From NCBI GenBank assembly GCA_028873815.1, contig JAPPNN010000070.1:1-64000 (forward strand): DNA of 64,000 nt, given 5' to 3'. The notes beneath the pieces are model-generated. The model did no database searches. It saw nothing but the letters and a program-made list of their open reading frames with translations, and had not been told where the DNA came from. This document shows, piece after piece, positions 1 to 64,000 of this stretch. Each line of letters starts with the position of its first letter. The first letter of the stretch is position 1. The DNA is from Gemmatimonadota bacterium (lineage in GTDB: Bacteria > Gemmatimonadota > Gemmatimonadetes > Longimicrobiales > Gaopeijiaceae). The translations under genes were made by a program, and so were the position numbers.

Positions 1-2
1 CC

Positions 3-731
3 AACCGGAACTTCTTCGGCGACGAGATCATCCCCCCCTACATGGCGAACTGGCCTGCGGAACGCCAGTACTTCGACCGGTCCACCCCCCTGCCGTATCG
101 CGGCGTGGGCGCGGTACTCAACGTCTCCCCGCTGCACGTCCAGACCATCGTGAGGGGCTGGACGGGGCATCTCGGCAACGCCGTGGTCGTGGCGCTGGAC
201 GAGGCGATGTGGAACGAGCGGGCGAACGGGCCGAAACCCTTTCCCAAGACCGCCCGGCTTCTTACGGGGGTGTACAGCTTGCAGCCTCCCCGACCGCGCA
301 CCTACACCCGCTTCGGAAACGAGTTCTACGCCATTTCCGACTGGGCGGAGGGGTATGCCCGCTCCGGCGCTTGTTCCGGACTGGGGAATGCGAGGCAGGT
401 CCCCGCGGTGTGCCGCGCCCGCACTCTGGCCGGGCGCACCGCGCGGGACGCTTCCGAGCTTCGCCGTCAGGGTGACGACGTTCGCACCGACCGCAGCAAG
501 AGCCGCCCCACCAAGGAGCGTGAACTGGAGGCCCTCTACGCCCAGATCGACGGGATGTTCCGGCTGGCGTTGCCGGAACTCCGCGAACTCCGGGGACTCG
601 GGTTCGATCTCGTGGAGACAGCGGAGCAGGTCAACCGGCCAACGGGCATCCGCCGGGCTCGGACCCAGCGGGAAAGACCTGCTCGGACCCAACAGGAACG
701 ACCGACACGACCTACCCGGAGGCGGAGGTGA
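3..731 (+). CDS. C-terminal part of a large phage/mobile-element protein (LPD38-like), partial
   Basis: The reading frame is open from the left edge, so the gene begins outside the window; about 242 codons are present. The segment with QYFDRSTPLPYRGVGAVL followed by HVQTIVRGWTGHLGN resembles the LPD38-type domain found near the C-terminus of very large polyvalent phage and integrative-element proteins, which often have a core like SP-x-x-I-D-x-V-I-R-G-Y-T-G. The tail is charged and ends in an Arg/Thr/Pro-rich stretch from about residue 210. No other clear phage gene follows, so this may be the edge of a prophage or a remnant. The domain assignment is from recalled family resemblance. Confidence 0.55.
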   Translation, partial: NRNFFGDEIIPPYMANWPAERQYFDRSTPLPYRGVGAVLNVSPLHVQTIVRGWTGHLGNAVVVALDEAMWNERANGPKPFPKTARLLTGVYSLQPPRPRTYTRFGNEFYAISDWAEGYARSGACSGLGNARQVPAVCRARTLAGRTARDASELRRQGDDVRTDRSKSRPTKERELEALYAQIDGMFRLALPELRELRGLGFDLVETAEQVNRPTGIRRARTQRERPARTQQERPTRPTRRRR

Positions 732-872
732 TTATCCACCCATCTTGCTCGCTTGGGCTCGCCATGGGTACGATGCCCAGATGAACAGTTGTCTTTCGCA
801 ACTCGCTTTCTTGGGATGGTCACCGCCCTGTCGTGCCGGGGCGTCGTTCGCGCCTCCTGGAGTGGAGACGAA

Positions 873-1487
873 ATGAGCCGCCCGGATGTGGATCCCTACG
901 AAATCCTCGGCTTGGAGCACGGAGCATCTTGGGACGAGATCCGGACGGCGTACCGGCGCCTTGCCAAGAAACACCACCCCGACACGAACCCCGGGGACCG
1001 GGCGTCGGAATGGATCTTCAAGGATGTAAACCGAGCGTACGAGCAGCTTCGGGGAATTGGCGGGGTTCAAGAAGAAGCGGAAGAGCAAGGATCGGCCCGG
1101 CGTGGCCCTGAACGCAACGAGCGCAAGCCACGTGAGCCACAGGCGCGGGCAAGACCGAAAGAGCCACCGGAACAATCGCCGAAGGGTGCCGCGCCCGAGG
1201 ACGACCAGAGTCGTAAGGAGCGGGAAGCGACCGGACCGGAGCGCTTCAAGTTCTTGCGGCCCGGATGGCGTTGGCGTGCTGAAGATGTCGATTGGGAACG
1301 TTTCCGACGCAACCCACCGGATTGGTATCTGGCCCACATGCGAGACCTTCTCAAGAGACGGCCACCACACACGGGTTGGCGAGTGCTCCGAACCGCCGTG
1401 TTGGTCGTGACTTTCGCTTTGGTCGGGGGCTATTTGCTCATCATCCTCTCTGTCCTGCTGGGGCCGCTCTTTGGTATCCACCTATAG
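873..1487 (+). CDS. membrane-anchored J-domain (DnaJ-like) protein
   Basis: 204 residues. An N-terminal J domain (about residues 5-60) has [21 protein letters not shown] and the diagnostic HPD tripeptide near residue 35, which stimulates Hsp70 ATPase. A charged Lys/Arg/Glu/Pro-rich linker follows. The last 35 residues form one or two hydrophobic segments ([20 protein letters not shown]), so the protein is probably tethered to the inner membrane with the J domain in the cytoplasm. It lacks the Gly/Phe and zinc-finger regions of true DnaJ, so it is a class C J-protein. The ATG at 873 was chosen because GGAGTGGAGACGA precedes it and the J domain starts directly after; an in-frame start at 753 would add 40 residues unlike the family. 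Confidence 0.8.
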
Positions 1488-1640
1488 CAGTCGTGCCAGG
1501 TCCACGGCCGTCGGGCCGTTGGGATGCGAACGGTCGCGCGGGCAGGCTCCGTCACGGTGGTTGACGGACTCGCCGTGATGGTCACATCGTCAAATGGTCC
1601 CCCGCCGCGGCCACAGCAACCTGGTAAAGGAGTCCCCACC

Positions 1641-2003
1641 ATGAAGTTCACGCCTCTAATGGGCGCGATACTCGTCGGCCTCGCGCGCTCAACCGAGCCG
1701 CCGGTCATGTCGCGCCTCCTCACCGTGCTCGACCCGATTAGACTTGAGCGGCTTCAGTGGCGGATCTGGCGCAACAGATTTCGAGGAGTTTCCGTGTCGC
1801 AACCGGGTGAGGAGGTAGTTCCTGCCGTCAGAGTGGCCGAGCCGGATCGAATCCCCGGATCGACACTCCCCCAAGTCGCATCAGATGCCACCCCGATGCC
1901 GATTGGGCTCCCGCCATTCTACGGCCTGTTCCGACCATTTCAACACGGGAAACTCCGATTCGAACTCATCGGCAAGAAGGGCAGATCGTGCAGTCCCCAT
2001 TGA
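1641..2003 (+). CDS. hypothetical protein, doubtful
   Basis: A possible 120-residue protein that I do not recognise. The one argument for it is a good ribosome-binding site (AAAGGAG about 8 bases before the ATG). The start MKFTPLMGAILVGLA could be a weak signal peptide, but the rest shows no domain and its composition is not convincing. It sits in an otherwise empty stretch (about 1488-2145) between the J-domain gene and the lipoprotein. The stretch has lower-GC patches and no tRNA or clear repeat that I can see; it may be decayed mobile DNA linked to the phage-type gene at the left edge. Confidence 0.25.
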   Translation: MKFTPLMGAILVGLARSTEPPVMSRLLTVLDPIRLERLQWRIWRNRFRGVSVSQPGEEVVPAVRVAEPDRIPGSTLPQVASDATPMPIGLPPFYGLFRPFQHGKLRFELIGKKGRSCSPH

Positions 2004-2145
2004 ACTTACGTGACTTCTTGCCTTGATTCGCGATGCTTCCCCCCTGCCAGCCCGGCGCCTCGCCACTCTCGGTGCTCGCGGGGGTTCATCCACGGACTCC
2101 TAGCGGCGCCGTGCGCTTTACTTGCGGGCAGAGGAGTTAACTGAA

Positions 2146-2643
2146 ATGACGAGATCAATCGGACTCGGAGCCGTCATTCTTCTCACGGGCTGCTCCACCG
2201 CGCCTGTGTCCTTCCATGGCGTTGCGCCGCCGGGGAAAGACGACGCGTACGAGTGTGCCGTGGCCCAGTTGAACATCCTGGGGTACACGATCGAGGACGG
2301 CAACAAGGACACCGGCTTCGTACGGGGCCGCAAGCAGACCTCGGGGCTGGGCACCCAGTTGCTGACCGGCAACGCGTACCACGATATTCTCACCGCGACG
2401 GCCTTTGACAACCCCGGCACGGGCGAGACCAACCTCCGTGTCGTGGCCTCGAGGGTGGCCGACCACGACATCAGCATACTCGGCGGGCTGAGCGACGAGC
2501 AGCCCGCGGAGGGCGTGGAGACGATCGCGCCCTCGGACAGTGGCAAGGCCGATGCCCGCGTGCTGTTGGCGGGTTGCGGCGTCAACAACGTGGTCGGGCC
2601 GTCCCAGGACCAGGAGCAGTTCGTGCTCGAAGGGGTCGTTTGA
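2146..2643 (+). CDS. small putative lipoprotein
   Basis: 165 residues. The N-terminus MTRSIGLGAVILLTGCST is a short lipoprotein signal with lipobox LLTGC, so the mature protein is likely lipid-anchored at Cys16. The body has no domain that I recognise; a segment around YECAVAQLNILGYTIEDGN resembles small periplasmic lipoproteins of unknown role. The ATG at 2146 is preceded by GAGGAG; an upstream in-frame codon at 2122 would place 8 charged residues before the signal. The stop overlaps a TTG that may start menF, so it may be the first gene of the menaquinone operon. Confidence 0.65.
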   Translation: MTRSIGLGAVILLTGCSTAPVSFHGVAPPGKDDAYECAVAQLNILGYTIEDGNKDTGFVRGRKQTSGLGTQLLTGNAYHDILTATAFDNPGTGETNLRVVASRVADHDISILGGLSDEQPAEGVETIAPSDSGKADARVLLAGCGVNNVVGPSQDQEQFVLEGVV

Positions 2644-4085
2644 CGCAACCCGTGTCGCGGCCCGGGCCAGGGCCGCGAATCCACCAGGTACGGCGGGAAG
2701 TCGACGCCTGCTCGCCGGCGGCGCTGCTTTCGGCGGGCCAGGGTGGAGCCCGAGGTTTCTGGGCATTGGGCGATCGGTGGATTGCGCACACGGGCGTTAT
2801 CCGGGAGATCGCCGTTCCCGGATCCCTCGAACCCTTGTCGCAAGGAGCAGGACGACTGCCCGCCGAAGACGCCGGCCGGGCCCCGGGGACCAACGAGCCG
2901 TGCCGTTTCCAGACGGTGCAGGATCAGGCTGCCGGGATCTTCGGTGCCATCAGGGGCGGCGGGCGTTCGCGCGTATTCGGCGGCTTCGCCTTCGCGCCAC
3001 GGCAGAGCGGCGATCGTGTGTGGGCGTCGTTCCCTCCGGCGCTGTTCCACCTTCCCGAAGCGGAACTGGAGCACAATCCTGTCACGCGGAAGTGTACCCT
3101 GGTCGTGCGTGCGCGAAGCCGGGCCGGGGCGCAGCGCAAGTGGGACGCGTGGGCGCGGCGTGTGAGGGATGGAGCGACGCGTGCGCGCCCCGTGCACCGT
3201 TACACAGGCCTCGCCGCGTCCGGAACGAGGTTGGCCGCGTCCAGGCTCGAGCGTGCCATCTGGCACCGAATGGTGTCGGGCACGCTGCGCAGGATCAGGG
3301 ACGGTCAGGCCGAGAAGGTCGTGCTCGCCCGGACGATGGAAGTGGATCAGCCTCATCCGGTTGAACCCCTGGATCTGGTGATGGCCCTCTGGGAGGAGAA
3401 CCATGGCAGCCACGTGTTCCTCTTCGAGCCGGAACCGGGTTCGGCCCTCGTGGGGGCGGCGCCCGAGACGATCGCGACCGTAGTGAACGGCGTCGTGCGC
3501 TCGACGGCGGTGGCGGGCAGCATAGCCGTAGGCGCCGACTCGGTCGAGACCGCGCAGCTTGCCCGCGAACTCTACAACAGCGACAAGGACCGCGCCGAGC
3601 ACGACTTCGTGGTACAGGACATGGTGGCAAGGCTGTCCGCGCTCGGGTGCACGGTGCGACGGGACGTTGCGCCTCACGTCCTTACGCTCGCGCGCATCCA
3701 GCACCTCGAGACCAAGATCGCCGCGACGATCCCGGACACCCTGACCCTCCTCGACATACTCGCTTCGCTACACCCCACGCCGGCCGTGTGCGGCATGCCC
3801 CGCAACGTCGCGCGGTCCATCCTCACGGAGAGCGAGGTGTTCGACCGCGGATGGTATGCCGGGCCCGTGGGCTGGTTCGCCTCCGACGGCAAGGGCATCT
3901 TCGTGCCCGGGTTGCGTTCGGCGGTGGGCGCCGATTCACGCTGGCGGCTGTTTGCGGGCGGCGGGATCGTGGCTGGGTCGGATCCTGCCCTTGAATGGGA
4001 GGAGACCGAGCTCAAGTTCCAGCCGGTGCTCCGGGCGATGGCGCGTGCGGGAATCGCCGCCGGGGCGGCGACCGGCTCGGGGTGA
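2640..4085 (+). CDS. menF: isochorismate synthase (MenF)
   Basis: 481 residues; converts chorismate to isochorismate, the first step of menaquinone synthesis. The C-terminal chorismate-binding domain is clear: EKVVLARTMEV with the conserved Lys near residue 225, SALVGAAPETI, the KD-x-x-EH segment, HPTPAVCGMP near residue 380, GWYAGPVGWF and GGGIVAGSDPALEWEETELK. The usual AGTR motif reads AGSI here. Start: a TTG at 2640 overlaps the lipoprotein stop (TTGA), and an in-frame GTG lies at 2652; no ATG fits, so the exact start is uncertain. Context (menD, menB, menA and menE directly downstream) favours MenF over an EntC or salicylate-type enzyme. Confidence 0.9.
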   Translation: MTQPVSRPGPGPRIHQVRREVDACSPAALLSAGQGGARGFWALGDRWIAHTGVIREIAVPGSLEPLSQGAGRLPAEDAGRAPGTNEPCRFQTVQDQAAGIFGAIRGGGRSRVFGGFAFAPRQSGDRVWASFPPALFHLPEAELEHNPVTRKCTLVVRARSRAGAQRKWDAWARRVRDGATRARPVHRYTGLAASGTRLAASRLERAIWHRMVSGTLRRIRDGQAEKVVLARTMEVDQPHPVEPLDLVMALWEENHGSHVFLFEPEPGSALVGAAPETIATVVNGVVRSTAVAGSIAVGADSVETAQLARELYNSDKDRAEHDFVVQDMVARLSALGCTVRRDVAPHVLTLARIQHLETKIAATIPDTLTLLDILASLHPTPAVCGMPRNVARSILTESEVFDRGWYAGPVGWFASDGKGIFVPGLRSAVGADSRWRLFAGGGIVAGSDPALEWEETELKFQPVLRAMARAGIAAGAATGSG

Positions 4086-4092
4086 GCGCGGC

Positions 4093-5954
4093 GTGACCGG
4101 GGGGGAGCTCAACCTCGCGTGGGCCCGGGCCATCCTCCGCACGCTTGCCGAGTACGGCCTGGAAGAGGTGGAGATCACCCCGGGTTCGCGGTCGGCCCCC
4201 CTTGTCCTCGCGGCTCGCTCGCTCCCCGCCATGCGGGCCCGCGTACACATGGACGAGCGTTCGGCCGGCTACTTCGCGGTTGGGTACGGCCGAACCCACC
4301 TGGGACCTGCCGCGGTGGTGACAACGTCGGGTACCGCGGTGGGCAACCTGCTGCCGGCCGTGATCGAGGCCGACCAGTCCGATCTCCCTATGATCCTGGT
4401 CACGGCCGACCGTCCGCCGGAGATGCGGGGCGCGGACGCGAACCAGACGATCCTCCAGCCGGGGATCTTCGGCGACCGCGTGCGCTTCGAGGCGGACCTG
4501 CCGCTGCCTTCGCAGGTTGAACTGCAGAGCACGGGACCTCGATCGATGGTCCACACGGTTCGCAGGGCGGTGCGGCACGCACTGGGTCCGCCCGGCGGGC
4601 CCGTCCACCTGAACGTACCGTTCGACAAGCCGCTCGAGCCGGAGTCCACAGAGGGGATCACGCTGCGAGGTCCCGCCGACGAGGATCCGCGGCCTTCGGA
4701 ATCCGAACTGGAGCGGGTCGCCGAAGCCGAGGCGGCCCAGCCCGGGTCGTGGCGACCCCGGCCGGGAGGACGTGTTCGGGGCTCCGATCGCGACACGCTC
4801 GTTGGACATAGGCTGTGGGCCGCGCGCCGCCCTCTGCTCGTTGCAGGACCGGTGTGCGACCCGGGACTCGACGGTCCGGCCCTGGCGCGGTTCGCCGCGC
4901 GCAGGAGCGTGCCAACGCTGGCGGACCCGCTCTCGGGGGCACGCTTCACCAGTGGAATCGACGAGGTCGGCGACGCGCCCATTCTTGGAGCATACGACCA
5001 TTTCCTCCGCATTCCCGAGGTGGTCGAGCGCCTGGAGCCGGATCTGGTCATCCGGGTCGGGCGCACGCCAACCTCGCGGGCCCTGGAAGCGGCGCTGGCG
5101 AACTGGGCACGCGCGACCCAGATCGTGATCGACGACGGAACGCATCGCAAGGACCACCAGGGTCTCGCCGACCACTATCTGCGCGCCTCGGCGTCGCGCG
5201 TGCTCAACCGGCTGGCGGGTGCCGGCGGCGAAGGCGAAGACGGTCGTCCCGGGCCTCCTTCCTCCTCGCAGCTTCGCTGGGCGCGCCACTGGAAGGAGAT
5301 CGAGGCTGCTTCCTGGCAGGCCGTCGAGACGGGGTCCGCGGACGCGGACAACGAGGGCGCCTACGCGGCGGCGACAGTGCGTGCGTTGCCCGCCGGTGCG
5401 ACCCTGTTCGTCTCGTCGTCGATGCCTGTCCGGGACGTAGACGCGTACGGCCGTCCCAGGGCGCGCGACCTTCAGGTCCTGGGCAACCGGGGCGCGAGCG
5501 GGATCGACGGGATCGTCTCGTCGGCGCTCGGATGCGCTGCCGGCGGCGCGGGCCCCGTGGTCGCGCTGCTCGGCGATCTCGCCTTCTACCACGACATGAA
5601 CGGCCTCCTCGCGGCCCGCGACCGTGATCTCAACGTCGTGTTCGTCTTGGTCGACAACGACGGAGGCGGCATCTTTCACATGCTCCCGATCCGCGACTTC
5701 GAGCCGGTCTTCACGCCCTACTTTGCCACGCCGCACGGGCTTGATTTCCGGCACGCGGCGCAGATGTACGAGTTGCCGTTTACGGACGTGGCGAGCCCGC
5801 AGGAGTTGGAGGAGGCGGTCGCGGAAGCCGTGGGGTGCCGGGGAGCGGAAGTGATCCGGGTCCGCACCGACCGGGAACGAAACAGGCGGAGCCACCGCCG
5901 TGTCCAGGCGGAGGTGGCCCGGAGCGTGCACGAGCTCTTGAACCGGGAGACGCC

Positions 5955-5958
<4 letters not shown>
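4093..5958 (+). CDS. menD: 2-succinyl-5-enolpyruvyl-6-hydroxy-3-cyclohexene-1-carboxylate synthase (MenD)
   Basis: 621 residues; a thiamine-diphosphate enzyme that condenses isochorismate with 2-oxoglutarate. The N-terminal Pyr domain has [16 protein letters not shown] with the catalytic Glu near residue 25, then [16 protein letters not shown] and [16 protein letters not shown]. The C-terminal PP domain has [31 protein letters not shown] and [12 protein letters not shown] for Mg-ThDP binding. It is slightly longer than the usual 550-600 residues because of an Ala/Gly/Arg-rich linker near residues 205-230. GTG at 4093 was chosen, 7 bases after the menF stop; it is the first start before the conserved [11 protein letters not shown]. 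The 3' end overlaps menB by ATGA. Confidence 0.95.
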
Positions 5959-6794
<836 letters not shown>

Positions 6795-6804
6795 CGGGCC
6801 GGCC

Positions 6805-7713
6805 GTGACGGTGACCCGCACCAGAGCCTGGATCCTCGCCACGCGGCCGCGCACGCTCACGGCGGCGTCCGCTCCGGTGGTCGCGGGCACGGGCTTTGCG
6901 GCCGCCGACGGTCAATTCGCCGTGGGCCCCGCCGTGGCCGCGCTGGCCGGTGGCCTGCTGATCCAGATCGCGACCAACCTGGCGAACGACTACTACGACT
7001 TCTTCAAGGGCAGCGACACCGCCGAACGGCTTGGGCCCGTCCGCGTCACCCAGGCCGGCCTGCTGTCGCCCCGGTCGGTGTGGCGCGGCATGATGCTGAC
7101 GATGGTGGCGGCGTTTCTCATCGGCGTGTACCTGGTGGCTGTCGGCGGCTGGCCGGTGGCGGTGATCGGGCTGCTGTCGCTGGCGTTCGCCGTCGGGTAC
7201 ACGGGGGGACCGTATCCCCTGTCCTATCACGGTCTTGGGGACGTGGGCGTCTTCATCTTCTTCGGGCTCGCGGCCACCGCCGGTACGTACTACGTGCAGG
7301 CCCTCGCCTGGTCGGCCGACGCGATCGTTGCGGGCGTGGGCATGGGGGCCTTCAGCACGGCGATCCTGGTCGTGAACAACCACCGTGACCGCGAGACCGA
7401 CGGGGCAGCCGGGAAGCGCACCCTTGCCGTGCGGTTCGGCGACCGTTTCAGCGTGGTGCAGTACTTCGTTTGCCTCGCGGTGGCGACCGCCGTGCCGATC
7501 ACGGGGATTGCGGCGATGGGGTGGTCGCCCTGGACGCTCCTGTCGCTGGCCGGGTGGCTGCCGTGCATTCCGGCCGCATCGCGGGTCGCGGCCGTGATCC
7601 GCGAGCCCGGCGTCGACCGGCGCACCCTCAACCCCGCGCTGGGGCAGACGGCCCGCGGCGTCGCGTTCTACGGGGCGGGGCTCGCGGTCGGCATCCTCCT
7701 CGGGACGCCTTGA
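6805..7713 (+). CDS. menA: 1,4-dihydroxy-2-naphthoate polyprenyltransferase (MenA)
   Basis: 302 residues; a UbiA-family integral membrane enzyme that attaches the polyprenyl tail to 1,4-dihydroxy-2-naphthoate. WILATRPRTLTAASAPVVAG at the N-terminus is typical. The two Asp-rich motifs for Mg-diphosphate are NLANDYYDFFKGSD near residue 58 and NNHRDRETD near residue 192. About eight hydrophobic helices are visible. Start GTG at 6805, ten bases after menB. The stop overlaps the TTG proposed for menE (TTGA), keeping the operon continuous. Confidence 0.94.
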   Translation: MTVTRTRAWILATRPRTLTAASAPVVAGTGFAAADGQFAVGPAVAALAGGLLIQIATNLANDYYDFFKGSDTAERLGPVRVTQAGLLSPRSVWRGMMLTMVAAFLIGVYLVAVGGWPVAVIGLLSLAFAVGYTGGPYPLSYHGLGDVGVFIFFGLAATAGTYYVQALAWSADAIVAGVGMGAFSTAILVVNNHRDRETDGAAGKRTLAVRFGDRFSVVQYFVCLAVATAVPITGIAAMGWSPWTLLSLAGWLPCIPAASRVAAVIREPGVDRRTLNPALGQTARGVAFYGAGLAVGILLGTP

Positions 7714-9167
7714 CCCCCGCGGACGATCTCGCGCGGCGGGCCGCAACCACCCCTGACGCCACCGCCCTGGCCTGGGACGGCGGCCACTTCACCTTTGCCG
7801 AACTGGACGAGGCCGTCACCAGCTGGTCGGACCGCATCCGGCACGCCGGCGTGCCGCCCCGCTCCTTCGTCACGCTTTGCCTCACACCCGGTCCCCAAGC
7901 CGCCGCCGCCCTCTTCGGGGCTTGGAGAAGCGGCTCCATAGCCATGCCGCTGCATGAAGGCCTGACCGATGCCGAGGTCGCGCACGCCCATCAGACTGTC
8001 AACTCTGGTTTACATATTGACAACTCCGGTTTCCATTTTGCCGGCCGCGAGGCCACAGAGCCCGCCCACCCGCCCGATCGCGGGGGCGAGCACCCGGGGG
8101 ACGCCGGGCGGCCCAGGCATCCGGGCCAGCGACCCGAAGTCCCGCCCCACGTAGTCGCCTTCCTCCTCACCTCCGGCTCCTCCGGCGCTCCGAAGGCGAT
8201 CGGCTTCGGCCACGACGCCTTCGCCGCATCAGCCGCGGCCGTCACCCGCCGACTCGCGCTCACCCCGGACGACCGCTGGGGCCTTTGCCTGTCGCTCGGC
8301 CACATCGGCGGCCTGTCGCTTGTGGTGCGGGCCGTGATGAACGGCTCATCGGTCCGGCTCTGGCCCTCGTTCGACGAGGACGCGATCGCAAGGGCCGTGG
8401 TCACAGGAGACGTGACGCACCTGGCCGTCGTCCCGGTCATGCTCCGGCGACTCCTGGCCCGGCTGACCCAGGTCCCCGAAACCCTGCGCTGCGTCCTCGT
8501 GGGAGGCGCAGCGTCGTCGCCCGCCCTCCTCGACGACGCCTGGCGCGCCGGCCTCCCCGTTGCCCCGACCTGGGGCATGACCGAAACCGCATCGCAGGTC
8601 GCCACCGTGCCCCCGGACCTGGCCCGGCGCTTCCCCGGCACCGTGGGCCGGCCGCTCGCCGGCGTCGAGGTCCGTTCCGGTCCCGGGAACGTGCTCGCCG
8701 TCCGGGGGCCGACCCTGGCTTCCGTCACGATCGCCGGACCCGGCCGCCCGGCCGAACCCCTCTGCACGGACGCCGACGGCTGGTTCACCACGAGCGACAT
8801 CGGCCGGGTGGACGACAACGGTCTCGTCTGGATCGAGGGGCGCAAGGACGCGATCATTGTGAGCGGGGGGCTGAACGTGAGTCCCCGCGAGGTCGAGCAC
8901 GTGATCGAGACGCTTCCCGGGGTGGCCCGGGCGGTGGTGTTCGGCGTGCCGAGCGAGGAATGGGGCGAGGTGGTGGTGGCGGTCGTTGAGCGGGACCGGC
9001 CGGCGGGAGTGTCCGCTCCCGACATCGAGCGACACTGCCGCGCCCGCCTCGCGCGCGGACGCCGGCCAAGGCGGATCGTCGTCGTGGACGAGCTGCCGCG
9101 GACCCGGACGGGGAAGGTGATGCGGGTGCAGGTGGCCGAGCGATACGGCCATACGCCCGGGGATTGA
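7710..9167 (+). CDS. menE: o-succinylbenzoate--CoA ligase (MenE) with an unusual internal insert
   Basis: 485 residues of the ANL adenylating family; activates o-succinylbenzoate to its CoA thioester. P-loop FLLTSGSSGAPKAIGFG near residue 150, WGMTETASQVA near residue 288, TSDIGRVDDNGLVWIEGRKD, IIVSGGLNVSPREVEHVIE and the C-terminal catalytic Lys in RTRTGKVMRVQ are all present. Start TTG at 7710 overlaps the menA stop; it immediately precedes TPADDLARRAATTPDATAL. Odd: about residues 95-145, between the N-terminal core and the P-loop, hold a low-complexity segment (TVNSGLHIDNSGFHF, then Pro/Gly/Arg-rich) that includes two 21-bp-period repeats at 7997-8036 of lower GC than the gene. The frame stays open, so the enzyme may tolerate it. 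Confidence 0.88.
   Translation: MTPADDLARRAATTPDATALAWDGGHFTFAELDEAVTSWSDRIRHAGVPPRSFVTLCLTPGPQAAAALFGAWRSGSIAMPLHEGLTDAEVAHAHQTVNSGLHIDNSGFHFAGREATEPAHPPDRGGEHPGDAGRPRHPGQRPEVPPHVVAFLLTSGSSGAPKAIGFGHDAFAASAAAVTRRLALTPDDRWGLCLSLGHIGGLSLVVRAVMNGSSVRLWPSFDEDAIARAVVTGDVTHLAVVPVMLRRLLARLTQVPETLRCVLVGGAASSPALLDDAWRAGLPVAPTWGMTETASQVATVPPDLARRFPGTVGRPLAGVEVRSGPGNVLAVRGPTLASVTIAGPGRPAEPLCTDADGWFTTSDIGRVDDNGLVWIEGRKDAIIVSGGLNVSPREVEHVIETLPGVARAVVFGVPSEEWGEVVVAVVERDRPAGVSAPDIERHCRARLARGRRPRRIVVVDELPRTRTGKVMRVQVAERYGHTPGD
7997..8036 (+). repeat. two 19-bp imperfect direct repeats, 21-bp period, inside menE
   Basis: TGTCAACTCTGGTTTACAT at 7997-8015 and TGACAACTCCGGTTTCCAT at 8018-8036 match at 16 of 19 positions and repeat every 21 bp (two helical turns). 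They are much richer in AT than the surrounding gene. Multiple terminal repeats of this size and phase are characteristic of IS21-family ends, so this may be a remnant end of such an element; the identity is an inference. Confidence 0.6.
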
Positions 9168-9181
9168 CGGAGATACAAAAC

Positions 9182-10450
9182 ATGATCGACGAATTCCGCC
9201 GCCGGGGCCTCCTCGCGGACGCGACCGAGCACGCTGCCGCCGCCCTCAAAGCGGGACAGGTCACCGGCTACATCGGCTTCGACCCCACCGCCTCGTCGCT
9301 GCACGTCGGATCCCTGGTCCCGATCATGGGGCTCGTCCACCTGCAGCGGGCCGGCCACTGTCCGATCGCACTCGTCGGCGGGGGCACGGGCCTCATCGGC
9401 GACCCGTCCGGCAAGGCGCAGGAACGCCTCCTCCTCGACCGGGTCCGGGCCGAGGAGAACGCCGAGGGGATCCGCAGGCAGCTGGCGGCCTTCCTCGACT
9501 TCGAGTCCCGCACGAACCCCGCCCGCATGGCGAACAACCTCGACTGGCTGGACAAGCTCGGATTCGTCGACTTCCTGCGCGACATCGGCAAGCACTTCTC
9601 GGTCAACGCCATGCTGCGCAAGGAGTCCGTCCGGCGGCGCCTCGAGGACGAGGAGTCCGGCATCTCCTTCACCGAATTCTCCTACCAGCTGCTTCAGTCC
9701 TACGACTTCTGGGAGCTCAATCGCCGCTACGGCTGCACGCTGCAGATGGGCGGCTCGGACCAGTGGGGCAACATCACGGCGGGCATCGACCTCGTGCGGA
9801 GGCTCGGCGGGCCCCGCTGCCACGGCATCGTCTTCCCCCTGCTCGCGGCTTCCGGGGGCGAGAAGTTCGGCAAGACGGAGGAGGGCACCGTATGGCTGGA
9901 CCCGCAACGCACGTCCCCCTACCGCTTCTACCAGTTCTGGCTGAACACCGAAGACGCCGACGTGATTCGCTACCTGCGCCTCTTCACCCTGCTCGGCGAA
10001 GCCGCCGTCGCCGCCCTCGAACACGCCGTGGCCGAACACCCGCACCGCCGGGACGCACAGCGCCGGCTGGCAGCGGAGGTGACCCGCACCGTGCATGGGG
10101 CGGACGGGCTGGAGCGCGCGGAGCGGGCGTCCCGGGTGCTGTTCGGGGGCAGCCTGGAGGGGCTGGGGGCGGCGGACATCGAGGAGATCTTTGCGGACGT
10201 GCCGTCGACCGGGCTGGCGAGGTCCGCGCTGGAGGGGGACGGCATCGAACTGGCCGTGCTGATGGCCCATGCAGCCATGGCGCCGTCCCGGAGCGAAGCG
10301 CGGCGCCTCATCAAGGGCGGGGGCGTGTACCTGAACGGCATGCGCGCAGCCGACACCACGGTCCGCGTGGGGCCCGAGGATCCGCTCCACGATCGCTTCC
10401 TGGTCGTCCGGGTCGGCAAGAAGCGCTATTTCCTGGTGGAGCTGGGGTAG
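9182..10450 (+). CDS. tyrS: tyrosyl-tRNA synthetase
   Basis: 422 residues of class Ic aminoacyl-tRNA synthetase. YIGFDPTASSLHVGSLVPIM carries the HIGH-like HVGS near residue 41, LQMGGSDQWGNITAGIDL is the tyrosine-binding strand, and KFGKTEEGTVWLD is the KMSKS-like loop near residue 228. A C-terminal S4 RNA-binding domain follows from about residue 355 (SEARRLIKGGGVYLNG). The ATG at 9182 has GGAG 9 bases upstream. An upstream TTG at 9164 overlaps the menE stop but would add only LTEIQN. It may be read from the men operon; no terminator is visible between them. Confidence 0.95.
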   Translation: MIDEFRRRGLLADATEHAAAALKAGQVTGYIGFDPTASSLHVGSLVPIMGLVHLQRAGHCPIALVGGGTGLIGDPSGKAQERLLLDRVRAEENAEGIRRQLAAFLDFESRTNPARMANNLDWLDKLGFVDFLRDIGKHFSVNAMLRKESVRRRLEDEESGISFTEFSYQLLQSYDFWELNRRYGCTLQMGGSDQWGNITAGIDLVRRLGGPRCHGIVFPLLAASGGEKFGKTEEGTVWLDPQRTSPYRFYQFWLNTEDADVIRYLRLFTLLGEAAVAALEHAVAEHPHRRDAQRRLAAEVTRTVHGADGLERAERASRVLFGGSLEGLGAADIEEIFADVPSTGLARSALEGDGIELAVLMAHAAMAPSRSEARRLIKGGGVYLNGMRAADTTVRVGPEDPLHDRFLVVRVGKKRYFLVELG

Positions 10451-10465
10451 CCCGACCGCTCGCCG

Positions 10466-10495
10466 TTCGAGTTTCGGGCGGGGCTGTACTATATT
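10466..10495 (+). promoter_or_regulatory. candidate promoter of the DUF5916 gene
   Basis: TTCGAG at 10466-10471, an 18-base spacer, then TATATT at 10490-10495, about 30 bases before the ATG at 10527. The -10 element is good and the -35 element is weak. It lies just after the tyrS stop, in the only AT-rich patch of this short gap. Confidence 0.35.
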
Positions 10496-10526
10496 CGGCC
10501 GGTCACACCTTCGAATGGTAGCCTGA

Positions 10527-12863
10527 ATGAAAACAAGCGCTGAACGGCACGTCCAAGGCCGGGGTGGCCGCGCCGTATTCGCACGGATCCTGCGGTGCGC
10601 CTGCGTGATGGCCGCGCTGTTCCCGGCGGCCCCCCTCTTCGCACAGAACTCCGAGCCCGGATCGGGCAACGGCGGATCGGGCGGCACCCTGCCCACAACC
10701 GCCACGGCCGTGGAAGTCACCGAATCGCCGACCGTGGACGGCCGGCTCGACGAGGCCGTCTGGCGACAGGCGGGGGCCATGACCGGCTTCACCCAGCGCG
10801 TGCCCTTCGACGGACAGCCCGCCAGCGAGAGCACCGAAGTCCGCGTGATCTTCGACGATCAGGCGCTCTACGTCGGCGTCTGGGCCTTCGACAGCCAGGC
10901 GGACGCCATCATCTACGGCGAACGCATCCGCGACTACGAGGTCAACCAGAGCGACGCCATCGTCTTCGTTCTCGACACCTACAACGACGACCAGAACGGC
11001 TTCGTCTTCGGGACCACCCCGACGGGTATCGAATACGACGGACAGGTGGCGAACGAAGGACGCGGCGGCGGCCGGTTCCAGGGGGGCGGGTTCAACTCCC
11101 GGCGACGCTTCCAGTCGGGCGCCGGCGGCGGCTTCAACAAGAACTGGGACGGCAGCTGGACGGTGGCGACCACCACGGATGGCGACGGCTGGTACGCGGA
11201 ATTCCGAATCCCCTTCAGCACGCTGCGTTACGGAACCGACAACGACGCCTGGGGCTTCAACGTCATCCGACGGATCCGTCGGCTGAACGAAGAGGCGTTC
11301 TGGACGCCGGTTCCCCGTGAGTTCAATCTCTACCGGCTGAACTACGCGGGCGATCTGGAGGGGATCCGGCCGCCCCTGCGGCGCCTCGCCACGGTAACCC
11401 CGTATGTAAGGGCGTCGACGGAACGGGACTTCACCACCTCCGCCGCTTTCGCCGAGCATGGCGACATCGGAGGCGAGGTCAAGTTTCAGATCACGCAGGG
11501 CCTTACCCTGGACGTGACCTACAACACCGACTTCGCGCAGGTCGAGGTCGACGACCAGCAGCTCAACCTGACGCGCTTCTCGCTGAACTTCCCCGAAAAG
11601 CGGCCGTTCTTCCTCGAGAACGCCGGCTTCTTCAACGTGGGGGGCGGAGGCGCCGACCTGTTTTTCAGTCGCCGGATCGGCATCGCCGACGGGCAGCCGG
11701 TGCATATCAGGGGTGGCACCCGTCTTTCGGGTCGGGCGGCCGGGTTGAACATCGGCCTTCTGCACATCGAGACGGCGGACGAGGCCGGGCTGCAGGCGGC
11801 GCACGGGTACTCGGTGGCGCGCATCGCCAAAGAACTGCCCAATCGATCGCGCGTCGGAAGCCTGTTCATCAACAAGAGCGGACCCGACGGGGACTTCAAC
11901 CGGACGTATGCGGCCGATGTCGCGGTGGGCGTGGGCGAGGCGCTGACCTTCAGCAGCTTCGTGTCCCGGACCGATGATCCGGAGGCCCGGAACGATCCGT
12001 ACGCCTGGGACTTCTCCGGCAACTGGAGCAGCCGCAGCTTTTCCATGACGGCCCAGGCCCGCGAGATCGGCGAGGGATTCAACCCCGAGGTCGGGTTTCT
12101 GCCGCGGCGGGGATATCGCTACTACCAGTCCCACACGATGTACAAGCTCCGGCCCTCCTGGCTGCGGGAGATCCGGCCGCACGTCTCCTGGTTCACCTAC
12201 CGCAGCCGCAAGACCGGCGTCGAACAGGGCTTCGAGGAGTCGTCTCGCCTGCACATCGACTCGCACTGGGAGTGGCCGTCGGGCGCGCAGATTCACACCG
12301 GCGCGAACCTCAACACCGAGGGCATCTACGCACCGTTCCAGATCCGGGGCACGGACGTGGTGGTCCCCGTGGGCACCTACAGTGGGTGGGAGTCGCAGCT
12401 CGTCTTCAACAGCAATCCGGCGGCCAGGTTCTCCGCGACATCGCGCATCAACTTCGGGAGCTTCCTCACCGGTTCACGGTGGGGCGGCAACGGGTCGCTC
12501 ACCTTCCGGCCCAACGCCTCCTTCAGCACCTCGGCGCGCATCAACTACTTCGACGTGAACCTCCCGCAGGGCCAGTTCGAGACCGTCCTGCTCGGCATGA
12601 ACTTCGGCTACTTCTTCACCCCGCGGATCTACCTGCAGTCGCTCGTCCAGTACAGCAACCAGATCGACAGCTGGTCCGCGAACCTCCGCTTCGGCTGGCT
12701 CAACACCGCCGGAACCGGGCTATTCATCGTCTACAACGACGTCCAGGGCTTCGACTATCCCGATGGGCTCAACCCCGACGGAGGACGGTTCGTGGAGAGC
12801 GGTACGCTGGCGCGCTCGTTAATCGTGAAGTTCACGCGTCAGTTCAATCTGCTGGGCGGGTAG
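10527..12863 (+). CDS. DUF5916 outer-membrane protein with CBM9-like N-terminal domain
   Basis: 778 residues. A signal peptide (hydrophobic RILRCACVMAALFPAAPLFA, cleavage after AQ about residue 37) leads to a carbohydrate-binding-family-9-like domain at about residues 60-235 (VDGRLDEAVWRQAGAMTGF, then SDAIVFVLDTYNDDQNGFVF and WYAEFRIPFSTLRYG). The rest is the DUF5916 region, with repeated amphipathic beta strands such as FFTPRIYLQSLVQYSNQIDSW near the C-terminus, probably an outer-membrane barrel. A Gly/Arg-rich loop lies near residues 175-205. Proteins of this type are common in Bacteroidota and Gemmatimonadota; the ligand is unknown. It is a monocistronic unit that converges on the DUF4249 gene with a hairpin terminator between them. 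Confidence 0.8.
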   Translation: MKTSAERHVQGRGGRAVFARILRCACVMAALFPAAPLFAQNSEPGSGNGGSGGTLPTTATAVEVTESPTVDGRLDEAVWRQAGAMTGFTQRVPFDGQPASESTEVRVIFDDQALYVGVWAFDSQADAIIYGERIRDYEVNQSDAIVFVLDTYNDDQNGFVFGTTPTGIEYDGQVANEGRGGGRFQGGGFNSRRRFQSGAGGGFNKNWDGSWTVATTTDGDGWYAEFRIPFSTLRYGTDNDAWGFNVIRRIRRLNEEAFWTPVPREFNLYRLNYAGDLEGIRPPLRRLATVTPYVRASTERDFTTSAAFAEHGDIGGEVKFQITQGLTLDVTYNTDFAQVEVDDQQLNLTRFSLNFPEKRPFFLENAGFFNVGGGGADLFFSRRIGIADGQPVHIRGGTRLSGRAAGLNIGLLHIETADEAGLQAAHGYSVARIAKELPNRSRVGSLFINKSGPDGDFNRTYAADVAVGVGEALTFSSFVSRTDDPEARNDPYAWDFSGNWSSRSFSMTAQAREIGEGFNPEVGFLPRRGYRYYQSHTMYKLRPSWLREIRPHVSWFTYRSRKTGVEQGFEESSRLHIDSHWEWPSGAQIHTGANLNTEGIYAPFQIRGTDVVVPVGTYSGWESQLVFNSNPAARFSATSRINFGSFLTGSRWGGNGSLTFRPNASFSTSARINYFDVNLPQGQFETVLLGMNFGYFFTPRIYLQSLVQYSNQIDSWSANLRFGWLNTAGTGLFIVYNDVQGFDYPDGLNPDGGRFVESGTLARSLIVKFTRQFNLLGG

Positions 12864-12880
12864 CCGCGCGTACACAAGGC

Positions 12881-12903
12881 CGCGCATCATTTTTTGATGC
12901 GCG
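12881..12903. terminator. bidirectional hairpin terminator
   Basis: CGCGCATCA at 12881-12889 pairs perfectly with TGATGCGCG at 12895-12903 around a five-T loop. It lies in the 55-base gap between two convergent stop codons (12863 and 12919), where a shared terminator is expected. No long U tract follows on either strand, so efficiency is uncertain. Confidence 0.65.
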
Positions 12904-12918
12904 CGGGGTTGCCACGCG

Positions 12919-13911
12919 TCAGTCGACTGCCGCCGGGCCGCACAGGGGCAAGTCGGCGTCCCTGGCCCCGCGCGACTCGACCTCGACCTTCCAGCGCACG
13001 GCCGTCCCGAACCAGCCCGTCCCATCGCCGAAGACGGAGGGGATATTGACCTCGCCGTAGTTGTCAATCCGACCGACGCGTGTCCAGTTGGCCCAGTTGC
13101 GGTCGACGGCACCGACTGCAACCTCTGCACTTGCCCCCACCGGCAAGCCCTCGCGCAGCACGCGATAAAGGTCGCTTGTCTGTACGTCGGACACTTCAAG
13201 GAGAAAGTCGCGTGGGAAGAGCGCTTCCGTTTCGTCCGCGCCGCGTAACGTGACCACGAGGTGCAGCGGATACTCGCCGTTCCACAATTTCCCAAGCCCC
13301 GCGAACCTCGCCTCCGCGATGTAGCCCCAGCTCCCTGCCGAGCGCGCCCAGTCGAAGCGATAGCCGGTGTTTGGGTCCAGGCGGCAACGTCCAGCTTCCA
13401 GAGACAGATCCGCTGCGGTGAAGAGGCCGGGCATGGTGCTCTCGCCCGTCAGAATGCCGCCGTCCGGGAGCGTGACCGTCAGCGTCAGCCTTTCGCCCGG
13501 TGCGAAATGTGTTCCGGGTACAGCGGCAAGATGGCAGGAGCCTGCGGGCGGGCGGCGGAAGCCATAAAGAGGTGTCACACAGGTCTCGAGTGGATCGGAC
13601 ACCTCGGCCAGGGGCAGCATCTGTCCCGATTCGCCAACAATCCGGACCGAAGCGCCCGGCACTTCGTGTGCCCACTGACGACGGAACCGTGTAACCAGCG
13701 CACTGGCCCGCGTATCGACGCGGGACGGATCGAGCGGATCGACGGTTAGCACCACGGTTACTCCGGCCACGATCATGTCGGGCAGGGGCTCGACCTCCAC
13801 GTCGGTGAGTTCGCAGCCGGTCAGCAGGAGCAGAACAGGCAGGACCCACCAGCGCCGGCCGGTTGCGGCACGTCTCCAGGGGACGCATCGCAGGGGATTG
13901 TGCGCGCGCAT
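12919..13911 (-). CDS. DUF4249-like lipoprotein paired with TonB receptor
   Basis: 330 residues. The N-terminus has WWVLPVLLLLTGCELTDVEV, a lipoprotein signal with lipobox LLTGC. The body resembles DUF4249: PDMIVAGVTVVLTVDP, a segment on values with PGTHFAPGERLTLTVTLPDGG, and a C-terminal beta-rich part. DUF4249 lipoproteins are usually encoded directly after SusC/FecA-type TonB receptors and are thought to help at the cell surface. Here the ATG shares one base with the receptor stop (TGATG), so they form one operon. The start codon at 13911 was chosen for that overlap and because the signal begins soon after. Confidence 0.7.
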   Translation of the reverse strand: MRAHNPLRCVPWRRAATGRRWWVLPVLLLLTGCELTDVEVEPLPDMIVAGVTVVLTVDPLDPSRVDTRASALVTRFRRQWAHEVPGASVRIVGESGQMLPLAEVSDPLETCVTPLYGFRRPPAGSCHLAAVPGTHFAPGERLTLTVTLPDGGILTGESTMPGLFTAADLSLEAGRCRLDPNTGYRFDWARSAGSWGYIAEARFAGLGKLWNGEYPLHLVVTLRGADETEALFPRDFLLEVSDVQTSDLYRVLREGLPVGASAEVAVGAVDRNWANWTRVGRIDNYGEVNIPSVFGDGTGWFGTAVRWKVEVESRGARDADLPLCGPAAVD

Positions 13912-16589
13912 CAGAACGACACCTCCACTCCGATGGTGGGGAGAATCGGGAGCATCGAGGTTCCGTTGCGAACGGGGACTTCCGGTCTGTAATCGAAGGA
14001 GTAGAGCAACACATTCTTCCGGTTGTAGACGTTGATCACGTTCACGTAGGGGGTGATGCGTCCCCACTCCTTCGCCCAGGTGCGCCGGAACGTGACGTCC
14101 AGTCGGTGCCGTACCGGGTAGCGCTCCCCGTTTCTGGGGCCGAGCACCACGCCGTCATAGGTCGGATCGACCAGCAGGTCGACCATCTGGGCGCGATAGA
14201 TTTCGAAGAAGCCGAGCGGGCGGGTGTACGGGAGTCCCGTACCGAAGTTCCAGCGCAGGCCGGTCTCGACCTCCCAGGGCAGGTTGCGGCGGAGCACGAG
14301 GTCGATGTCGAGGCGGCGGTCGAACACCGGCGCATACCTGATCAGGGGCGCCGGATCCAGGCCCGATCCGGTGTCGCGAAAGGTGTGCTCAGCGTTGAGG
14401 AGCGACACGGAGAGCCAGCCGGTGATCTCGCCCAGATCCCTGCGAATCATCAGGTCTGCCCCGTAGGAACGCCCCTCGCCGGACATCAGGTCATCGGTCG
14501 GATCTTCGGGATCGTCGGCCCAGTCCTGAGCCGCCAACCCCTCGAAGCGGCGATAGTACGCCTCCACGCTGAAAAACCAGGCCTCGTCGCTTCCCGCGAA
14601 TCCCTCGACGCCCGCCTGGAACTGCTCCGAGAGAAGCACGGGCGCCGCGGCGCCGGAAAGCATCCACCATTCCGGACTGATTGGCAGCTTCTCGTCCCGC
14701 ACCGAGAGAATGAACTGCGAATACCGCCCCGCGGCCGCCCGCACGGCCCAGGACCCGTCGCCAAGGAAACGCTTGAGTGCGAAACGCGGTGAGACCACCG
14801 TGGTGGCGGACGCATCACCGGGGCGCCAGTGATCCAGCCGCAGCCCGCCTTCCAGCAGCCAGTCCGAGTTCGGGTTCCAGCGGACCTGCGAGTAGACCCC
14901 CGCCTCCGTGCCGTCTTCACGTCCGGTCGGGAACGCCTCGGGTATTCCGCCTTCGATGGCGTTGTGGTGTTCCAGCCAGCCGACAACCCATCCGGATTTC
15001 CAGCTCAGACGGGGGGCAGGCCGGCGCTCCAGATCGCCGCCCAGGGCAGCACGGCTGATGCGGGTCCTGACCCGTGCATCTCCGAATTCGTCGAATTCGA
15101 ACTTGCTGTCGAAGCGTGAAAAGGAACCATGCAGATCCATCGCCCCCCCGCCCGGCAGGGGACGCGTCCAGGAAGCGCCAACGGCGTCGTTTCCCCATCG
15201 CCACTCGGGGTTGAATGAATTGCCGTCACGGGGTTCGCCGAACTCGTACCCGTCAAGGATTGCCGCCAGATCCTTCATATTGATGACATCCCGACCGGAG
15301 TAGCCGGTGACCCTGATCCTGTCTCCCTTCCTGGTCCATGCTTCGAAAGCGCCCTGCAAGTCATTCAGGCGATACGGAAACGGAGCATTCAGAACGGGCC
15401 TGGTCAGCACGTCCAGGTAGCTGCGGCGGCCAGACACTCGCCAGCGCGCGCTGGCGAGCCCCAGCCGTTCCCGCAGGTTCTCCGACAGGCCGCCCTTCAC
15501 CGCCGCCCGGCTCGCGATGAGGCTTACGCCCGCGTCGACCCCGAATTCCCCGTCCCCGAGATCGGACTCGACCCTCAGCACCGAAGACGTCCGCCCCCCG
15601 TACTCCGCGGGGAAGCCTCCGGAGTGCAGCTCGGCGCGCTGCACCATGTCACCGTTGAAGACGGAGAAGAGCCCCATTGCATGGAAGGGGTTGAAGATCG
15701 GCATGCCGTCCAGGAGGATCAGGTTCTGGTCCGCCGATCCGCCGCGGACGTTGAAGGCGGCGGTGAAGTCGGACACCCGCGTGACGCCGGGCAGTACCTC
15801 GACGCTCTTCATGGGGTCTGGCTCCGCGACGCCCGGGATCGCCTTGAGTTCCTGGCGGTTCATCTCCTGGACCGTGATGCCCCCCGACCGCTCGTACCGT
15901 TCCCGTTGCCGGCTCCGGCGGCCTTCGGCCAGCACGCCGGCCAGCTCGACGGCCTGTTCGGCGAGGGCAACCTCCATGTGAAGGTCGGATCCCGAGACCA
16001 TGTCCACGCCCTGCTCGTGGAGGGCATACCCGATGCGGGCGACCCGCAGCGTATAGCGGCCTGGCTCCAGGTCGTGGAAGGCGAAATAGCCCAGCCGGTC
16101 GGTGCCGGTGATGTGCCGACGGGTGGTGTCCGCGGCGAGCACCAGGCGGACGGTGGCGTCTTCGATGGGAACCGCGACTTCGGAGCGCACGCGGCCACGC
16201 AACAGGCCGTCAGGCGGCGCAACATCGCTGCCGGCCCTGGGGACGACGACGACCTGCGAGCCGAGTTCGACGTAGCCGAGGTCCGTCTCGGCCAGGAGCC
16301 GGTCGAGCGCGCGGGCGAGGTTCAGCGTCGTGCAATCGCAGTCGACGCGGAGGTCGCCGGGCAGAAGACTCGGGCTGAAGGCGATCTGCACGCTCGACTG
16401 TTCGGCGAGGCGCGCGAGGGCTTCCGCCAGAGGCGCCCGCTCGATGGAGAGCATGGAGATGGTCGCCAGCAGGGTGCCGGGCGCGGGGTCCACGCCGGTT
16501 TCGCCCCGGAGTGCGGCCAGCACCTGGGTGTCCTGCGCGGAGAGCGTCGCGGGGAGCAGGACGGCGGCGGCGAGCGCCAGCCTGATCAT
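13911..16589 (-). CDS. TonB-dependent receptor with N-terminal STN signalling domain (FecA-type)
   Basis: 892 residues. Signal peptide MIRLALAAAVLLPATLSAQ. An STN (secretin/TonB short N-terminal) domain at about residues 45-115 (LAEALARLAEQSSVQIAF, then LARALDRLLAETDLGYVEL) is the part that talks to FecR-type anti-sigma factors. A carboxypeptidase-regulatory-like beta sandwich follows (about 125-205), then the plug (VEVLPGVTRVSDFTAAFNVR, LILLDGMPIFNPFHAMGLF) and a 22-strand-type barrel ending in the C-terminal Phe (PTIGVEVSF). The substrate cannot be told from sequence; siderophore, sugar and peptide remain possible. It is third in a leftward sigma-FecR-receptor-DUF4249 operon. The chosen ATG at 16589 begins the signal peptide. 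Confidence 0.88.
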   Translation of the reverse strand: MIRLALAAAVLLPATLSAQDTQVLAALRGETGVDPAPGTLLATISMLSIERAPLAEALARLAEQSSVQIAFSPSLLPGDLRVDCDCTTLNLARALDRLLAETDLGYVELGSQVVVVPRAGSDVAPPDGLLRGRVRSEVAVPIEDATVRLVLAADTTRRHITGTDRLGYFAFHDLEPGRYTLRVARIGYALHEQGVDMVSGSDLHMEVALAEQAVELAGVLAEGRRSRQRERYERSGGITVQEMNRQELKAIPGVAEPDPMKSVEVLPGVTRVSDFTAAFNVRGGSADQNLILLDGMPIFNPFHAMGLFSVFNGDMVQRAELHSGGFPAEYGGRTSSVLRVESDLGDGEFGVDAGVSLIASRAAVKGGLSENLRERLGLASARWRVSGRRSYLDVLTRPVLNAPFPYRLNDLQGAFEAWTRKGDRIRVTGYSGRDVINMKDLAAILDGYEFGEPRDGNSFNPEWRWGNDAVGASWTRPLPGGGAMDLHGSFSRFDSKFEFDEFGDARVRTRISRAALGGDLERRPAPRLSWKSGWVVGWLEHHNAIEGGIPEAFPTGREDGTEAGVYSQVRWNPNSDWLLEGGLRLDHWRPGDASATTVVSPRFALKRFLGDGSWAVRAAAGRYSQFILSVRDEKLPISPEWWMLSGAAAPVLLSEQFQAGVEGFAGSDEAWFFSVEAYYRRFEGLAAQDWADDPEDPTDDLMSGEGRSYGADLMIRRDLGEITGWLSVSLLNAEHTFRDTGSGLDPAPLIRYAPVFDRRLDIDLVLRRNLPWEVETGLRWNFGTGLPYTRPLGFFEIYRAQMVDLLVDPTYDGVVLGPRNGERYPVRHRLDVTFRRTWAKEWGRITPYVNVINVYNRKNVLLYSFDYRPEVPVRNGTSMLPILPTIGVEVSF

Positions 16590-16630
16590 CCGTGCGCCCC
16601 GGAAAAACCGGGTGCCCCGCTGTCGCGGGC

Positions 16631-17668
16631 TCACGAGGCCGCTCCGCGATGGGCGGACTCGATCCTTACAACCCCTGCATCGATGCTGCAGCGGGCGTCG
16701 ATCACGCTGCACACGACGGTCATCACCTCGGTGAGCGACTTCGAGTCGAACCACATGGTGAGCGTCTGGTTCGTGAGGGCGTCGTCGCTGACCACCACAT
16801 CGGTGCCGTAGCGCGCTTCGACCTCTTCCATCGCCACGCCCAGTGGGGTGTCGTGGAAGATCAGGAAGCCGTCCAGCCAGTCGGCCATGCTCCCGGCGGG
16901 GGCGGCCGCTCCGACCGGCTCGGGCAGCCCGCGCAACAGCCTCGTGGCCTGTCCGGCGCCGACCTGCACTTCATGGTCCGAACCGGCGAGGGCGACTCGG
17001 CCCTCGATGACCGCGACGGACAGCTCTTCCGCGTCTGCGGCCAGGTGGAAACGCGTCCCGAGCACCTGGGCCGTCCCGGCATCCGTCACGACGCGAAACG
17101 GGCGGGCCGGGTCGCTTGTAACGGCGAAGAAGGCCTCGCCGTCGAGCGTCACCTCGCGAGCGGCTCCCTCCGGCAAGTCGGTGGGCCAGGCCGTGGTCAG
17201 GCGGCTGTCGGGCCCGAGGCGGATGACGCTGCCGTCGCCCAGTCGCACCATCTCGGTCTCTCCGGGGCCGGTCGTGAATTCCCGGGTCGCGGCGGTCGTG
17301 CTCACGGGGCCGCTGTCACCGCGCATGCCGAGGACGACTTGCCATATTCCCAATCCCACTACCGCCACAACCGCCGCCGCCACGAGGTCGAACCGGCCAC
17401 GCCGCGGGCGCAGAATCCTGAGCCGCCGCCCGACCCTCGCCGCGCCCGACCCCGGCCGCCGTGCCTCCGCCCTCCAGATCACGTCCTCTGCGGCCGGCGG
17501 GTCTCCGGGCACGATGCGGCGGTCGGCGATGCGGCTGGCTTCGACGACGCGGCCCAGCTCGGCCAGAGCTTGTTCGCGTTCCGCCGACCCTCGCAGCCAC
17601 TCCTCGACCGCCGCATTCTCCTCTTCCGTCGTCTGCTTGCGCAGATGCCGGAGCAACAATTCGTCCAT
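16631..17668 (-). CDS. FecR-family anti-sigma/signal transducer
   Basis: 345 residues. The cytoplasmic N-terminal region (MDELLLRHLRKQTTEEENAAVEEWL) is the anti-sigma part. One membrane helix (LVAAAVVAVVGLGIWQVVLG) lies near residues 98-120. The periplasmic FecR domain follows (EFTTGPGETEMVRLGDGSVI, LDGEAFFAVTSD, FRVVTDAGTAQVLGTRFHL). The C-terminal part has an STN-like fold (TPLGVAMEEVEARYGTDVVV). It should receive the signal from the TonB receptor STN domain and control the sigma factor upstream. Start: ATG 17668 has a strong GGGAGGACC site; the ATG at 17686 overlaps the sigma stop (ATGA) and is the alternative. Confidence 0.88.
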   Translation of the reverse strand: MDELLLRHLRKQTTEEENAAVEEWLRGSAEREQALAELGRVVEASRIADRRIVPGDPPAAEDVIWRAEARRPGSGAARVGRRLRILRPRRGRFDLVAAAVVAVVGLGIWQVVLGMRGDSGPVSTTAATREFTTGPGETEMVRLGDGSVIRLGPDSRLTTAWPTDLPEGAAREVTLDGEAFFAVTSDPARPFRVVTDAGTAQVLGTRFHLAADAEELSVAVIEGRVALAGSDHEVQVGAGQATRLLRGLPEPVGAAAPAGSMADWLDGFLIFHDTPLGVAMEEVEARYGTDVVVSDDALTNQTLTMWFDSKSLTEVMTVVCSVIDARCSIDAGVVRIESAHRGAAS

Positions 17669-17682
17669 TCGGTCCTCCCTGG

Positions 17683-18177
17683 TCATCCTGACCAGCCTTG
17701 GCCGCCCTGAGTCGCACTGACCGCCTGCCGCACGCTTCGCAAAGCGGCGCTCATCTGGTTCGCCACCGTCTGCACCGAGATATCCAGCACCGCCGCGGCC
17801 TCCGCGTGGCTGAGCCCCCGCTGAAAGACGAGTTCGAATACGTCGCGGCGGCGGTGCGGCAACGCTGCGACGGCGGCCTCGAACGCGTCCGCGAGCACCT
17901 TCGCGTCGAACTCCTCGGCGGGCGTGGCGGGGCGCGGCGAATCCTGCCATTGCTGGACTTCGGCCCACCGCCGGCGCACTCCCTGCTTCCGCTTCTCGTC
18001 GATCACCAGGTGCTGCACGATCCGGTACAGGTACGCGCGCGCGGAGCCCCGCGGCCGCCAGCCCCGCCTGCGCTCCCACACCTGGATGAACGCTTCCTGC
18101 ACGACATCGCGGGCCAACTCCACGTCGCCCAGCTGCCGCGCCGCGTATCGCACGAGGTCGGCCCAGCAGAGGTCCAT
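17683..18177 (-). CDS. ECF sigma factor (FecI-type), N-terminally interrupted by an amber codon
   Basis: 164 residues from the first ATG after the interruption. Sigma region 2 is clear (DLVRYAARQLGDVELARDVVQEAFIQVWERR, then ARAYLYRIVQHLVIDEKRKQ), and so is region 4 (ALPHRRRDVFELVFQRGLSHAEAAAVLDISVQTV). It should direct transcription of this fec-type operon. Odd: the same frame runs upstream to an ATG at 18309 and encodes 38 codons ending LDGLMAAIRGGSS, then TAG at 18195-18193, then ALGRLMDLCWADL. That is a natural ECF N-terminus with one stop codon in helix 1 of region 2. Either the gene is damaged, translation restarts at 18177, or the base is a sequencing error. Confidence 0.82.
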   Translation of the reverse strand: MDLCWADLVRYAARQLGDVELARDVVQEAFIQVWERRRGWRPRGSARAYLYRIVQHLVIDEKRKQGVRRRWAEVQQWQDSPRPATPAEEFDAKVLADAFEAAVAALPHRRRDVFELVFQRGLSHAEAAAVLDISVQTVANQMSAALRSVRQAVSATQGGQGWSG

Positions 18178-18396
18178 GAGGCGGCCGAGCGCCTAGGACG
18201 ATCCGCCCCTGATCGCGGCCATGAGGCCGTCGAGCCGGTTGTCGCCGGTTGGCGGCCGGGGGTCGTCGGTTTCTCGCATCAGTTGCAGGCTTTGCATTCG
18301 ACTCCGCATTCGGTCTCGTCCTGACACTTATGCCAGGAAAGCGGATGAGGAGCGCCGTACTACCATGGGCGCTGCCTGGCCGACCTGGACAACAAG

Positions 18397-18402
18397 TATT
18401 AT
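18397..18402 (+). promoter_or_regulatory. candidate -10 element for a leaderless vapBC transcript
   Basis: TATTAT at 18397-18402 ends 8 bases before the antitoxin ATG at 18411, so transcription would begin at or very near the start codon. No ribosome-binding site is visible. Two perfect palindromes, ATCATGAT (18401-18408) and TTCATGAA (18408-18415), overlap this site and could be the antitoxin operator. Confidence 0.4.
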
Positions 18403-18410
18403 CATGATTC

Positions 18411-18740
18411 ATGAAGCCCTCTAATGATCGCTCGACCGAGCGTCGTGTCGCGGAACCCGTCCAGGTCTATTTGCGCCCGGCCGAGCGAGATCGCCTGGAG
18501 CGGCTCACGGCGAAGCTCGACACCACCAAATCCGATGTGCTGCGGCGGGGCCTGGAGGCTCTGGAGAGCCAGTTGACGGATCCGGAGCGTCACCCCGTGC
18601 TCGAAATCATCGGAATGGTGTCGACGGCCCATGACCCGGGAATCGACGTAGCGCGAGCGCATGACGACTATCTGGCCGCCACCGAGGCGGCCTCCTGGTC
18701 CAGGCGGCGGCGCGTGCGAGGCGGGCGCGGATCGGAGTGA
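18411..18740 (+). CDS. ribbon-helix-helix antitoxin (VapB-like)
   Basis: 109 residues. The central stretch EPVQVYLRPAERDRLERLTAKLDTTKSDVLRRGLEAL has the strand-helix-helix pattern of CopG/MetJ-type DNA-binding antitoxins. The C-terminal half (about residues 60-109) would wrap the toxin and ends in an Arg-rich tail. It is directly followed by a PIN toxin whose GTG overlaps this stop codon (GTGA). It probably represses its own promoter through the palindromes over the start codon. Confidence 0.8.
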   Translation: MKPSNDRSTERRVAEPVQVYLRPAERDRLERLTAKLDTTKSDVLRRGLEALESQLTDPERHPVLEIIGMVSTAHDPGIDVARAHDDYLAATEAASWSRRRRVRGGRGSE

Positions 18741-19153
18741 AGGGCCTCTTCATCGACACCAGCGCGTGGTATCCCCTCGCCGACCGCGGTCATCCCGACC
18801 ATGCGGTGCTGGCCCGGACCCTGCGGGACCAGGTGCGGCAGGGCGCCCGAATCGTGACCACCAGTGTCGTTGTGGCCGAGACGCACGCTCTGCTCCTTCG
18901 TCGTGCGGGACGCGCGGCCGCTCTCGCCTTCCTCGAAGCGGTCCGGCGACCACCGAACCGGATCGAGTACATCACCGCGGAGCGCGAAGAGGAGGCGATC
19001 GATCACTGGCTCGCACGTCTTGCCGATCTGGATTTCTCTCTCGTCGATGCCTGCAGCTTTGCGGTCATGAGCGAACTGGGCATCCGGGAGGCGTTGACGC
19101 TGGACCGTCACTTTGCGGTTGCGGGTTTCGTGGTTCTGCCGGGACACGGCTGA
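18737..19153 (+). CDS. PIN-domain ribonuclease toxin (VapC-like)
   Basis: 138 residues of the PIN fold. Acidic metal-binding residues are visible: FIDTSAWYPL (Asp7), TSVVVAETHALL (Glu near 48), DFSLVDACSFAVM (Asp near 100) and LTLDRHF (Asp near 121). Toxins of this family cleave specific RNAs, often initiator tRNA or rRNA. The GTG start overlaps the antitoxin stop by 4 bases, the usual coupling that keeps toxin below antitoxin. After it, 19154-19397 holds no gene; it contains a GTCGAC inverted repeat and a possible weak promoter, TTGCGT-17-AATACT (19363-19391). Confidence 0.87.
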   Translation: MKGLFIDTSAWYPLADRGHPDHAVLARTLRDQVRQGARIVTTSVVVAETHALLLRRAGRAAALAFLEAVRRPPNRIEYITAEREEEAIDHWLARLADLDFSLVDACSFAVMSELGIREALTLDRHFAVAGFVVLPGHG

Positions 19154-19397
19154 GGGCGCGGCGGGCGACGCAAGGCTCCGTTGAAGTGCCACATGACAGC
19201 CTCCCTGCTGTGAGGAATCAAGTCGACATCCCCACTATCGCTGTCGACCCTTTGGCTCAATAGAGGGAAAACCCTGGGATTTGTGAGGGAAAGAACCCCT
19301 CAAAGAGCAGAGAGTGTGACCCGTGAAGCAGACGACGATGGCCGATCTGCCGGCAGCACTGGTTGCGTGTCCCGTGATGGCTTGGAATACTTACCGC

Positions 19398-21134
19398 ATG
19401 AACACCGACCTGCACCGATCCGGTCGCCGCGCTCCCGCAGACACCGTACCCACCACCGCGCTCATGGCCGCCCTCGCCGTCGGCGCAGCTCTCCTCGCCG
19501 CCGCCTGCACCGAGGCCGGTCCCCCGTCCGGCCAACCCGCCGACGACGCACCTTTCGACGTCCTCCTGACCGAAGCCCGCGTCGTCGATGGCGCCGGCAA
19601 TCCCTGGTTCCGCGCCGACATCGGGCTGCGCGGAGACCGCATCGCCGCCGTCGGCAACCTCTCGGGCCGCGCCGCCAGCCGCACCATCGCCGCCGCCGAC
19701 CGCGTGGTCGCCCCGGGCTTCGTCGACATGATGGGCCAGGCCAGCCTCGTGCTCATCACCGATCCGCCGAGCGCCGAGAGCAAGCTGCGCCAGGGCATCA
19801 CCACCTACCTGTCTGGCGAAGGGGGTTCGCCCGCGCCCCAGAGCGAGGCCACGCTCAGCAATCCGCCCGTGATCGACGGCGACACCCTCCGCTGGCGCCG
19901 CTACTCCGAGTACTTCGCGATCATGGAGCGCTACGGCATCCCGATCAACGTGGTCCACGACGTTGGCCTGACCCAGGTGCGGCGCGTGGTGCTCGGCGAC
20001 GAGGACGTCGCGCCTACACCCGAGCAGCTCGAACAGATGAAGGCTCTTGTAAGAGAGGGGATGGAGGATGGAGCCGTCGGCGTGTCCACGTCCCTGATCT
20101 ATCCGCCGGCGATCTACGCGTCCACGGATGAGCTGGTCGCCCTCAGCGCGGTGGCCGGCGAGTACGGTGGCGTCTACTTCACGCACATGAGGAACGAGAG
20201 CCACGCCGTCCTCGAAGCCATTCGCGAAGCCCTCACGATCGGCGACGGCGCAGGCGTCCCCGTCCACATCTACCACCTCAAGGCGGCCGGCCAGCGCAAC
20301 TGGCCCCTCATGGACGAGGCTCTCGCGCTCATCGACTCGGCCCGCACCGCCGGCATGGACGTCACCGCGGACATCTACCCGTACGTGCGCAACGGCATCG
20401 GGCTCGGCTCGTTCCTGCACCCGCGCCACTACGCCCGCGGCGCGGATGCGTTCCTGGCCTCCCTGGACGACCCCGACTTGCGCGCTCAACTGCGCGCGGA
20501 AGTCGAGACCGACCCCGACTGGGAGAACTGGTACCAGCACGTCGGGATGGACTGGAACAACGTGCTGATCGTCTCGGCGTCGGACGCCGTCGATCCAGGC
20601 GTTGTGAATCGCTCGGTGGCCGAGGCGGCCGGAGTCCTCGGCACCGATCCCTGGAACGCCTTCTTCGATCTCGTCCAGGCGGGCGGTGTCAGCGTGAACC
20701 CGCTCAGCATGAACGAGGAGCAGAAGTGGGCCGCGCTCAGGGCGCCGTTCGTCATGATAGACACCGATGCCTCGCCCGTGAACCCGGCGTCGGTGTCGAG
20801 CACGCACCCCCGGGCCTTCGGGGCCTTCCCGCGTGTGATCGCCAAGTACGTGCGCGAGGACGGCGTAATCACGCTCGAGGAGGCCGTGCGCCGCATGACC
20901 TCGCTGGCCGCGCACCGCCTGGGGATGTACGACCGCGGGATCGTCGCCCCCGGCATGGCCGCCGACCTGGTCGTCTTCGACCCGGCCCGTCTCCGAGACC
21001 GGGCCGACTTCGGCGCCGACGCGACGCTGCAGTCCGAAGGCGTGGACTACCTGTTCGTGAACGGCGAGCTGGTCATCGACGACGGCGAGCTGACCGACGC
21101 CAAGCCGGGGAGGCTGCTCAGGCGGGGCGGGTGA
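19398..21134 (+). CDS. D-aminoacylase-like amidohydrolase lipoprotein lacking the HxH metal motif
   Basis: 578 residues. A lipoprotein signal ends at VGAALLAAACTEAG (Cys near residue 37), so the protein is exported and anchored. The rest is the N-acyl-D-amino-acid deacylase branch of the amidohydrolase superfamily: FDVLLTEARVVDGAGNPWFRAD, VVAPGFVDMMGQ, VGVSTSLIYPPAIYAS, YFTHMRNES, VHIYHLKAAG, VMIDTDASP and GMAADLVVFDP. The first metal motif, normally D-x-H-x-H after APGF, reads DMMGQ. The two later His and the Asp remain, and GEGG replaces the Cys ligand loop. A mononuclear site is therefore likely. The ATG at 19398 starts the signal; an upstream ATG at 19323 would bury it. Confidence 0.8.
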   Translation: MNTDLHRSGRRAPADTVPTTALMAALAVGAALLAAACTEAGPPSGQPADDAPFDVLLTEARVVDGAGNPWFRADIGLRGDRIAAVGNLSGRAASRTIAAADRVVAPGFVDMMGQASLVLITDPPSAESKLRQGITTYLSGEGGSPAPQSEATLSNPPVIDGDTLRWRRYSEYFAIMERYGIPINVVHDVGLTQVRRVVLGDEDVAPTPEQLEQMKALVREGMEDGAVGVSTSLIYPPAIYASTDELVALSAVAGEYGGVYFTHMRNESHAVLEAIREALTIGDGAGVPVHIYHLKAAGQRNWPLMDEALALIDSARTAGMDVTADIYPYVRNGIGLGSFLHPRHYARGADAFLASLDDPDLRAQLRAEVETDPDWENWYQHVGMDWNNVLIVSASDAVDPGVVNRSVAEAAGVLGTDPWNAFFDLVQAGGVSVNPLSMNEEQKWAALRAPFVMIDTDASPVNPASVSSTHPRAFGAFPRVIAKYVREDGVITLEEAVRRMTSLAAHRLGMYDRGIVAPGMAADLVVFDPARLRDRADFGADATLQSEGVDYLFVNGELVIDDGELTDAKPGRLLRRGG

Positions 21135-21142
21135 GCCCTCGA

Positions 21143-21158
21143 CGTTTCAGCTGAAACG
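21143..21158. promoter_or_regulatory. perfect 16-bp palindrome downstream of the amidohydrolase
   Basis: CGTTTCAG directly followed by CTGAAACG, with no loop. It lies 9 bases after the stop of the amidohydrolase and before the convergent hipA. With no loop and no T tract it is more like a protein-binding site than a terminator, though it could act as a weak transcription stop. Confidence 0.4.
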
Positions 21159-21246
21159 CGTTCGCTTCCCTTGACGCGACAGGGGGCGGCGCGCAATGGG
21201 CGAGGCCGCACGCGATGACGCTTGGGGCCGAAGTCCTCACCGCCGG

Positions 21247-22542
21247 TCATCCCGTCCTCTGCAACCTGCTCTTGATCCACTCGATCATCTCACATGGCAC
21301 GTCCGCCCCGCTAGCGTACCGCCGCCAATCCCCCACCGCCTCCGCCACCTGCGCAACGATCTCGCGGCCGCCCTTCGGCACATCGAACAGCTCTCCCACT
21401 TCGAGCAGATCCCGGCGGCTGATCGAGCGGAACTTTCCGTTCACCGACATCTGGTGCTGGCGCGTCCACGCGTCGTTCTCGGCATAGGTCACGTCGTACG
21501 CGGGCGCGAGGCGCCACCTGCCCGCCGGATTCATCAGAAAGCCGAAGTTCTTGACGTGGTCGTCGAAGTTCACGGTGGCCACGGCGAAGACCATGCGCCG
21601 GAATGCCTCGTTCACCGAGCGCTGTCCGAGCCCGATGGCGCGCATGGTGTCGAACCAGCCTTCGTAGCTGAAGACGTACTGGTCGTTGAAGTCGACGTGC
21701 TGAAGTCCCCCCAGGCTGTGGAAATGGAAGCGCCGGAAGGACCCGGTCCCCTCGTCCGGTGCACGGTCGAAGCGCCGTACCATGAAGTGCGCCTGGTCTC
21801 CGTCACGGAGAAGGTACGTCTCGGGCATCTCGATCCCCGCTTCTCTCGCCATGCACGAATAGGCGTATTCGATTCGCCCCCAGGGTCCCGGACCCCCGGC
21901 GGCAACCATCCCCTGTCCCGCGGCCTCTCTGGTGACACCGTCGAACTTGATGAGCCATGGTTCGTCGCCCGGCTGCGGCGACGCGAATCCCGAACGCACC
22001 TGGCCGATCCCACGATTCCAGAGAATCAGAGCCTTTGCCCGGGCGCCGCCCGCACTGCCTCCCACCTGCATGATCTCCGGCACCGCCACCGACACGTCCC
22101 CCTCGATCACTCGCCGGGCCTGGTCCACGAGGTCCCTTACCTCCAGGGCCTCCTCGGTACCCGGTCCGGGATCCAGGGGAGGGCGGAACTCCAATGCGCC
22201 CATGGCGCGGTCGCCGATGTACAGAAGTCTTTGCAGCGGCGACAGGGCATCGCCCGGCTGCCCTCGCTCCTCGAAGTACCGGCGGATGACGGCGTTGCCG
22301 AACTGGTCCGGCAGCGCATCGGCGAACACGCCGGGCACGCCGGCGAATGCGGGCTTGCGCGCGAGTTCGGGAAAGGACACCGGGCCTTCGCGATCCGCGG
22401 GCAGATGGATCGGCGAGATCTCGAGGCCGGAGGCCCGGAACCGGAGGTCGTATTCGAAGGTGATCCGGCCATCGGGCCCTTCGCGGAGCATCCCGGCCTC
22501 ACGCCCCCAGAGCCAGACGCGAACCCTGACGTCACCAGTCAC
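21247..22542 (-). CDS. hipA: HipA-family serine/threonine kinase toxin
   Basis: 431 residues. The N-terminal subdomain is followed by the HipA couple and kinase core: PEIMQVGGSAGGARAKALI (P-loop-like), DEPWLIKFDG (ATP-binding Lys), catalytic VNFDDHVKNFGFLM near residue 322 and Mg-binding LAPAYDVTYAEND near residue 345. The family phosphorylates a conserved Ser of its substrate, for example glutamyl-tRNA synthetase in E. coli. The GTG at 22542 overlaps the hipB 3' end by 11 bases and fits the conserved start (VRVRVWLWGREAGML). It pairs with the XRE antitoxin gene just upstream. Confidence 0.9.
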   Translation of the reverse strand: MTGDVRVRVWLWGREAGMLREGPDGRITFEYDLRFRASGLEISPIHLPADREGPVSFPELARKPAFAGVPGVFADALPDQFGNAVIRRYFEERGQPGDALSPLQRLLYIGDRAMGALEFRPPLDPGPGTEEALEVRDLVDQARRVIEGDVSVAVPEIMQVGGSAGGARAKALILWNRGIGQVRSGFASPQPGDEPWLIKFDGVTREAAGQGMVAAGGPGPWGRIEYAYSCMAREAGIEMPETYLLRDGDQAHFMVRRFDRAPDEGTGSFRRFHFHSLGGLQHVDFNDQYVFSYEGWFDTMRAIGLGQRSVNEAFRRMVFAVATVNFDDHVKNFGFLMNPAGRWRLAPAYDVTYAENDAWTRQHQMSVNGKFRSISRRDLLEVGELFDVPKGGREIVAQVAEAVGDWRRYASGADVPCEMIEWIKSRLQRTG

Positions 22543-22849
22543 GACCCCGCCTCGACGCACGGCGCCTGATCTTCCCCCGCAACCTCTCGACATCGTATGG
22601 GGACACTTCGGGCATGGGGATGAACGCATCGAACGCCTGCAGCCGGCCCAGCGCGCGCATGATCTGTACCAGGTTCTCGGTCCCGATGCTGTGGCCCGCT
22701 TCGAGGCGGCTGATTGTGCGTGGGCTGACTCCGGAGTCGGCCGCGAGATCGCTGACCCTCCGATTCTGCTGCAGACGAAGCGCCTTCAGCCGCGCGCCCA
22801 TTTCGCGAAGCACCTCCGGCGTCCGGCTTGTGGCGACGATGGCTTTCAT
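22532..22849 (-). CDS. hipB: HipB-like XRE antitoxin/repressor
   Basis: 105 residues with a helix-turn-helix of the XRE type (LREMGARLKALRLQQNRRVS, then DLAADSGVSPRTISRLEAGH). It should bind HipA and repress the hipBA promoter. Start ATG 22849 has a strong GGAAGGAGG ribosome-binding site about 10 bases upstream. A tail of about 35 residues (EVSPYDVERLRGKIRRRASRR) follows the DNA-binding domain. Divided from the next gene (stop at 23009) by an AT-rich control region. Confidence 0.87.
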   Translation of the reverse strand: MKAIVATSRTPEVLREMGARLKALRLQQNRRVSDLAADSGVSPRTISRLEAGHSIGTENLVQIMRALGRLQAFDAFIPMPEVSPYDVERLRGKIRRRASRRGRDW

Positions 22850-22886
22850 GGCTCGGCAACCTCCTTCCGCACCACTAAGGTAATCG

Positions 22887-22957
22887 ATATGGCGTGTTAT
22901 TGTCTATACGTCATATACGGCGTATTATAGGTATATTAGGCCATTACCGCGCCATAT
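22887..22957 (-). promoter_or_regulatory. hipBA promoter/operator region
   Basis: AT-rich block unlike its surroundings. On the minus strand a perfect -10 hexamer TATAAT lies at 22929-22924. It overlaps the palindrome ATACG-G-CGTAT at 22915-22925. Two flanking half sites, ATATGGCG at 22887-22894 and CGCCATAT at 22950-22957, form an exact inverted repeat about 55 bases apart. These are good candidates for HipB operators, allowing looping over the promoter. Confidence 0.6.
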
Positions 22958-23008
22958 ATAATCTATTCCGACCAGCCACAGGGTCGTCAGCGCGCGGCCC
23001 GCAATGGC

Positions 23009-24760
23009 TCAAACCTTCGTGCCCACCGGATCGACGCGCACCGTCACGATGTCGGTGTCGTGGTACTTCTGGTGCCGCACCGCGGTCGCGATGTGGCGCA
23101 GGAGGCGCAGGGAGAAATCGCGCTCGACCGGGACTTCCGTCACGCTTCCGCCGATGAAGGCCATGCGGTCCTCGATGTTGCCCTCGCCCGCCGCGGCAAG
23201 GAACTCGAGTTCGGCCCCGCCGGCCTCCGCACGCGCGGTAACCCGCAGGCGTCTCACTCCGAACCTGTCGTCCTCGGCGACCTGGTCCAGGACGATCAGC
23301 AACGTCTCCTCCGCCGCCAGGCTCAACCTCCTCGCCATCTCCTCCCCCAGTCCGGTCCGCGCCGCGAAGTCCTCCAGGAACTCCTGGATCCTCGGCTGGG
23401 CCTCGATGTCCAGCGTGGTCTCCATTCGCCGCCGCCGCGGTCCGGCCAGCTCCATGAACGCGGAGAGCAGGATCGCGGTCAGGCCGCCGGAGGTCATCCC
23501 GTTCTCCAGCAGCTGTCCCGCCCAGTTGCCGAAGTACTCGGACGGGATCTGGCCGCTCTGAAGGCCCGCTCCGATCCAGAACGAGACGCCGATGATCGTC
23601 GCCTTCCGGTAGTCGATTCCGTCCTGGGTGACCATTTCGAGGCCCAGGACGAAGAGGATCGCGATCAGCACGATGATATAGGCGCCAACCACCGGGTTGG
23701 GGATGGCCAGCAGCACCGCGGTGACCTTGGGGAAGAAAGCCAGCGCGATGAACGTGAGCCCGATGCAGACACCCACCCGCCGCGCGGCGATCCCGGTGAT
23801 CTCGACGATGGAGACGCTGTTGGAGTAGGTCGTGTTGGGGACCGTGGCCAGGAGCCCCGACAGCAGGTTGCCCACCCCGTCGGCGGCCACGGCGCCCTGG
23901 ACCGCGCGGAAGTCGGTTGCCCGCCGCTTGCGCCAGGACACGCGCTGGATCGCCATGCCGTCCCCGATGGTCTCGATGGCGCCCACGAGCGTGACGAAGA
24001 CGAAGGCGGGCAGCATCGCCCAGAACTCGGGGCTCAAACGCAGGTCGAATCCCGGCCACCCCCCAGCCGGCACGCCGAACCAGAGCGCGTCGCCCACGAT
24101 GCTCGTGTCGTAGATGCCGTAGCCTGCCGCGACCAGGCATCCTCCGGCGGCGCCGATCACCGAGCCCCACAGGCGTAGCGCCCCTCGCGCCCGCAACACG
24201 ATCACGATCGTTATGACCAGCGTGGCCAGCGCCGTGAGGGGGGCGGCTTCCGGGGCGGCGCCCGCGGGCGCCTGGAAGAGCAGGTCGAAGCCGATGGGCA
24301 TGACCGTGACCGCGATCAGCATGATGACGGTGCCCGCCACCGTCGGGGTGATGACGCGCCGGAGCAGCGAGAGCCGCGACGAGATCAGGAACTGGAAGAG
24401 CGACGACGCCACGATCAGGGTGGCCAGAAGCGCGGGGCCCCCGCGTTCGAGCGCCGCCACGGATACCGCGATGAAGACCCCCGATGTGCCCATCAGCAGG
24501 ATGTACCCGGCGCCGATCCGGCCGCCGATGGGCCTGGCCTGGATCAGGGTCGAGATACCGCAGACGATCAGCACGGCGAACGCCGCCCACGTCAGGTAGG
24601 TCTCGCTGGCACCGCCGGCGCGCACGACGATTGCCACCGTGATCACGATCCCGGCGATGTTCAGGAGGATGTACTGGAAGGCGAGCCCGAACGATACGGG
24701 GTAGCTGGGGGTCTCGTCGGCCTGGAAGCGGAGTCCCTGGCGTGTGTCGCGAGCGGTCAT
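23009..24760 (-). CDS. NCS2-family nucleobase permease fused to a C-terminal GHKL-like domain
   Basis: 583 residues. The first 440 or so contain about 12-14 membrane helices of the NCS2 (xanthine/uracil permease) family, with FVFVTLVGAIETIGDGMAIQ and VPNTTYSNSVSIVEITGIAARRV as family signatures. The last 135 residues are soluble and resemble a GHKL/HATPase_c_2 module: ARRLSLAAEETLLIVLDQV (N-box-like, without the usual Asn) and FSLRLLRHIATAVRHQKYHD near the end. The nucleotide-binding Gly boxes are not evident, so it may not bind ATP. The ATG overlaps the upstream aminotransferase stop (ATGA); the two are co-transcribed. Purine or pyrimidine substrate is likely but not proven. Confidence 0.82.
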   Translation of the reverse strand: MTARDTRQGLRFQADETPSYPVSFGLAFQYILLNIAGIVITVAIVVRAGGASETYLTWAAFAVLIVCGISTLIQARPIGGRIGAGYILLMGTSGVFIAVSVAALERGGPALLATLIVASSLFQFLISSRLSLLRRVITPTVAGTVIMLIAVTVMPIGFDLLFQAPAGAAPEAAPLTALATLVITIVIVLRARGALRLWGSVIGAAGGCLVAAGYGIYDTSIVGDALWFGVPAGGWPGFDLRLSPEFWAMLPAFVFVTLVGAIETIGDGMAIQRVSWRKRRATDFRAVQGAVAADGVGNLLSGLLATVPNTTYSNSVSIVEITGIAARRVGVCIGLTFIALAFFPKVTAVLLAIPNPVVGAYIIVLIAILFVLGLEMVTQDGIDYRKATIIGVSFWIGAGLQSGQIPSEYFGNWAGQLLENGMTSGGLTAILLSAFMELAGPRRRRMETTLDIEAQPRIQEFLEDFAARTGLGEEMARRLSLAAEETLLIVLDQVAEDDRFGVRRLRVTARAEAGGAELEFLAAAGEGNIEDRMAFIGGSVTEVPVERDFSLRLLRHIATAVRHQKYHDTDIVTVRVDPVGTKV

Positions 24761-26073
24761 GGATGGCCGTCGATGGCGGCCTGATGGCGGTCGAGGAAGG
24801 TCTCGAACGCGCGGGCCAACTCGCGGCAGTCCTCGTCGTCGTGGGCCAGTGAGACCGAGATGAAGCCGCGGCGCGCGATCCAGAAGCCGGCAAGCAGCAT
24901 CTCGAGGTGAAACAGGTCGCGCGCGGCCTGCGGAGTCGCAGCCGTATCGGCGTGGCAGCCGATCGGCGTGCGTTGAAAGTGCACGTTCATGATCGAACCC
25001 CGGCCCGTCACCTGCGCAGGTGCGTCCAGCCGCGTCGCAACATCGTTGAGGGCGTGGCGCAGAGCCTCCCCGCGGCGGTTCAGCCGGTGCACGGCCGATG
25101 GCGTGAGCACCTCGCGCAGCCCGGCGAGTCCCGCGGCCATCGTGAGCGCATTGTTGTTGTGCGTGCCGGCATGTCCGAAGTGATCCGGCCGACGCGGGTC
25201 GAACCGGTCCATGAGATCCGCCCGGCCTCCGAACGCGCCGAACGAGGCGCCGCCACCGAGGTACTTGCCGAAGGTCGTGAGGTCGGCCCGAATCCCGAGC
25301 GCTTCCTGGAGGCCTCCCGGCGCAAGGCGCGAGGTCTGCACCTCATCAAAGATCAAAAGCGCGTCGCCGTCTTGCGTGGCGTCCCGGAGCGCAGTCAGGA
25401 ACGCCCGCGTCCCGGGAATGCAGCCGCCGCCACCGAGCATGGGTTCGACGAGCACGCAGGCCAGTTCGTCCCGGTGCGCCTCGATCAGCGACCGCGCCGA
25501 CCCCGCGCCGTTGTACTCGCCGACGATCCAGCGGAAGGGGAGGTTGAGCCGCCGGTCCGGCCCGCTGAAGCTCAGGGGGCCGCCGTGGTAGCCGCCGTCG
25601 AACACGAGAACCGCTTTGCGCTCCGTGACCGCCCGCGCGAGGCTCACCGCCATCAGGTTCGCCTCCGTGCCCGAGTTCGTGAACCGCACGCGTTCGACGA
25701 AGGGAAAGCGTCTGCAGATCAGCTCCGCGAAATCCTGCTGGTTCGGCGTGGGGCCGCCCAGCGCAAGGCCGTTCTGCGCGGCGGTGGCGATCGCGGCCTG
25801 GAGGACCGGATGCGAGTGCCCGTAGAGGCCGGCCGTGTGGTCGTTGAGGAAGTCGACGTACTCGTGCCCGTCGAGGTCGTACAGCCGGGCCCCCTCGCCG
25901 CGGACGATCGTTACCGGGAAAGGCGTGTAGTGGTTGACGGTGCGTGTGTCCCCGCCTGGAAGGAACCCGGTGGAGCGCTCGAAGCGGGTCCGGCTCAGCG
26001 GGTTTGCCGCCGTGTACCGGGCGGCCGCTTCGGCGGCGAGCTGCTGCAACGTTTGCGTCTGGACCGGAGTCAT
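24757..26073 (-). CDS. class III aminotransferase (glutamate-1-semialdehyde aminomutase-like)
   Basis: 438 residues; PLP-dependent fold type I. DLDGHEYVDFLNDHTAGLYG, VRFTNSGTEANLMAVSLARA, FDEVQTSRLAPGG (PLP-ring Asp) and TFGKYLGGGASFGAFGG with the Schiff-base Lys are all present. It is close to HemL but reads FRW and NAGT variants and sits with a nucleobase permease, so it is probably a HemL-like aminotransferase with another substrate, not the heme enzyme. Start: ATG 26073 gives the usual N-terminus (LQQLAAEAAARYTAANP); an in-frame ATG at 26130 is the alternative. Neither has a strong ribosome-binding site. Confidence 0.82.
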   Translation of the reverse strand: MTPVQTQTLQQLAAEAAARYTAANPLSRTRFERSTGFLPGGDTRTVNHYTPFPVTIVRGEGARLYDLDGHEYVDFLNDHTAGLYGHSHPVLQAAIATAAQNGLALGGPTPNQQDFAELICRRFPFVERVRFTNSGTEANLMAVSLARAVTERKAVLVFDGGYHGGPLSFSGPDRRLNLPFRWIVGEYNGAGSARSLIEAHRDELACVLVEPMLGGGGCIPGTRAFLTALRDATQDGDALLIFDEVQTSRLAPGGLQEALGIRADLTTFGKYLGGGASFGAFGGRADLMDRFDPRRPDHFGHAGTHNNNALTMAAGLAGLREVLTPSAVHRLNRRGEALRHALNDVATRLDAPAQVTGRGSIMNVHFQRTPIGCHADTAATPQAARDLFHLEMLLAGFWIARRGFISVSLAHDDEDCRELARAFETFLDRHQAAIDGHP

Positions 26074-26153
26074 GGTGGGATAATCGGTGCCGTCCGGCGG
26101 GAATCGCAAGCCGGGGGCATGCTGGCCCATGACCGAAGTGATAAATTCTGCAC

Positions 26154-26549
26154 ATGAACATTGATCAGCTCAATCATTACAAGCAGAAGCTCGCCTTCGA
26201 GACGGATTCGTGGGACGTATACGAAGCCCTGGGCAAGGGCGAGCGGGTGGTCGTGGTCGATGGCCGGTCCGCCGAAGCCTACGCCCGCGAACACATCCCC
26301 GGAGCCTTGAACCTGCCCCACCGCGAGATCACCGCCGAGTCCACTGAGAACCTGGACCGGGGCAAGCTGTACGTCTGCTACTGCGACGGCATCGGCTGCA
26401 ACGCGTCGACAAAGACCGCGCTGAAGCTCCTCACGCTTGGCTTCCAGGTGCGCGAACTCATGGGTGGTCTGGATTGGTGGAAGCGCGACGGTTACGCCAC
26501 GGCGGGGAAGACCGCGCAGGTCGACGCCGGGATCAGTTGCGGCTGCTGA
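26154..26549 (+). CDS. rhodanese-like sulfurtransferase domain protein
   Basis: 131 residues, single rhodanese domain, no signal peptide, so cytoplasmic. VVVVDGRSAEAYAREHIPGALNLPH is the typical first half and LYVCYCDGIGCNASTKTALKL the active-site loop, of the C-x4-CN type in which the first Cys would carry the persulfide. GFQVRELMGGLDWWKRDGY closes the fold. A second Cys pair (SCGC) ends the protein. Transcribed divergently from the aminotransferase; only about 80 bases separate the starts. The sulfur acceptor is unknown. Confidence 0.85.
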   Translation: MNIDQLNHYKQKLAFETDSWDVYEALGKGERVVVVDGRSAEAYAREHIPGALNLPHREITAESTENLDRGKLYVCYCDGIGCNASTKTALKLLTLGFQVRELMGGLDWWKRDGYATAGKTAQVDAGISCGC

Positions 26550-26572
26550 GGGAACAGGCGCTTTCGACTCGG

Positions 26573-29167
26573 CTACATCCCTGAGACGGTCGCCGCGTCT
26601 TCACCCGCTCCCTTCACGAACCGGTCGAACCACTCGATCCAGCGGGCCCACATGTCGAGGTTACTCTCGATCGCGCGGGGCGTGTGCGACTCGAAGGGGT
26701 ACTCGTAGAGCACCGCCGTCTTGCCGAGGCCGGTCAATGCCTGGATCAACCGCTGCGACTGGATGGGGTACGTGCCCGAGTTGTTGTCGTCGGCGCCATG
26801 GTAGAGCAGCAGCGGGGTGTTGATCTGGTCGACCTTGAAGAACGGCGACATCTCCATGTAGATGTGCGGCGCCTCCCAGATGTCGCGCGGTTCGGCCTGG
26901 AATCCCATAGGCGTCAGTGACCGGTTGTAGGCGCCGTTGCCGGCGATTCCCGCCTTGAAGAACGGCGTGTGCGCCAGGAAGTTGGCGGTCGCGAAGGCGC
27001 CGTAGCTGTGGCCTCCATGGCCGATCCGGTCCATGTCGATCACGCCCAGGCCGTCGACGGCACGGATCGCCGCGTACATCCCGTCGACCATGTTGGAGAT
27101 ATAGTAGTCGTTGTAATTCTGCCCTACGATCGGGATGTCAGGGTATATCAGCGCGTACCCCTGGGTCAGCCAGATGTCCGACCAGCGGAGCCAGGTGAGG
27201 CCGGTATGGGCATTGTGGTTGCGGGCGCGAATGGTGGCGTTGGCGAAGTCGTCCTCGCTGCGGTACTCGCGCGGATAGGTCCAGAAGATGGCCGGTACCT
27301 TTGTCCCCTCCACGTAGTCGATCGGCAGGGAAACCCGTCCCCGAATCTCGAGGCCGTCGCGGCGGGTGAATTCGAAGTCGATGCGGCGGGCGGCGGTGAG
27401 CTGCGGGAAGGGATCCGCGTTGCGGGTCAGGTTGTCCATGGCGCCGCCGGCCGTGTTTGTGCCGCCGGTGCCCCGCGTCCACAGGTAGCTGTCGGGGAAC
27501 AGGTTCTTCCCCTCGCGGCTGACGATCATGCGCTCCAGATCCGGGTCGAGCGGCGCCAGCGGCTGGTCGAACGTGTTGCGCGAGCCCTCGAAGAGCCGCT
27601 CGGTCGCGCCATCGGCGATGGACAGGCGGTCCACGAAAGGCTGCGGCCGGAAGTCCTCCTTCCAGCCGTTGCCGCGCAGATACGCGCTCTCGCCGTCCGA
27701 CGACACCCAGGCGTGCTCGATCCCGTTGCCGGTGCGGGCGGTCAGCAACTCGCCGGGAAGCGCCGTGGCGTCGCCCGGGTCATGGAACGGCACCAGCGTG
27801 CGGCCCTCGGCCGGTGTGGTCGCCCGGGTGGCGCCCGGATCGAGCGCGAAGTGGACGATGGCGTTGTCGCCGTCCTGCGTCACCGACGCGAACGCATGGC
27901 GCCCGTCTCGCGAGTAGGAGACCGAGGTGATGCGGTGCTCGCTGCGTGCCACCTCAATTGCGTCCCCGTCTCCGAAGGGTGCGGGCAGGAGCATGATGCG
28001 GTCCCCGCGGGGCCCTTCCGCGCTCGCGGCCTCGTCATCGCCACCGGCCTCGTCGCTGCCCGCGGCGGTGCGGTGGAGGTAGGAGATTCCACTGCCGTCG
28101 GGACGCCAGCGCCAGTCGCGAGGGCCATCCTGTGGCCCTCCGCCACGGCCTTCGCGCAGTTCGCGCTCTTCCAGGGTGGCCATGACCTCGCCCGTCGCGA
28201 CGTCCCGCACCTCGGTCACGCGCGGGAAGCCCGTGTAGCTGTTGATGAAGGTGAAGGGACGGTCGATCCGCGTGGCGGTGAGGTAACGGCCATCCGGGCT
28301 CAGCGAGATGGCCTCGTACATCCCCGGTTCGCCGATCGGACGGGCAGGCTGTCCCGGAACCAGCTCGACGACCTGGCTGCGCGTGTAGTACTCGAAGAGG
28401 TCCGCATCGTGGTCGTTCTGCAGCAGAAAGGGCATGGTGCGATTGGGCATGGCCTCTTCGCGGGTGTGCCGGATGGCCGGGCCGGACGGGAGGGCGGGTG
28501 GTGGGGGAGGGGGCCCGCGATCCGCCGGCGCGGCCAGCGTGATGATCGAGCCCGAGGGCGTCCACTGCAGCATGCGCGAGGGGTCGGTGCCCTGGCCGCG
28601 CGAGGAGGTGCCGATCGTCGTGATGACGTGGATGTCGCCGGCCGGGCGAACCGAGCCGTCGCCGGGCGAGGCGATCCAGACCTGCGTGGCGTCGTCGAGG
28701 TGCGCCAGGAAGGCGAGCCGCGACCCGTCCGGCGACCACGTGAGGTCGCTGATGTAGATGCCGTCGGGAAGATCGACATCGGTGTAGGAGCGCGTGGAGA
28801 GCGAGTAGAAGCGGAACCCGTACAGCCCGTAGATGTCGAGGTGCCACGGCCGGTCGGTGCGGGCGCGGATCTCGAGCATCCCCAGACGGAGGGTTTCCTC
28901 TCCAACTTCCTTCAGTGTGGAGAGCTCGGTCGAGAGCGGGATCACGAAGTGGTCGCCGTCCGGGCTGATATGATTCAGGGTGGCGAAACTGGGGTCCGTC
29001 GCGAACAGGTCCGCGACAGGGTCGGGCGGCAGGATGTAGCCGGGTTCGGGATCGAGGCGCTCGCCCGTCGGGTTCGGGTTCTGCGCAGACAGCGCAGACG
29101 CCACGAAGAGCGGTATCGTGACGGGGAACAGGCGTGGGGAAACGCGAAGGGCTTGGAGCGTGGTCAT
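26573..29167 (-). CDS. secreted S9-family prolyl-oligopeptidase-like peptidase
   Basis: 864 residues. A signal peptide (RLFPVTIPLFVASALSAQ) precedes a beta-propeller region with TolB/DPP-type blades (SPDGSRLAFLAHLDD, SPDGRYLTATRID, SRDGRHAFASVTQD). The C-terminal alpha/beta-hydrolase domain has the nucleophile in GHGGHSYGAFATA near residue 722, Asp in YHGADDNNSGT near 795 and His in PFESHTPRAIES near 826. It should cleave peptides in the periplasm or outside. It is most like the glutamyl-endopeptidase side of S9. A Pro-rich loop (GPPPPPPALP) lies inside the propeller. The ATG at 29167 starts the signal. Confidence 0.88.
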   Translation of the reverse strand: MTTLQALRVSPRLFPVTIPLFVASALSAQNPNPTGERLDPEPGYILPPDPVADLFATDPSFATLNHISPDGDHFVIPLSTELSTLKEVGEETLRLGMLEIRARTDRPWHLDIYGLYGFRFYSLSTRSYTDVDLPDGIYISDLTWSPDGSRLAFLAHLDDATQVWIASPGDGSVRPAGDIHVITTIGTSSRGQGTDPSRMLQWTPSGSIITLAAPADRGPPPPPPALPSGPAIRHTREEAMPNRTMPFLLQNDHDADLFEYYTRSQVVELVPGQPARPIGEPGMYEAISLSPDGRYLTATRIDRPFTFINSYTGFPRVTEVRDVATGEVMATLEERELREGRGGGPQDGPRDWRWRPDGSGISYLHRTAAGSDEAGGDDEAASAEGPRGDRIMLLPAPFGDGDAIEVARSEHRITSVSYSRDGRHAFASVTQDGDNAIVHFALDPGATRATTPAEGRTLVPFHDPGDATALPGELLTARTGNGIEHAWVSSDGESAYLRGNGWKEDFRPQPFVDRLSIADGATERLFEGSRNTFDQPLAPLDPDLERMIVSREGKNLFPDSYLWTRGTGGTNTAGGAMDNLTRNADPFPQLTAARRIDFEFTRRDGLEIRGRVSLPIDYVEGTKVPAIFWTYPREYRSEDDFANATIRARNHNAHTGLTWLRWSDIWLTQGYALIYPDIPIVGQNYNDYYISNMVDGMYAAIRAVDGLGVIDMDRIGHGGHSYGAFATANFLAHTPFFKAGIAGNGAYNRSLTPMGFQAEPRDIWEAPHIYMEMSPFFKVDQINTPLLLYHGADDNNSGTYPIQSQRLIQALTGLGKTAVLYEYPFESHTPRAIESNLDMWARWIEWFDRFVKGAGEDAATVSGM

Positions 29168-29214
29168 GCTGGCAGTCCTGACAAAGGGGTTCGGCGAGCC
29201 TGGCAGATCGTGAT

Positions 29215-30321
29215 ATGACCGCAAACTACGACATCGCTGTCATCGGTGCCGGGTTCGCCGGGCTCGCGTGCGCCCGCCGGGCGGCGCAACGCGGCCTCTC
29301 GGTGGTGGTTCTGGAGCGCAAGACGGAACCGGGCGAGCGCATCCATACCACCGGGATCCTTGTCCGGGAAGCCTGGGAGGAGTGGGCGGCTCCCAGCGCC
29401 CTGGTGCGCCGGATCAACCGTGTCCGGGTATACACGCCCAGCCACCGCTTCGTCGAGCTCAACGGCGACCGCTACTTCTTCATGGCCACGGACACGGCAG
29501 GGTTGATGCGTCACCTGGTCGAAGAGACCCGGCGTTCGGGTGCCGAGGTGCGCTTCGGGGAGAGTTTCCGGGGCGTGGCGCCGCCGGGGAACGGGCCGAC
29601 GGGGAACGAGCCGCCGGAGAACGGGCCGACGGAGAACCGGCTGACGCTCGGGGAATCCGGCGTGAAATGCCGTTTCCTGGTCGGCGCCGATGGCGCTCGC
29701 TCCCGGGTGGCCGAGAGCTTCGGGCTGGACAGCAACCGACGGCTGCTCAAGGGAGTGGAATGGGAATTCGAGCCATTGAGCAGCGCGGGGGACTGCCTCC
29801 ACTGCTTCATCGATTCGGAGTATGCCCCCGGGTACATCGGGTGGGTGGTGCCCGGAGTGGCCGCGACCCAGGTCGGCCTCGCCGTCCATCGCCACCGTCG
29901 CGCCGACATGCCGGGCTTCATCCGCAGAATCGACTCCCTGTTCGGGTTGTCGGGGAAGCGTGTGCTGGAAAAGCGCGGCGGAGTGATCCCGATCGGTGGA
30001 CTGTTGCGGAACTTCCACGGGGAAGACGTGATCCTCATCGGAGACTCGGCGGGTATGGTGTCCCCGCTGACCGCCGGCGGCATTCACAACGCGTACCGGT
30101 TCGGCAGGCTCGCCGGCGACGCGATCACGGACCATCTGGAGAGTGCCGGGCCGCATCCGGGGCATGTCATACGCAGGGCCTTTGCCAGGCCGAGGTGGAA
30201 GCACGCCGCCCGCTGGGGCTACGACCGTCTGCCCGTGGCCAGGGCCCTGGACGCCGGACTGGTGACGTGGGGGATGTTCCGCAGACTTGCGGGCGCCGTT
30301 TTCTTCGATCGGATACGATAG
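29215..30321 (+). CDS. FAD-dependent oxidoreductase of the geranylgeranyl-reductase family
   Basis: 368 residues. Rossmann FAD site at the N-terminus (YDIAVIGAGFAGLACARRAA, then VVVLERK), the family motif GERIHTTGIL, LVGADGARSRVAESFG in the middle and VILIGDSAGMVSPLTAGGIHNAY for the FAD pyrophosphate near residue 275. The family reduces isoprenoid double bonds, in lipids, chlorophyll side chains or menaquinone tails. Given the men operon in the same window a quinone-tail role is possible but unproved. Odd: residues 125-144 are encoded by four tandem 15-bp repeats (GNGPT, GNEPP, ENGPT, ENRLT). Divergent from the S9 peptidase. Confidence 0.85.
   Translation: MTANYDIAVIGAGFAGLACARRAAQRGLSVVVLERKTEPGERIHTTGILVREAWEEWAAPSALVRRINRVRVYTPSHRFVELNGDRYFFMATDTAGLMRHLVEETRRSGAEVRFGESFRGVAPPGNGPTGNEPPENGPTENRLTLGESGVKCRFLVGADGARSRVAESFGLDSNRRLLKGVEWEFEPLSSAGDCLHCFIDSEYAPGYIGWVVPGVAATQVGLAVHRHRRADMPGFIRRIDSLFGLSGKRVLEKRGGVIPIGGLLRNFHGEDVILIGDSAGMVSPLTAGGIHNAYRFGRLAGDAITDHLESAGPHPGHVIRRAFARPRWKHAARWGYDRLPVARALDAGLVTWGMFRRLAGAVFFDRIR
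29587..29646 (+). repeat. four tandem 15-bp repeats inside a coding region
   Basis: Units GGGAACGGGCCGACG, GGGAACGAGCCGCCG, GAGAACGGGCCGACG and GAGAACCGGCTGACG lie end to end at 29587-29646. Each adds five residues (G/E-N-x-P/L-T/P), so changes in copy number keep the frame. It falls in a surface loop of the flavoprotein, before the second FAD motif. Confidence 0.85.
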
Positions 30322-30340
30322 ACCACCAGGGAGACGCAAG

Positions 30341-31996
30341 TTGCACAACGTCATGAATGTTCGCGCAGTGACCCCCGGCCTTCCGCGGCTCATGGTCGTG
30401 TGCACGGCCGCCGCGATGATCGGCCTGGCAGCCCCGGCGGCACCGGGTACCGGCGCGGCCGCGTTCGCGCAGTCGGTTCCGCTGTCCGGGGCCACGATCG
30501 CCGATGTCAACGCCGCATTCGCGTCAGGATCGCTCAGTTCCGAGCAGCTGGTCTCGCTCTTCCTGGCGCGCATACGGGCGTATGACGATCAGGGGCCGGG
30601 CCTCAACGCGATGCTCGCCCTCAATCCCAATGCACTGGAAACCGCTCGCGCCCTCGACGCCGAGCGTCTGAGAAGCGGGCCGCGCTCGGCCCTGCACGGG
30701 ATCCCGGTCATCCTCAAGGACAACGTCGACACGCACGATATGCCGACGACCGCGGGCTCGATTCTGCTCCAGGGTTCGGTCCCGCCCGACGACGCCTTCA
30801 TCGTGCGGAAGCTGCGCGAAGCGGGTGCGATCATCCTGGGCAAGGCGAACATGAGCGAGCTCGCCTCGGGCGTGCAGATGAGTTCGATCGACGGGCCCAT
30901 GCTCAACCCGCATAACCTCGGCCGTACGCCATCGGGATCTTCCGGTGGCACCGGTGTGGCAATCGCGGCCGTGTACGCGCAGGTCGGCATCGGCACCGAC
31001 ACCGGCGGCTCGGTTCGCGGGCCCTCCACCTCGAACGGCATTGCCGGGCTCAAGCCCACGATGGGGCTGCTGAGCCGGGACGGAATCGTGCCCCTCGCGC
31101 TCTCCTTCGACACAGCGGGACCGATGGCGCGGCACGTGTACGACCTTGCCGCCATGCTGAACGTGATGGTGGGCGTCGATCCCGCCGACGGGGCGACCGC
31201 GGCCAGTGCCGGGCGCTACCAGACCGACTATACACGGGCGCTCGACGATGGCGCTCTCGCCGGTGCGCGGGTCGGGATCGCGCGCGAGTTCCTCGGCTAT
31301 GACACCGAGGTCGACTGGATCATCGAGGCCGCGCTCGACGTCATGCGCGAAGCAGGCGCGACGGTGGTCGACGTGCGCTATCCGCCCTGGCTTCTCGACG
31401 CCAAGGCCCAGTTCTACCAGACCATTCGCTTCCGGGAGTTCCCGGTGCAGATGGAGGCATACCTGGCCACGCTGTCGCCGGGCTATCCTCGCACCCTGGA
31501 GGAGATGGTCGAGCGTGCGAAGAAGATCCTCGCGCCGCTGCCCGACGGCGGCCGGCCCAATCCCACCCGCTGGAGCTTCTTCGAGCAGGAGCTGGACGGC
31601 GGATCCCTCGACGACTCCGAATACGCGGCCATGCGCGACCACGGTCTGCCGCTGGTGCGCGACCTTCTGGTCGGTGTGCTGGACGACAACAACCTGGATG
31701 CGATCGTCTATCCCACCTCGCCCACGCGGCCCGGTCCCGCGGGCGTCTACCGGGGCTCGTCGGCGCCCAATCCGGCGCCGTCCGCCACCAACCTGGCCAA
31801 TCTGAGCGGCCTCCCCGACCTGATCGTGCCAGCCGGCTACACGGGCGACCGCCTCCCGGTGGGGATTTCGTTTCTGGGGCGTGAGTTCAGCGAGGCGCGT
31901 CTGTTGGCGCTGGGGTATGCGTTCGAGCAGGCGACCCGCGTGCGGCGCGACCCGGTGCATGCGCCCGCGCTGCGGGGGGACACGATCCGGCGCTGA
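30341..31996 (+). CDS. secreted amidase (amidase-signature family)
   Basis: About 551 residues. A signal peptide (LMVVCTAAAMIGLAAPAAPG, ending AFAQ) indicates export. The Ser-cisSer-Lys triad is visible: Lys in HGIPVILKDNVDTHDM near residue 125, cis-Ser in GRTPSGSSGGTGVAIAA near 200 and nucleophile Ser in GTDTGGSVRGPSTSNG near 224. It should hydrolyse amide bonds; the natural substrate is unknown. Start: GGGAG lies 7 bases before a TTG at 30341 and 19 before an ATG at 30353, so the TTG is preferred; the mature protein is the same either way. It follows the flavoprotein by about 20 bases and may be co-transcribed. A paralogue lies at 53506. Confidence 0.88.
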   Translation: MHNVMNVRAVTPGLPRLMVVCTAAAMIGLAAPAAPGTGAAAFAQSVPLSGATIADVNAAFASGSLSSEQLVSLFLARIRAYDDQGPGLNAMLALNPNALETARALDAERLRSGPRSALHGIPVILKDNVDTHDMPTTAGSILLQGSVPPDDAFIVRKLREAGAIILGKANMSELASGVQMSSIDGPMLNPHNLGRTPSGSSGGTGVAIAAVYAQVGIGTDTGGSVRGPSTSNGIAGLKPTMGLLSRDGIVPLALSFDTAGPMARHVYDLAAMLNVMVGVDPADGATAASAGRYQTDYTRALDDGALAGARVGIAREFLGYDTEVDWIIEAALDVMREAGATVVDVRYPPWLLDAKAQFYQTIRFREFPVQMEAYLATLSPGYPRTLEEMVERAKKILAPLPDGGRPNPTRWSFFEQELDGGSLDDSEYAAMRDHGLPLVRDLLVGVLDDNNLDAIVYPTSPTRPGPAGVYRGSSAPNPAPSATNLANLSGLPDLIVPAGYTGDRLPVGISFLGREFSEARLLALGYAFEQATRVRRDPVHAPALRGDTIRR

Positions 31997-32030
31997 CGCC
32001 GGGCCCGACGAGATCATCTTGAGCCGCTCC

Positions 32031-32082
32031 TTGCGCGCCATATTGCACATCCGTATTATGCATGTGTCACATAATTGCACAT
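32031..32082 (+). promoter_or_regulatory. promoter and operator repeats of the second vapBC
   Basis: TTGCGC (32031-32036), an exact 17-base spacer, then TATTAT (32054-32059) make a good promoter ahead of the ATG at 32103. The 9-bp direct repeat ATTGCACAT occurs at 32042-32050, inside the spacer, and at 32074-32082, just after the start of transcription. That is a plausible antitoxin-binding arrangement. Confidence 0.6.
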
Positions 32083-32102
32083 ATCTGCCTGGATCGTGTA
32101 CC

Positions 32103-32375
32103 ATGTCTTCCCGCATCCATTTCGTCGCAAGAGAAACCGCCAAGATGGCCTACCAGACGCAAGCCCGGCGCGAGGGCAAGTCCCTCGGCGAATGGCTGCG
32201 CGAGGCCGCCGATGAGAAGCTGGCGGCCACACGTCCGCGCAAGTTCACCGTGGAGGAGCTTCGCGAGTTCGCGGCCAGGTGCGATGCGCGTCATCCACCT
32301 GGCGCCCGGGAGCCGGACTGGTCCGAGGCCAAGCGGATCATCGCAGAATCCAGGATCGTGGGATTGGGAGAGTGA
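32103..32375 (+). CDS. VapB-like antitoxin
   Basis: 90 residues. The N-terminal part (MSSRIHFVARETAKMAYQ, then ARREGKSLGEWLREAADEKL) looks like a ribbon-helix-helix DNA-binding module. The C-terminal half (FTVEELREFAARCD, PDWSEAKRIIAESR) would bind the toxin. It ends by overlapping the GTG of the PIN gene (GTGA). The ATG at 32103 was chosen because the frame upstream runs through the promoter region. Confidence 0.75.
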   Translation: MSSRIHFVARETAKMAYQTQARREGKSLGEWLREAADEKLAATRPRKFTVEELREFAARCDARHPPGAREPDWSEAKRIIAESRIVGLGE

Positions 32376-32764
32376 CCTTCCTCGACACGAACGTCTTCAT
32401 CCACTTCCTGGGCCGTGAGCATCGGCTGCGCGATCAGGCACGCGCTCAGCTGCTGCGTCTCGTGCAACGGGAAACTCGCCTCGCAACGTCGGCGGAGGTC
32501 CTTCAGGAATTGCTTCACTACTATCACCGTGACCAGCGGATGCGCGATTTGGATGATGCGTTCGTTCTCGTGGAGAACTGCGTAGACGAGATCTGGACCG
32601 TCGGCAAGGAAGATGTCGTGACTGCGCGCCACTTGGTGTCCACGTATCCCGGCCTCGAAGCGCGCGACCTGGTTCACCTCGCCTGCTGCCTCCGACGGAA
32701 GGCGCACAACCTCCTGACCTTCGACCGGGGTCTGGAGGCGGCCTGGAGGGTTCGCAGGAGATAG
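32372..32764 (+). CDS. PIN-domain ribonuclease toxin (VapC-like)
   Basis: 130 residues. TFLDTNVFIHFLGREH (Asp5), ATSAEVLQELLHYY (Glu near 44), LEARDLVHLACCLRR (Asp near 96) and NLLTFDRGLEAAW (Asp near 115) place the acidic residues of the PIN active site. It forms a standard antitoxin-toxin pair with the gene before it, coupled by a 4-base overlap. About 100 non-coding bases with no clear feature follow. Confidence 0.87.
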   Translation: MTFLDTNVFIHFLGREHRLRDQARAQLLRLVQRETRLATSAEVLQELLHYYHRDQRMRDLDDAFVLVENCVDEIWTVGKEDVVTARHLVSTYPGLEARDLVHLACCLRRKAHNLLTFDRGLEAAWRVRRR

Positions 32765-32868
32765 CAGTCCGTGGACAGAATCCCCCCGGCATTCGTAGGT
32801 AGGCCGGTGGCGGCTTCGCGGACACCCGATTATGCTGGCATCGCCCCCCTCAACCCGGAGACGAAGCA

Positions 32869-33897
32869 ATGATCAGATCGATTCGTGCGGTGAGCATCGG
32901 CACCATGGCCGTCGCGGCGCTCATCCCACTCCCCCTCCACGCCCAGCACGACACCAGCAATCCGTTCCGCCCGATCTACGGCTGGGGCGAGCTGCCCGAG
33001 GGCCGGCAGTGGGGCTCGACCAGCGCCGTCGAAATCGGGCTGGACGGAAACATCTGGGTCGCGGAGCGCTGCGGGCGCAATTCGTGTGTCGGCTCGGACG
33101 TCGATCCGATCCTGCTCTTCGACAAGGACGGCAACCTGCTGCGCAGCTTCGGCGGCGGCCTGATCGCCTGGCCGCACGGAATCGACATCGACCACGAGGG
33201 CAACGTCTGGGTGACCGACGCGTGGCGGACGGGCGCAACCACCACCGGCCACACGGTCCTCAAGTTCTCCCCCGAGGGCGAGTTGTTGATGACGATCGGC
33301 ACCCCCGGGGAAGCCGGCGACCCGCCCACGCACCTCACCCAGCCCTCCGACGTGCTGGTCGCCCCCAACGGGCAGATCTACGTTGCGGACTCGCACGACC
33401 GCACCCGGGGCCGGATCGTCCGGTACGCCGCCGACGGCACCTACATGGAGACGTGGGGTGAACTCGGCTATGGGCCGAAGCAGTTCCGCGATCCGCACGC
33501 GCTCGCCATGGACTCGCAGGGCCGCATCTTCGTGGGCGACCGCTACAACAACCGCATTCAGATCTTCGACCAGGAGGGCGAGTTCCTCGCGATCTGGACG
33601 CAGTTCGGGCGCCCGAGCGGCCTCTACATCGACGCCGACGACAACATCTACGTGGCCGATTCGGAGTCGAGCCCGGCGCCCAACGACTTCACCGGGCAGC
33701 GCAACGCCGGTTGGGAGAAGGGGATCCGCATCGGCGACGCCCGCATGGGGTGGGTGCACCACTTCCTGCCCGACGACCGCGCCAACGTGATGGGCTTCAG
33801 CGGTCCCGAAGGCGTCGCGGTCGACGACGAGGGCAACGTGTACGGCGCCGAGGTGTCCCAGCGCCGGATCACGAAGTGGGTGCGGTTCAGGCGGTAG
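32869..33897 (+). CDS. secreted NHL-repeat beta-propeller protein
   Basis: 342 residues. A signal peptide (TMAVAALIPLPLHAQ) precedes NHL-type blades: AVEIGLDGNIWVAERCGR, GIDIDHEGNVWVTDAW, DVLVAPNGQIYVADSHD, ALAMDSQGRIFVGDRYNNRI, GLYIDADDNIYVADSES and GVAVDDEGNVYGAEVSQRR, about six blades. The architecture resembles the peptidyl-alpha-hydroxyglycine alpha-amidating lyase-like family, but lyase activity cannot be claimed from this. It stands alone, with a GGAGACGA site before the ATG, and converges on the molybdenum-hydroxylase genes with only 3 bases between the stops. Confidence 0.82.
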   Translation: MIRSIRAVSIGTMAVAALIPLPLHAQHDTSNPFRPIYGWGELPEGRQWGSTSAVEIGLDGNIWVAERCGRNSCVGSDVDPILLFDKDGNLLRSFGGGLIAWPHGIDIDHEGNVWVTDAWRTGATTTGHTVLKFSPEGELLMTIGTPGEAGDPPTHLTQPSDVLVAPNGQIYVADSHDRTRGRIVRYAADGTYMETWGELGYGPKQFRDPHALAMDSQGRIFVGDRYNNRIQIFDQEGEFLAIWTQFGRPSGLYIDADDNIYVADSESSPAPNDFTGQRNAGWEKGIRIGDARMGWVHHFLPDDRANVMGFSGPEGVAVDDEGNVYGAEVSQRRITKWVRFRR

Positions 33898-33900
33898 CGG

Positions 33901-34929
33901 TCATGTCCCCCGAACCGCCCGCTTAACCAGGTTTCTGAGCAGCGGGACCTTGAAGTGGTTGTAGTCGAGGGGGTCGGCGCCCCGGACCGCCAGCTCGCCG
34001 GCCATCTCGGCCGTCTCCTCGTCGCGGGGACGTCCCCGCACGAGGTCCTCCACGGTGGTCAGGCGGCGCGGGACGCACTGCACGGCCCCGGCGACGATAC
34101 GGGCGTCCTCGATGATGCCGCCGCCATTCCCGCCGCCGCTCGTTCGCACCGCCGCCGCCACGCTGACCAGCGCGAAGTCCCAGGTCTTCCGGTCGGCCAC
34201 CTTCTCGAAGTGGAAGTCGGCGCCCGCCCAGCGGTCCGGGATGCGGATCGCGGTGAGCAGGTCGCGCTCTCCCAGCACGGTCATGCGCGTGATGTCGACG
34301 CCGGGCGGCATGAAGAACTCCGCCGCGGGGACGACCTTCTCGCGGCGCGCGCTCCGCACGACCATCCCGGCGTCGAGCGCCACGAGCGCTGGCGCAACAT
34401 CGGATGGGGTGACGGCCACGCAGCGGTCGGCGCCGAAGATGGCGTGCTCGCGGTTCATCGCGCCCGGAGCGCCCGCGTAGCAGGTGTTGCCGCCTGCTCG
34501 GTAGCAGGTCATGCCGTAGCGGTAGTACCAGCAGCGCGTGTCCTGGCAGACGTTGCCGCCGATCGTGCCCGCGTTGCGGATCTGGGGACTCGCGACCTCT
34601 GCCGCGGCGTGGGCCAGGAGTGCGTAGCGTGAACGGATGAGGGGGTCAGCCTCGAGCGTGGCCAGCGTGGTCATCGCTCCGATCTCGATGCCACCGCCGC
34701 CGCCGGGGCCGACTCCGCTCTCCAACTCCGTGACACCCCTGAGCTCGTCGATCCCCTCTAGATCGATCACCACGGCGGGCTGCTTGCCGCGGTTCTTGAA
34801 CCAGTCGAAGCTGTCGTAGCCGCCGGCCAGCGGCCACGCGTCGGCTCCGTGACGGCTCAGCATGTCGAGCGCGCTGTCGAGGTCGACCGGCTGGAGCAGG
34901 TCGAAGTGGGTCATCATGTCGTTCATCAT
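33901..34929 (-). CDS. FAD-binding (medium) subunit of a molybdenum hydroxylase
   Basis: 342 residues of the xanthine dehydrogenase/CoxM type. WPLAGGYDSFDWFKNRG and IEIGAMTTLATLEADPLI line the FAD, and NAGTIGGNVCQDTRCWYYRY is the family signature. Four Cys follow in a short loop (TRCW, MTCY, NTCY, DRC). In the 4-hydroxybenzoyl-CoA reductase beta subunit a comparable Cys-rich loop holds an extra 4Fe-4S cluster, so the same is possible here. Start ATG 34929 has GGAGG 5 bases before it; a TTG at 34941 is the alternative. It is the last gene of the leftward Fe-S, Mo-large, FAD operon. Confidence 0.88.
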   Translation of the reverse strand: MMNDMMTHFDLLQPVDLDSALDMLSRHGADAWPLAGGYDSFDWFKNRGKQPAVVIDLEGIDELRGVTELESGVGPGGGGGIEIGAMTTLATLEADPLIRSRYALLAHAAAEVASPQIRNAGTIGGNVCQDTRCWYYRYGMTCYRAGGNTCYAGAPGAMNREHAIFGADRCVAVTPSDVAPALVALDAGMVVRSARREKVVPAAEFFMPPGVDITRMTVLGERDLLTAIRIPDRWAGADFHFEKVADRKTWDFALVSVAAAVRTSGGGNGGGIIEDARIVAGAVQCVPRRLTTVEDLVRGRPRDEETAEMAGELAVRGADPLDYNHFKVPLLRNLVKRAVRGT

Positions 34930-34948
34930 GGCCGCCTCCAAGGCCTGC

Positions 34949-37346
34949 TCACTGCGTGTTGACCTCGAGCGGCCGGTGCGACTGGGCCTGCTCGGCGAGC
35001 ACGTTGACGATCATGTCCGGGACCACCGGGATGCGGTTGAAATAGTGGCCGCCGAGGGCGTCGGAGATGGCGCACAGCAGCGCGGCCGCGGAGCACCCCA
35101 TCAGCGGCTCGCCCACGCCCTTCGCGCCCACCGGGTTCTGGGGGTCGGCGATGTCGGTGGCGGCCCAGTCGAGATGGGACGGCACGTCCAGGTACGACGG
35201 CGGCTTGGCCTGGTGAAAGCCGATGTTCCCGGCCACCCCGTAGCGCCGGTCGTAGACGTGACGCTCGAGCGCCGCCATGCCGAAGCCCATGACCGCGCCG
35301 CCCTTGACCTGGGCCGCGAGCCCCTGCGGGTGCACGACGGTGCCGCAGTCGGCGACGCCGAGGTAGTCGACGATCTCGAAGGCGCCGGTTTCGACGTCGA
35401 GCTCGATCTCGATAAACCCGGCCGCCAGCGCGGGCACGGTGCCGTCGCGGGGCAGGTTGTCGCGCGCGACGCCGATCAGGCCGCTCCCCGCCAGGTTCGC
35501 GACCGCAGCCGCGGTGACCGGATTCAGGCCGTCGGGTACTTCGTGCCCGCTGAAGCGCTCTCCCAGACGGATCGCCAGCTCGGCCGCGCGCGTAACTGAC
35601 CCGACGCGACGGGTTGGCGCGCGCGAAGACGGCTTCGCCGCCGATGTCGTAGTCCCCGGGCGAGCCGCCCAGCTCCATCGCCGCGATCGCCTTGAGCTTC
35701 TCGACCGCGTCGGCGGCCGCGACGTAGGCGGCGCGCGTCATCGTGAAGGTGGTGTTGCTCCCCACTTGCGGACTGGCCGACGCCAGGTGGCGCGAGGAAT
35801 CCCCGCGCACGATCACGCAGTTCTCCCAGTCGTACCCCAGAACCTCGGCCGCGGCGCGCGAGACGGCCGCATACGAGTACGTGCCGAGGTTCCCCACCCC
35901 GCAGTGGATGTGCAGCTTGCCGTCCGGCGTGATCCGCACGAGCCCGTCCTGGCCGCTCATCCCCGCGGAGTGGAAGGCCTGGCCGACCGCGACGCCGGTC
36001 ACCTTCGACCCGCGCCGCACGCCGCTGCGCGCCAGCCGCTCGTCCCATCCGAACCTGCGGGCGCCCAGATCGAGTGCTTCGCGCAGGTGCGCGCTCGTGA
36101 CCGGGCCCTGGTTGCCGCCATAACGGGAATTGCTGTCGGGCGCGTTGATGCTGCGGATCGCGACCCGGTCGATCCCGAGCCGGGTGGCCGCCTTGTCGAG
36201 GAGCGGCTCCACTGCGCAGGCGATCTGATTCTGGCCCGGACCGCGCTGCGCTCCCCGCGCGGGGGTGTTCGTGAGCACCGGGATCCCGCGGAAACGCATG
36301 GCCAGGGGGGTGTAGACGATGGAGACGGCGCCCGCCGCGCTCCCGAGGTCGCCGAACCCGCTGTTGGGACCGTTTTCCTGCACGATGAAAAGGTCGACCG
36401 CGGTAATGCGGCCGTCTTCCCTGAACCCCATGCGGATCCTTCCCTGGAAGCCCGCCCGCGCCGACCCGATCGCGTATTCCTCCGCCCGGCTGATGCGCAT
36501 CATGACGGGCCTACCGGTCTTGCGCGCCATGTGCGCTGGAATCGACATGACCGGGTACGCGCTCCCCTTGGACCCGAACCCGCCGCCACAGAACTCGGCC
36601 ACGAAGACCAGGTCGGACGGGTCGATCCCGATGTAGCGGGCCAGGCTGCCCAGCGTCGCGCTCTGGCTCTGACTGGAGCCGAAGACATGACATTTGCCGT
36701 TCTGCCAGTAGGCCATTGCCGAACGCGGTTCCATGGAGTGGTGCGACGTGCCGGCCGTGACGAAGCTCTCGTCGAGCACGATCGCCGCGTCCCGGAAGCC
36801 GGCCTCGAGGTCGCCGTAGGACCACTCGTTGTTGACCTCGCCCGTCGGCAGCTCGCCATCGCCCGCGGCCTCGAAGTCGGCGTCGGACCACTTGACCTCG
36901 GAGACGCCCTCGCGGCGCACCACCGTATTGCCGTCCAGGCGGGCGTTGGGGCCGTCCGGACGCAGGCTCTCGAGCGGGTCGAGCACGAACGGGAGCGGCT
37001 CGAGATCCAGCTTGACCTTCCTGATCGCGTCCTGGGCGGTGGTCTCGTCGACCGCGGCCAGCGCCGCGACGGGCTCGCCCACGAAGTGGGGCGTGTTGGT
37101 GAGGATGGGGTTGCCCGCCGCGGGGATCTCGGGGACATCGTCGGCCGTGAGGATCGCGACCACGCCCTCCATCGCGAGCGCCTCCGAGGCGTCGATGCCG
37201 CGCACTCGCGCGTGCGGCATGGGACTCGTGATGAGGCGGCAGAAGAGCATCCCGTCGGCGCGGAAGTCCTCGGCGTACCTGGCGCGCCCGGTGACTTTCG
37301 CGATCACGTCCGGAGGCGTGAAGTCCTTGCCGATCAGGTCAGGCAT
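34949..37346 (-). CDS. molybdopterin-binding large subunit of a molybdenum hydroxylase, frameshifted
   Basis: About 800 residues when both frames are joined. The N-terminal frame (37346 to about 35590) reads IAKVTGRARYAEDF, EFCGGGFGSKGSAYPVMS and ARGAQRGPGQNQIACAVEPL, the usual Mo-pterin contacts. At the (GC)n run 35585-35592 the frame is lost after VSYAR. The family sequence resumes in another frame (AAELAIRLGERFSGHEVPDG) through DCGTVVHPQGLAAQVKGG and KGVGEPLMG, whose Glu is the catalytic base, to a stop at 34949. The original frame stays open to 34926 only as Arg/Pro-rich nonsense, so a gene caller will report an apparently intact but wrong C-terminus. Two bases missing from the GC run, or one extra, explain it. 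The start overlaps the Fe-S subunit by 8 bases. Confidence 0.85.
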
Positions 37347-37965
37347 GGGAGACCTCCCGTGCCGCCCGCATCACCCCGTTCAGGTAGTGGTCGTAGGCAC
37401 CGCAGCGGCAGAGGTTGCCGGACATGGCGCGGCGGGCCTCGTCGCGCGTGGGGTTCGGGTTGGCGCGGAGCACCGCCGCGGCCGCCATCACCTGACCCGG
37501 CGTGCAGAATCCGCACTGCGGGCCCAGCTCGTCGATGAAGGCGCGCTGAACCGGGTGGAGTTCGCCGCCGGGTCCCTCCAGCCCCTCGACCGTCGTGATC
37601 TCGCGGCCGCGCACCCGGTGCGTGAGCGTCGAGCAGGAATAGTGCGCCACACCGTCGATCATGACCGTGCAGGCTCCGCACTCGGCCCGGTCGCAACCGA
37701 GCTTCGTGCCCGTCAGGCCCAGCTTGTAGCGCAGCGTCATCGCGAGCGTCTCCTGCGGCAGGACGTCGACGCGGCGCGTGCGTCCGTTCACCTCCAGCGA
37801 GACCAGCCGGCCGACCGAACCTCGCGCAGCCCCCTGGTGCCGTGCCGCGGCCGGCGCCGAGAACCACGACATCGCCGACACCGAGGCGCTGGTCGCGATC
37901 ACGCTCTTGATGAAGCTGCGGCGCGACACGTTGCCGCGTCCCGGCAGCGGCAGGCTCTCGGTCAT
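37339..37965 (-). CDS. 2Fe-2S small subunit of a molybdenum hydroxylase with Tat signal
   Basis: 208 residues. The N-terminus NVSRRSFIKSVIATSASVSA is a twin-arginine signal, so the complex should be exported folded to the periplasm. The N-terminal ferredoxin cluster uses GCDRAECGACTVMIDG plus CSTL, and the C-terminal cluster uses QCGFCTPGQVMAAAA and GNLCRCGAYDHYL. The subunit passes electrons from molybdenum to FAD. ATG 37965 follows AAGGGAA. This subunit is first in the operon; the substrate of the enzyme (aldehyde, purine or N-heterocycle) cannot be decided here. Confidence 0.9.
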   Translation of the reverse strand: MTESLPLPGRGNVSRRSFIKSVIATSASVSAMSWFSAPAAARHQGAARGSVGRLVSLEVNGRTRRVDVLPQETLAMTLRYKLGLTGTKLGCDRAECGACTVMIDGVAHYSCSTLTHRVRGREITTVEGLEGPGGELHPVQRAFIDELGPQCGFCTPGQVMAAAAVLRANPNPTRDEARRAMSGNLCRCGAYDHYLNGVMRAAREVSHA

Positions 37966-38080
37966 CGTGTGGTTCCCTTTTCCGGAGCGCGTTTCCGACG
38001 TCCCATTGATGGTAGGCGACGGCCGATTCGCGTACAACCGCAGCAGGACCAGGTCCCCAGCGGTTTGTTCGGCGCACCGG

Positions 38081-39448
38081 CTACCTGCGAAAGCTCCTGA
38101 TCTCGACGGCGACGGGGCCGCCCTCTGACGCGATGCTGTCGGCCAGCGTGAACGTCCCCGGCTCGTAGCGGAAGATCTGCGGCGGCAGGCCTTGCCGAAC
38201 ACTCCCGAAGAAGGTCTGGTAGAGCGATCCGTCCGCAGCCGAATGCGCGGCAAATGCGCCCCGGCATCCGCCGCCGTCCAGGGGCGCACAGATCGGGTGG
38301 GAGGCGTCTCGCACGAAAGTCCCGGTGTCCGTGTTCCAGGCGACGGTGCCCGTGAAGAAGGCCGACGCGAAGAGCGTCCCGTCCCCTGAGACGTGCACGT
38401 GCCCCGAGCCCGGGGGGAATCCGTGGGCCAGGCCGACCCGCTCGAGCGTGGCCGGATCGATGATTGCCAGGGTCGATGGCGCGACGTAGTCGCCCGTGTT
38501 CATCACGAACAGCAACCCGTCGGGTCCGAGAGCGCCCAACTGCGGGTTGGTACCCCCCGTCCCGATCTCGGCGGTCACGGTCATGGTGCGCGGGTTGAGT
38601 GCGGTGACCACACCGTCACCTGCGGGCGCATACGTGTCGTCCAGGTTCGCTGAAATCACAAAGGCGAGTGAATCCGAAACCGGCACGATGCTCGTCGGGA
38701 ACTGGGTCACGGAAACAAGGTCGGTGATCGGGCCCCCGCCCTGACCGAGCGTAAACCGGCCCACCTCGTCCGTTTCCTGGTTGGCGACGAGCACGTTCCG
38801 GTCGTCCACGAAGGCCGAGCCCGTGGCGTTCCCGGACTCGAACAGGAAGAACGAGGCGATCTGTCGGCTGCGAAGTTCGATCGTCGCCACCGAAGCCGCG
38901 TTGCCGAGCGGCACCACCGCGGTCTCTCCGCGGATGCTGATCCCGGTTGCGGTCACGGCGCTCGATGCACCCAGCGCGATGTCGTGCCGCTCTTCCGGAT
39001 TGCCCACCTGGAAGAGGCGCACCGCGTTGGCGAGCGAGTGCACGACGATCCCGATCTGCGGCTCCGCAACCGTGCCGTCGAGAAACTCCAGTTCCTCGAT
39101 CAGCAACGAGACCGCGGCGTCGCCCGTGTTGCCGTCCGAATCCGTGGCGGTAAGCGTGATCGTGTGGACGCCCGTCGACGGCAGGGTCACGTCCAGGGCC
39201 GCTCCGGTGCCGAGCGGGCCGTCGATCGAACTCGACCAGGCCAGGGCTGCGGCCGTGAGCGGGCCATCCTGCGGATCGGTGGCGCCGCCGGCCAGCCGAA
39301 TCGGCACGCCTTCGTAGAGCGTGAGGCCGGACGCCGGCGACGCAATGACGGCGGTCGGGGCGCTGGGCCCGGTGGGCGTTTCCTCGCTGCAGGCGGCCAG
39401 GCCGAAGAGGGCGATGAGGATGGTGGGGCGGAGGATGGCGTGAGTCAC
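38081..39448 (-). CDS. propeller-type surface lipoprotein downstream of btuB (BtuG-like candidate)
   Basis: 455 residues. Lipoprotein signal with TILIALFGLAACSEETP. Residues about 30-125 form a PKD/Ig-like domain (TAVIASPASGLTLYEGVPIR, TGVHTITLTATDSDGNTGD). The rest reads as YncE-like propeller blades (VFVSG-type strands: SAFVDDRNVLVANQETDEV, GVVTALNPRTMTVTAEIGTG, STLAIIDPATLERVGLAHG). In Bacteroides the lipoprotein BtuG, a propeller that binds B12 very tightly, is encoded beside btuB; this gene has the same position and layout under the same riboswitch, so a corrinoid-capture role is inferred. GTG 39448 is chosen for AAAGGAC upstream; an ATG at 39517 overlaps the btuB stop. Confidence 0.72.
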   Translation of the reverse strand: MTHAILRPTILIALFGLAACSEETPTGPSAPTAVIASPASGLTLYEGVPIRLAGGATDPQDGPLTAAALAWSSSIDGPLGTGAALDVTLPSTGVHTITLTATDSDGNTGDAAVSLLIEELEFLDGTVAEPQIGIVVHSLANAVRLFQVGNPEERHDIALGASSAVTATGISIRGETAVVPLGNAASVATIELRSRQIASFFLFESGNATGSAFVDDRNVLVANQETDEVGRFTLGQGGGPITDLVSVTQFPTSIVPVSDSLAFVISANLDDTYAPAGDGVVTALNPRTMTVTAEIGTGGTNPQLGALGPDGLLFVMNTGDYVAPSTLAIIDPATLERVGLAHGFPPGSGHVHVSGDGTLFASAFFTGTVAWNTDTGTFVRDASHPICAPLDGGGCRGAFAAHSAADGSLYQTFFGSVRQGLPPQIFRYEPGTFTLADSIASEGGPVAVEIRSFRR

Positions 39449-39513
39449 GAGATCTCTGTCCTTTCTGCGGTGAGCGTGTGGGTTTGAGCGCTGTGTTGGG
39501 GGAAGGGCCGTGT

Positions 39514-41697
39514 TCATCGCCCGGCTCCGAAGCGCATGCGGATCGACCAACCACGGCCCGGCAGGGGGTAGTCGGCGAGGAGCGCGGCGCGCTCGTCGAA
39601 GATGTTGTTCACCGCGAGGTCGAGCCGTCCCGACATCCGGCCGAACGCGAACGGAATCGCAACCCCGGCGTCGACCAGGGTGTAGCCGTCCAGCGCGTTC
39701 AGCGCCGAGCCGGGCACGGTGCGCCGCGCTCCCACGTGGGTGGCCGCGGGCGTCAGGGCGATCCCGCCGGGAAGAGCGATTGCGCACGAGAGGTCCGCGG
39801 TGAACCGGGGGCGGTAGGCCACCTGGCCGTCGAGCACGGGTCCGGTGTATTCGACTTCCGACCAGGCGGCGTTCGCGGTGAAGGAATGCGCCGAGTTGCC
39901 CGTGGGCAGCTCGGCGGTCGCGCCGAGTTCGAGGCCCCGGCGCGTCACGTCGTAGTTGTCGGGGCTCCACACGAAGCGGTGGTCCGGAAACCACAGGATC
40001 ATGTCGTCCTGGTCCGCGCGGTAGGCGGTTCCGCGCACCTGTCCGGCGACGGGGCCCAGCGACCACGCCTGCGACAGGGAGGCGGTGAGTTCGCCGCGAA
40101 TGCGCTCGGGCCTGAGGTCCGGGTTGGGCTCGACGAGCACTCCCTCCTGGAAGAACAGGTCGCCGAGTCCGGGTGGCGAAAAACCGCGTCCCCAGCGCAG
40201 GTCCGCGGTGAGTCCCGCGCGGGTCAGGACGGCGTCGAGGGCGGGGGACAGGGTGGTGCCGTCGACGAGATCGTGGCGGTCCGCGCGGACGGCGGCGCCC
40301 AGGTCGAGGCGGACGCCGTGCCCCGGTTCCCAGGTGTGCCCGGCCCGCGCCCACGCCCCGAATTCGCCCAGGTCGATCGCGGGAGACGCGAGTGCACTGG
40401 ACGCGATGTCGAGCCGGGCGGAGTGAAGACCGGCCCGCAAGGAGGGCGCCTCCCGCCGCCACCATCCTTCCAGCGCGAGTTCGGCGCGGCGCACGCGGGT
40501 CCGGGTGTCGTAGGGGCGGCCGAAGGGAGGCGCCGGGTCGGCGAACTCGGCGCGCTGCCACTGGATTGTGGTCCGGGCCGTGCCGCCCAGGCGGGAGTCG
40601 CCGGGCTCGATTCGTGCGCTGACGCCCCATCGCCGGTGGTGCTGCCGGCCGGTCAACGACGGTTGCGCGATCGTTCCCGGGCTGCCGCGCTCGACATTGT
40701 TCACGTGGGCACGCAGCGACGCGTTCACGCCGCCCCGCCGCGCGACGCGCACTTCGGTCCCGGCCTGCGTGAAGGCGGCGTTCTCGCGCGTTGTCTCGCC
40801 GCCGCCGCGGAAGGCGGGCACGTCGTAGAGGAAGGCACCGCCAGAGTGCCGCCAGCGCGCGGACCCGGCCACCGACCAGGCGCTCCCCAGTGACCGCGAT
40901 GCCGTTGCCGAGGTTGCGGCCGAGGACCAGGAACCCGTCCCGGCCGTGAACGAGGCGGCCGCGGGACCTGCGTCGCGGCTCTCCAGCAGGACGACGCCTC
41001 CGAGGGCCCGGGGTCCGTACCGGGCCGACTGTGCGCCCGGAATCACGACGATGCGCGCCAGACCCTCGAGGTCCACCGTGCCGAGGTCCGCTTCCCCGGT
41101 CAGGGGTGAATTGACGGGCGTGCCGTCGAGGAGGACCAGCACCTGGTCGGCGCCCGAGCCGCGGAGTTGCACCACCGCGGGGGCACCCGGCCCCCCCCGC
41201 CGCACCACCGTCGCACCCGGGACGCGGTCGAGCGCGGCGGCCAGGTCCGCCACCCCGGGGGAAAGGCTCGCCGGATCCACGATCGTCGCGCCGCCCACCC
41301 CTTCACGGGACCCGACCCGCACGTCCAGCCCCGTGAGTCGCACGGGCGCGGGATCGAGTACCACGCTCGCACGCGTCAGCCGGCCGTTGACGGCCTCCAC
41401 TTCGACCGTGGCCTCCGCGAAGCCGAGCGCCGAGATCGTCAACGCGTGCCTTCCCGGCGGCAGGCCGCGCAGCAGGGCGCTCCCGCCCGGGTCGGTCAGC
41501 GTGGCGAGGCCCGTGCCACGCACGGTGACGGCCGCGCCCCCAACCGGGATCGTCGTGGCTGGAATGGCGCGGCGCTCGTCCACCGGTGCGGCGAGCGCGG
41601 CCCGCACGGTCACGTGAACATTGGCCGTGACCTGGGCAGACAGCTCCGCCGATGGCACAAGTAACGCGGCGGCGAGCAGCGTTGCGGCTCTTGTCAC
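39514..41697 (-). CDS. btuB: TonB-dependent cobalamin receptor (BtuB-type)
   Basis: 727 residues. Signal peptide (TRAATLLAAALLVPSAELSA), then a carboxypeptidase-regulatory-like domain (TLTDPGGSALLRGLPPGRHA), a plug (LAAALDRVPGATVVRRGG, VQLRGSGADQVLVLLDGTPV, GAQSARYGPRALGGVVLL) and a beta barrel ending in IRMRFGAGR. The barrel contains GFSPPGLGDLFF and NPDLRPERIRGELTASL, common in BtuB and other vitamin receptors. The cobalamin assignment rests mainly on the cobalamin riboswitch just upstream and on the btuFCD/cob genes across the divergent promoter. GTG 41697 is preceded by a hairpin that contains the likely ribosome-binding site. Confidence 0.88.
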   Translation of the reverse strand: MTRAATLLAAALLVPSAELSAQVTANVHVTVRAALAAPVDERRAIPATTIPVGGAAVTVRGTGLATLTDPGGSALLRGLPPGRHALTISALGFAEATVEVEAVNGRLTRASVVLDPAPVRLTGLDVRVGSREGVGGATIVDPASLSPGVADLAAALDRVPGATVVRRGGPGAPAVVQLRGSGADQVLVLLDGTPVNSPLTGEADLGTVDLEGLARIVVIPGAQSARYGPRALGGVVLLESRDAGPAAASFTAGTGSWSSAATSATASRSLGSAWSVAGSARWRHSGGAFLYDVPAFRGGGETTRENAAFTQAGTEVRVARRGGVNASLRAHVNNVERGSPGTIAQPSLTGRQHHRRWGVSARIEPGDSRLGGTARTTIQWQRAEFADPAPPFGRPYDTRTRVRRAELALEGWWRREAPSLRAGLHSARLDIASSALASPAIDLGEFGAWARAGHTWEPGHGVRLDLGAAVRADRHDLVDGTTLSPALDAVLTRAGLTADLRWGRGFSPPGLGDLFFQEGVLVEPNPDLRPERIRGELTASLSQAWSLGPVAGQVRGTAYRADQDDMILWFPDHRFVWSPDNYDVTRRGLELGATAELPTGNSAHSFTANAAWSEVEYTGPVLDGQVAYRPRFTADLSCAIALPGGIALTPAATHVGARRTVPGSALNALDGYTLVDAGVAIPFAFGRMSGRLDLAVNNIFDERAALLADYPLPGRGWSIRMRFGAGR

Positions 41698-41701
41698 TTG
41701 A

Positions 41702-41722
41702 CCCCGTCTTCTCCAGACGGGG
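41702..41722 (-). promoter_or_regulatory. hairpin over the btuB ribosome-binding region (riboswitch expression platform)
   Basis: CCCCGTCT (41702-41709) and AGACGGGG (41715-41722) are exact complements around a 5-base loop, 4 bases before the GTG of btuB at 41697. The stem and loop hold the only purine-rich sequence near the start, so folding would hide the ribosome-binding site. This fits translational control by the riboswitch upstream. Confidence 0.6.
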
Positions 41723-41794
41723 AGAAGCACGGCCCGTCCGCGCCGTGGCGCAGACCGGGAACCCCGCCCTCCCTCGAGGGTGATGGTTGATAGC

Positions 41795-41957
41795 GACGGA
41801 GGAGAGGTCTCCTGGCTTGGGACGGATCCGCTCGCCTTCCCGGGCATCGCTGCCCAGTGGCCTGTTGAGCGGGTCCCTACGGAACCGGAATCCCGTGTCC
41901 CTTTACAGTGGCGGGGCCGCGCCGGTCTTTCACCGGACTTCCGAGCGCCCCTCCGTC
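41795..41957 (-). ncRNA. cobalamin riboswitch controlling btuB
   Basis: On the minus strand the conserved elements appear in order: GGAAGTCCGGTGAAAGACCGG, reading into GGCCCCGCCACTGTAA (end of the P6 region), a second GCCACTGGGCAG, CCCGGGAAGGCG, and the B12 box AAGCCAGGAGACC. GACGGAG (41957-41951) pairs with CTCCGTC (41801-41795) to close P1. These are diagnostic of the cobalamin (AdoCbl) riboswitch class. It lies about 100 bases before btuB, so high cobalamin should turn off btuB and the lipoprotein gene behind it. Confidence 0.95.
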
Positions 41958-41974
41958 TGCGAGTTGTAGACGAA

Positions 41975-42041
41975 TGGGTAGTACGTCCAGCTTCCGCGCG
42001 CAACGTCCAGGGTTGCTGTACGGTCCCGATCAGATTATCGT
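41975..42041. promoter_or_regulatory. divergent promoters of the two cobalamin riboswitch transcripts
   Basis: Between the two riboswitches. Rightward: TTGCTG (42013-42018), 17-base spacer, TATCGT (42036-42041), which would start RNA just before the riboswitch at 42054. Leftward: TTGCGC (42003-41998), 17-base spacer, TACCCA (41980-41975), just before the riboswitch that starts at 41957. Spacing is ideal in both; the hexamers are only moderate matches. Confidence 0.45.
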
Positions 42042-42053
42042 GGCGCGCTGTAG

Positions 42054-42271
42054 CGAGGGGGCCACCGGAAGTCGGTCGGAAGCCGACGCGGCCCCGCCAC
42101 TGTAGGAGGCCCGGATCCCCGACCGGATCCGGCACGACGCGCTCGACAGCCACTGGGGTTTCCGTTGCGGGCAGGTTGCCGCAGGCGGATGTGACGGACC
42201 GCCGTTACGGATCGCTGGCGCCCCGGGAAGGCAAGCGACGTCGCCTCGAGCCAGGAGACGCGGCTCCCTCG
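42054..42271 (+). ncRNA. cobalamin riboswitch controlling btuF and the downstream B12 operon
   Basis: Conserved elements in order: CACCGGAAGTCGGTCGGAAG, GGCCCCGCCACTGTAGG, CAGCCACTGGGGTTT, CGCCCCGGGAAGGCAAG and the B12-box sequence GAGCCAGGAGACG. CGAGGGGGCC (42054-42063) pairs with GGCTCCCTCG (42262-42271) to close P1, with one G-T pair. The 3' P1 strand is also complementary to the ribosome-binding region of btuF (CGAGGGAG near 42288-42295), so alternative folds could control translation. It lies head to head with the btuB riboswitch. Confidence 0.95.
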
Positions 42272-42303
42272 GCCTTGCACCAACCTTCGAGGGAGGGGAG
42301 CCG

Positions 42304-43209
42304 GTGTACAAGCAAATGCCGCGGCCAGCGTTTCTCGTCCTCCCCGCCGTGCTCCCGCTGCTGGCCTCCTGTGCGCCGGTAGACGGTGCGAAGCCATCGG
42401 GGCTTGCCGTCGCGGACGACACCGGACGCACCGTGTCGCTGTCCGTACCCGCGGAGCGCGTCTTCTCCGTCGTCCCGTCGCTGACCGAATCGGTGACGGC
42501 GCTCGACCGCAGCGTCCTCGTCGCCCGCACGCGCTTCGACCTGGCGCCCGAACTTGCACACCTTCCTTCTCTGGGTGACGCGATTCGTCCGAACCTCGAG
42601 GCATTGGTGCGGCTGGAACCGGATCTCGTCATCAGCTGGGACGATCCGGACCAGCGCACCTTCGCCGACCAGATCGGGGCGCTGGGCATACCGGTCTACC
42701 GCGCCAACGTGCAGACGATTGCCGACGTGCGCAGTCATTTGCGGCGCCTAGGCGTCTTGCTGGACCGCGGTGAACGGGCCGAAGCGATGGTCGACTCGCT
42801 GGATCAGGCACTCGCCCGCGTAGCCGCCGCCGTTCAGGGGCGCGACCGCGTGGCCGTCTACTACTCCGTCTGGCATGACCCGCCGCAGACCACCGGGCCT
42901 GGGACCTTCATCGACGAGGTCATCGAATACGCGGGCGGCAGGAATGTGTTCGGCGATGCCTCGAACGCCTGGCCGCTGGTGTCCCTCGAGGCGATCCTGC
43001 AGCGTAACCCTGACGCCCTGGTGATTGCCCGCCATACGGGGGACCAGCCTGCGGCGCCCTGGCTCGACCGACCCGGCTGGCGGGAACTGGAGGCCGTCCG
43101 CACCCGCCGGTACCTGCTGGTGGAGGGGGACCTGTTCAATCGCCCGGGTCCGCGCGTGGCCGAGGCTGCATTGCAACTGGCCCGCTTTCTGCACTTCGAG
43201 CCAGAATGA
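42304..43209 (+). CDS. btuF: cobalamin ABC transporter substrate-binding lipoprotein (BtuF-type)
   Basis: 301 residues. FLVLPAVLPLLASCAPVDG is a lipoprotein signal, so the binding protein is probably anchored rather than free in the periplasm. The class III periplasmic-binding fold is clear: [79 protein letters not shown] and SLEAILQRNPDALVIA. It would deliver corrinoid from BtuB to BtuCD. GTG 42304 has GAGGGAGGGGAG just upstream; an ATG at 42316 is too far from it. First gene of an eight-gene operon under the riboswitch. Confidence 0.9.
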   Translation: MYKQMPRPAFLVLPAVLPLLASCAPVDGAKPSGLAVADDTGRTVSLSVPAERVFSVVPSLTESVTALDRSVLVARTRFDLAPELAHLPSLGDAIRPNLEALVRLEPDLVISWDDPDQRTFADQIGALGIPVYRANVQTIADVRSHLRRLGVLLDRGERAEAMVDSLDQALARVAAAVQGRDRVAVYYSVWHDPPQTTGPGTFIDEVIEYAGGRNVFGDASNAWPLVSLEAILQRNPDALVIARHTGDQPAAPWLDRPGWRELEAVRTRRYLLVEGDLFNRPGPRVAEAALQLARFLHFEPE

Positions 43210-43252
43210 CAGCCATGACCCCCGATTCGATCACACCTACAGGATCATCGCC

Positions 43253-44383
43253 ATGAACATCCCATGTCGTGTCCCCGTTCGTTCACCTCTTGGGGCCGCC
43301 GCCGTGGCCTTTCTGCTTGCGGTTCCTGCCTCTGCCCAGTCGCCCGAACTCGTCTTCCTGTCGAACATCACGGGCACGGCGAGCGACGGCCGGGCGCTCG
43401 CGACCGTCGAGGAGCAGACCTCGGCCGCGCTGGACGCGCTCGGAGAACAGCTCGCGGCGCGCGGGCTCGGCTACGAACACGTTGTCGCCGTCAACGTGTT
43501 CCTCAGGGACACCCGGCACTTCCAGGCGATGAACGGAGTCTACCGCGGCTACTTCCCGGTGGACCCGCCCACGCGTGCGACCGTCGAGGCCGACCTCCCC
43601 GACCGGGACGCGCACGTGCAGATCTCGGCGGTGGCCACGCCTGACGAGACCGAGGTCATCTCACCTCCGGGGCTGCAGTCGCCGGCGCTGCCGTATTCGT
43701 GGGGCATCCGCGCGGGCGATGTGCTCTTCATCGCGGGCGCGACGAGCCGCGATCCGGAGACCTATCAGCCCGTGGGAGGGGACGTGCAGGCCCAGACGAG
43801 GCGCGTCTTCGGGAACATCGGGATGATCCTGGAAGAGGCCGGAATGGGTTACGGCGACCTTGTGAGCTGCAAGGTCTTCCTGGACGACGTGCGCCTGTGG
43901 GGCGACATGAACGACGCGTACCGCGAGTTCGTCACCGCCGACGATCCGCCCGCGCGGGCCGCGGTGCGCGGCGGGCTCATGAATCCGGCCTTTCTCGTCG
44001 AGATCCAGTGCGTGGCGGAGCGGTCGGACGAGCGCCGGGTCGTGCTGCGCGAGGGTCAGCGGCGGGGACGGTCACCGCTTTCTCCGGCGATCGCGACCGG
44101 TGAACGCGTCTGGCTTGCGGGGATGCTCGCGCAAGGGGAGGACGCACGGGACGAGGCGCGGAACACGCTGGCCAGTCTCGGGGGAACGCTTGAGGCTGCG
44201 GGACTGGGATTCGGGGACGTGGAGGACATTTGGGTCTATCTGACCGACGTGCGCGATGCGTCCGCGGTGCTGGAGGTGCTGGCCGAGGTGATGCCGGGCG
44301 AAGTGCCGCCGGTGACCGTTGCGGGGCTGCCCCTGGTGGGTCGTTTGGGGGTGGAGATTCAGATGACGGCGGTGGTGCGCTGA
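43253..44383 (+). CDS. secreted protein with three tandem RidA (YjgF/UK114) domains
   Basis: 376 residues. A signal peptide (LGAAAVAFLLAVPASAQ) is followed by three RidA-like domains: about 27-140 (LDALGEQLAARGLGYEHVVA, VNVFLRDTRHFQAMN), 145-262 (GDVLFIAGATSRDPET, GMILEEAGMGYGDLVSCKVF) and 265-376 (GERVWLAGMLAQGED, DVEDIWVYLTDVRD). RidA enzymes hydrolyse reactive enamines/imines. The substrate-binding Arg is kept in domain 1 (PTRATVEADLP) and domain 2 (PARAAVRGG) but lost in domain 3 (PPVTVAG). An exported triple fusion is unusual, and its role inside a B12 operon is unknown. It sits between btuF and cobT, 43 bases after btuF. Confidence 0.82.
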   Translation: MNIPCRVPVRSPLGAAAVAFLLAVPASAQSPELVFLSNITGTASDGRALATVEEQTSAALDALGEQLAARGLGYEHVVAVNVFLRDTRHFQAMNGVYRGYFPVDPPTRATVEADLPDRDAHVQISAVATPDETEVISPPGLQSPALPYSWGIRAGDVLFIAGATSRDPETYQPVGGDVQAQTRRVFGNIGMILEEAGMGYGDLVSCKVFLDDVRLWGDMNDAYREFVTADDPPARAAVRGGLMNPAFLVEIQCVAERSDERRVVLREGQRRGRSPLSPAIATGERVWLAGMLAQGEDARDEARNTLASLGGTLEAAGLGFGDVEDIWVYLTDVRDASAVLEVLAEVMPGEVPPVTVAGLPLVGRLGVEIQMTAVVR

Positions 44384-44390
44384 GCCACTC

Positions 44391-45485
44391 GTGAGCACAT
44401 CCGCCACGTTGCTGGAAGAGGCGATCGGCCGTGTGGTGGCCGCCGCCCCACCGGGGGATCCGGTTGCGGTCCAGACGCACCTCGACGCGCTGACCAAACC
44501 GCCGGGAAGCCTCGGCCGCCTGGAGGCACTCGCGCTGCAGGTGGGCTGTGTGCTGGGCGATCCGCCGCCCTCCCTCGACCGCGCCGTGGTGTTCGTCTTC
44601 GCGGCGGATCACGGGGTCTCCGCGCGGGGCGTGTCGGCGTATCCGGCCGAGGTCACGGCGCAGATGTGCGCGAACTTCTCCGGTGGCGGCGCGGCGATCA
44701 ACGTGCTTGCGCGGACGTGCGGGGCCCAGGTGCGGGTGGTCGACGTGGGCGTCGCGGCGGACGTCGCCGGGTTGGACGGGATCGAGCACCGGAAGGTCCG
44801 TGCGGGGACCGACGATCTTTCGGCGAGGCCCGCGATGACGGCGGAGGAGGTCATGGCGGCGCTGGCCGTGGGGGTGGAGGTGGCGGGGGGTGCGGACGCG
44901 TGGCTGGTGGGCGTCGGCGAGATGGGTATCGCGAACACGACCGCGGCCGCGGCGGTGACGGCTTGCCTTACCGGGGCCGCGGCGCATGAGGTCGTGGGCC
45001 GCGGCACGGGGATCGACGATCGTGGACTGGCCCGCAAGCGCGAGGTGGTGAAGCACGCTGTGGCGCGGGTGGTTCGGCTGGAGGACCCCCGGGACGATGC
45101 GCTCGAGGTGCTGCGCCAGGTTGGCGGGCTGGAGATTGCCGCGATGACGGGAGCCATGGTCGGGGCTGCCGCGCGGGGCGCGCTCGTGCTGGTGGACGGT
45201 TTCATCTCCTCGGCCGCGGCGCTGGCGGCCTGCCGCCTGTGCACCGCCCTACCGCCATACCTTGTCGCGTCGCACCGATCGACCGAGCCGGGCCACGCGG
45301 TGGTGCTCGACACGCTCGGCCTGGTTCCTCTGCTCGACTTCGAAATGCGGCTGGGCGAGGGGACCGGGTGCGCGCTCGCCATCCCGGTCGTGCGGGCGGG
45401 CGGGGCGCTGCTCTCCGACATGGCGACATTCCAGTCGGCGGGAATATCGGGGCCGGGTGGAGATGTGCCTGGGGCCGCTTCATGA
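44391..45485 (+). CDS. cobT: nicotinate-nucleotide--dimethylbenzimidazole phosphoribosyltransferase (CobT)
   Basis: 364 residues; makes alpha-ribazole phosphate for the lower ligand of cobalamin. DALTKPPGSLGRLEALALQ at the N-terminus, FAADHGVSARGVSAYPAEVT, GEMGIANTTAAAAVTACLTG, GRGTGIDDRGLARKREVV and LLDFEMRLGEGTGCALAIP with the catalytic Glu are all as in the family, and the length is typical. GTG 44391 is 7 bases after the RidA gene. The stop overlaps the cobU start (ATGA). Together with cobU, cobS and cobC it forms the nucleotide-loop assembly pathway. Confidence 0.95.
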   Translation: MSTSATLLEEAIGRVVAAAPPGDPVAVQTHLDALTKPPGSLGRLEALALQVGCVLGDPPPSLDRAVVFVFAADHGVSARGVSAYPAEVTAQMCANFSGGGAAINVLARTCGAQVRVVDVGVAADVAGLDGIEHRKVRAGTDDLSARPAMTAEEVMAALAVGVEVAGGADAWLVGVGEMGIANTTAAAAVTACLTGAAAHEVVGRGTGIDDRGLARKREVVKHAVARVVRLEDPRDDALEVLRQVGGLEIAAMTGAMVGAAARGALVLVDGFISSAAALAACRLCTALPPYLVASHRSTEPGHAVVLDTLGLVPLLDFEMRLGEGTGCALAIPVVRAGGALLSDMATFQSAGISGPGGDVPGAAS

Positions 45486-46015
45486 TGAAGCTCGTCGTGG
45501 TGACGGGAGGCGTTCGCTCCGGGAAGAGCCGGTGGGCGCAGGACGAAGCGCTGGCGCACGGGGGCGAAGAGGTCACCGTGATCGCGACCGCCGCGGCCGT
45601 GGACGACGAGATGCGTGACCGGATCGCTGCCCACCGCCGCAATCGTCCTGCCGGTTGGCGCACCATCGAGGCGCCGGAGCGGGCGGGCGAGGCGATCCTG
45701 GCCGCCGGGACGGACACGGTTGTGCTGGACTGCGTGACCGTGCTCACCGGCATGGCGATCGGGCGCGCGGGTGCGAAGAGCGAGGCGGCGGCGCTGGACG
45801 CGATGGCCGCCGAGACCGACGGGATCCTGGAGGCGAGGGACGCGCGCACCGGGGTGCTCGTCGTCGTGACAAACGAGGTGGGGTGGAGCGTGCATCCGCC
45901 CACCGCGGTCGGACGCTGGTACCAGGACGGATTGGGTATTGCCAATCAGCGTCTCGCCGCCGCCGCGGACCAGGTGGTGCTTATGGTCTCCGGGCTGGAG
46001 ATGCGACTCAAATGA
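45482..46015 (+). CDS. cobU: adenosylcobinamide kinase / adenosylcobinamide-phosphate guanylyltransferase (CobU)
   Basis: 177 residues; phosphorylates adenosylcobinamide and transfers GMP to it. P-loop VVVTGGVRSGKSRWAQDEAL near residue 5, ATAAAVDDEMRDRIAAHRRNRP with the conserved His (GMP carrier), VVLDCVTVLTGMA and VVTNEVGWSVHPPTAVGRWY, GIANQRLA are family signatures. Two adjacent ATG codons, at 45482 and 45485; the first overlaps the cobT stop. The stop overlaps cobS (ATGA). Confidence 0.95.
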   Translation: MMKLVVVTGGVRSGKSRWAQDEALAHGGEEVTVIATAAAVDDEMRDRIAAHRRNRPAGWRTIEAPERAGEAILAAGTDTVVLDCVTVLTGMAIGRAGAKSEAAALDAMAAETDGILEARDARTGVLVVVTNEVGWSVHPPTAVGRWYQDGLGIANQRLAAAADQVVLMVSGLEMRLK

Positions 46016-46785
46016 GGACCGCTCTCCGGGGCGCGCGCGCCGCCTTCGTCTTCATGACCCGTGTGCCCGTGGGCGGTTTCCCGTACTCGGCCCGGGAGTG
46101 GCGTTGGGCGTCGGCGTGGTTCCCGTTGGTGGGGCTGGTCGTTGGGGCGGTGTGCGCGGGGGTGTGGTGGCTGGCGGCTCCGCTGGGACCGTGGGTCGCT
46201 GGGATCACCGCGCTGGTCGCGTCGATCCTCCTGACCGGCGCTTTCCACGAAGACGGACTCGCCGATACCGCCGACGCGCTGGGCGGAGCGCACGACCGCG
46301 CGAAGATTCTCGTCATTCTGAAGGACTCGCGGGTCGGTGCCTTCGGGGCGCTCGCCCTGGTGATCTCGATCGCGTTTCGGTTGGTGCTGCTCGCAGGGCT
46401 CGCGGGCGCCGCTCCCTTCGCCCTCCTCCTCGCGCACTGCCTGGCGCGTGTCGGCCCCGTCTGGCTGATGGTCGCGATGCCCTACGTGAGCGATGCGGCG
46501 TCAAAGAGCCGTCAGGTCACACGTACCGGGGCGGCCCACGGGGTAATTGCGACCGCGACCGGGGTGGCGGTGGCCGGGGGTGTGGTGTTGGCGGGGGGCG
46601 TGAACAACGCCGCCTTCGCGGCATTCGCCGTGATGGCCCTCGCCACCGCGTTCTGCGGCTGGCGGTTCCGCGCGCGGGCCGGCGGCGTGACCGGCGACTT
46701 CCTGGGCGCCGCGGAGCAGGTGAACGAGATTGTGATCCTTTTCACAATCCTCGCGGTGCTGCAGGTGGCAGGGTTTGGCCCATGA
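46012..46785 (+). CDS. cobS: adenosylcobinamide-GDP ribazoletransferase (CobS)
   Basis: 257 residues; integral membrane enzyme that joins adenosylcobinamide-GDP and alpha-ribazole (or its phosphate). FMTRVPVGGFPYSAREWRWA at the N-terminus, the metal-binding FHEDGLADTADALGGAHDR near residue 82, ILKDSRVGAFGALALV and GVTGDFLGAAEQVNEI at the C-terminus are conserved. Six to seven hydrophobic helices are visible. Overlaps cobU and cobC by 4 bases each. Confidence 0.95.
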   Translation: MRTALRGARAAFVFMTRVPVGGFPYSAREWRWASAWFPLVGLVVGAVCAGVWWLAAPLGPWVAGITALVASILLTGAFHEDGLADTADALGGAHDRAKILVILKDSRVGAFGALALVISIAFRLVLLAGLAGAAPFALLLAHCLARVGPVWLMVAMPYVSDAASKSRQVTRTGAAHGVIATATGVAVAGGVVLAGGVNNAAFAAFAVMALATAFCGWRFRARAGGVTGDFLGAAEQVNEIVILFTILAVLQVAGFGP

Positions 46786-47360
46786 TCCGCGTCCTCGCCA
46801 TCCGCCACGCACCCGTCACCGTCGAGCGCGTCTTCTACGGGCAGACCGACGTGCCCACGACACTCGACGCCAGCGAGGCGGCTGCGCGCATCGAGCACAC
46901 CGTGACCGAGTTCGATCCGGGCACGATCTGGTCTTCCGATGCTGTGCGCTGCCGGGAGCCCGCCGCACTGCTGTCGGAGCGGCTCGGCGTGCAACATCGG
47001 ATCGACGAGCGGGTGCGCGAGATGTCCTACGGTGACTGGGAGGGGCGGGCCTGGGACGCCGTGCCGCGGGCCGAAGTCGACGAGTGGATGACCGACTGGC
47101 AGAATCGATCCCCTCCCGGGGGTGAGAGTGTCACCGCGTTCACCGAACGGGTCGCAGCGTGGTGGCGGGAACTCGGGCCGGGGCAACACTTCCTCATGGC
47201 TCACGCGGGAGTGGTCCACTGCCTCGATGTCGTCGCCGCCGGTCTCGCCTGGGAGAAGACCGTCGAACAGCGACTGGACTTCCTGGAGGCCAGGCAGTTC
47301 GCGCGGCCGCCCGTGTCCCTGGCACGCGATCCTTCGAGCGAGGGGAGCCGCCCAAAGTGA
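46782..47360 (+). CDS. cobC: histidine phosphatase, probable alpha-ribazole phosphatase (CobC)
   Basis: 192 residues of the branch 1 histidine phosphatase fold. The catalytic motif reads VLAIRHAPVTV (RHA instead of RHG), followed by YGQTDVPTTL, WSSDAVRCREPAALL (second Arg), MSYGDWEGRAWDAV (Glu) and FLMAHAGVVHCL (second His). The operon position among cobT/U/S supports dephosphorylation of alpha-ribazole phosphate or adenosylcobalamin phosphate. It overlaps cobS (ATGA) and btuC (GTGA). Confidence 0.87.
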   Translation: MIRVLAIRHAPVTVERVFYGQTDVPTTLDASEAAARIEHTVTEFDPGTIWSSDAVRCREPAALLSERLGVQHRIDERVREMSYGDWEGRAWDAVPRAEVDEWMTDWQNRSPPGGESVTAFTERVAAWWRELGPGQHFLMAHAGVVHCLDVVAAGLAWEKTVEQRLDFLEARQFARPPVSLARDPSSEGSRPK

Positions 47361-48352
47361 CACACACGCCACGCCGGCTCGTTCTCCTCGCGCTCGTCCT
47401 CGTGGCCGCAATGGCGATCAGCGTCTCCTTCGGCGCATCCGGACTCGGTCCCGCCGACCTGTGGCGCGCGCTTTCGGCCGATGGCGACCCCACCGCGCGA
47501 TCGATCCTTTTGCAGTTGCGGCTGCCGCGGGCCGTGCTGGCTGCCCTCGTCGGCGGTGCGCTCGGCCTCAGCGGCTGCACTTTTCAGGCACTCCTGCGCA
47601 ACCCGCTGGCCGACCCGTACGTGCTCGGCGTTTCGGGCGGAGCCGCCGTCGGCGCGGTGGCGATCGTCGTGACCGGCATCGGCGTCGTGCTTCCCTGGAC
47701 GCTCCCGGTCGGCGCGTTCCTCGGCGCAGTCGCCGCGATGGCACTCGTCCTGGAGATCACGCGGCGCGCCTCGCCCGGGAGAATGGACACACGCGTCCTG
47801 ATCCTTGCGGGAGTCATCATCGGCGCCTTCTTCAACGCCATCATCCTGCTCATGCTCTCCGTCGCCGATGTCGAGTCCTTCCGCTCGGCGGTCTTCTGGA
47901 TGATGGGCAACCTGTCGGGCGCCGACTGGGGCTCGACGTCGCTGCTGGCGGTCCTGCTCGTGCCGACGGGCGTGGCGGTGCTCTCGCTGGCTCGCGCCTT
48001 CAACCTCCTGTCGCGGGGCGAGGAGGTCGCCCACTACCTGGGCGCATCGGTGCAGCGGGTGAAACTGACCGCCTACCTGGCCGCGTCGCTGATGGTCGGC
48101 GCGGCCGTTGCGGCCGCTGGCGTGATCGGCTTCGTCGGACTGATCGTGCCGCACGCGGTACGGCTCGCGTGGGGGAACGATCACCGCCTGCTCCTCCCCG
48201 CGTCTTTCCTGGCCGGGACATCGTTCCTCCTGGTGGCGGACACGGTTGCGCGGCTGGTCGTTGCGCCGGCGGAGCTGCCGACCGGAGTGGTGACGGCCGT
48301 GGCCGGGGTGCCCTTCTTCGTGGCGTTGCTGATGCGCGGGGGGCGGCGGTGA
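47357..48352 (+). CDS. btuC: cobalamin ABC transporter permease (BtuC, FecCD family)
   Basis: 331 residues with about ten membrane helices. ILLQLRLPRAVLAALVGGAL, LSGCTFQALLRNPLADPYVLG, VLILAGVIIGAFFNAI, FWMMGNLSGADW, GVIGFVGLIVPHAVRL and ELPTGVVTAVAGVPFFVALL are standard FecCD/BtuC motifs. It forms the membrane channel for the BtuF-bound vitamin. The GTG overlaps the cobC stop, and a GAGGGGAG ribosome-binding site lies inside the end of cobC. The vitamin assignment follows from the operon and riboswitch, since sequence alone does not part BtuC from siderophore permeases. Confidence 0.92.
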   Translation: MTHTPRRLVLLALVLVAAMAISVSFGASGLGPADLWRALSADGDPTARSILLQLRLPRAVLAALVGGALGLSGCTFQALLRNPLADPYVLGVSGGAAVGAVAIVVTGIGVVLPWTLPVGAFLGAVAAMALVLEITRRASPGRMDTRVLILAGVIIGAFFNAIILLMLSVADVESFRSAVFWMMGNLSGADWGSTSLLAVLLVPTGVAVLSLARAFNLLSRGEEVAHYLGASVQRVKLTAYLAASLMVGAAVAAAGVIGFVGLIVPHAVRLAWGNDHRLLLPASFLAGTSFLLVADTVARLVVAPAELPTGVVTAVAGVPFFVALLMRGGRR

Positions 48353-49167
48353 GCGCCGACGGGCGCCCCGTGCTGCACGGCCGGGGCCTCACCTTCACGC
48401 ACCCACGCGCGGAGGAGGCGGCCGTGCGTGAAATCTCGCTGTCCGTGCATCCGGAGCAGCTTCTCGCCGTCGTCGGTCCGAACGGTGCGGGGAAGACCAC
48501 GCTGCTGAGGCTGCTCACCGGCTCGCTCACCCCGCAGCAGGGTGAAGTGCGGCTCGGTGACCAACTCCTGGGCGAGTTCGGCGACCGTGAACGGGCCCGT
48601 GCACTCGCGGTGGTGCCGCAATCCGAGTTCTCGCCCTTTCCCGTGACCGTGCGGGAGATGGTGGCGATGGGCCGCTACGCGCACCTCGGCCCGTGGGAGC
48701 GGACCGGCGCGCACGACCGAGTCGTGGTGGACCGCGCGCTGGAGCGGTGCGCCGTCGCCCAGTTCGCCAGGCGTCGGCTCGGCGAGCTCTCCGGAGGCGA
48801 ACGCCAGCGTGCCCGCATCGCACGCGCTCTCGCGCAGGAAGCCCCGATACTGCTCCTCGACGAACCCACCGCCGGACTCGACCTGCGCTACCGCATGGAG
48901 CTCTTCCACCTGCTCAGGGAACTGCGCGCCGAGGGACTTGCCGTGTTGGTCATCACGCACGATCTGAACCTCGCGGCCCGCTTCGCCGACCGTCTGCTGC
49001 TGCTCGACCGCGGTCGGGCAACGGCCCGTGGAGCTCCCCGAGACGTGCTCTCGCGCGAAGCGCTGGAGGCCATGTACCACTGGCCGCTCCGGCTTGTCCC
49101 GCACCCCGGACCCGGGAGCGATACCGGTGCGCCGCAGACGATTCCGCTCAGGAGGGACGATCCGTGA
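48349..49167 (+). CDS. btuD: cobalamin ABC transporter ATPase (BtuD)
   Basis: 272 residues. Walker A VVGPNGAGKTTLLRLLTG, Q-loop AVVPQSEFSPFPVTV, MGRYAHLGPWER typical of FepC/BtuD, signature LGELSGGERQRARIARALAQ, Walker B ILLLDEPTAGLDLRYR and H-loop VLVITHDLNLAARFADR are all intact. GTG 48349 overlaps the btuC stop (GTGA). It is the last gene of the operon. Its 3' end overlaps the convergent lipoprotein gene by 20 bases, so no room remains for a separate terminator. Confidence 0.94.
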   Translation: MSADGRPVLHGRGLTFTHPRAEEAAVREISLSVHPEQLLAVVGPNGAGKTTLLRLLTGSLTPQQGEVRLGDQLLGEFGDRERARALAVVPQSEFSPFPVTVREMVAMGRYAHLGPWERTGAHDRVVVDRALERCAVAQFARRRLGELSGGERQRARIARALAQEAPILLLDEPTAGLDLRYRMELFHLLRELRAEGLAVLVITHDLNLAARFADRLLLLDRGRATARGAPRDVLSREALEAMYHWPLRLVPHPGPGSDTGAPQTIPLRRDDP

Positions 49168-49861
49168 CGGGCAAACGCTTCGGCGCTACCATGACCCGCG
49201 CGCCATCCAGCGGGCGCTGGTCGTACGTCGTCGCAGCCGCCTGTTCCAGCCGGGCATCGTACTCGTCCATGCGACCGAGGTCATCGACCCAGAAGGTCAG
49301 GAGCGCCCCCGACTGAGGGATCGCGCCGGCGACGAAAGCCCGCAGACCCCGATCGGTGGCCGCGCCGTACAGGATCAGGTCCGGAGCTGCCCTCACTGAA
49401 TCGATCTGCGGACCTTCCACCGCGAGCACCACGGCGCCGAGGTCGCCCTGATTGTGCTGGATCACGACCTCCACGTAGCCGAACCTGTCGTCCACGTCGA
49501 CTCCCATCTGCTGTCGGGCCGACAATCCCCCCGGGTCGCGGGCCGTCACCGTCACAACCGCGTCACCGCTTGCCAGGCCGGTTACGGTGAGAAAGTTGCC
49601 CGAGACCGTCGCCGTGGCGATCGTGCTGTTCGACACGGTGGCGGTGTAGGTCAGGCGGTCGTTGTCCGGATCGCTGAAGTAGCTGGTGAGGATCACCGTC
49701 ACCGTATCGCCCACAAGCATTCGGGCGGCCGGGATCGTACCGGTCGCCACGGGTGGCCGGTTGGCCGGCGGCGGAGGCGCGACCGGTGCGTCATCACCGC
49801 CACAGGAGTGGACGACGACCGCCGCCAATGCGGCCAGGATCAGCAGTGCACCCCTCTTCAC
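49148..49861 (-). CDS. lipoprotein with cadherin/Ig-like domain
   Basis: 237 residues. ALLILAALAAVVVHSCGGDD is a lipoprotein signal (VHSC). A Pro-rich spacer (APVAPPPPANRPPVATG) is followed by a beta-sandwich repeat at about residues 40-125 (VGDTVTVILTSYFSDPDNDR, LTVTGLASGDAVVTVTARDP), of the kind found in cadherin-like and Ig-like bacterial surface proteins. The C-terminal half is not recognised. The ATG overlaps the stop of the large BNR protein upstream (ATGA), so the two are an operon and may work together at the surface. Confidence 0.75.
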   Translation of the reverse strand: MKRGALLILAALAAVVVHSCGGDDAPVAPPPPANRPPVATGTIPAARMLVGDTVTVILTSYFSDPDNDRLTYTATVSNSTIATATVSGNFLTVTGLASGDAVVTVTARDPGGLSARQQMGVDVDDRFGYVEVVIQHNQGDLGAVVLAVEGPQIDSVRAAPDLILYGAATDRGLRAFVAGAIPQSGALLTFWVDDLGRMDEYDARLEQAAATTYDQRPLDGARVMVAPKRLPVTDRPS

Positions 49862-52800
49862 GGCCGCTCCCTCCTGCCCGCTCGCCCGGATCCCCGCGGA
49901 ATCGGGTCCGAAGACGATGCCCTTGTTGCCGGTGTCTCCGTCGCGGGCCCCTCGTCGCCCGGTGGCGTGCCGCAGCCGGACTCTTCACCGCCTGCAGCGC
50001 AGTGATCGAGCCACCGCAGCACGTCGCCCGCGTTGAAGGCGCCATCGTGGTTGCCGAACCAGTCGAGGAAGCGCTCCTGTTCCGGCTGGAGCCGCTGCTC
50101 CCCGAGGAGGTGGAGCGCCGCTTCCTCGACCGTCAGCGCGGCCACCACCTCGAGCCGGTCCACGATGAGGCCCGCCAGGTACGGTCGACCCGGCACCCGG
50201 ATCATGATCGTGTCCTCGTACATGCCAGGATCCAGAGACTCCGACGAACGCGACCAGACCACCGGGTCCTCCCTGTCGCCGGCCGTCTGTTCGATCATCA
50301 GCCACTCCGAGCCGCTGGAGGCCGTCCACACCGCCGAGGCGGCACCGAAGCCGGTCAGTCCGGACGGCAGCGAGTCCTGAGTGACGAAGGACCAGCCCGA
50401 TACCCCGTAGGAGGAGATGAGGCGCAGTGCGGGAAGGGTCAGCGGCGGTTCGACCGATAGGCTGTACACCAGCGTCGCGGGGCTTCCCGTTGCCAGGGGG
50501 GCCACTACCACCACGGAGTCCACATGGATGCCCTCGGGCAGGCTGTCCGGATCGATCGTCCATCGGACCACGGCGCTCCCGACACCGGAAGTGTCGATGA
50601 GTTCGAACCAGCTGGTACGTCCCGGGTGACTGGCAGTCCAGGCCGCAGTTGCCGCCTGGGGGCCCTCGAAGTCGACCGCCACCGAATCCGCAAACGCTTC
50701 CGTGCTGTCCTGCAACACCGACGTCATCGTTTCCGTGTGCCCCAAAGTCATGTGACCCTTGGGCACGGCGCTGTGAACGGCCACCGGAATCGTGACGCCA
50801 TCGGCCACGCCGGCGACCATGACCCGGATGGTGGCCGTGTGGTCGCCGGGGGGAAGATCGGTCGCGGCAATGCTGTAGCCGAATCGCCCGCGTCCGGCTC
50901 CGGACGCTCGCTGAAGGGTCATCCACGGAGCGTCCGAGGCCGTTGCCGTCCACATGGCGAGATGATCGTCCTGCCCTCGGGGCGCCACTATCACCTGCCC
51001 TTCGGCCTGTGCGTCGACGCCGGAGAGAATCGTGTCGCTCAGCACCGCAGGCCGCGTCCGTGCCGTTAGCGGAACGTCGATGGGAATCTCGAACATCCCG
51101 CGGCCGTGCGTGGCCGCGAGCAGCCTTCCGGTTCCCGGGCTGGCCGCGATGTCGAAAACCGCGGCCATCGGCAGGCCGTCGTCCAGCATGTCCCAGGCGT
51201 CGCCGCCACGGGGCGAGTGGAACACGCCCAGGTCGGTTCCGATGTACACCCCGTCGGGATTCTCCGGATCGTACAGCACCGCGTTTACCGGGTGGTCCGG
51301 GAGGTTGCCCGTGCGGTCACGCCAGGTGCGCCCGCCGTCCGTGGTCTGGAAGACGTGACCGGTTCCGAAACCGCCGGCTACCGCGTACGCTACGTCCGAG
51401 TCGTCGGGATGCACCGCGAGGTCACCGATGTACCGAGCTGCGGGGAGCCCCTCGGCGGGTCCGACGATCGACCAGGCCGCTCCGCCGTCGCGGGTAACCG
51501 CCACACCCCCGAGGCTGAGGGAGACGTACACGGTATGGGGGTCCGACAGCGACGGGGCGATCGCTGCGATCCTGCTGTACCAGGCCCGTCCAGGGAAGGT
51601 TTCCGACACCCGGATCCACTCTTCAGCCGCATTGTCGGTACGATAGAGCCGCCGGGTACCGAAGTAGAGCCTCTTCGAGTCGATCGGATCCATCACGAGA
51701 GGGGGGAGGAATGCGGCGTCTTCACCCAGGTCGATCCCGGATGTCCGCCGCTCGCCCGATCTTCGCGGCCCGCCGTATGGCGGTTGCCATTGTGTCTCGG
51801 CGTACCAGATATCGCGGTTCTCGGCATCGATGGCCGTGAATCCACCGTCCCCGCCAAGCACCTTTGTCCATGTGGTCGTCCCGGCCGCGGACCGCACGGT
51901 GCCGTGATCCTGAGTTCCCCCAAGGGCCACGGCCGGATCGGACGGATGTGCGGTGATGCCCGGATAGTACTGTGCCAGGGCCAGGTTGGTGGCCAGCGAG
52001 GTCCAGCTCGTGCCGGCGTCAGGCGACCGGTACACGCCGCCGTCGTTAGCCAGGTAGAGGACGTCCGGACCGCTCAGTGTGTCGAAGACCAGCAGGTGTT
52101 GATCCACGTAGAGGTTGCTCGGGTGGATCTCCCGAAAGGTCCGGCCGCCATCGATGGAAGCCTGCAGGATGATGGCGCCCAGGTAGAGCCTGTCCGGGTC
52201 CAGCGGGTGCACCGCCAGGGTCATGTCGTACCAGCATTGGTGATGGCAGGTTGCACCCTCCGCATCGAGTTCCTGCCAGGTCGCGGCGCCGTCGTCGCTG
52301 CGGTACAGCAGCAGGCCCTGTCGAGCCTCGCGGTCGTCTCCCACGTTCACGACGCTGGCATACAGGGTCTGGGGTGCGGAAGGGGCGATCGCCAGATTGA
52401 CGCGCCTGATATCGGTATCGCGGAGACCTGCGGAGGCCTGCATCCACGAGCGGCCGCTGTCGCTGGATTTGTGGATGCCCCAGTTCCCGTATCGCGGATC
52501 CGAAAAGAACGCCGCGTACAGGACCGAGGGATTGGCGGGATCCATGACGAGATCGGTGGCAATGCCGCGCCTGACAAGGGTCCAGCTGCGGCCGCTGTCC
52601 GTCGAGCGAAACAGTCCGAAGTCCGTTGCCGCCAGCACCGTGGTCGAGCCGAGTGATCCGGCGGTCATCGGGTCGACGACTACGCGGGAAATCCGCGCCC
52701 CTCCGCGCCCCGGGGCTCGGAAGACACCGGTCCCCTGCTCCTCCCATGTCATGCCCCCGTCCGCCGACCGGAGCATTCCGCAACCGTAGTAGCTGTCTCC

Positions 52801-53379
52801 CGAGAAATGCTGCTCGCCGGTGCCCGCGTAGATGATGTCGGGGTTGACCGGGTCCAGGGCGATCGACCCCATCGCCAGCGAACACTCGTAGTCGGTGAGG
52901 GGCGTCCAGGACAAACCGCGGTCTTCCGACCTCCACACCCCGCCCTGAGCCCCGCCGATATAGAGAACGGCCGGGTTGAGCGGATGGATCGCGATCGCCG
53001 ACACGCGTCCGGCCACGGGACCGGTCCAGGGGTCGGCAATCTGTTCAGGCCCGATGAAGCGCCAGGGCGCGCCGGGGCCACGCACCCCCCGTAGTCCGAA
53101 GGCGCGCATCGCCATGACCTGGCGTCTTGCGTCCTGGAGGCGCGCGGCGATATCCACCGCGGTGCCCGAGTAGAGGCGTACCCTCTCGTATTCGATGCGG
53201 CCCCGGAGTTGCTCGTCCTCCTGGGCGCCGCCGCTGGAGGTGAGGACCAGGGCCGCCAGACCGGCCAGGACCATGGTGGGGCTCCATCTCGCAAACCGTC
53301 CGATGTGCGCGGACTTGCTGCTCTGGCGATTGCCGATACCCATCGGAGAGTGCTGAGTGAGTCGCCTTCTCATGGCCAC
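49858..53379 (-). CDS. large secreted BNR/VPS10-type propeller protein with BACON-like repeats and dockerin-like tail
   Basis: 1173 residues. Signal region (WSPTMVLAGLAALVLTSSGG). From about 60 to 780 there are many BNR/sialidase-type blades (GGVWRSEDRGLSWTPL, GMLRSADGGMTWEEQ, FGLFRSTDSGRSWTLV, GVFHSPRGGDAWDML), forming one or two propellers. From about 800 to 1080 there are three repeats like BACON/abfB-type modules (WTATASDAPWMTLQRASG, WTASHPGRTSWFELIDTSG, WTASSGSEWLMIEQTAG). Near residue 1115 LDWFGNHDGAFNAGDVLRWL resembles half of a dockerin/EF-hand. Function unknown; binding of glycans or proteins is likely. Start: GTG 53379 or ATG 53373. Confidence 0.78.
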   Translation of the reverse strand: MAMRRRLTQHSPMGIGNRQSSKSAHIGRFARWSPTMVLAGLAALVLTSSGGAQEDEQLRGRIEYERVRLYSGTAVDIAARLQDARRQVMAMRAFGLRGVRGPGAPWRFIGPEQIADPWTGPVAGRVSAIAIHPLNPAVLYIGGAQGGVWRSEDRGLSWTPLTDYECSLAMGSIALDPVNPDIIYAGTGEQHFSGDSYYGCGMLRSADGGMTWEEQGTGVFRAPGRGGARISRVVVDPMTAGSLGSTTVLAATDFGLFRSTDSGRSWTLVRRGIATDLVMDPANPSVLYAAFFSDPRYGNWGIHKSSDSGRSWMQASAGLRDTDIRRVNLAIAPSAPQTLYASVVNVGDDREARQGLLLYRSDDGAATWQELDAEGATCHHQCWYDMTLAVHPLDPDRLYLGAIILQASIDGGRTFREIHPSNLYVDQHLLVFDTLSGPDVLYLANDGGVYRSPDAGTSWTSLATNLALAQYYPGITAHPSDPAVALGGTQDHGTVRSAAGTTTWTKVLGGDGGFTAIDAENRDIWYAETQWQPPYGGPRRSGERRTSGIDLGEDAAFLPPLVMDPIDSKRLYFGTRRLYRTDNAAEEWIRVSETFPGRAWYSRIAAIAPSLSDPHTVYVSLSLGGVAVTRDGGAAWSIVGPAEGLPAARYIGDLAVHPDDSDVAYAVAGGFGTGHVFQTTDGGRTWRDRTGNLPDHPVNAVLYDPENPDGVYIGTDLGVFHSPRGGDAWDMLDDGLPMAAVFDIAASPGTGRLLAATHGRGMFEIPIDVPLTARTRPAVLSDTILSGVDAQAEGQVIVAPRGQDDHLAMWTATASDAPWMTLQRASGAGRGRFGYSIAATDLPPGDHTATIRVMVAGVADGVTIPVAVHSAVPKGHMTLGHTETMTSVLQDSTEAFADSVAVDFEGPQAATAAWTASHPGRTSWFELIDTSGVGSAVVRWTIDPDSLPEGIHVDSVVVVAPLATGSPATLVYSLSVEPPLTLPALRLISSYGVSGWSFVTQDSLPSGLTGFGAASAVWTASSGSEWLMIEQTAGDREDPVVWSRSSESLDPGMYEDTIMIRVPGRPYLAGLIVDRLEVVAALTVEEAALHLLGEQRLQPEQERFLDWFGNHDGAFNAGDVLRWLDHCAAGGEESGCGTPPGDEGPATETPATRASSSDPIPRGSGRAGRRERP

Positions 53380-53505
53380 GCCACGGTCCCGCGCCTTCGA
53401 TCACGAATGCTGGCAACCGTAGGCGACGGCGGCTTATTGTGTCAAGCTGTCGAGAACCCGTTTGGCCGGCGCGAGACGGCATCCCCCACACTAGTGAGCC
53501 TGACC

Positions 53506-55146
53506 ATGAAGACGGACATCCACCGCCAGGCGGCCCCGTTGCGCCGCCTGTTCGGTTGCCCCTCACCCGGTCGGTCCGACCGGAAACCGCACGCTGCCCG
53601 TGCCACGACCATAGCCTCGGTTCTCGCCGCGCTCGCCGCCTGCGATCGCCCCGACCCCGCCCCCATCCCCGTGGTCGAGGCCACGATCGCCGGCGTCCAG
53701 GAGGCCATCTTCTCCGGCCGGACCAACTGCCGCATGGTCGTACAGGCCTACCTGGACCGCATCGACGCTTACGACGAGCGGATCAACGCGATCACGGTGG
53801 TCAACCCGGCCGCCCTCGACCGCGCCGACGAACTCGATGCCGCGCTGGCCGCCGGCGAGGCGCCCGGGCCGCTTTTCTGCGTGCCCATGCTCGTCAAGGA
53901 CAACTTCGACACGCACGACATGATCACCACCGCCGGCTCGATCGCCCTCGCGAACAGCATCCCGCCCGACGACGCATTCATGGTGCGGCGCATCCGCGAA
54001 GCGGGCGCCATCGTCGTTGCCAAGACGAACATGGCCGAGTGGGCCTTCAGCGCGCGCCAGTCGGTGAGTTCGTCCTTCGACACGACCCGCAACGCCTACG
54101 CCCTCGACCGCGTGCCGGCGGGGTCCAGCGGGGGCACGGCGTCGGGCGTCGCGGCCAACTTCGGCCTGATCGGCCTGGGCAGCGACACGGGCAACTCGAT
54201 CCGGGGGCCCTCGTCCCGCCTGGCGCTGGCAGGCATCCGTTCCACGATCGGCCTCACCAGCCGGGACGGAGTCGTGCCGCTTTCCTTCGACCGCGACATC
54301 GCCGGACCGATGGGGCGCACCGTCCAGGATGTCGCCCGCGTCTTCAACGTGGTGGCGGGCTACGATCCCGCCGACCCCTACACCGAAGCCGGCCGCGGCC
54401 GCAGAGAGAGCGACTACACAGCCTTCCTCGACGCCGACGGGCTACAGGGCGCGCGCATCGGTGTTCTGCGCGCCCTCGTCGACACGGAAGACGCCGACTC
54501 GGCCGTGGTCGCCGTCTTCGAGCAGTCCCTCACCGAACTCGCCGGGCTCGGCGCCGAGATCGTGGACCCCTTCGACTTCGACGTGCAGGCCCAGCTGGAT
54601 CGCGAAAACATGTTCTGCAGCCGCTTCCGCTACGACATGCACGTGTACCTCAGCTCGCTCGGCGACGCAGCCCCGATCACGGACGTCGTGCAGGTACTCG
54701 AGACCGGCCAGTACTCGGATTACGTCGAGAACTCGTTGCGCCGAGCGGAGGACTCACCGCTTGACATGCACCCCGCCGACCGGGATCCGCCGTGCCCCGA
54801 CTACCTCGAAAACGAGGGGCGCCAGGCCTACCTGGCCGACCTGGTGGCCGCGATGGACGCCGCGGAAGTCGACGCGCTCGTCTACCCGTCGTGGCTGAGC
54901 CCCCCGGCGCACATCGACCGCGGCCGCGAGGAGTACAGCGGCGACAACTCCCAGCGCGTCGCACCCGCCACCGGCATGCCCGCGATCACCGTGCCGATGG
55001 GCTTCACGGACGACACGCACCCTGCCGGGCTGCAGATCCTTGCCCGCCCCTGGGCCGAAGGCCTGCTCTTCCGCCTCGCCTACGCGTACGAGCAGGGGAC
55101 GCGGCACCGGCGGCCGCCGCCGGGATTCCCGGAGCTGGAAGACTGA
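53506..55146 (+). CDS. amidase-signature lipoprotein
   Basis: 546 residues. TTIASVLAALAACDRPDPA is a lipoprotein signal with lipobox LAAC. The amidase core has Lys in FCVPMLVKDNFDTHDM near residue 130, cis-Ser in VPAGSSGGTASGVAAN near 206 and nucleophile in GLGSDTGNSIRGPSS near 230. It is clearly a relative of the secreted amidase at 30341 (shared KDN-x-DTHDM and TTAGSI segments), but lipid-anchored and with a Gly-to-Asn change beside the nucleophile (TGNS for TGGS). Substrate unknown. Divergent from the BNR gene across about 125 bases. Confidence 0.88.
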   Translation: MKTDIHRQAAPLRRLFGCPSPGRSDRKPHAARATTIASVLAALAACDRPDPAPIPVVEATIAGVQEAIFSGRTNCRMVVQAYLDRIDAYDERINAITVVNPAALDRADELDAALAAGEAPGPLFCVPMLVKDNFDTHDMITTAGSIALANSIPPDDAFMVRRIREAGAIVVAKTNMAEWAFSARQSVSSSFDTTRNAYALDRVPAGSSGGTASGVAANFGLIGLGSDTGNSIRGPSSRLALAGIRSTIGLTSRDGVVPLSFDRDIAGPMGRTVQDVARVFNVVAGYDPADPYTEAGRGRRESDYTAFLDADGLQGARIGVLRALVDTEDADSAVVAVFEQSLTELAGLGAEIVDPFDFDVQAQLDRENMFCSRFRYDMHVYLSSLGDAAPITDVVQVLETGQYSDYVENSLRRAEDSPLDMHPADRDPPCPDYLENEGRQAYLADLVAAMDAAEVDALVYPSWLSPPAHIDRGREEYSGDNSQRVAPATGMPAITVPMGFTDDTHPAGLQILARPWAEGLLFRLAYAYEQGTRHRRPPPGFPELED

Positions 55147-55227
55147 ACCTGAGTCGTGTCAAATCGATGATGCTATCACCCAAATGACATGCACTAACCG
55201 CCGACTCCAGCCCCTTTGGCCCCGGAT

Positions 55228-55278
55228 GATGTAAACTACGCTTTACACTATGTAATCCAGAGTTTACATTCTCCCTAC
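55228..55278. promoter_or_regulatory. orphan AT-rich operator-like repeats
   Basis: In the 128-base gap between two convergent genes. TGTAAA-6-TTTACA forms an inverted repeat, and TTTACA recurs in GAGTTTACATTC about 20 bases later. Such sites normally mark promoters of small toxin-antitoxin operons, but both neighbours end here and no small reading frame follows. It may be what is left of a deleted TA pair. The approximate span covers the repeats. Confidence 0.4.
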
Positions 55279-58200
55279 TCTGGAGGCCACCTTGGCAGCG
55301 CCCGCCCCGTCGTCCATGGAACACCCGCTTCCTCCAGCCGCGCCTCGAGCGCCGGCAGATCGGTCTCGACGAGCTGCCGCAGGTCGGGATACAACCCGCC
55401 GAACAGCCTGCGCGCGATCCTGTACTGCGTGCGATGCGTCTCCGTCGGCCCATGCATGCCGTTCCAGTGCCCGCGCACGATCTGGTTCACACGCCCCGTG
55501 ATGCCCGGCAGGTCGGGTTCCGCGCGCGACGTCCGTGTCCGCGATCCTTCAAGGATTTCCCGGAGGTCGAGAAGCCTGAGCTCCTGAGCGCGGGCCTCGT
55601 CCGTCAGCTCCACCGGCGCCGCTGGCCAGCGCTCAAGCGCCTGCTTGATGGCCGAGATCCGCTGTGCGGCTGCCGCGGCCACGCGCTGGCTGCCCGTCAC
55701 CGCGCGCAGCAGTTCGCCCGTCTCCCTCTGGAACGCGAGAATGTCCGCGCGGTCCCGTTGCGGGATCGCGGGCTCGTTGATCGGCGCGATCGTGAACGAC
55801 ACCGGCCCGGCGAGTTCCGTCAGCTCGCCGTCGACCCGTTGCGCGAGCGACACGGTGTAGTCGCCCGGGAGCGCCATCGGCCCGTTCCCGCCGCCGCCGA
55901 AGCCGCCAAAGCCACCGAAACCGCCGCCGCCTCCGCCACCGGCCGTCACCGGGTTGTAGCCGGGGTAGCGGTAGTTCCACGTCGCGCGGTGGACGCCTCG
56001 GCTCGTCGAGCCATTCACGACATTGACCACGCTGCCCGTACCGTCGCGGACTGTCAGGAACACGCGCGGCACCTCTTCGCGGTCTTCAGCTTCCAACTCT
56101 TCCCATGTCGGATACGGCGTGTCTTCGCCGGCCCGCTGCGCTCTCCGCTCGGCCGCCCTCCTCTCCGCCTCCCGAGTCCGCAGCGTCTCGCCCATCCAGT
56201 ACGTGAACGTCACGCCCAGCGGCGGGTTATCGGCCTGGTAGAAGTCGCTGCCGTTCGCGCCGCCGGGGTTCCAGGGCACGTACATGTCTCCATCGGCCAC
56301 GTCGAAGATGTGCCCGCCGCTGGCCAGGACCTCACCCGACGCGCGGGCCAGTTCGCGGAGCGGCGTGTAGTCGTCGACCACGTAGAAGCTGCGGCCGAAG
56401 GTGGCGGCGACCAGGTCGCCCTCGCGCTTCTGGATCTCGAGCTCGCGCACGGCGATCGTCGGCAGCCCGCTGTCGAAGTCTATCCACGACTCGCCGCCGT
56501 CGACCGACACGAAGGCCCCGAACTCGGCGCCCAGGAAGAGCAGCCCCGGCTCGACGTGGTCCTGCACGATCGAGAACGACGGGCTGTTGTCGGGCAGGCC
56601 GCCGGTGATCATCGTCCAGTCCACGCCGCGGTTGGTGGACTTGAGCACGTACGGGCGGAAGTCGTTGCGCTTGAAGTTGTTGACCACGACGAAGACCTCG
56701 TCGGGGTTGTGCAGCGAGGCCTCGACGTCGTGGACGAAGCTCGTGTCCGGCACGCCCGGCAGGCTCTCGACCGCACGCCAGTTTTCGCCCCCGTCCTCGG
56801 TGACCTGCACCAGCCCGTCGTCGGTGCCCACGTAGATCAGCCCCTCGGCCAGCGGCGATTCCGAGACCGCCACGATGTGCCCGAACGACGAGGTCGAGCG
56901 GTTCTTGGCGACCGCGTCGACGCTCCACACGCGCCCCATCACCTCGAGCTGGTTGCGGTCGATGTTGCGAGACAGGTCGCCCGAGATCGCGCGCCAGCTC
57001 GTCCCCTGATCGTCGCTCTGGAAGAGGATCTGCGCGCCGAAGTAGATGCGGTTGTTGTCGTGGGGCGACATGTGCAGCCCGGCGTCCCAGTACCAGCGCA
57101 GCGGCGGCCCGCCGGGGTCCGCCTGCGGCTGGATGTCGAGGCGCTCCTTGCTGCCCCGGTCGAAGCGCGAGATCACCCCGTATTGCAGCTGCGAAATGAT
57201 GATGTCGGGGTTCTCGGGGTCGATCACCGGATCGAAGCCGTCCCCGCCGAGGGTCACGTACCAGTCCGAATTGCGTATGCCGCCGCCCAGGGTCTGCGAT
57301 GGCCCGCCCAGCGTGTTGTTGTCCTGCGTGCCGCCGTAGACGTAGTAGAACGGCTCGTCGTTGGAGGTGGCGACCTTGTAGAACTGCGTCAGCGGCAGGT
57401 TGGGGAAGAAGTGCCAGCTCTCGCCGAAGTCGTGCGTCTCGTACAGCCCGCCGTCGTTGCCCAGAATCAGGTGCTCGGGGTCGTCCGGGTCGAAGGCGAT
57501 CGCGTGATGGTCGACGTGCACGCCCTGCGTGGGCAGCCGGCCCCACGTCTCGCCGCCGTCGTCGGACATCTCCACGAAGGTGTCCAGCGAGTAGATGCGG
57601 TCGAAGCGGTGCGGATCGGCGTAGAGTTCGTGGTAGTACATGGCCGCCCCCGACTGGTAGCGCGAGGTCCGGCTCCAGTTCTCGCCCATGTTCTCGCTGC
57701 GGAAGGTGCCGCCGTTGCCCATCGACGCCTCGACGATCGCGTAGAGCACGTCCGGGTTGATCGGCGAGATCGCCATCCCGATGCGTCCCTTGTCCCCGCC
57801 CGGCAGCCCGCGATTGATCGCGCGCCAGGTGTTGCCGCCGTCGGTGGACTTGTGGATCCCGGAGCCCGGCCCGCCGTCGATCATCGTCCACTGGTGCCGT
57901 CGCCGCTGCCACGACGACGCGTACATCACGTCCGGGTTGCGCGGGTCGAAGTAGACCTCGTTGACGCCGGTGTGCTCGTCGATCTCGAGCACACGCTCCC
58001 ACGTCTCGCCGCCGTCGGTGGTGCGGTAGAGCCCGCGCTCCCCGCCCGCGGCCCACAGCGGCCCCTGCGCGGCGACGAATACCGTGCGCGAGTCGTCGGG
58101 ATGCACCGCGATCATGCCGATGTGCCGCGACGTCTCCAGCCCCATGTTCGTGAACGAACGCCCGCCGTCGACCGACTTGTAGACGCCGTCGCCGTAACCC

Positions 58201-58703
58201 ACCGAGCGCTGGCCGTTGTTCTCGCCCGTGCCGACCCACAGCGTGAGGTGGTCGCTGGGGTCGAGCGCGATCGCGCCGATCGAGTACGAGCCGTAGTTGT
58301 CGAAGATCGGCGTCCAGGTGGTGCCCGCGTTGGTCGTCTTCCAGACGTTCCCCGACGAGGCCGCGACGTACCAGGTACTGCGGTCGGTGGGGTCGATCGC
58401 GATGTCGGCGATGCGCCCCGAGGCGGTCGCCGGGCCGATGCTCCGCCAGCGGAACGAGGAGAGGAGGCCGGCGTTCAACTCGGCGGGGCCGTCCTCGTCG
58501 CCGGCGTCGCCGCCCCCGCGCTGCTGGGCGGGGAGGGTGGCGGGGGCCGCGAGGGACGCGAGCAGGATCGTGGCGCCCAGGGCCGCGATGACCGCCGCGG
58601 AGTGCGAAGCGCGCCCGGGCCGGGTGGTGACCGGGACTGTGCGGGTGCGGCGGGCGGGCGCGGACGTGCCGCAGAAGCGCGTGTGTGTCAGGTGATCGTG
58701 CAT
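55275..58703 (-). CDS. secreted VPS10/sortilin-like BNR propeller protein
   Basis: 1142 residues. A signal peptide (AALGATILLASLAAPATLPA) precedes about 700 residues of BNR blades in the two-propeller VPS10/glycoside-hydrolase-74-like layout: GNVWKTTNAGTTWTPIFDNY, GVYKSVDGGRSFTNMG, GLYRTTDGGETWERVL, GIHKSTDGGNTWRAIN, GLVQVTEDGGENWRAV. A Gly/Phe-rich stretch (GGFGGFGGFGGGGNGP) near residues 919-941 links to a C-terminal part with a predicted helical bundle (DILAFQRETGELLRAVTGS). This family is abundant in Gemmatimonadota and often annotated as glycosyl hydrolase, but no catalytic residues can be confirmed. Start ATG 58703. Confidence 0.85.
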   Translation of the reverse strand: MHDHLTHTRFCGTSAPARRTRTVPVTTRPGRASHSAAVIAALGATILLASLAAPATLPAQQRGGGDAGDEDGPAELNAGLLSSFRWRSIGPATASGRIADIAIDPTDRSTWYVAASSGNVWKTTNAGTTWTPIFDNYGSYSIGAIALDPSDHLTLWVGTGENNGQRSVGYGDGVYKSVDGGRSFTNMGLETSRHIGMIAVHPDDSRTVFVAAQGPLWAAGGERGLYRTTDGGETWERVLEIDEHTGVNEVYFDPRNPDVMYASSWQRRRHQWTMIDGGPGSGIHKSTDGGNTWRAINRGLPGGDKGRIGMAISPINPDVLYAIVEASMGNGGTFRSENMGENWSRTSRYQSGAAMYYHELYADPHRFDRIYSLDTFVEMSDDGGETWGRLPTQGVHVDHHAIAFDPDDPEHLILGNDGGLYETHDFGESWHFFPNLPLTQFYKVATSNDEPFYYVYGGTQDNNTLGGPSQTLGGGIRNSDWYVTLGGDGFDPVIDPENPDIIISQLQYGVISRFDRGSKERLDIQPQADPGGPPLRWYWDAGLHMSPHDNNRIYFGAQILFQSDDQGTSWRAISGDLSRNIDRNQLEVMGRVWSVDAVAKNRSTSSFGHIVAVSESPLAEGLIYVGTDDGLVQVTEDGGENWRAVESLPGVPDTSFVHDVEASLHNPDEVFVVVNNFKRNDFRPYVLKSTNRGVDWTMITGGLPDNSPSFSIVQDHVEPGLLFLGAEFGAFVSVDGGESWIDFDSGLPTIAVRELEIQKREGDLVAATFGRSFYVVDDYTPLRELARASGEVLASGGHIFDVADGDMYVPWNPGGANGSDFYQADNPPLGVTFTYWMGETLRTREAERRAAERRAQRAGEDTPYPTWEELEAEDREEVPRVFLTVRDGTGSVVNVVNGSTSRGVHRATWNYRYPGYNPVTAGGGGGGGFGGFGGFGGGGNGPMALPGDYTVSLAQRVDGELTELAGPVSFTIAPINEPAIPQRDRADILAFQRETGELLRAVTGSQRVAAAAAQRISAIKQALERWPAAPVELTDEARAQELRLLDLREILEGSRTRTSRAEPDLPGITGRVNQIVRGHWNGMHGPTETHRTQYRIARRLFGGLYPDLRQLVETDLPALEARLEEAGVPWTTGRALPRWPPE

Positions 58704-58775
58704 TGTGGTTCCAGATTGCGTGGTGATGTTGCTGTGACGCTGGAATTCTACAGTTGACCCTGCGGCGGTTGCGAG

Positions 58776-58795
58776 TTAGTCATATTTCTGACTAA
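58776..58795 (+). promoter_or_regulatory. operator palindrome of the phd/vapC pair
   Basis: TTAGTCA-TATTTC-TGACTAA is a perfect 7-6-7 inverted repeat 16 bases before the antitoxin ATG. A -35-like TTGACC lies at 58754-58759. This is a good candidate binding site for the antitoxin dimer. Confidence 0.65.
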
Positions 58796-58811
58796 GCAGC
58801 GGAGGGTCCGG

Positions 58812-59045
58812 ATGTCGACGGTAAACGTTCACGAGGCCAAGACCCACCTCTCTCGCCTCCTCGTGAGGGTGGAGGCGGGCGAGGAAATCGTGATTGCCCG
58901 CAGCGGCAAGCCGGTGGCGCGCCTTTCCGGATATCGGAGCAGTCGTCCGGTCCGGCGCTTCGGCGCGCTCAGGGGACGACTCACCGTAGACGAGAGCTTC
59001 TTCGATCCACTGCCTGAATCCGAACTGGCTGCCTGGGAGGAGTGA
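58812..59045 (+). CDS. Phd/YefM-type antitoxin
   Basis: 77 residues. TVNVHEAKTHLSRLLVRVEAGEEIVIARSGKPVARLSGYR is the classic Phd/YefM N-terminal DNA-binding domain. The short C-terminal tail (LTVDESFFDPLPESELAAW) is the toxin-binding part and has the usual acidic, Trp-containing end. Followed after 6 bases by a PIN toxin. GGAGGGTCCGG precedes the ATG. Confidence 0.9.
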   Translation: MSTVNVHEAKTHLSRLLVRVEAGEEIVIARSGKPVARLSGYRSSRPVRRFGALRGRLTVDESFFDPLPESELAAWEE

Positions 59046-59051
59046 GTCCGG

Positions 59052-59438
59052 GTGCGAGTCCTGGTGGATACACATGCGTTCCTGTGGTGGCTGGCCGGCA
59101 ACCCGAGATTGCCGGAGCCTGCTCGAGCGGTGATCGACGACTCCGACAACAACGTCCTGGTGAGTGCCGCATCGGCCTGGGAGATCACCACCAAGCACCG
59201 GCTGGGGAAGCTGCCGGGTGCCGACATCGTCGCAGGTGACGTCATGGCGGCCATCGAAGATCATGGCTTTCAGCCGTTGGCCATCACGGTCGCTCACGCG
59301 GAGCGGGCGGGAAGGCTCCCGGGATCGCATCGCGACCCCTTCGACCGGATGTTGATCGCACAGGCCCTCGCTCACGACCTGCCGCTAGTTTCGAACGAAT
59401 CGCTCTTCGATCGCCATGGAGTGAGGCGTATCTGGTAG
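59052..59438 (+). CDS. PIN-domain ribonuclease toxin (VapC-like)
   Basis: 128 residues. VLVDTHAFLWWLAGNPRL (Asp6), VSAASAWEITTKHRLGKL (Glu near 44), RDPFDRMLIAQALAHDLPLVS (Asp near 96) and NESLFDRHGVRRIW at the end match the PIN subgroup that pairs with Phd antitoxins. It would cleave RNA when the antitoxin is lost. Start GTG 59052. Confidence 0.92.
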   Translation: MRVLVDTHAFLWWLAGNPRLPEPARAVIDDSDNNVLVSAASAWEITTKHRLGKLPGADIVAGDVMAAIEDHGFQPLAITVAHAERAGRLPGSHRDPFDRMLIAQALAHDLPLVSNESLFDRHGVRRIW

Positions 59439-59444
59439 GCGGGC

Positions 59445-60662
59445 CTACCTGAGTTCCGGCGGCAGGCGCTTCACGATCACGGTCGGTACGTCGAGTTCAT
59501 CCCGCTCAACAAATGCGACCAGACCGTCGGGGCCAAAGGCACGGGGCATGGCGGTGGCATCTGCGGCGTAGCTGCCCAAATACCGACCACCCAGGGTCAA
59601 AAGGTCGATCGGGCCGTCGCTGGCCGGTTCCTCGCCGCGCCTCTGCACCCAGATGGTCCGTTCCCAACCGGTTCGAAGCGTGCGGATTACGGGCACCTCG
59701 TGGTAGAACTCCATATTGCTGATCCGCTCGCGCCTGAATTCGGCCATCGCGACATCGAACGGATCACTCGACGTGGCCCGCTGGTCGTTTTCCTCCAACC
59801 GGCGCTCGATCTCTTCTTCCCTGATGCGGTCTGTGACGGGTTCCGGCTGAAAGGGCCGGGTGAGGACTTGTGTCAGCTCCCCGGCCGGGCTCGCCACCTT
59901 GATCGCATAGGCGGACGAGTCGGTGTACACCAGTCCACCGTCCGGCAGCGCGTAAGCCGACAGCCCGGGGCTGAAACCGTCGGCATCTCCCGACGGGCGC
60001 CACGCTCGGACCACAGTGTCCCGCACAACCTCATCACCGCTCAGGATCAATCGTATGATGGGGCGGGAGGTCGGGTCGGGATCATCGAAGCGCCCCCCCG
60101 CGCCGACGCGTGTCATGCTTGACGTGATGACGTTTTGGCCATCCCTCGCGGCACTCAGGCTGCGGATCAGGTGCATTGACGCGCCCGGCATGCGCACTGA
60201 GCGCTCGAACTCTCCGTCCGGCGCAAACACCGCAAACACGTTGTGACCCGGGTCGAACACCACGGCGCGTCCATCACGGAGCACAGTGAATCCGACCGCT
60301 GAAATGGTATTCTCGGCAAACTCGCCGGGGCCGTCGCCGATCCCCCCGAACTCGCGGACGAATTCTCCCTCCTGGCTCACAACCACGATCCGCCCATCCC
60401 GGTCGTCCATCAGATACAGGTGGCCGGATCCGTCGAAGCCGACGCCGAAGAGCCTGCCGAAGATCTCCCATTCGTCGCCACCGACCGATCCCACGCGGTA
60501 GACCTCCTCAAACTCGGCATCGAGGATCCGGTCATCGGCGGGAAGTTCGATCACCGACTGAGCGGCGAGCCCGGGGGCGTGAGTCATCTGCGGTCCCAGG
60601 AGGAAAGCGACCGCGAGACCGGTTGCCCGGGAACACGCCCTACCGGGAAAGAGTGCTCTCAT
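59445..60662 (-). CDS. secreted 6-bladed beta-propeller protein
   Basis: 405 residues. A signal peptide ([20 protein letters not shown], then GLAAQ) is followed by propeller blades: [43 protein letters not shown] (the hallmark G-x-G-PGEF of the 6-bladed NHL-like family), [19 protein letters not shown] and [21 protein letters not shown] charged helix near residue 290 ([16 protein letters not shown]) interrupts the propeller. Proteins like this are common in Bacteroidota and Gemmatimonadota; the role is unknown. ATG 60662 starts the signal peptide. The vapC gene converges on it with 6 bases between the stops. Confidence 0.82.
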
Positions 60663-60721
60663 GATGTGCCAATCATGTCTGGCGGGGTCGGGCAAACGCC
60701 TGGATCCCACGTCGATTCTGG

Positions 60722-63064
60722 TCAACTGTCTACCCCGATCGGTGCACGAATCAGCTCGTCCGGGATCCCGAACGCGTCCACCAGTTCGACCGCCCGCGGT
60801 GCCAGGTGGTTGCACCGGCGGTTGACCTCGCGCCGGACCGCCTCGCTCTTCGCGGGTTCAAAGTAGCCCGCTTCGAGGTACCACGCGCGGTGCTTCTCAA
60901 GTGTGGCCAGACCATAGAGCGTCATGACCTCGCCCACCAGATCCTTGCCTTCACCCTCAGCCGACCCCGCCAGCGCAGCCACCGATGCCTCCATGGCGAT
61001 CCGGTCCACGTAGGCGCGGGCCAGCGTGATCAAATGATCCTGGCACTCGTTTACGGCTTCGAAGCTGTCCATTCCCCCGTCCATGCGGGACTTGAGACGG
61101 CGGGCGGCGGAACGCAGCAGACGCTGCTCTCTGTAGCCAAGCGCGGACACCTGGAACTCGCGGCCGGCGAGGTGCTCCGCATCGGTCCTGCGGGTCACTA
61201 CCGGGTTCATGTCCGCCAGACGGGTGCCCGCCAACTCTGCCAGGTAGCGGGCCATGCCCCACATGGTGAGGTCGCCGATGTGCCTGCGGTAACGGGACAG
61301 CAGACCCTTGGCGACGAGTTGCAGCAGAACGGGATTGGCGCCCTCGAAAGTGACGAAGACGTCCGTGTCGGCCATGAGGCGGCCGAACTGGTTTTCGGCG
61401 AGGTACCCCTGGCCCCCGCACGCCTCTCTGCAGGCTTGCAACGTATCGAGCGCGTGGCGGGACGCCACCGCCTTCAGGGCGGCGGCCATGACCTCGAGCT
61501 CGCGGGGATCCGTCCCGGAGTCGCCGTAGCGACGGGTGAGGTCGCGAATCGCGAAGCCCAGGGCGTAGGTGGTTGCAAGCCGCGGGAGCAGCTCTCGCTG
61601 GAGGGCGAGGTGGTCCAGGATCGGCACCTCCGGACCTCCCGCAGGACCGAACTGGTGGCGCCCGGCCGCGTAGCGGATCGCGATGGTCAGCGCCTTCTTC
61701 GCCACGGTGTGCGAAGCCGCGGCGATGCTGATGCGACCTGACACCAGCGTGCCCAGCATCGTGAAGAAGCGCCGCCCCGGACTCGGTATGGGGCTGTGGT
61801 AGTCGCCGTCGGCGCTCACCTGGGCGAAGCGGTCCAGCAGAGCATCCCTCGGCACGCGCACGCCGTCGAACCGGATGCGGCCGTTGTCCACGCCGTTCAG
61901 CCCCTCCTTGGCGCCACAGTCCTCGATACGGATCCCGGGCAGGGTCGCGCCGCACGGGTCGCGAATAGGAACCAGGAAGGCGTGGACGCCATGGTCCTGC
62001 CACGGCGACCCTCCGTTGGCGGTCGCGTCTCCGCGGTTGGGCATGCACAGCCGGGCGAAGACGGTCGCCATCCGTCCGTGCAATGCGGCGTTGCCGATGT
62101 AGTCCTTCTGGGCGTCCTCGTCCGGGGTGTCGATCACGAACTCCCTTGCGGCGCTGTCGTAGGTGGCCGTCGTGCGGATGTCGCGGACGTTGGAGCCGTG
62201 GCCGCGCTCGGTCATGGCGAAGCACCCGGGCAGGTCCAGCGAAGCCACTTGCGACAGATAGCGGCGGTGGTGCCGTTCCGTCCCCAGTTGCGCGATGCTG
62301 CCGCCGAACAGCCCGAACTGCACCCCGTACTTCACGAGGACGCTGAGGTCTCCCAGCGCGAGTTCCTCGAAAACAGCGACCGCGCCACAGACATCGCCCT
62401 CGCCCCCGAACTCGCGCGGATACGCGATCGCTCCCAAACCCTGTTCCGCCAGCACGCGCACCGCGGTGAGCGTCCGCTCCCGGTACTCCGCACGCGGGAT
62501 TTCGTCGGGCATGGCCAGTTCGGGTCGAAGGAGGACCGCCCTCACGCGCCGTCGGAGTTCGGCGTGGCCGCCGGCAATGAGAACCGTGACGCCGTCGGCC
62601 GGGTGGGCTACGCGGGCCTCCGTCTCGAGCACCTCGGAACCGGCCCCGGTGATCTCCCGGAGGGCCTCGGCTCCCGCCAGTCCCAGCTCCAGCTCCACGC
62701 GTTCCAGCGTCGCCAGTGCCTCCCCACGCCATGGCGCCCGTTGGCCCGGCGCACCCTGGGCGTCACTCTCGGCGGCGGCCAGGCCGGCTCGAGTCAGCGT
62801 CAGGGTGCCCATGCCGGCGGCCTCGCGAACCAGCGCGGTCGCTTCTCCGAAGACGGTGGGCGCCGGAGGCGAGGACGGATCGAGCCAGTCCCGCACCCGC
62901 TCCCTGCCCTCGGGCGTCATCCAGTCCGCCCCCCGCAGCGCGCGAGTGATGGCGCTCAGTTCGTCTTCCTCCATCAGCCCGTCCGCCCAGACCGCGCACA
63001 GCATGGGCAGGAATGCGAGGAAGGTCGGGTCGGTCGAGAGAATCGGCGGCGGCGAAGCCGGCAT
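60722..63064 (-). CDS. acyl-CoA dehydrogenase/oxidase with N-terminal TerB-like domain
   Basis: 780 residues. The first 60 residues ([40 protein letters not shown]) look like a TerB-type helical domain. The rest, from about residue 130, is the acyl-CoA oxidase form of the fold: [40 protein letters not shown] (FAD/substrate loop), [48 protein letters not shown] and [19 protein letters not shown] with the catalytic Glu. The C-terminal acyl-CoA oxidase helices follow. It should oxidise acyl-CoA at the 2,3 position; whether electrons go to oxygen or to ETF is not decided. Single gene, no partner beside it. Confidence 0.87.
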
Positions 63065-63260
63065 GGCCTGGAGACTCCTGAGGGGGATTCTGCTACCGAA
63101 AGATACCGCGCAGCCGCCCGGCGGGGTTCACTGGAGGCCATCGCCTGTCTCCGTCCCGCGCGCGGCCGTCCGGCCCGGCTACCCCTTGAAATCCCGCACG
63201 CGCCACGGCAGAATCGACTCTTTCCCGATCCATCCATCCCTCACAAGCCGAACAGTGCCG

Positions 63261-63764
63261 ATGAGCCGACCTCTGGTGGGCGTGATCATGGGATCCCGCA
63301 GCGACTGGGACACGATGAAACACGCGTGCGATGCACTCGACGACCTGGGTGTGCCGCACGAAGCCAGGGTGGTGTCGGCGCATCGGACGCCGGACCTTCT
63401 GTACGAATACGCGGCCAGCGCCGAGGAAAGGGGCCTCAAGGTCATCATCGCCGGGGCGGGTGGCGCGGCGCATCTGCCGGGCATGGTGGCGTCGAAGACG
63501 GTGCTCCCCGTGCTGGGTGTGCCGGTCCAGTCGCGTGCGCTGCAGGGGCTCGACTCGCTGCTGTCGATTGCGCAGATGCCGGGAGGCGTTCCCGTGGGCA
63601 CCATGGCCATAGGCGTTGCCGGCGCGACCAACGCGGGGCTGCTGGCAGCCCGGATTCTGGGCGGCGACGACGCCGCCATACGGGACGCGGTCCGCGCCTG
63701 GGCGAGCGCCCGCACCGAGGCGGTCATGGCCGACCCGGATCCACGCCAGCCTCCCCCTCGGTGA
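63261..63764 (+). CDS. purE: N5-carboxyaminoimidazole ribonucleotide mutase (PurE)
   Basis: 167 residues; class I PurE, which moves the carboxyl group of N5-CAIR to C4 in purine synthesis. [37 protein letters not shown] (catalytic His), [20 protein letters not shown] and [19 protein letters not shown] are all conserved. The presence of purK next to it confirms the two-step PurK/PurE route. ATG 63261. The 195 bases between the acyl-CoA oxidase start and this gene hold no clear feature. Confidence 0.96.
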
Positions 63765-64000
63765 GGGTCGGCGTTCTCGGCGGCGGGCAGCTGGCCCGCA
63801 TGCTGGCGCTCGAAGGCATCCCCCTGGGGCACCGCTTCACCTTTCTGGAACCGGCCCCCGACCCGCCCGCCGGATCGCTCGGCAAGGTCGTGGACACGGC
63901 GTACGACGATCCGGCGGGCCTCGCGCGCATCGCGGCGGCCTCGGATGTCGTCACCTACGAGTTCGAGAACGTCCCCGCATCCAGCGCCGCCTACCTTGCC
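63761..64000 (+). CDS. purK: N5-carboxyaminoimidazole ribonucleotide synthase (PurK), partial
   Basis: The first 80 residues only; the gene leaves the window on the right. [19 protein letters not shown] is the N-terminal PreATP-grasp Rossmann motif and [11 protein letters not shown] a PurK-specific segment. It is ATP-grasp: AIR plus bicarbonate and ATP give N5-CAIR, the substrate of PurE. GTG 63761 overlaps the purE stop (GTGA), so they are translationally coupled. Confidence 0.94.

Follow-up and report, generated by a model that had tools for sequence, protein, structure and literature searches.

The window analysed here, a stretch of 64,000 nucleotides from a contig of a Gemmatimonadota bacterium (JAPPNN010000070.1), contains two divergent cobalamin riboswitches with corrinoid uptake genes on either side. 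On the minus strand, as the original prediction had it, btuB (39514-41697) is preceded by a riboswitch at 41785-41968 (Rfam RF00174, 70.4 bits; gathering score 31.5). The btuB gene is followed after 65 nt, on the same strand, by an entire gene with its stop codon (38081-39448) encoding a 455-residue lipoprotein. Within the region 37900-42400 there is no terminator-like site between btuB and the lipoprotein gene; the sole such site sits inside btuB, and 1.6 sites are expected in the region by chance. We infer that the two genes are co-transcribed. On the plus strand, the second riboswitch (42067-42259; RF00174, 40 bits against 31.5) precedes btuF (42304-43209), which encodes a periplasmic corrinoid-binding protein (Pfam Peripla_BP_2, 2e-24; NCBIfam BtuF, 2.4e-31, below its cut-off). 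Further along this strand, the open frames at 44391-49167 are putative genes for the salvage and uptake of corrinoids, judged by eye to be cobT, cobU, cobS, cobC, btuC and btuD; like genes recur in other loci of the family described below.

The receptor encoded by btuB is TonB-dependent and of a long type, with an N-terminal carboxypeptidase-regulatory-like domain (Pfam CarboxypepD_reg) in addition to the plug (2.6e-18) and TonB barrel (2.7e-20); its best NCBIfam match is TonB-B12, at 4.8e-24 and far under the cut-off. A profile of BtuBs that are paired with such lipoproteins (A3) has Bacteroides BtuB1 as its top PDB match (5e-49) and reaches E. coli BtuB at 4e-43. The partner receptor thus belongs to the same family as both, although the paired Gemmatimonadota receptors differ from them in being of the long type.

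Architecture of the lipoprotein and its likeness to BtuG

The lipoprotein gene has a GTG start and encodes a signal peptide (residues 1-20; 39389-39448, minus strand) ending in the lipobox LAAC, with Cys20 followed by SEETPTGP. This cysteine is conserved at 90% or more in an alignment of 44 homologous sequences and, by our own rule, a lipobox is present in 79 family frames with distinct post-cysteine stretches and absent in nine. There follows an Ig/PKD-like domain (residues about 31-118; 39095-39358, minus strand), which is a beta-rich domain in the AlphaFold2 model and matches both Pfam PKD_4 (E=0.0027, below the cut-off and weak taken alone) and, at E=0.0042, a bacterial Ig domain of known structure (9kvu). 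The remainder is a seven-bladed beta-propeller (residues about 125-455; 38084-39076, minus strand), represented at the sequence level by a single YVTN repeat in NCBIfam (E=0.004, again below the cut-off and weak taken alone). The model (pLDDT 90.2, pTM 0.82) has 28 strands after the Ig domain, which we read as seven blades of four with the final strand closing blade 1. An Ig/PKD-like domain followed by a propeller is the order that had been proposed from the sequence for the gene after btuB.

A contig search with this protein returned two close relatives, one 89% identical in Gemmatimonadota bacterium RHO1_bin_69 and one 65% identical in Longimicrobiales bacterium PL25a_bin.86, together with one Ig-only match. 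Homologues that share about 50% identity or less lack the Ig domain. The suggestion of a protein with the place and general architecture of BtuG and an added Ig domain stands, but the added domain was seen only among close relatives and is no general feature of the family. In this clade it is probably a stalk or spacer that separates the propeller from its lipid anchor.

Comparison of the predicted structure with BtuG bore out the expected propeller fold. When the model was searched with Foldseek against 350,542 PDB chains, BtuG chains occupied ranks 1-14 (1.3e-13 to 1.2e-10) and a designed propeller came at rank 15 (1.4e-10); for an Ig-less family member, from locus L065, BtuG accounted for 16 of the 17 top rows (best 4.3e-17), with 1L0Q at rank 6. 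Identity to BtuG in the Foldseek alignments was 12-22%. VIA-align did not single out BtuG, and placed 1L0Q and other propellers equally close or closer.

At the level of sequence the relationship is more distant. A phmmer search of PDB chains, including those of BtuG1, BtuG2 and BtuG3, gave no pairwise BtuG match to the 455-residue lipoprotein at E values up to 10, and we therefore regard it as a variant of the BtuG kind rather than BtuG proper. In the 2018 survey of BtuG, homologues were reportedly identified by BlastP at a threshold of 1e-10, and the more divergent ones by matching of folds (PMC6143338). A propeller-only profile of the family (A2) reaches BtuG1 (8blw_B) at 5e-11, better than E. 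coli YncE (2.5e-4), and the BtuG2 and BtuG3 chains at about 5e-4 to 1e-3; 1L0Q scores better than BtuG1 with the same profile (5.5e-21), and generic propellers match as well. No BtuG is among the matches listed for profile A6. Pfam DUF5074, whose cut-off is exceeded by a BtuG1 fragment (29.3 against 27.2 bits), does not match the lipoprotein at E up to 1 and matches four of the 44 homologues with an E value of 0.01 or lower (best 1.4e-5).

Pairing with BtuB across Gemmatimonadota

A survey of btuB neighbours in related genomes revealed conserved linkage. All 85 BtuB matches were compared with 79 propeller matches (70 of at least 300 bits, two tandem second copies excluded, and nine of 50-75 bits). 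The propeller gene was next on the same strand in 58 of the 60 BtuB matches of 460 bits or more, that is, of the long type, in a count that leaves out propeller matches of 100-300 bits and can thereby only understate linkage. For the remaining two, receptor and propeller genes lie on separate, broken contigs. The gap between the genes in the 58 pairs is 90-476 nt (median 187). This pairing is near-obligatory for the long receptor, and chance placement of the propeller gene beside btuB was set aside on the strength of it.

By our count, 105 of 395 genomes hold a propeller match of 100 bits or more, eight of them outside the regions covered (G066, G119, G232, G243, G271, G335, G341 and G355). 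These regions were a set of 60 (Ig-only matches excluded, the fragments G058 and G197 included) and a set of 40. Of 102 loci, L061 was dropped as it has no propeller frame. A BtuB-like receptor is encoded directly upstream of the propeller in 75 of the 101 loci, and 20 others, with no adjacent BtuB, carry at least one of btuF, btuC and btuD, giving 95 of 101 in total. Cobamide-salvage genes, BtuB and BtuFCD neighbour the propeller in many loci, and RF00174 was found in 19 of the 20 chosen for Rfam (10/10 and 9/10). A strict rule, by which the long BtuB has a propeller and the E. coli type has none, is refuted by 19 loci in which the propeller accompanies a BtuB of the E. coli type.

From the matches listed we also picked 20 riboswitch loci from 19 genomes with no propeller match, of which 17 have a recognisable receptor. 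The propeller profile had no match among up to three frames downstream of each of these 17 receptors, all of which score low with profile A3; the one that was compared with the PDB (L149) is of the E. coli type. Judged by eye, several of the downstream frames could be recO or selB. In one locus (L141) the frame after the receptor encodes a lipoprotein that by eye resembles another type of propeller. A search of plasmid sequences gave no match to the propeller, while the L065 BtuB matched two plasmid-borne receptors over 29% of the query.

The two partners also diverge together: pairwise distances of BtuB and propeller correlate at 0.89 (59 loci), and in 33 loci the partial correlation is 0.76 given BtuC and 0.70 given BtuF. 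Within the propeller, strongly conserved loop positions make up 30 of 98 on one face against 6 of 55 on the opposite face, and the conserved face may be where corrinoids bind. An acidic residue at positions +2 to +4 after the lipidated cysteine occurs in 62 of 79 propellers, as against 6 of 16 lipoprotein-type BtuF proteins. A lipoprotein export signal after the cysteine has been described for Bacteroidetes (PMC6143338), of which the acidic residue would be at most a candidate counterpart.

A candidate lid for the B12 receptor

Taken together, our data are best explained, with a probability of roughly 80%, by a Gemmatimonadota counterpart of BtuG. The protein would be an outer-membrane lipoprotein, presumably facing outwards, with a seven-bladed propeller that captures corrinoids and covers the adjacent BtuB like a lid; the corrinoid would then be passed to BtuB, which would import it by means of TonB.

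An independent origin is the most serious alternative. It differs from the BtuG counterpart in descent alone, such that the weights we give to the two overlap: a YVTN/YncE-type propeller lipoprotein might have been recruited to btuB and bind corrinoids with no BtuG ancestry. The VIA-align ranking, the closer profile match to 1L0Q, the lack of a pairwise BtuG match and the result with profile A6 all fit such an analogue. We nevertheless find it doubtful, given that Foldseek places BtuG first for two family members and that the Gemmatimonadota lineage is placed in the FCB group, to which Bacteroidota belong. A distant homologue, one of the two options originally offered for this other phylum, is favoured over a pure analogue because profile A2 finds BtuG1 and the paired-BtuB profile is best at Bacteroides BtuB1.

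The protein might instead face the periplasm and work there, for instance by relaying corrinoid between BtuB and BtuF, with no external lid. The 20 loci with uptake genes and no adjacent BtuB would suit this arrangement, and no surface-export signal established in Gemmatimonadota is known to us; however, the post-cysteine acidic residue resembles the Bacteroidota signal and the periplasmic step is already covered by BtuF, and we consider it unlikely. It is far less credible that the ligand is something else, with the position in corrinoid loci reflecting operon history only. There is a precedent in Bacteroides, where XusB propeller lipoproteins beside TonB receptors bind siderophores (PMC13142918), but the riboswitches and the BtuB, BtuFCD and salvage neighbours speak against it, and a XusB-like siderophore identity was set aside on this locus context. 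No row named XusB is among the 50 matches listed from VIA-align and Foldseek, which by itself excludes nothing.

Beyond this locus, we lean slightly towards lipoprotein-lidded B12 receptors being an ancient feature of the FCB group rather than an invention of Bacteroidota. Under that wider proposal the long BtuB almost always comes with a propeller, lids fall into several subtypes, the propeller's partner in some lineages is an E. coli-type BtuB or just BtuFCD, and the Ig stalk belongs to one clade. BtuG homologues were called exclusive to Bacteroidetes in 2018 (PMC6143338), as were lipoprotein-capped TonB transporters in 2023 (PMC10404256), and both papers tie such systems to gut competition. 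The strains surveyed in 2018, 313 from the human gut (PMC6143338), were therefore no test of Gemmatimonadota, cultures of which are reported to require B12 (PMC10581226). In the open-licence literature of PubMed Central we found no BtuG in Gemmatimonadota (preprints excluded), no surface-exposed lipoprotein in a Gemmatimonad and no joint treatment of btuB, a beta-propeller and a cobalamin riboswitch. Gemmatimonadota appear to have a capture arrangement of which all descriptions to date come from Bacteroidota. If so, the lid extends beyond Bacteroidota and beyond gut competition alone, and the presence or absence of a lid, the Ig stalk and the E. coli-type partner offer natural contrasts with which to probe why receptors need lids, as well as possible new corrinoid-binding reagents.

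Among known systems, BtuJ/DUF4465 proteins bind B12, are mostly lipoproteins and are often encoded in B12 transporter loci of at least eight bacterial clades (PMC13398666); they are a separate family from the propeller lipoprotein, and the main text of that paper does not mention a Gemmatimonad. XusB (DUF4374) of Bacteroides shares with it the lipoprotein nature, the seven blades and the partnership with a TonB-dependent receptor (PMC13142918), but its ligands are iron-siderophores, whereas the Gemmatimonadota propeller lies in corrinoid loci. The closest parallel is with BtuG1, BtuG2 and BtuG3 of Bacteroides (PDB 8BLW, 8BMX, 8BMY, 8OKV and 8P97), which are also seven-bladed propeller lipoproteins encoded beside btuB in riboswitch-controlled B12 uptake loci. 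BtuG1 has an additional domain of its own, homologous to BtuH (PMC10404256); the lipoprotein described here differs from BtuG in its phylum and, within its clade, in its N-terminal Ig domain.

The corrinoid locus and its lipoprotein

The minus strand carries a cobalamin riboswitch at 41785-41968 (RF00174, 70.4 bits), 5' of btuB (39514-41697), and the gene for the 455-residue lipoprotein follows btuB, with a GTG start 65 nt past btuB and its end at 38081. On the plus strand, a second cobalamin riboswitch (40 bits) precedes btuF, beyond which lie cobT, cobU, cobS, cobC, btuC and btuD (names assigned by eye). A protein with RidA-like domains (by eye) is encoded between btuF and cobT (43250-44383, plus strand), and similar genes recur in loci L033, L036, L042 and L043 of other phylum genomes. 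Elsewhere in the window, a large subunit of the xanthine or CO dehydrogenase type (by eye; 34926-37346 with 34949-35437, both minus strand) is seemingly split over two frames, apparently by a frameshift or assembly error near 35440-35560. An NHL-repeat propeller protein (32869-33897, plus strand; Pfam NHL 1.7e-30) belongs to a family distinct from the propeller of the corrinoid locus.

One homologue of the lipoprotein, from a Gemmatimonadota bacterium, is 89% identical to it, and another, from a Longimicrobiales bacterium, 65%. Family searches alone say little about its domains: PKD_4 (Pfam, 0.0027) and a single YVTN repeat (NCBIfam, 0.004) both fall under cut-off. Against the PDB, phmmer matched an Ig domain at 0.0042 and did not return BtuG at E up to 10. 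The original prediction was of an Ig-like domain followed by a propeller, and the AlphaFold2 model (44 input sequences; mean pLDDT 90.2, pTM 0.82) places a low-confidence signal peptide before a beta-rich domain at about 31-118 and then 28 strands, which may be read as seven four-stranded blades with a C-terminal strand closing the propeller. The Ig domain is kept in relatives of at least 61% identity and missing from those of about 53% or less. Because like modules (roughly 35-55% identity) recur, often repeated, in larger frames of other phylum genomes, it has probably been shuffled as a module; lying between the anchor and the propeller, it may act as a stalk.

Pairing of propeller and receptor across the phylum

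Of 395 genomes from the phylum, the full-length lipoprotein query matched 114 at 1e-5, in part via the Ig domain only; the propeller-only profile (A2) matched 127 at 1e-10, and 105 with at least 100 bits by our own count. With E up to 0.001, 356 of the 395 genomes contain the cobalamin riboswitch family, 355 of them above the family cut-off, and the propeller profile therefore marks a subset of B12-riboswitch genomes.

We examined 101 loci that contain a propeller frame. A BtuB-like receptor stands immediately upstream on the same strand in 75 of them (59 of the long type and 16 with lower scores); another 20 carry btuF, btuC and/or btuD and no adjacent BtuB, and three stop at a contig edge. 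The last three have neither: L088 and L116, where upstream sequence is short, and L135, a 60-bit second match in genome G019 that is probably a different propeller. RF00174 scored above threshold in 19 of the 20 propeller loci that we chose for the Rfam scan, the exception being L065, whose propeller homologue lacks the Ig domain.

Gene order varies. In L103, L105, L106, L111, L113 and L122 the propeller directly follows btuF-btuC-btuD, without an adjacent BtuB; in L108, L114, L117 and L120 an E. coli-type BtuB and the propeller are separated by a second BtuF-like protein. At L053:2057-4314 and L055:5832-8089, btuB is followed by two propeller lipoproteins in tandem, of which the second copy shares about 25% identity with the window protein. 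In L061, from the same genus as the window, only fragments of the lipoprotein and of btuB were found, separated by about 5 kb, which would fit decay of both.

Seen from the receptor, the paired-BtuB profile matched 85 of 395 genomes at 1e-60. At 460 bits or more the propeller comes next in 58 of 60 cases (gap 90-476 nt, median 187), and the other two have receptor and propeller on separate contigs. Against a propeller subset comprising 70 matches of at least 300 bits and nine of 50-75 bits (100-300-bit matches being left out), a propeller match came next for 7 of 15 BtuB matches of 270-460 bits and 0 of 10 of 200-270 bits. Of 20 lower-scoring receptor loci (L159-L178), three already carrying a propeller match, 18 have a lipoprotein frame (by eye) after the receptor; none was seen in L174, and a contig edge ends L175. 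In profile comparisons, two alignments of these divergent lipoproteins matched along the length of the propeller profile (98.6%, 1e-15 for A5 with hhalign; 99.7%, 2.7e-25 for A6), and A6 matched designed propellers in the PDB, BtuG not being listed at E up to 1. In L159-L173 divergent long BtuBs precede divergent lipoproteins, and those aligned are propeller homologues by profile comparison; the BtuB pairing is therefore wider than the A2 profile shows.

Receptor type and co-divergence

Against the PDB, the paired-BtuB profile matched Bacteroides BtuB1 best (5e-49), followed by E. coli BtuB (4e-43), BtuB2 (5e-38), BtuB3 (5e-35) and the XusA entry 9gbc (2e-28). In single-sequence comparisons, the L065 receptor preferred BtuB1 and the window BtuB slightly preferred E. 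coli BtuB. A further sample of our choosing comprised 20 riboswitch-bearing loci in 19 genomes where the propeller profile had no match. A receptor is present in 17 of these loci, with long-profile scores of only 122-174 bits, and the downstream frames tested there yielded no propeller. One of the receptors, that of L149, has a PDB match to E. coli BtuB at 2e-40. Because BtuBs resembling the L149 receptor occur in 19 propeller loci, the split between long type with propeller and E. coli type without is not absolute.

Across 59 loci, propeller distances track those of BtuB with a correlation of 0.89, a value reached by none of 2000 permutations. Over 33 loci, the propeller correlates more strongly with BtuB (0.89) than with BtuF (0.77) or BtuC (0.72), and the partial correlation with BtuB is 0.76 given BtuC and 0.70 given BtuF; BtuB and BtuF themselves correlate at 0.91. 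With loops allotted to faces by strand order, strongly conserved residues make up 30 of 98 loop residues on the top face versus 6 of 55 on the bottom (p 0.006), the difference in mean conservation being smaller (one-sided p 0.035). An acidic residue at +2 to +4 past the cysteine occurs in 62 of 79 propellers versus 6 of 16 lipoprotein-type BtuFs (45 BtuF frames having no lipobox by our rule).

Comparison with BtuG

BtuG captures corrinoid in its propeller pocket and caps BtuB, and release of the vitamin by a BtuB loop has been proposed (PMC10404256). The most economical reading applies this scheme to the window pair, with predicted corrinoid binding, outer-face location and BtuB complex: the lipoprotein would capture corrinoid in its propeller and cap BtuB, and a BtuB loop might release the cargo. 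We found no joint mention of BtuG and Gemmatimonad among the open-licence PubMed Central papers searched. BtuG is called exclusive to Bacteroidetes on the basis of BlastP searches across 313 strains from the human gut (PMC6143338), and TonB transporters with lipoprotein caps are said to seem exclusive to that phylum (PMC10404256). The surprise of a Gemmatimonadota lipoprotein is tempered by another family, DUF4465, from which B12-binding lipoproteins are already known in several clades (PMC13398666).
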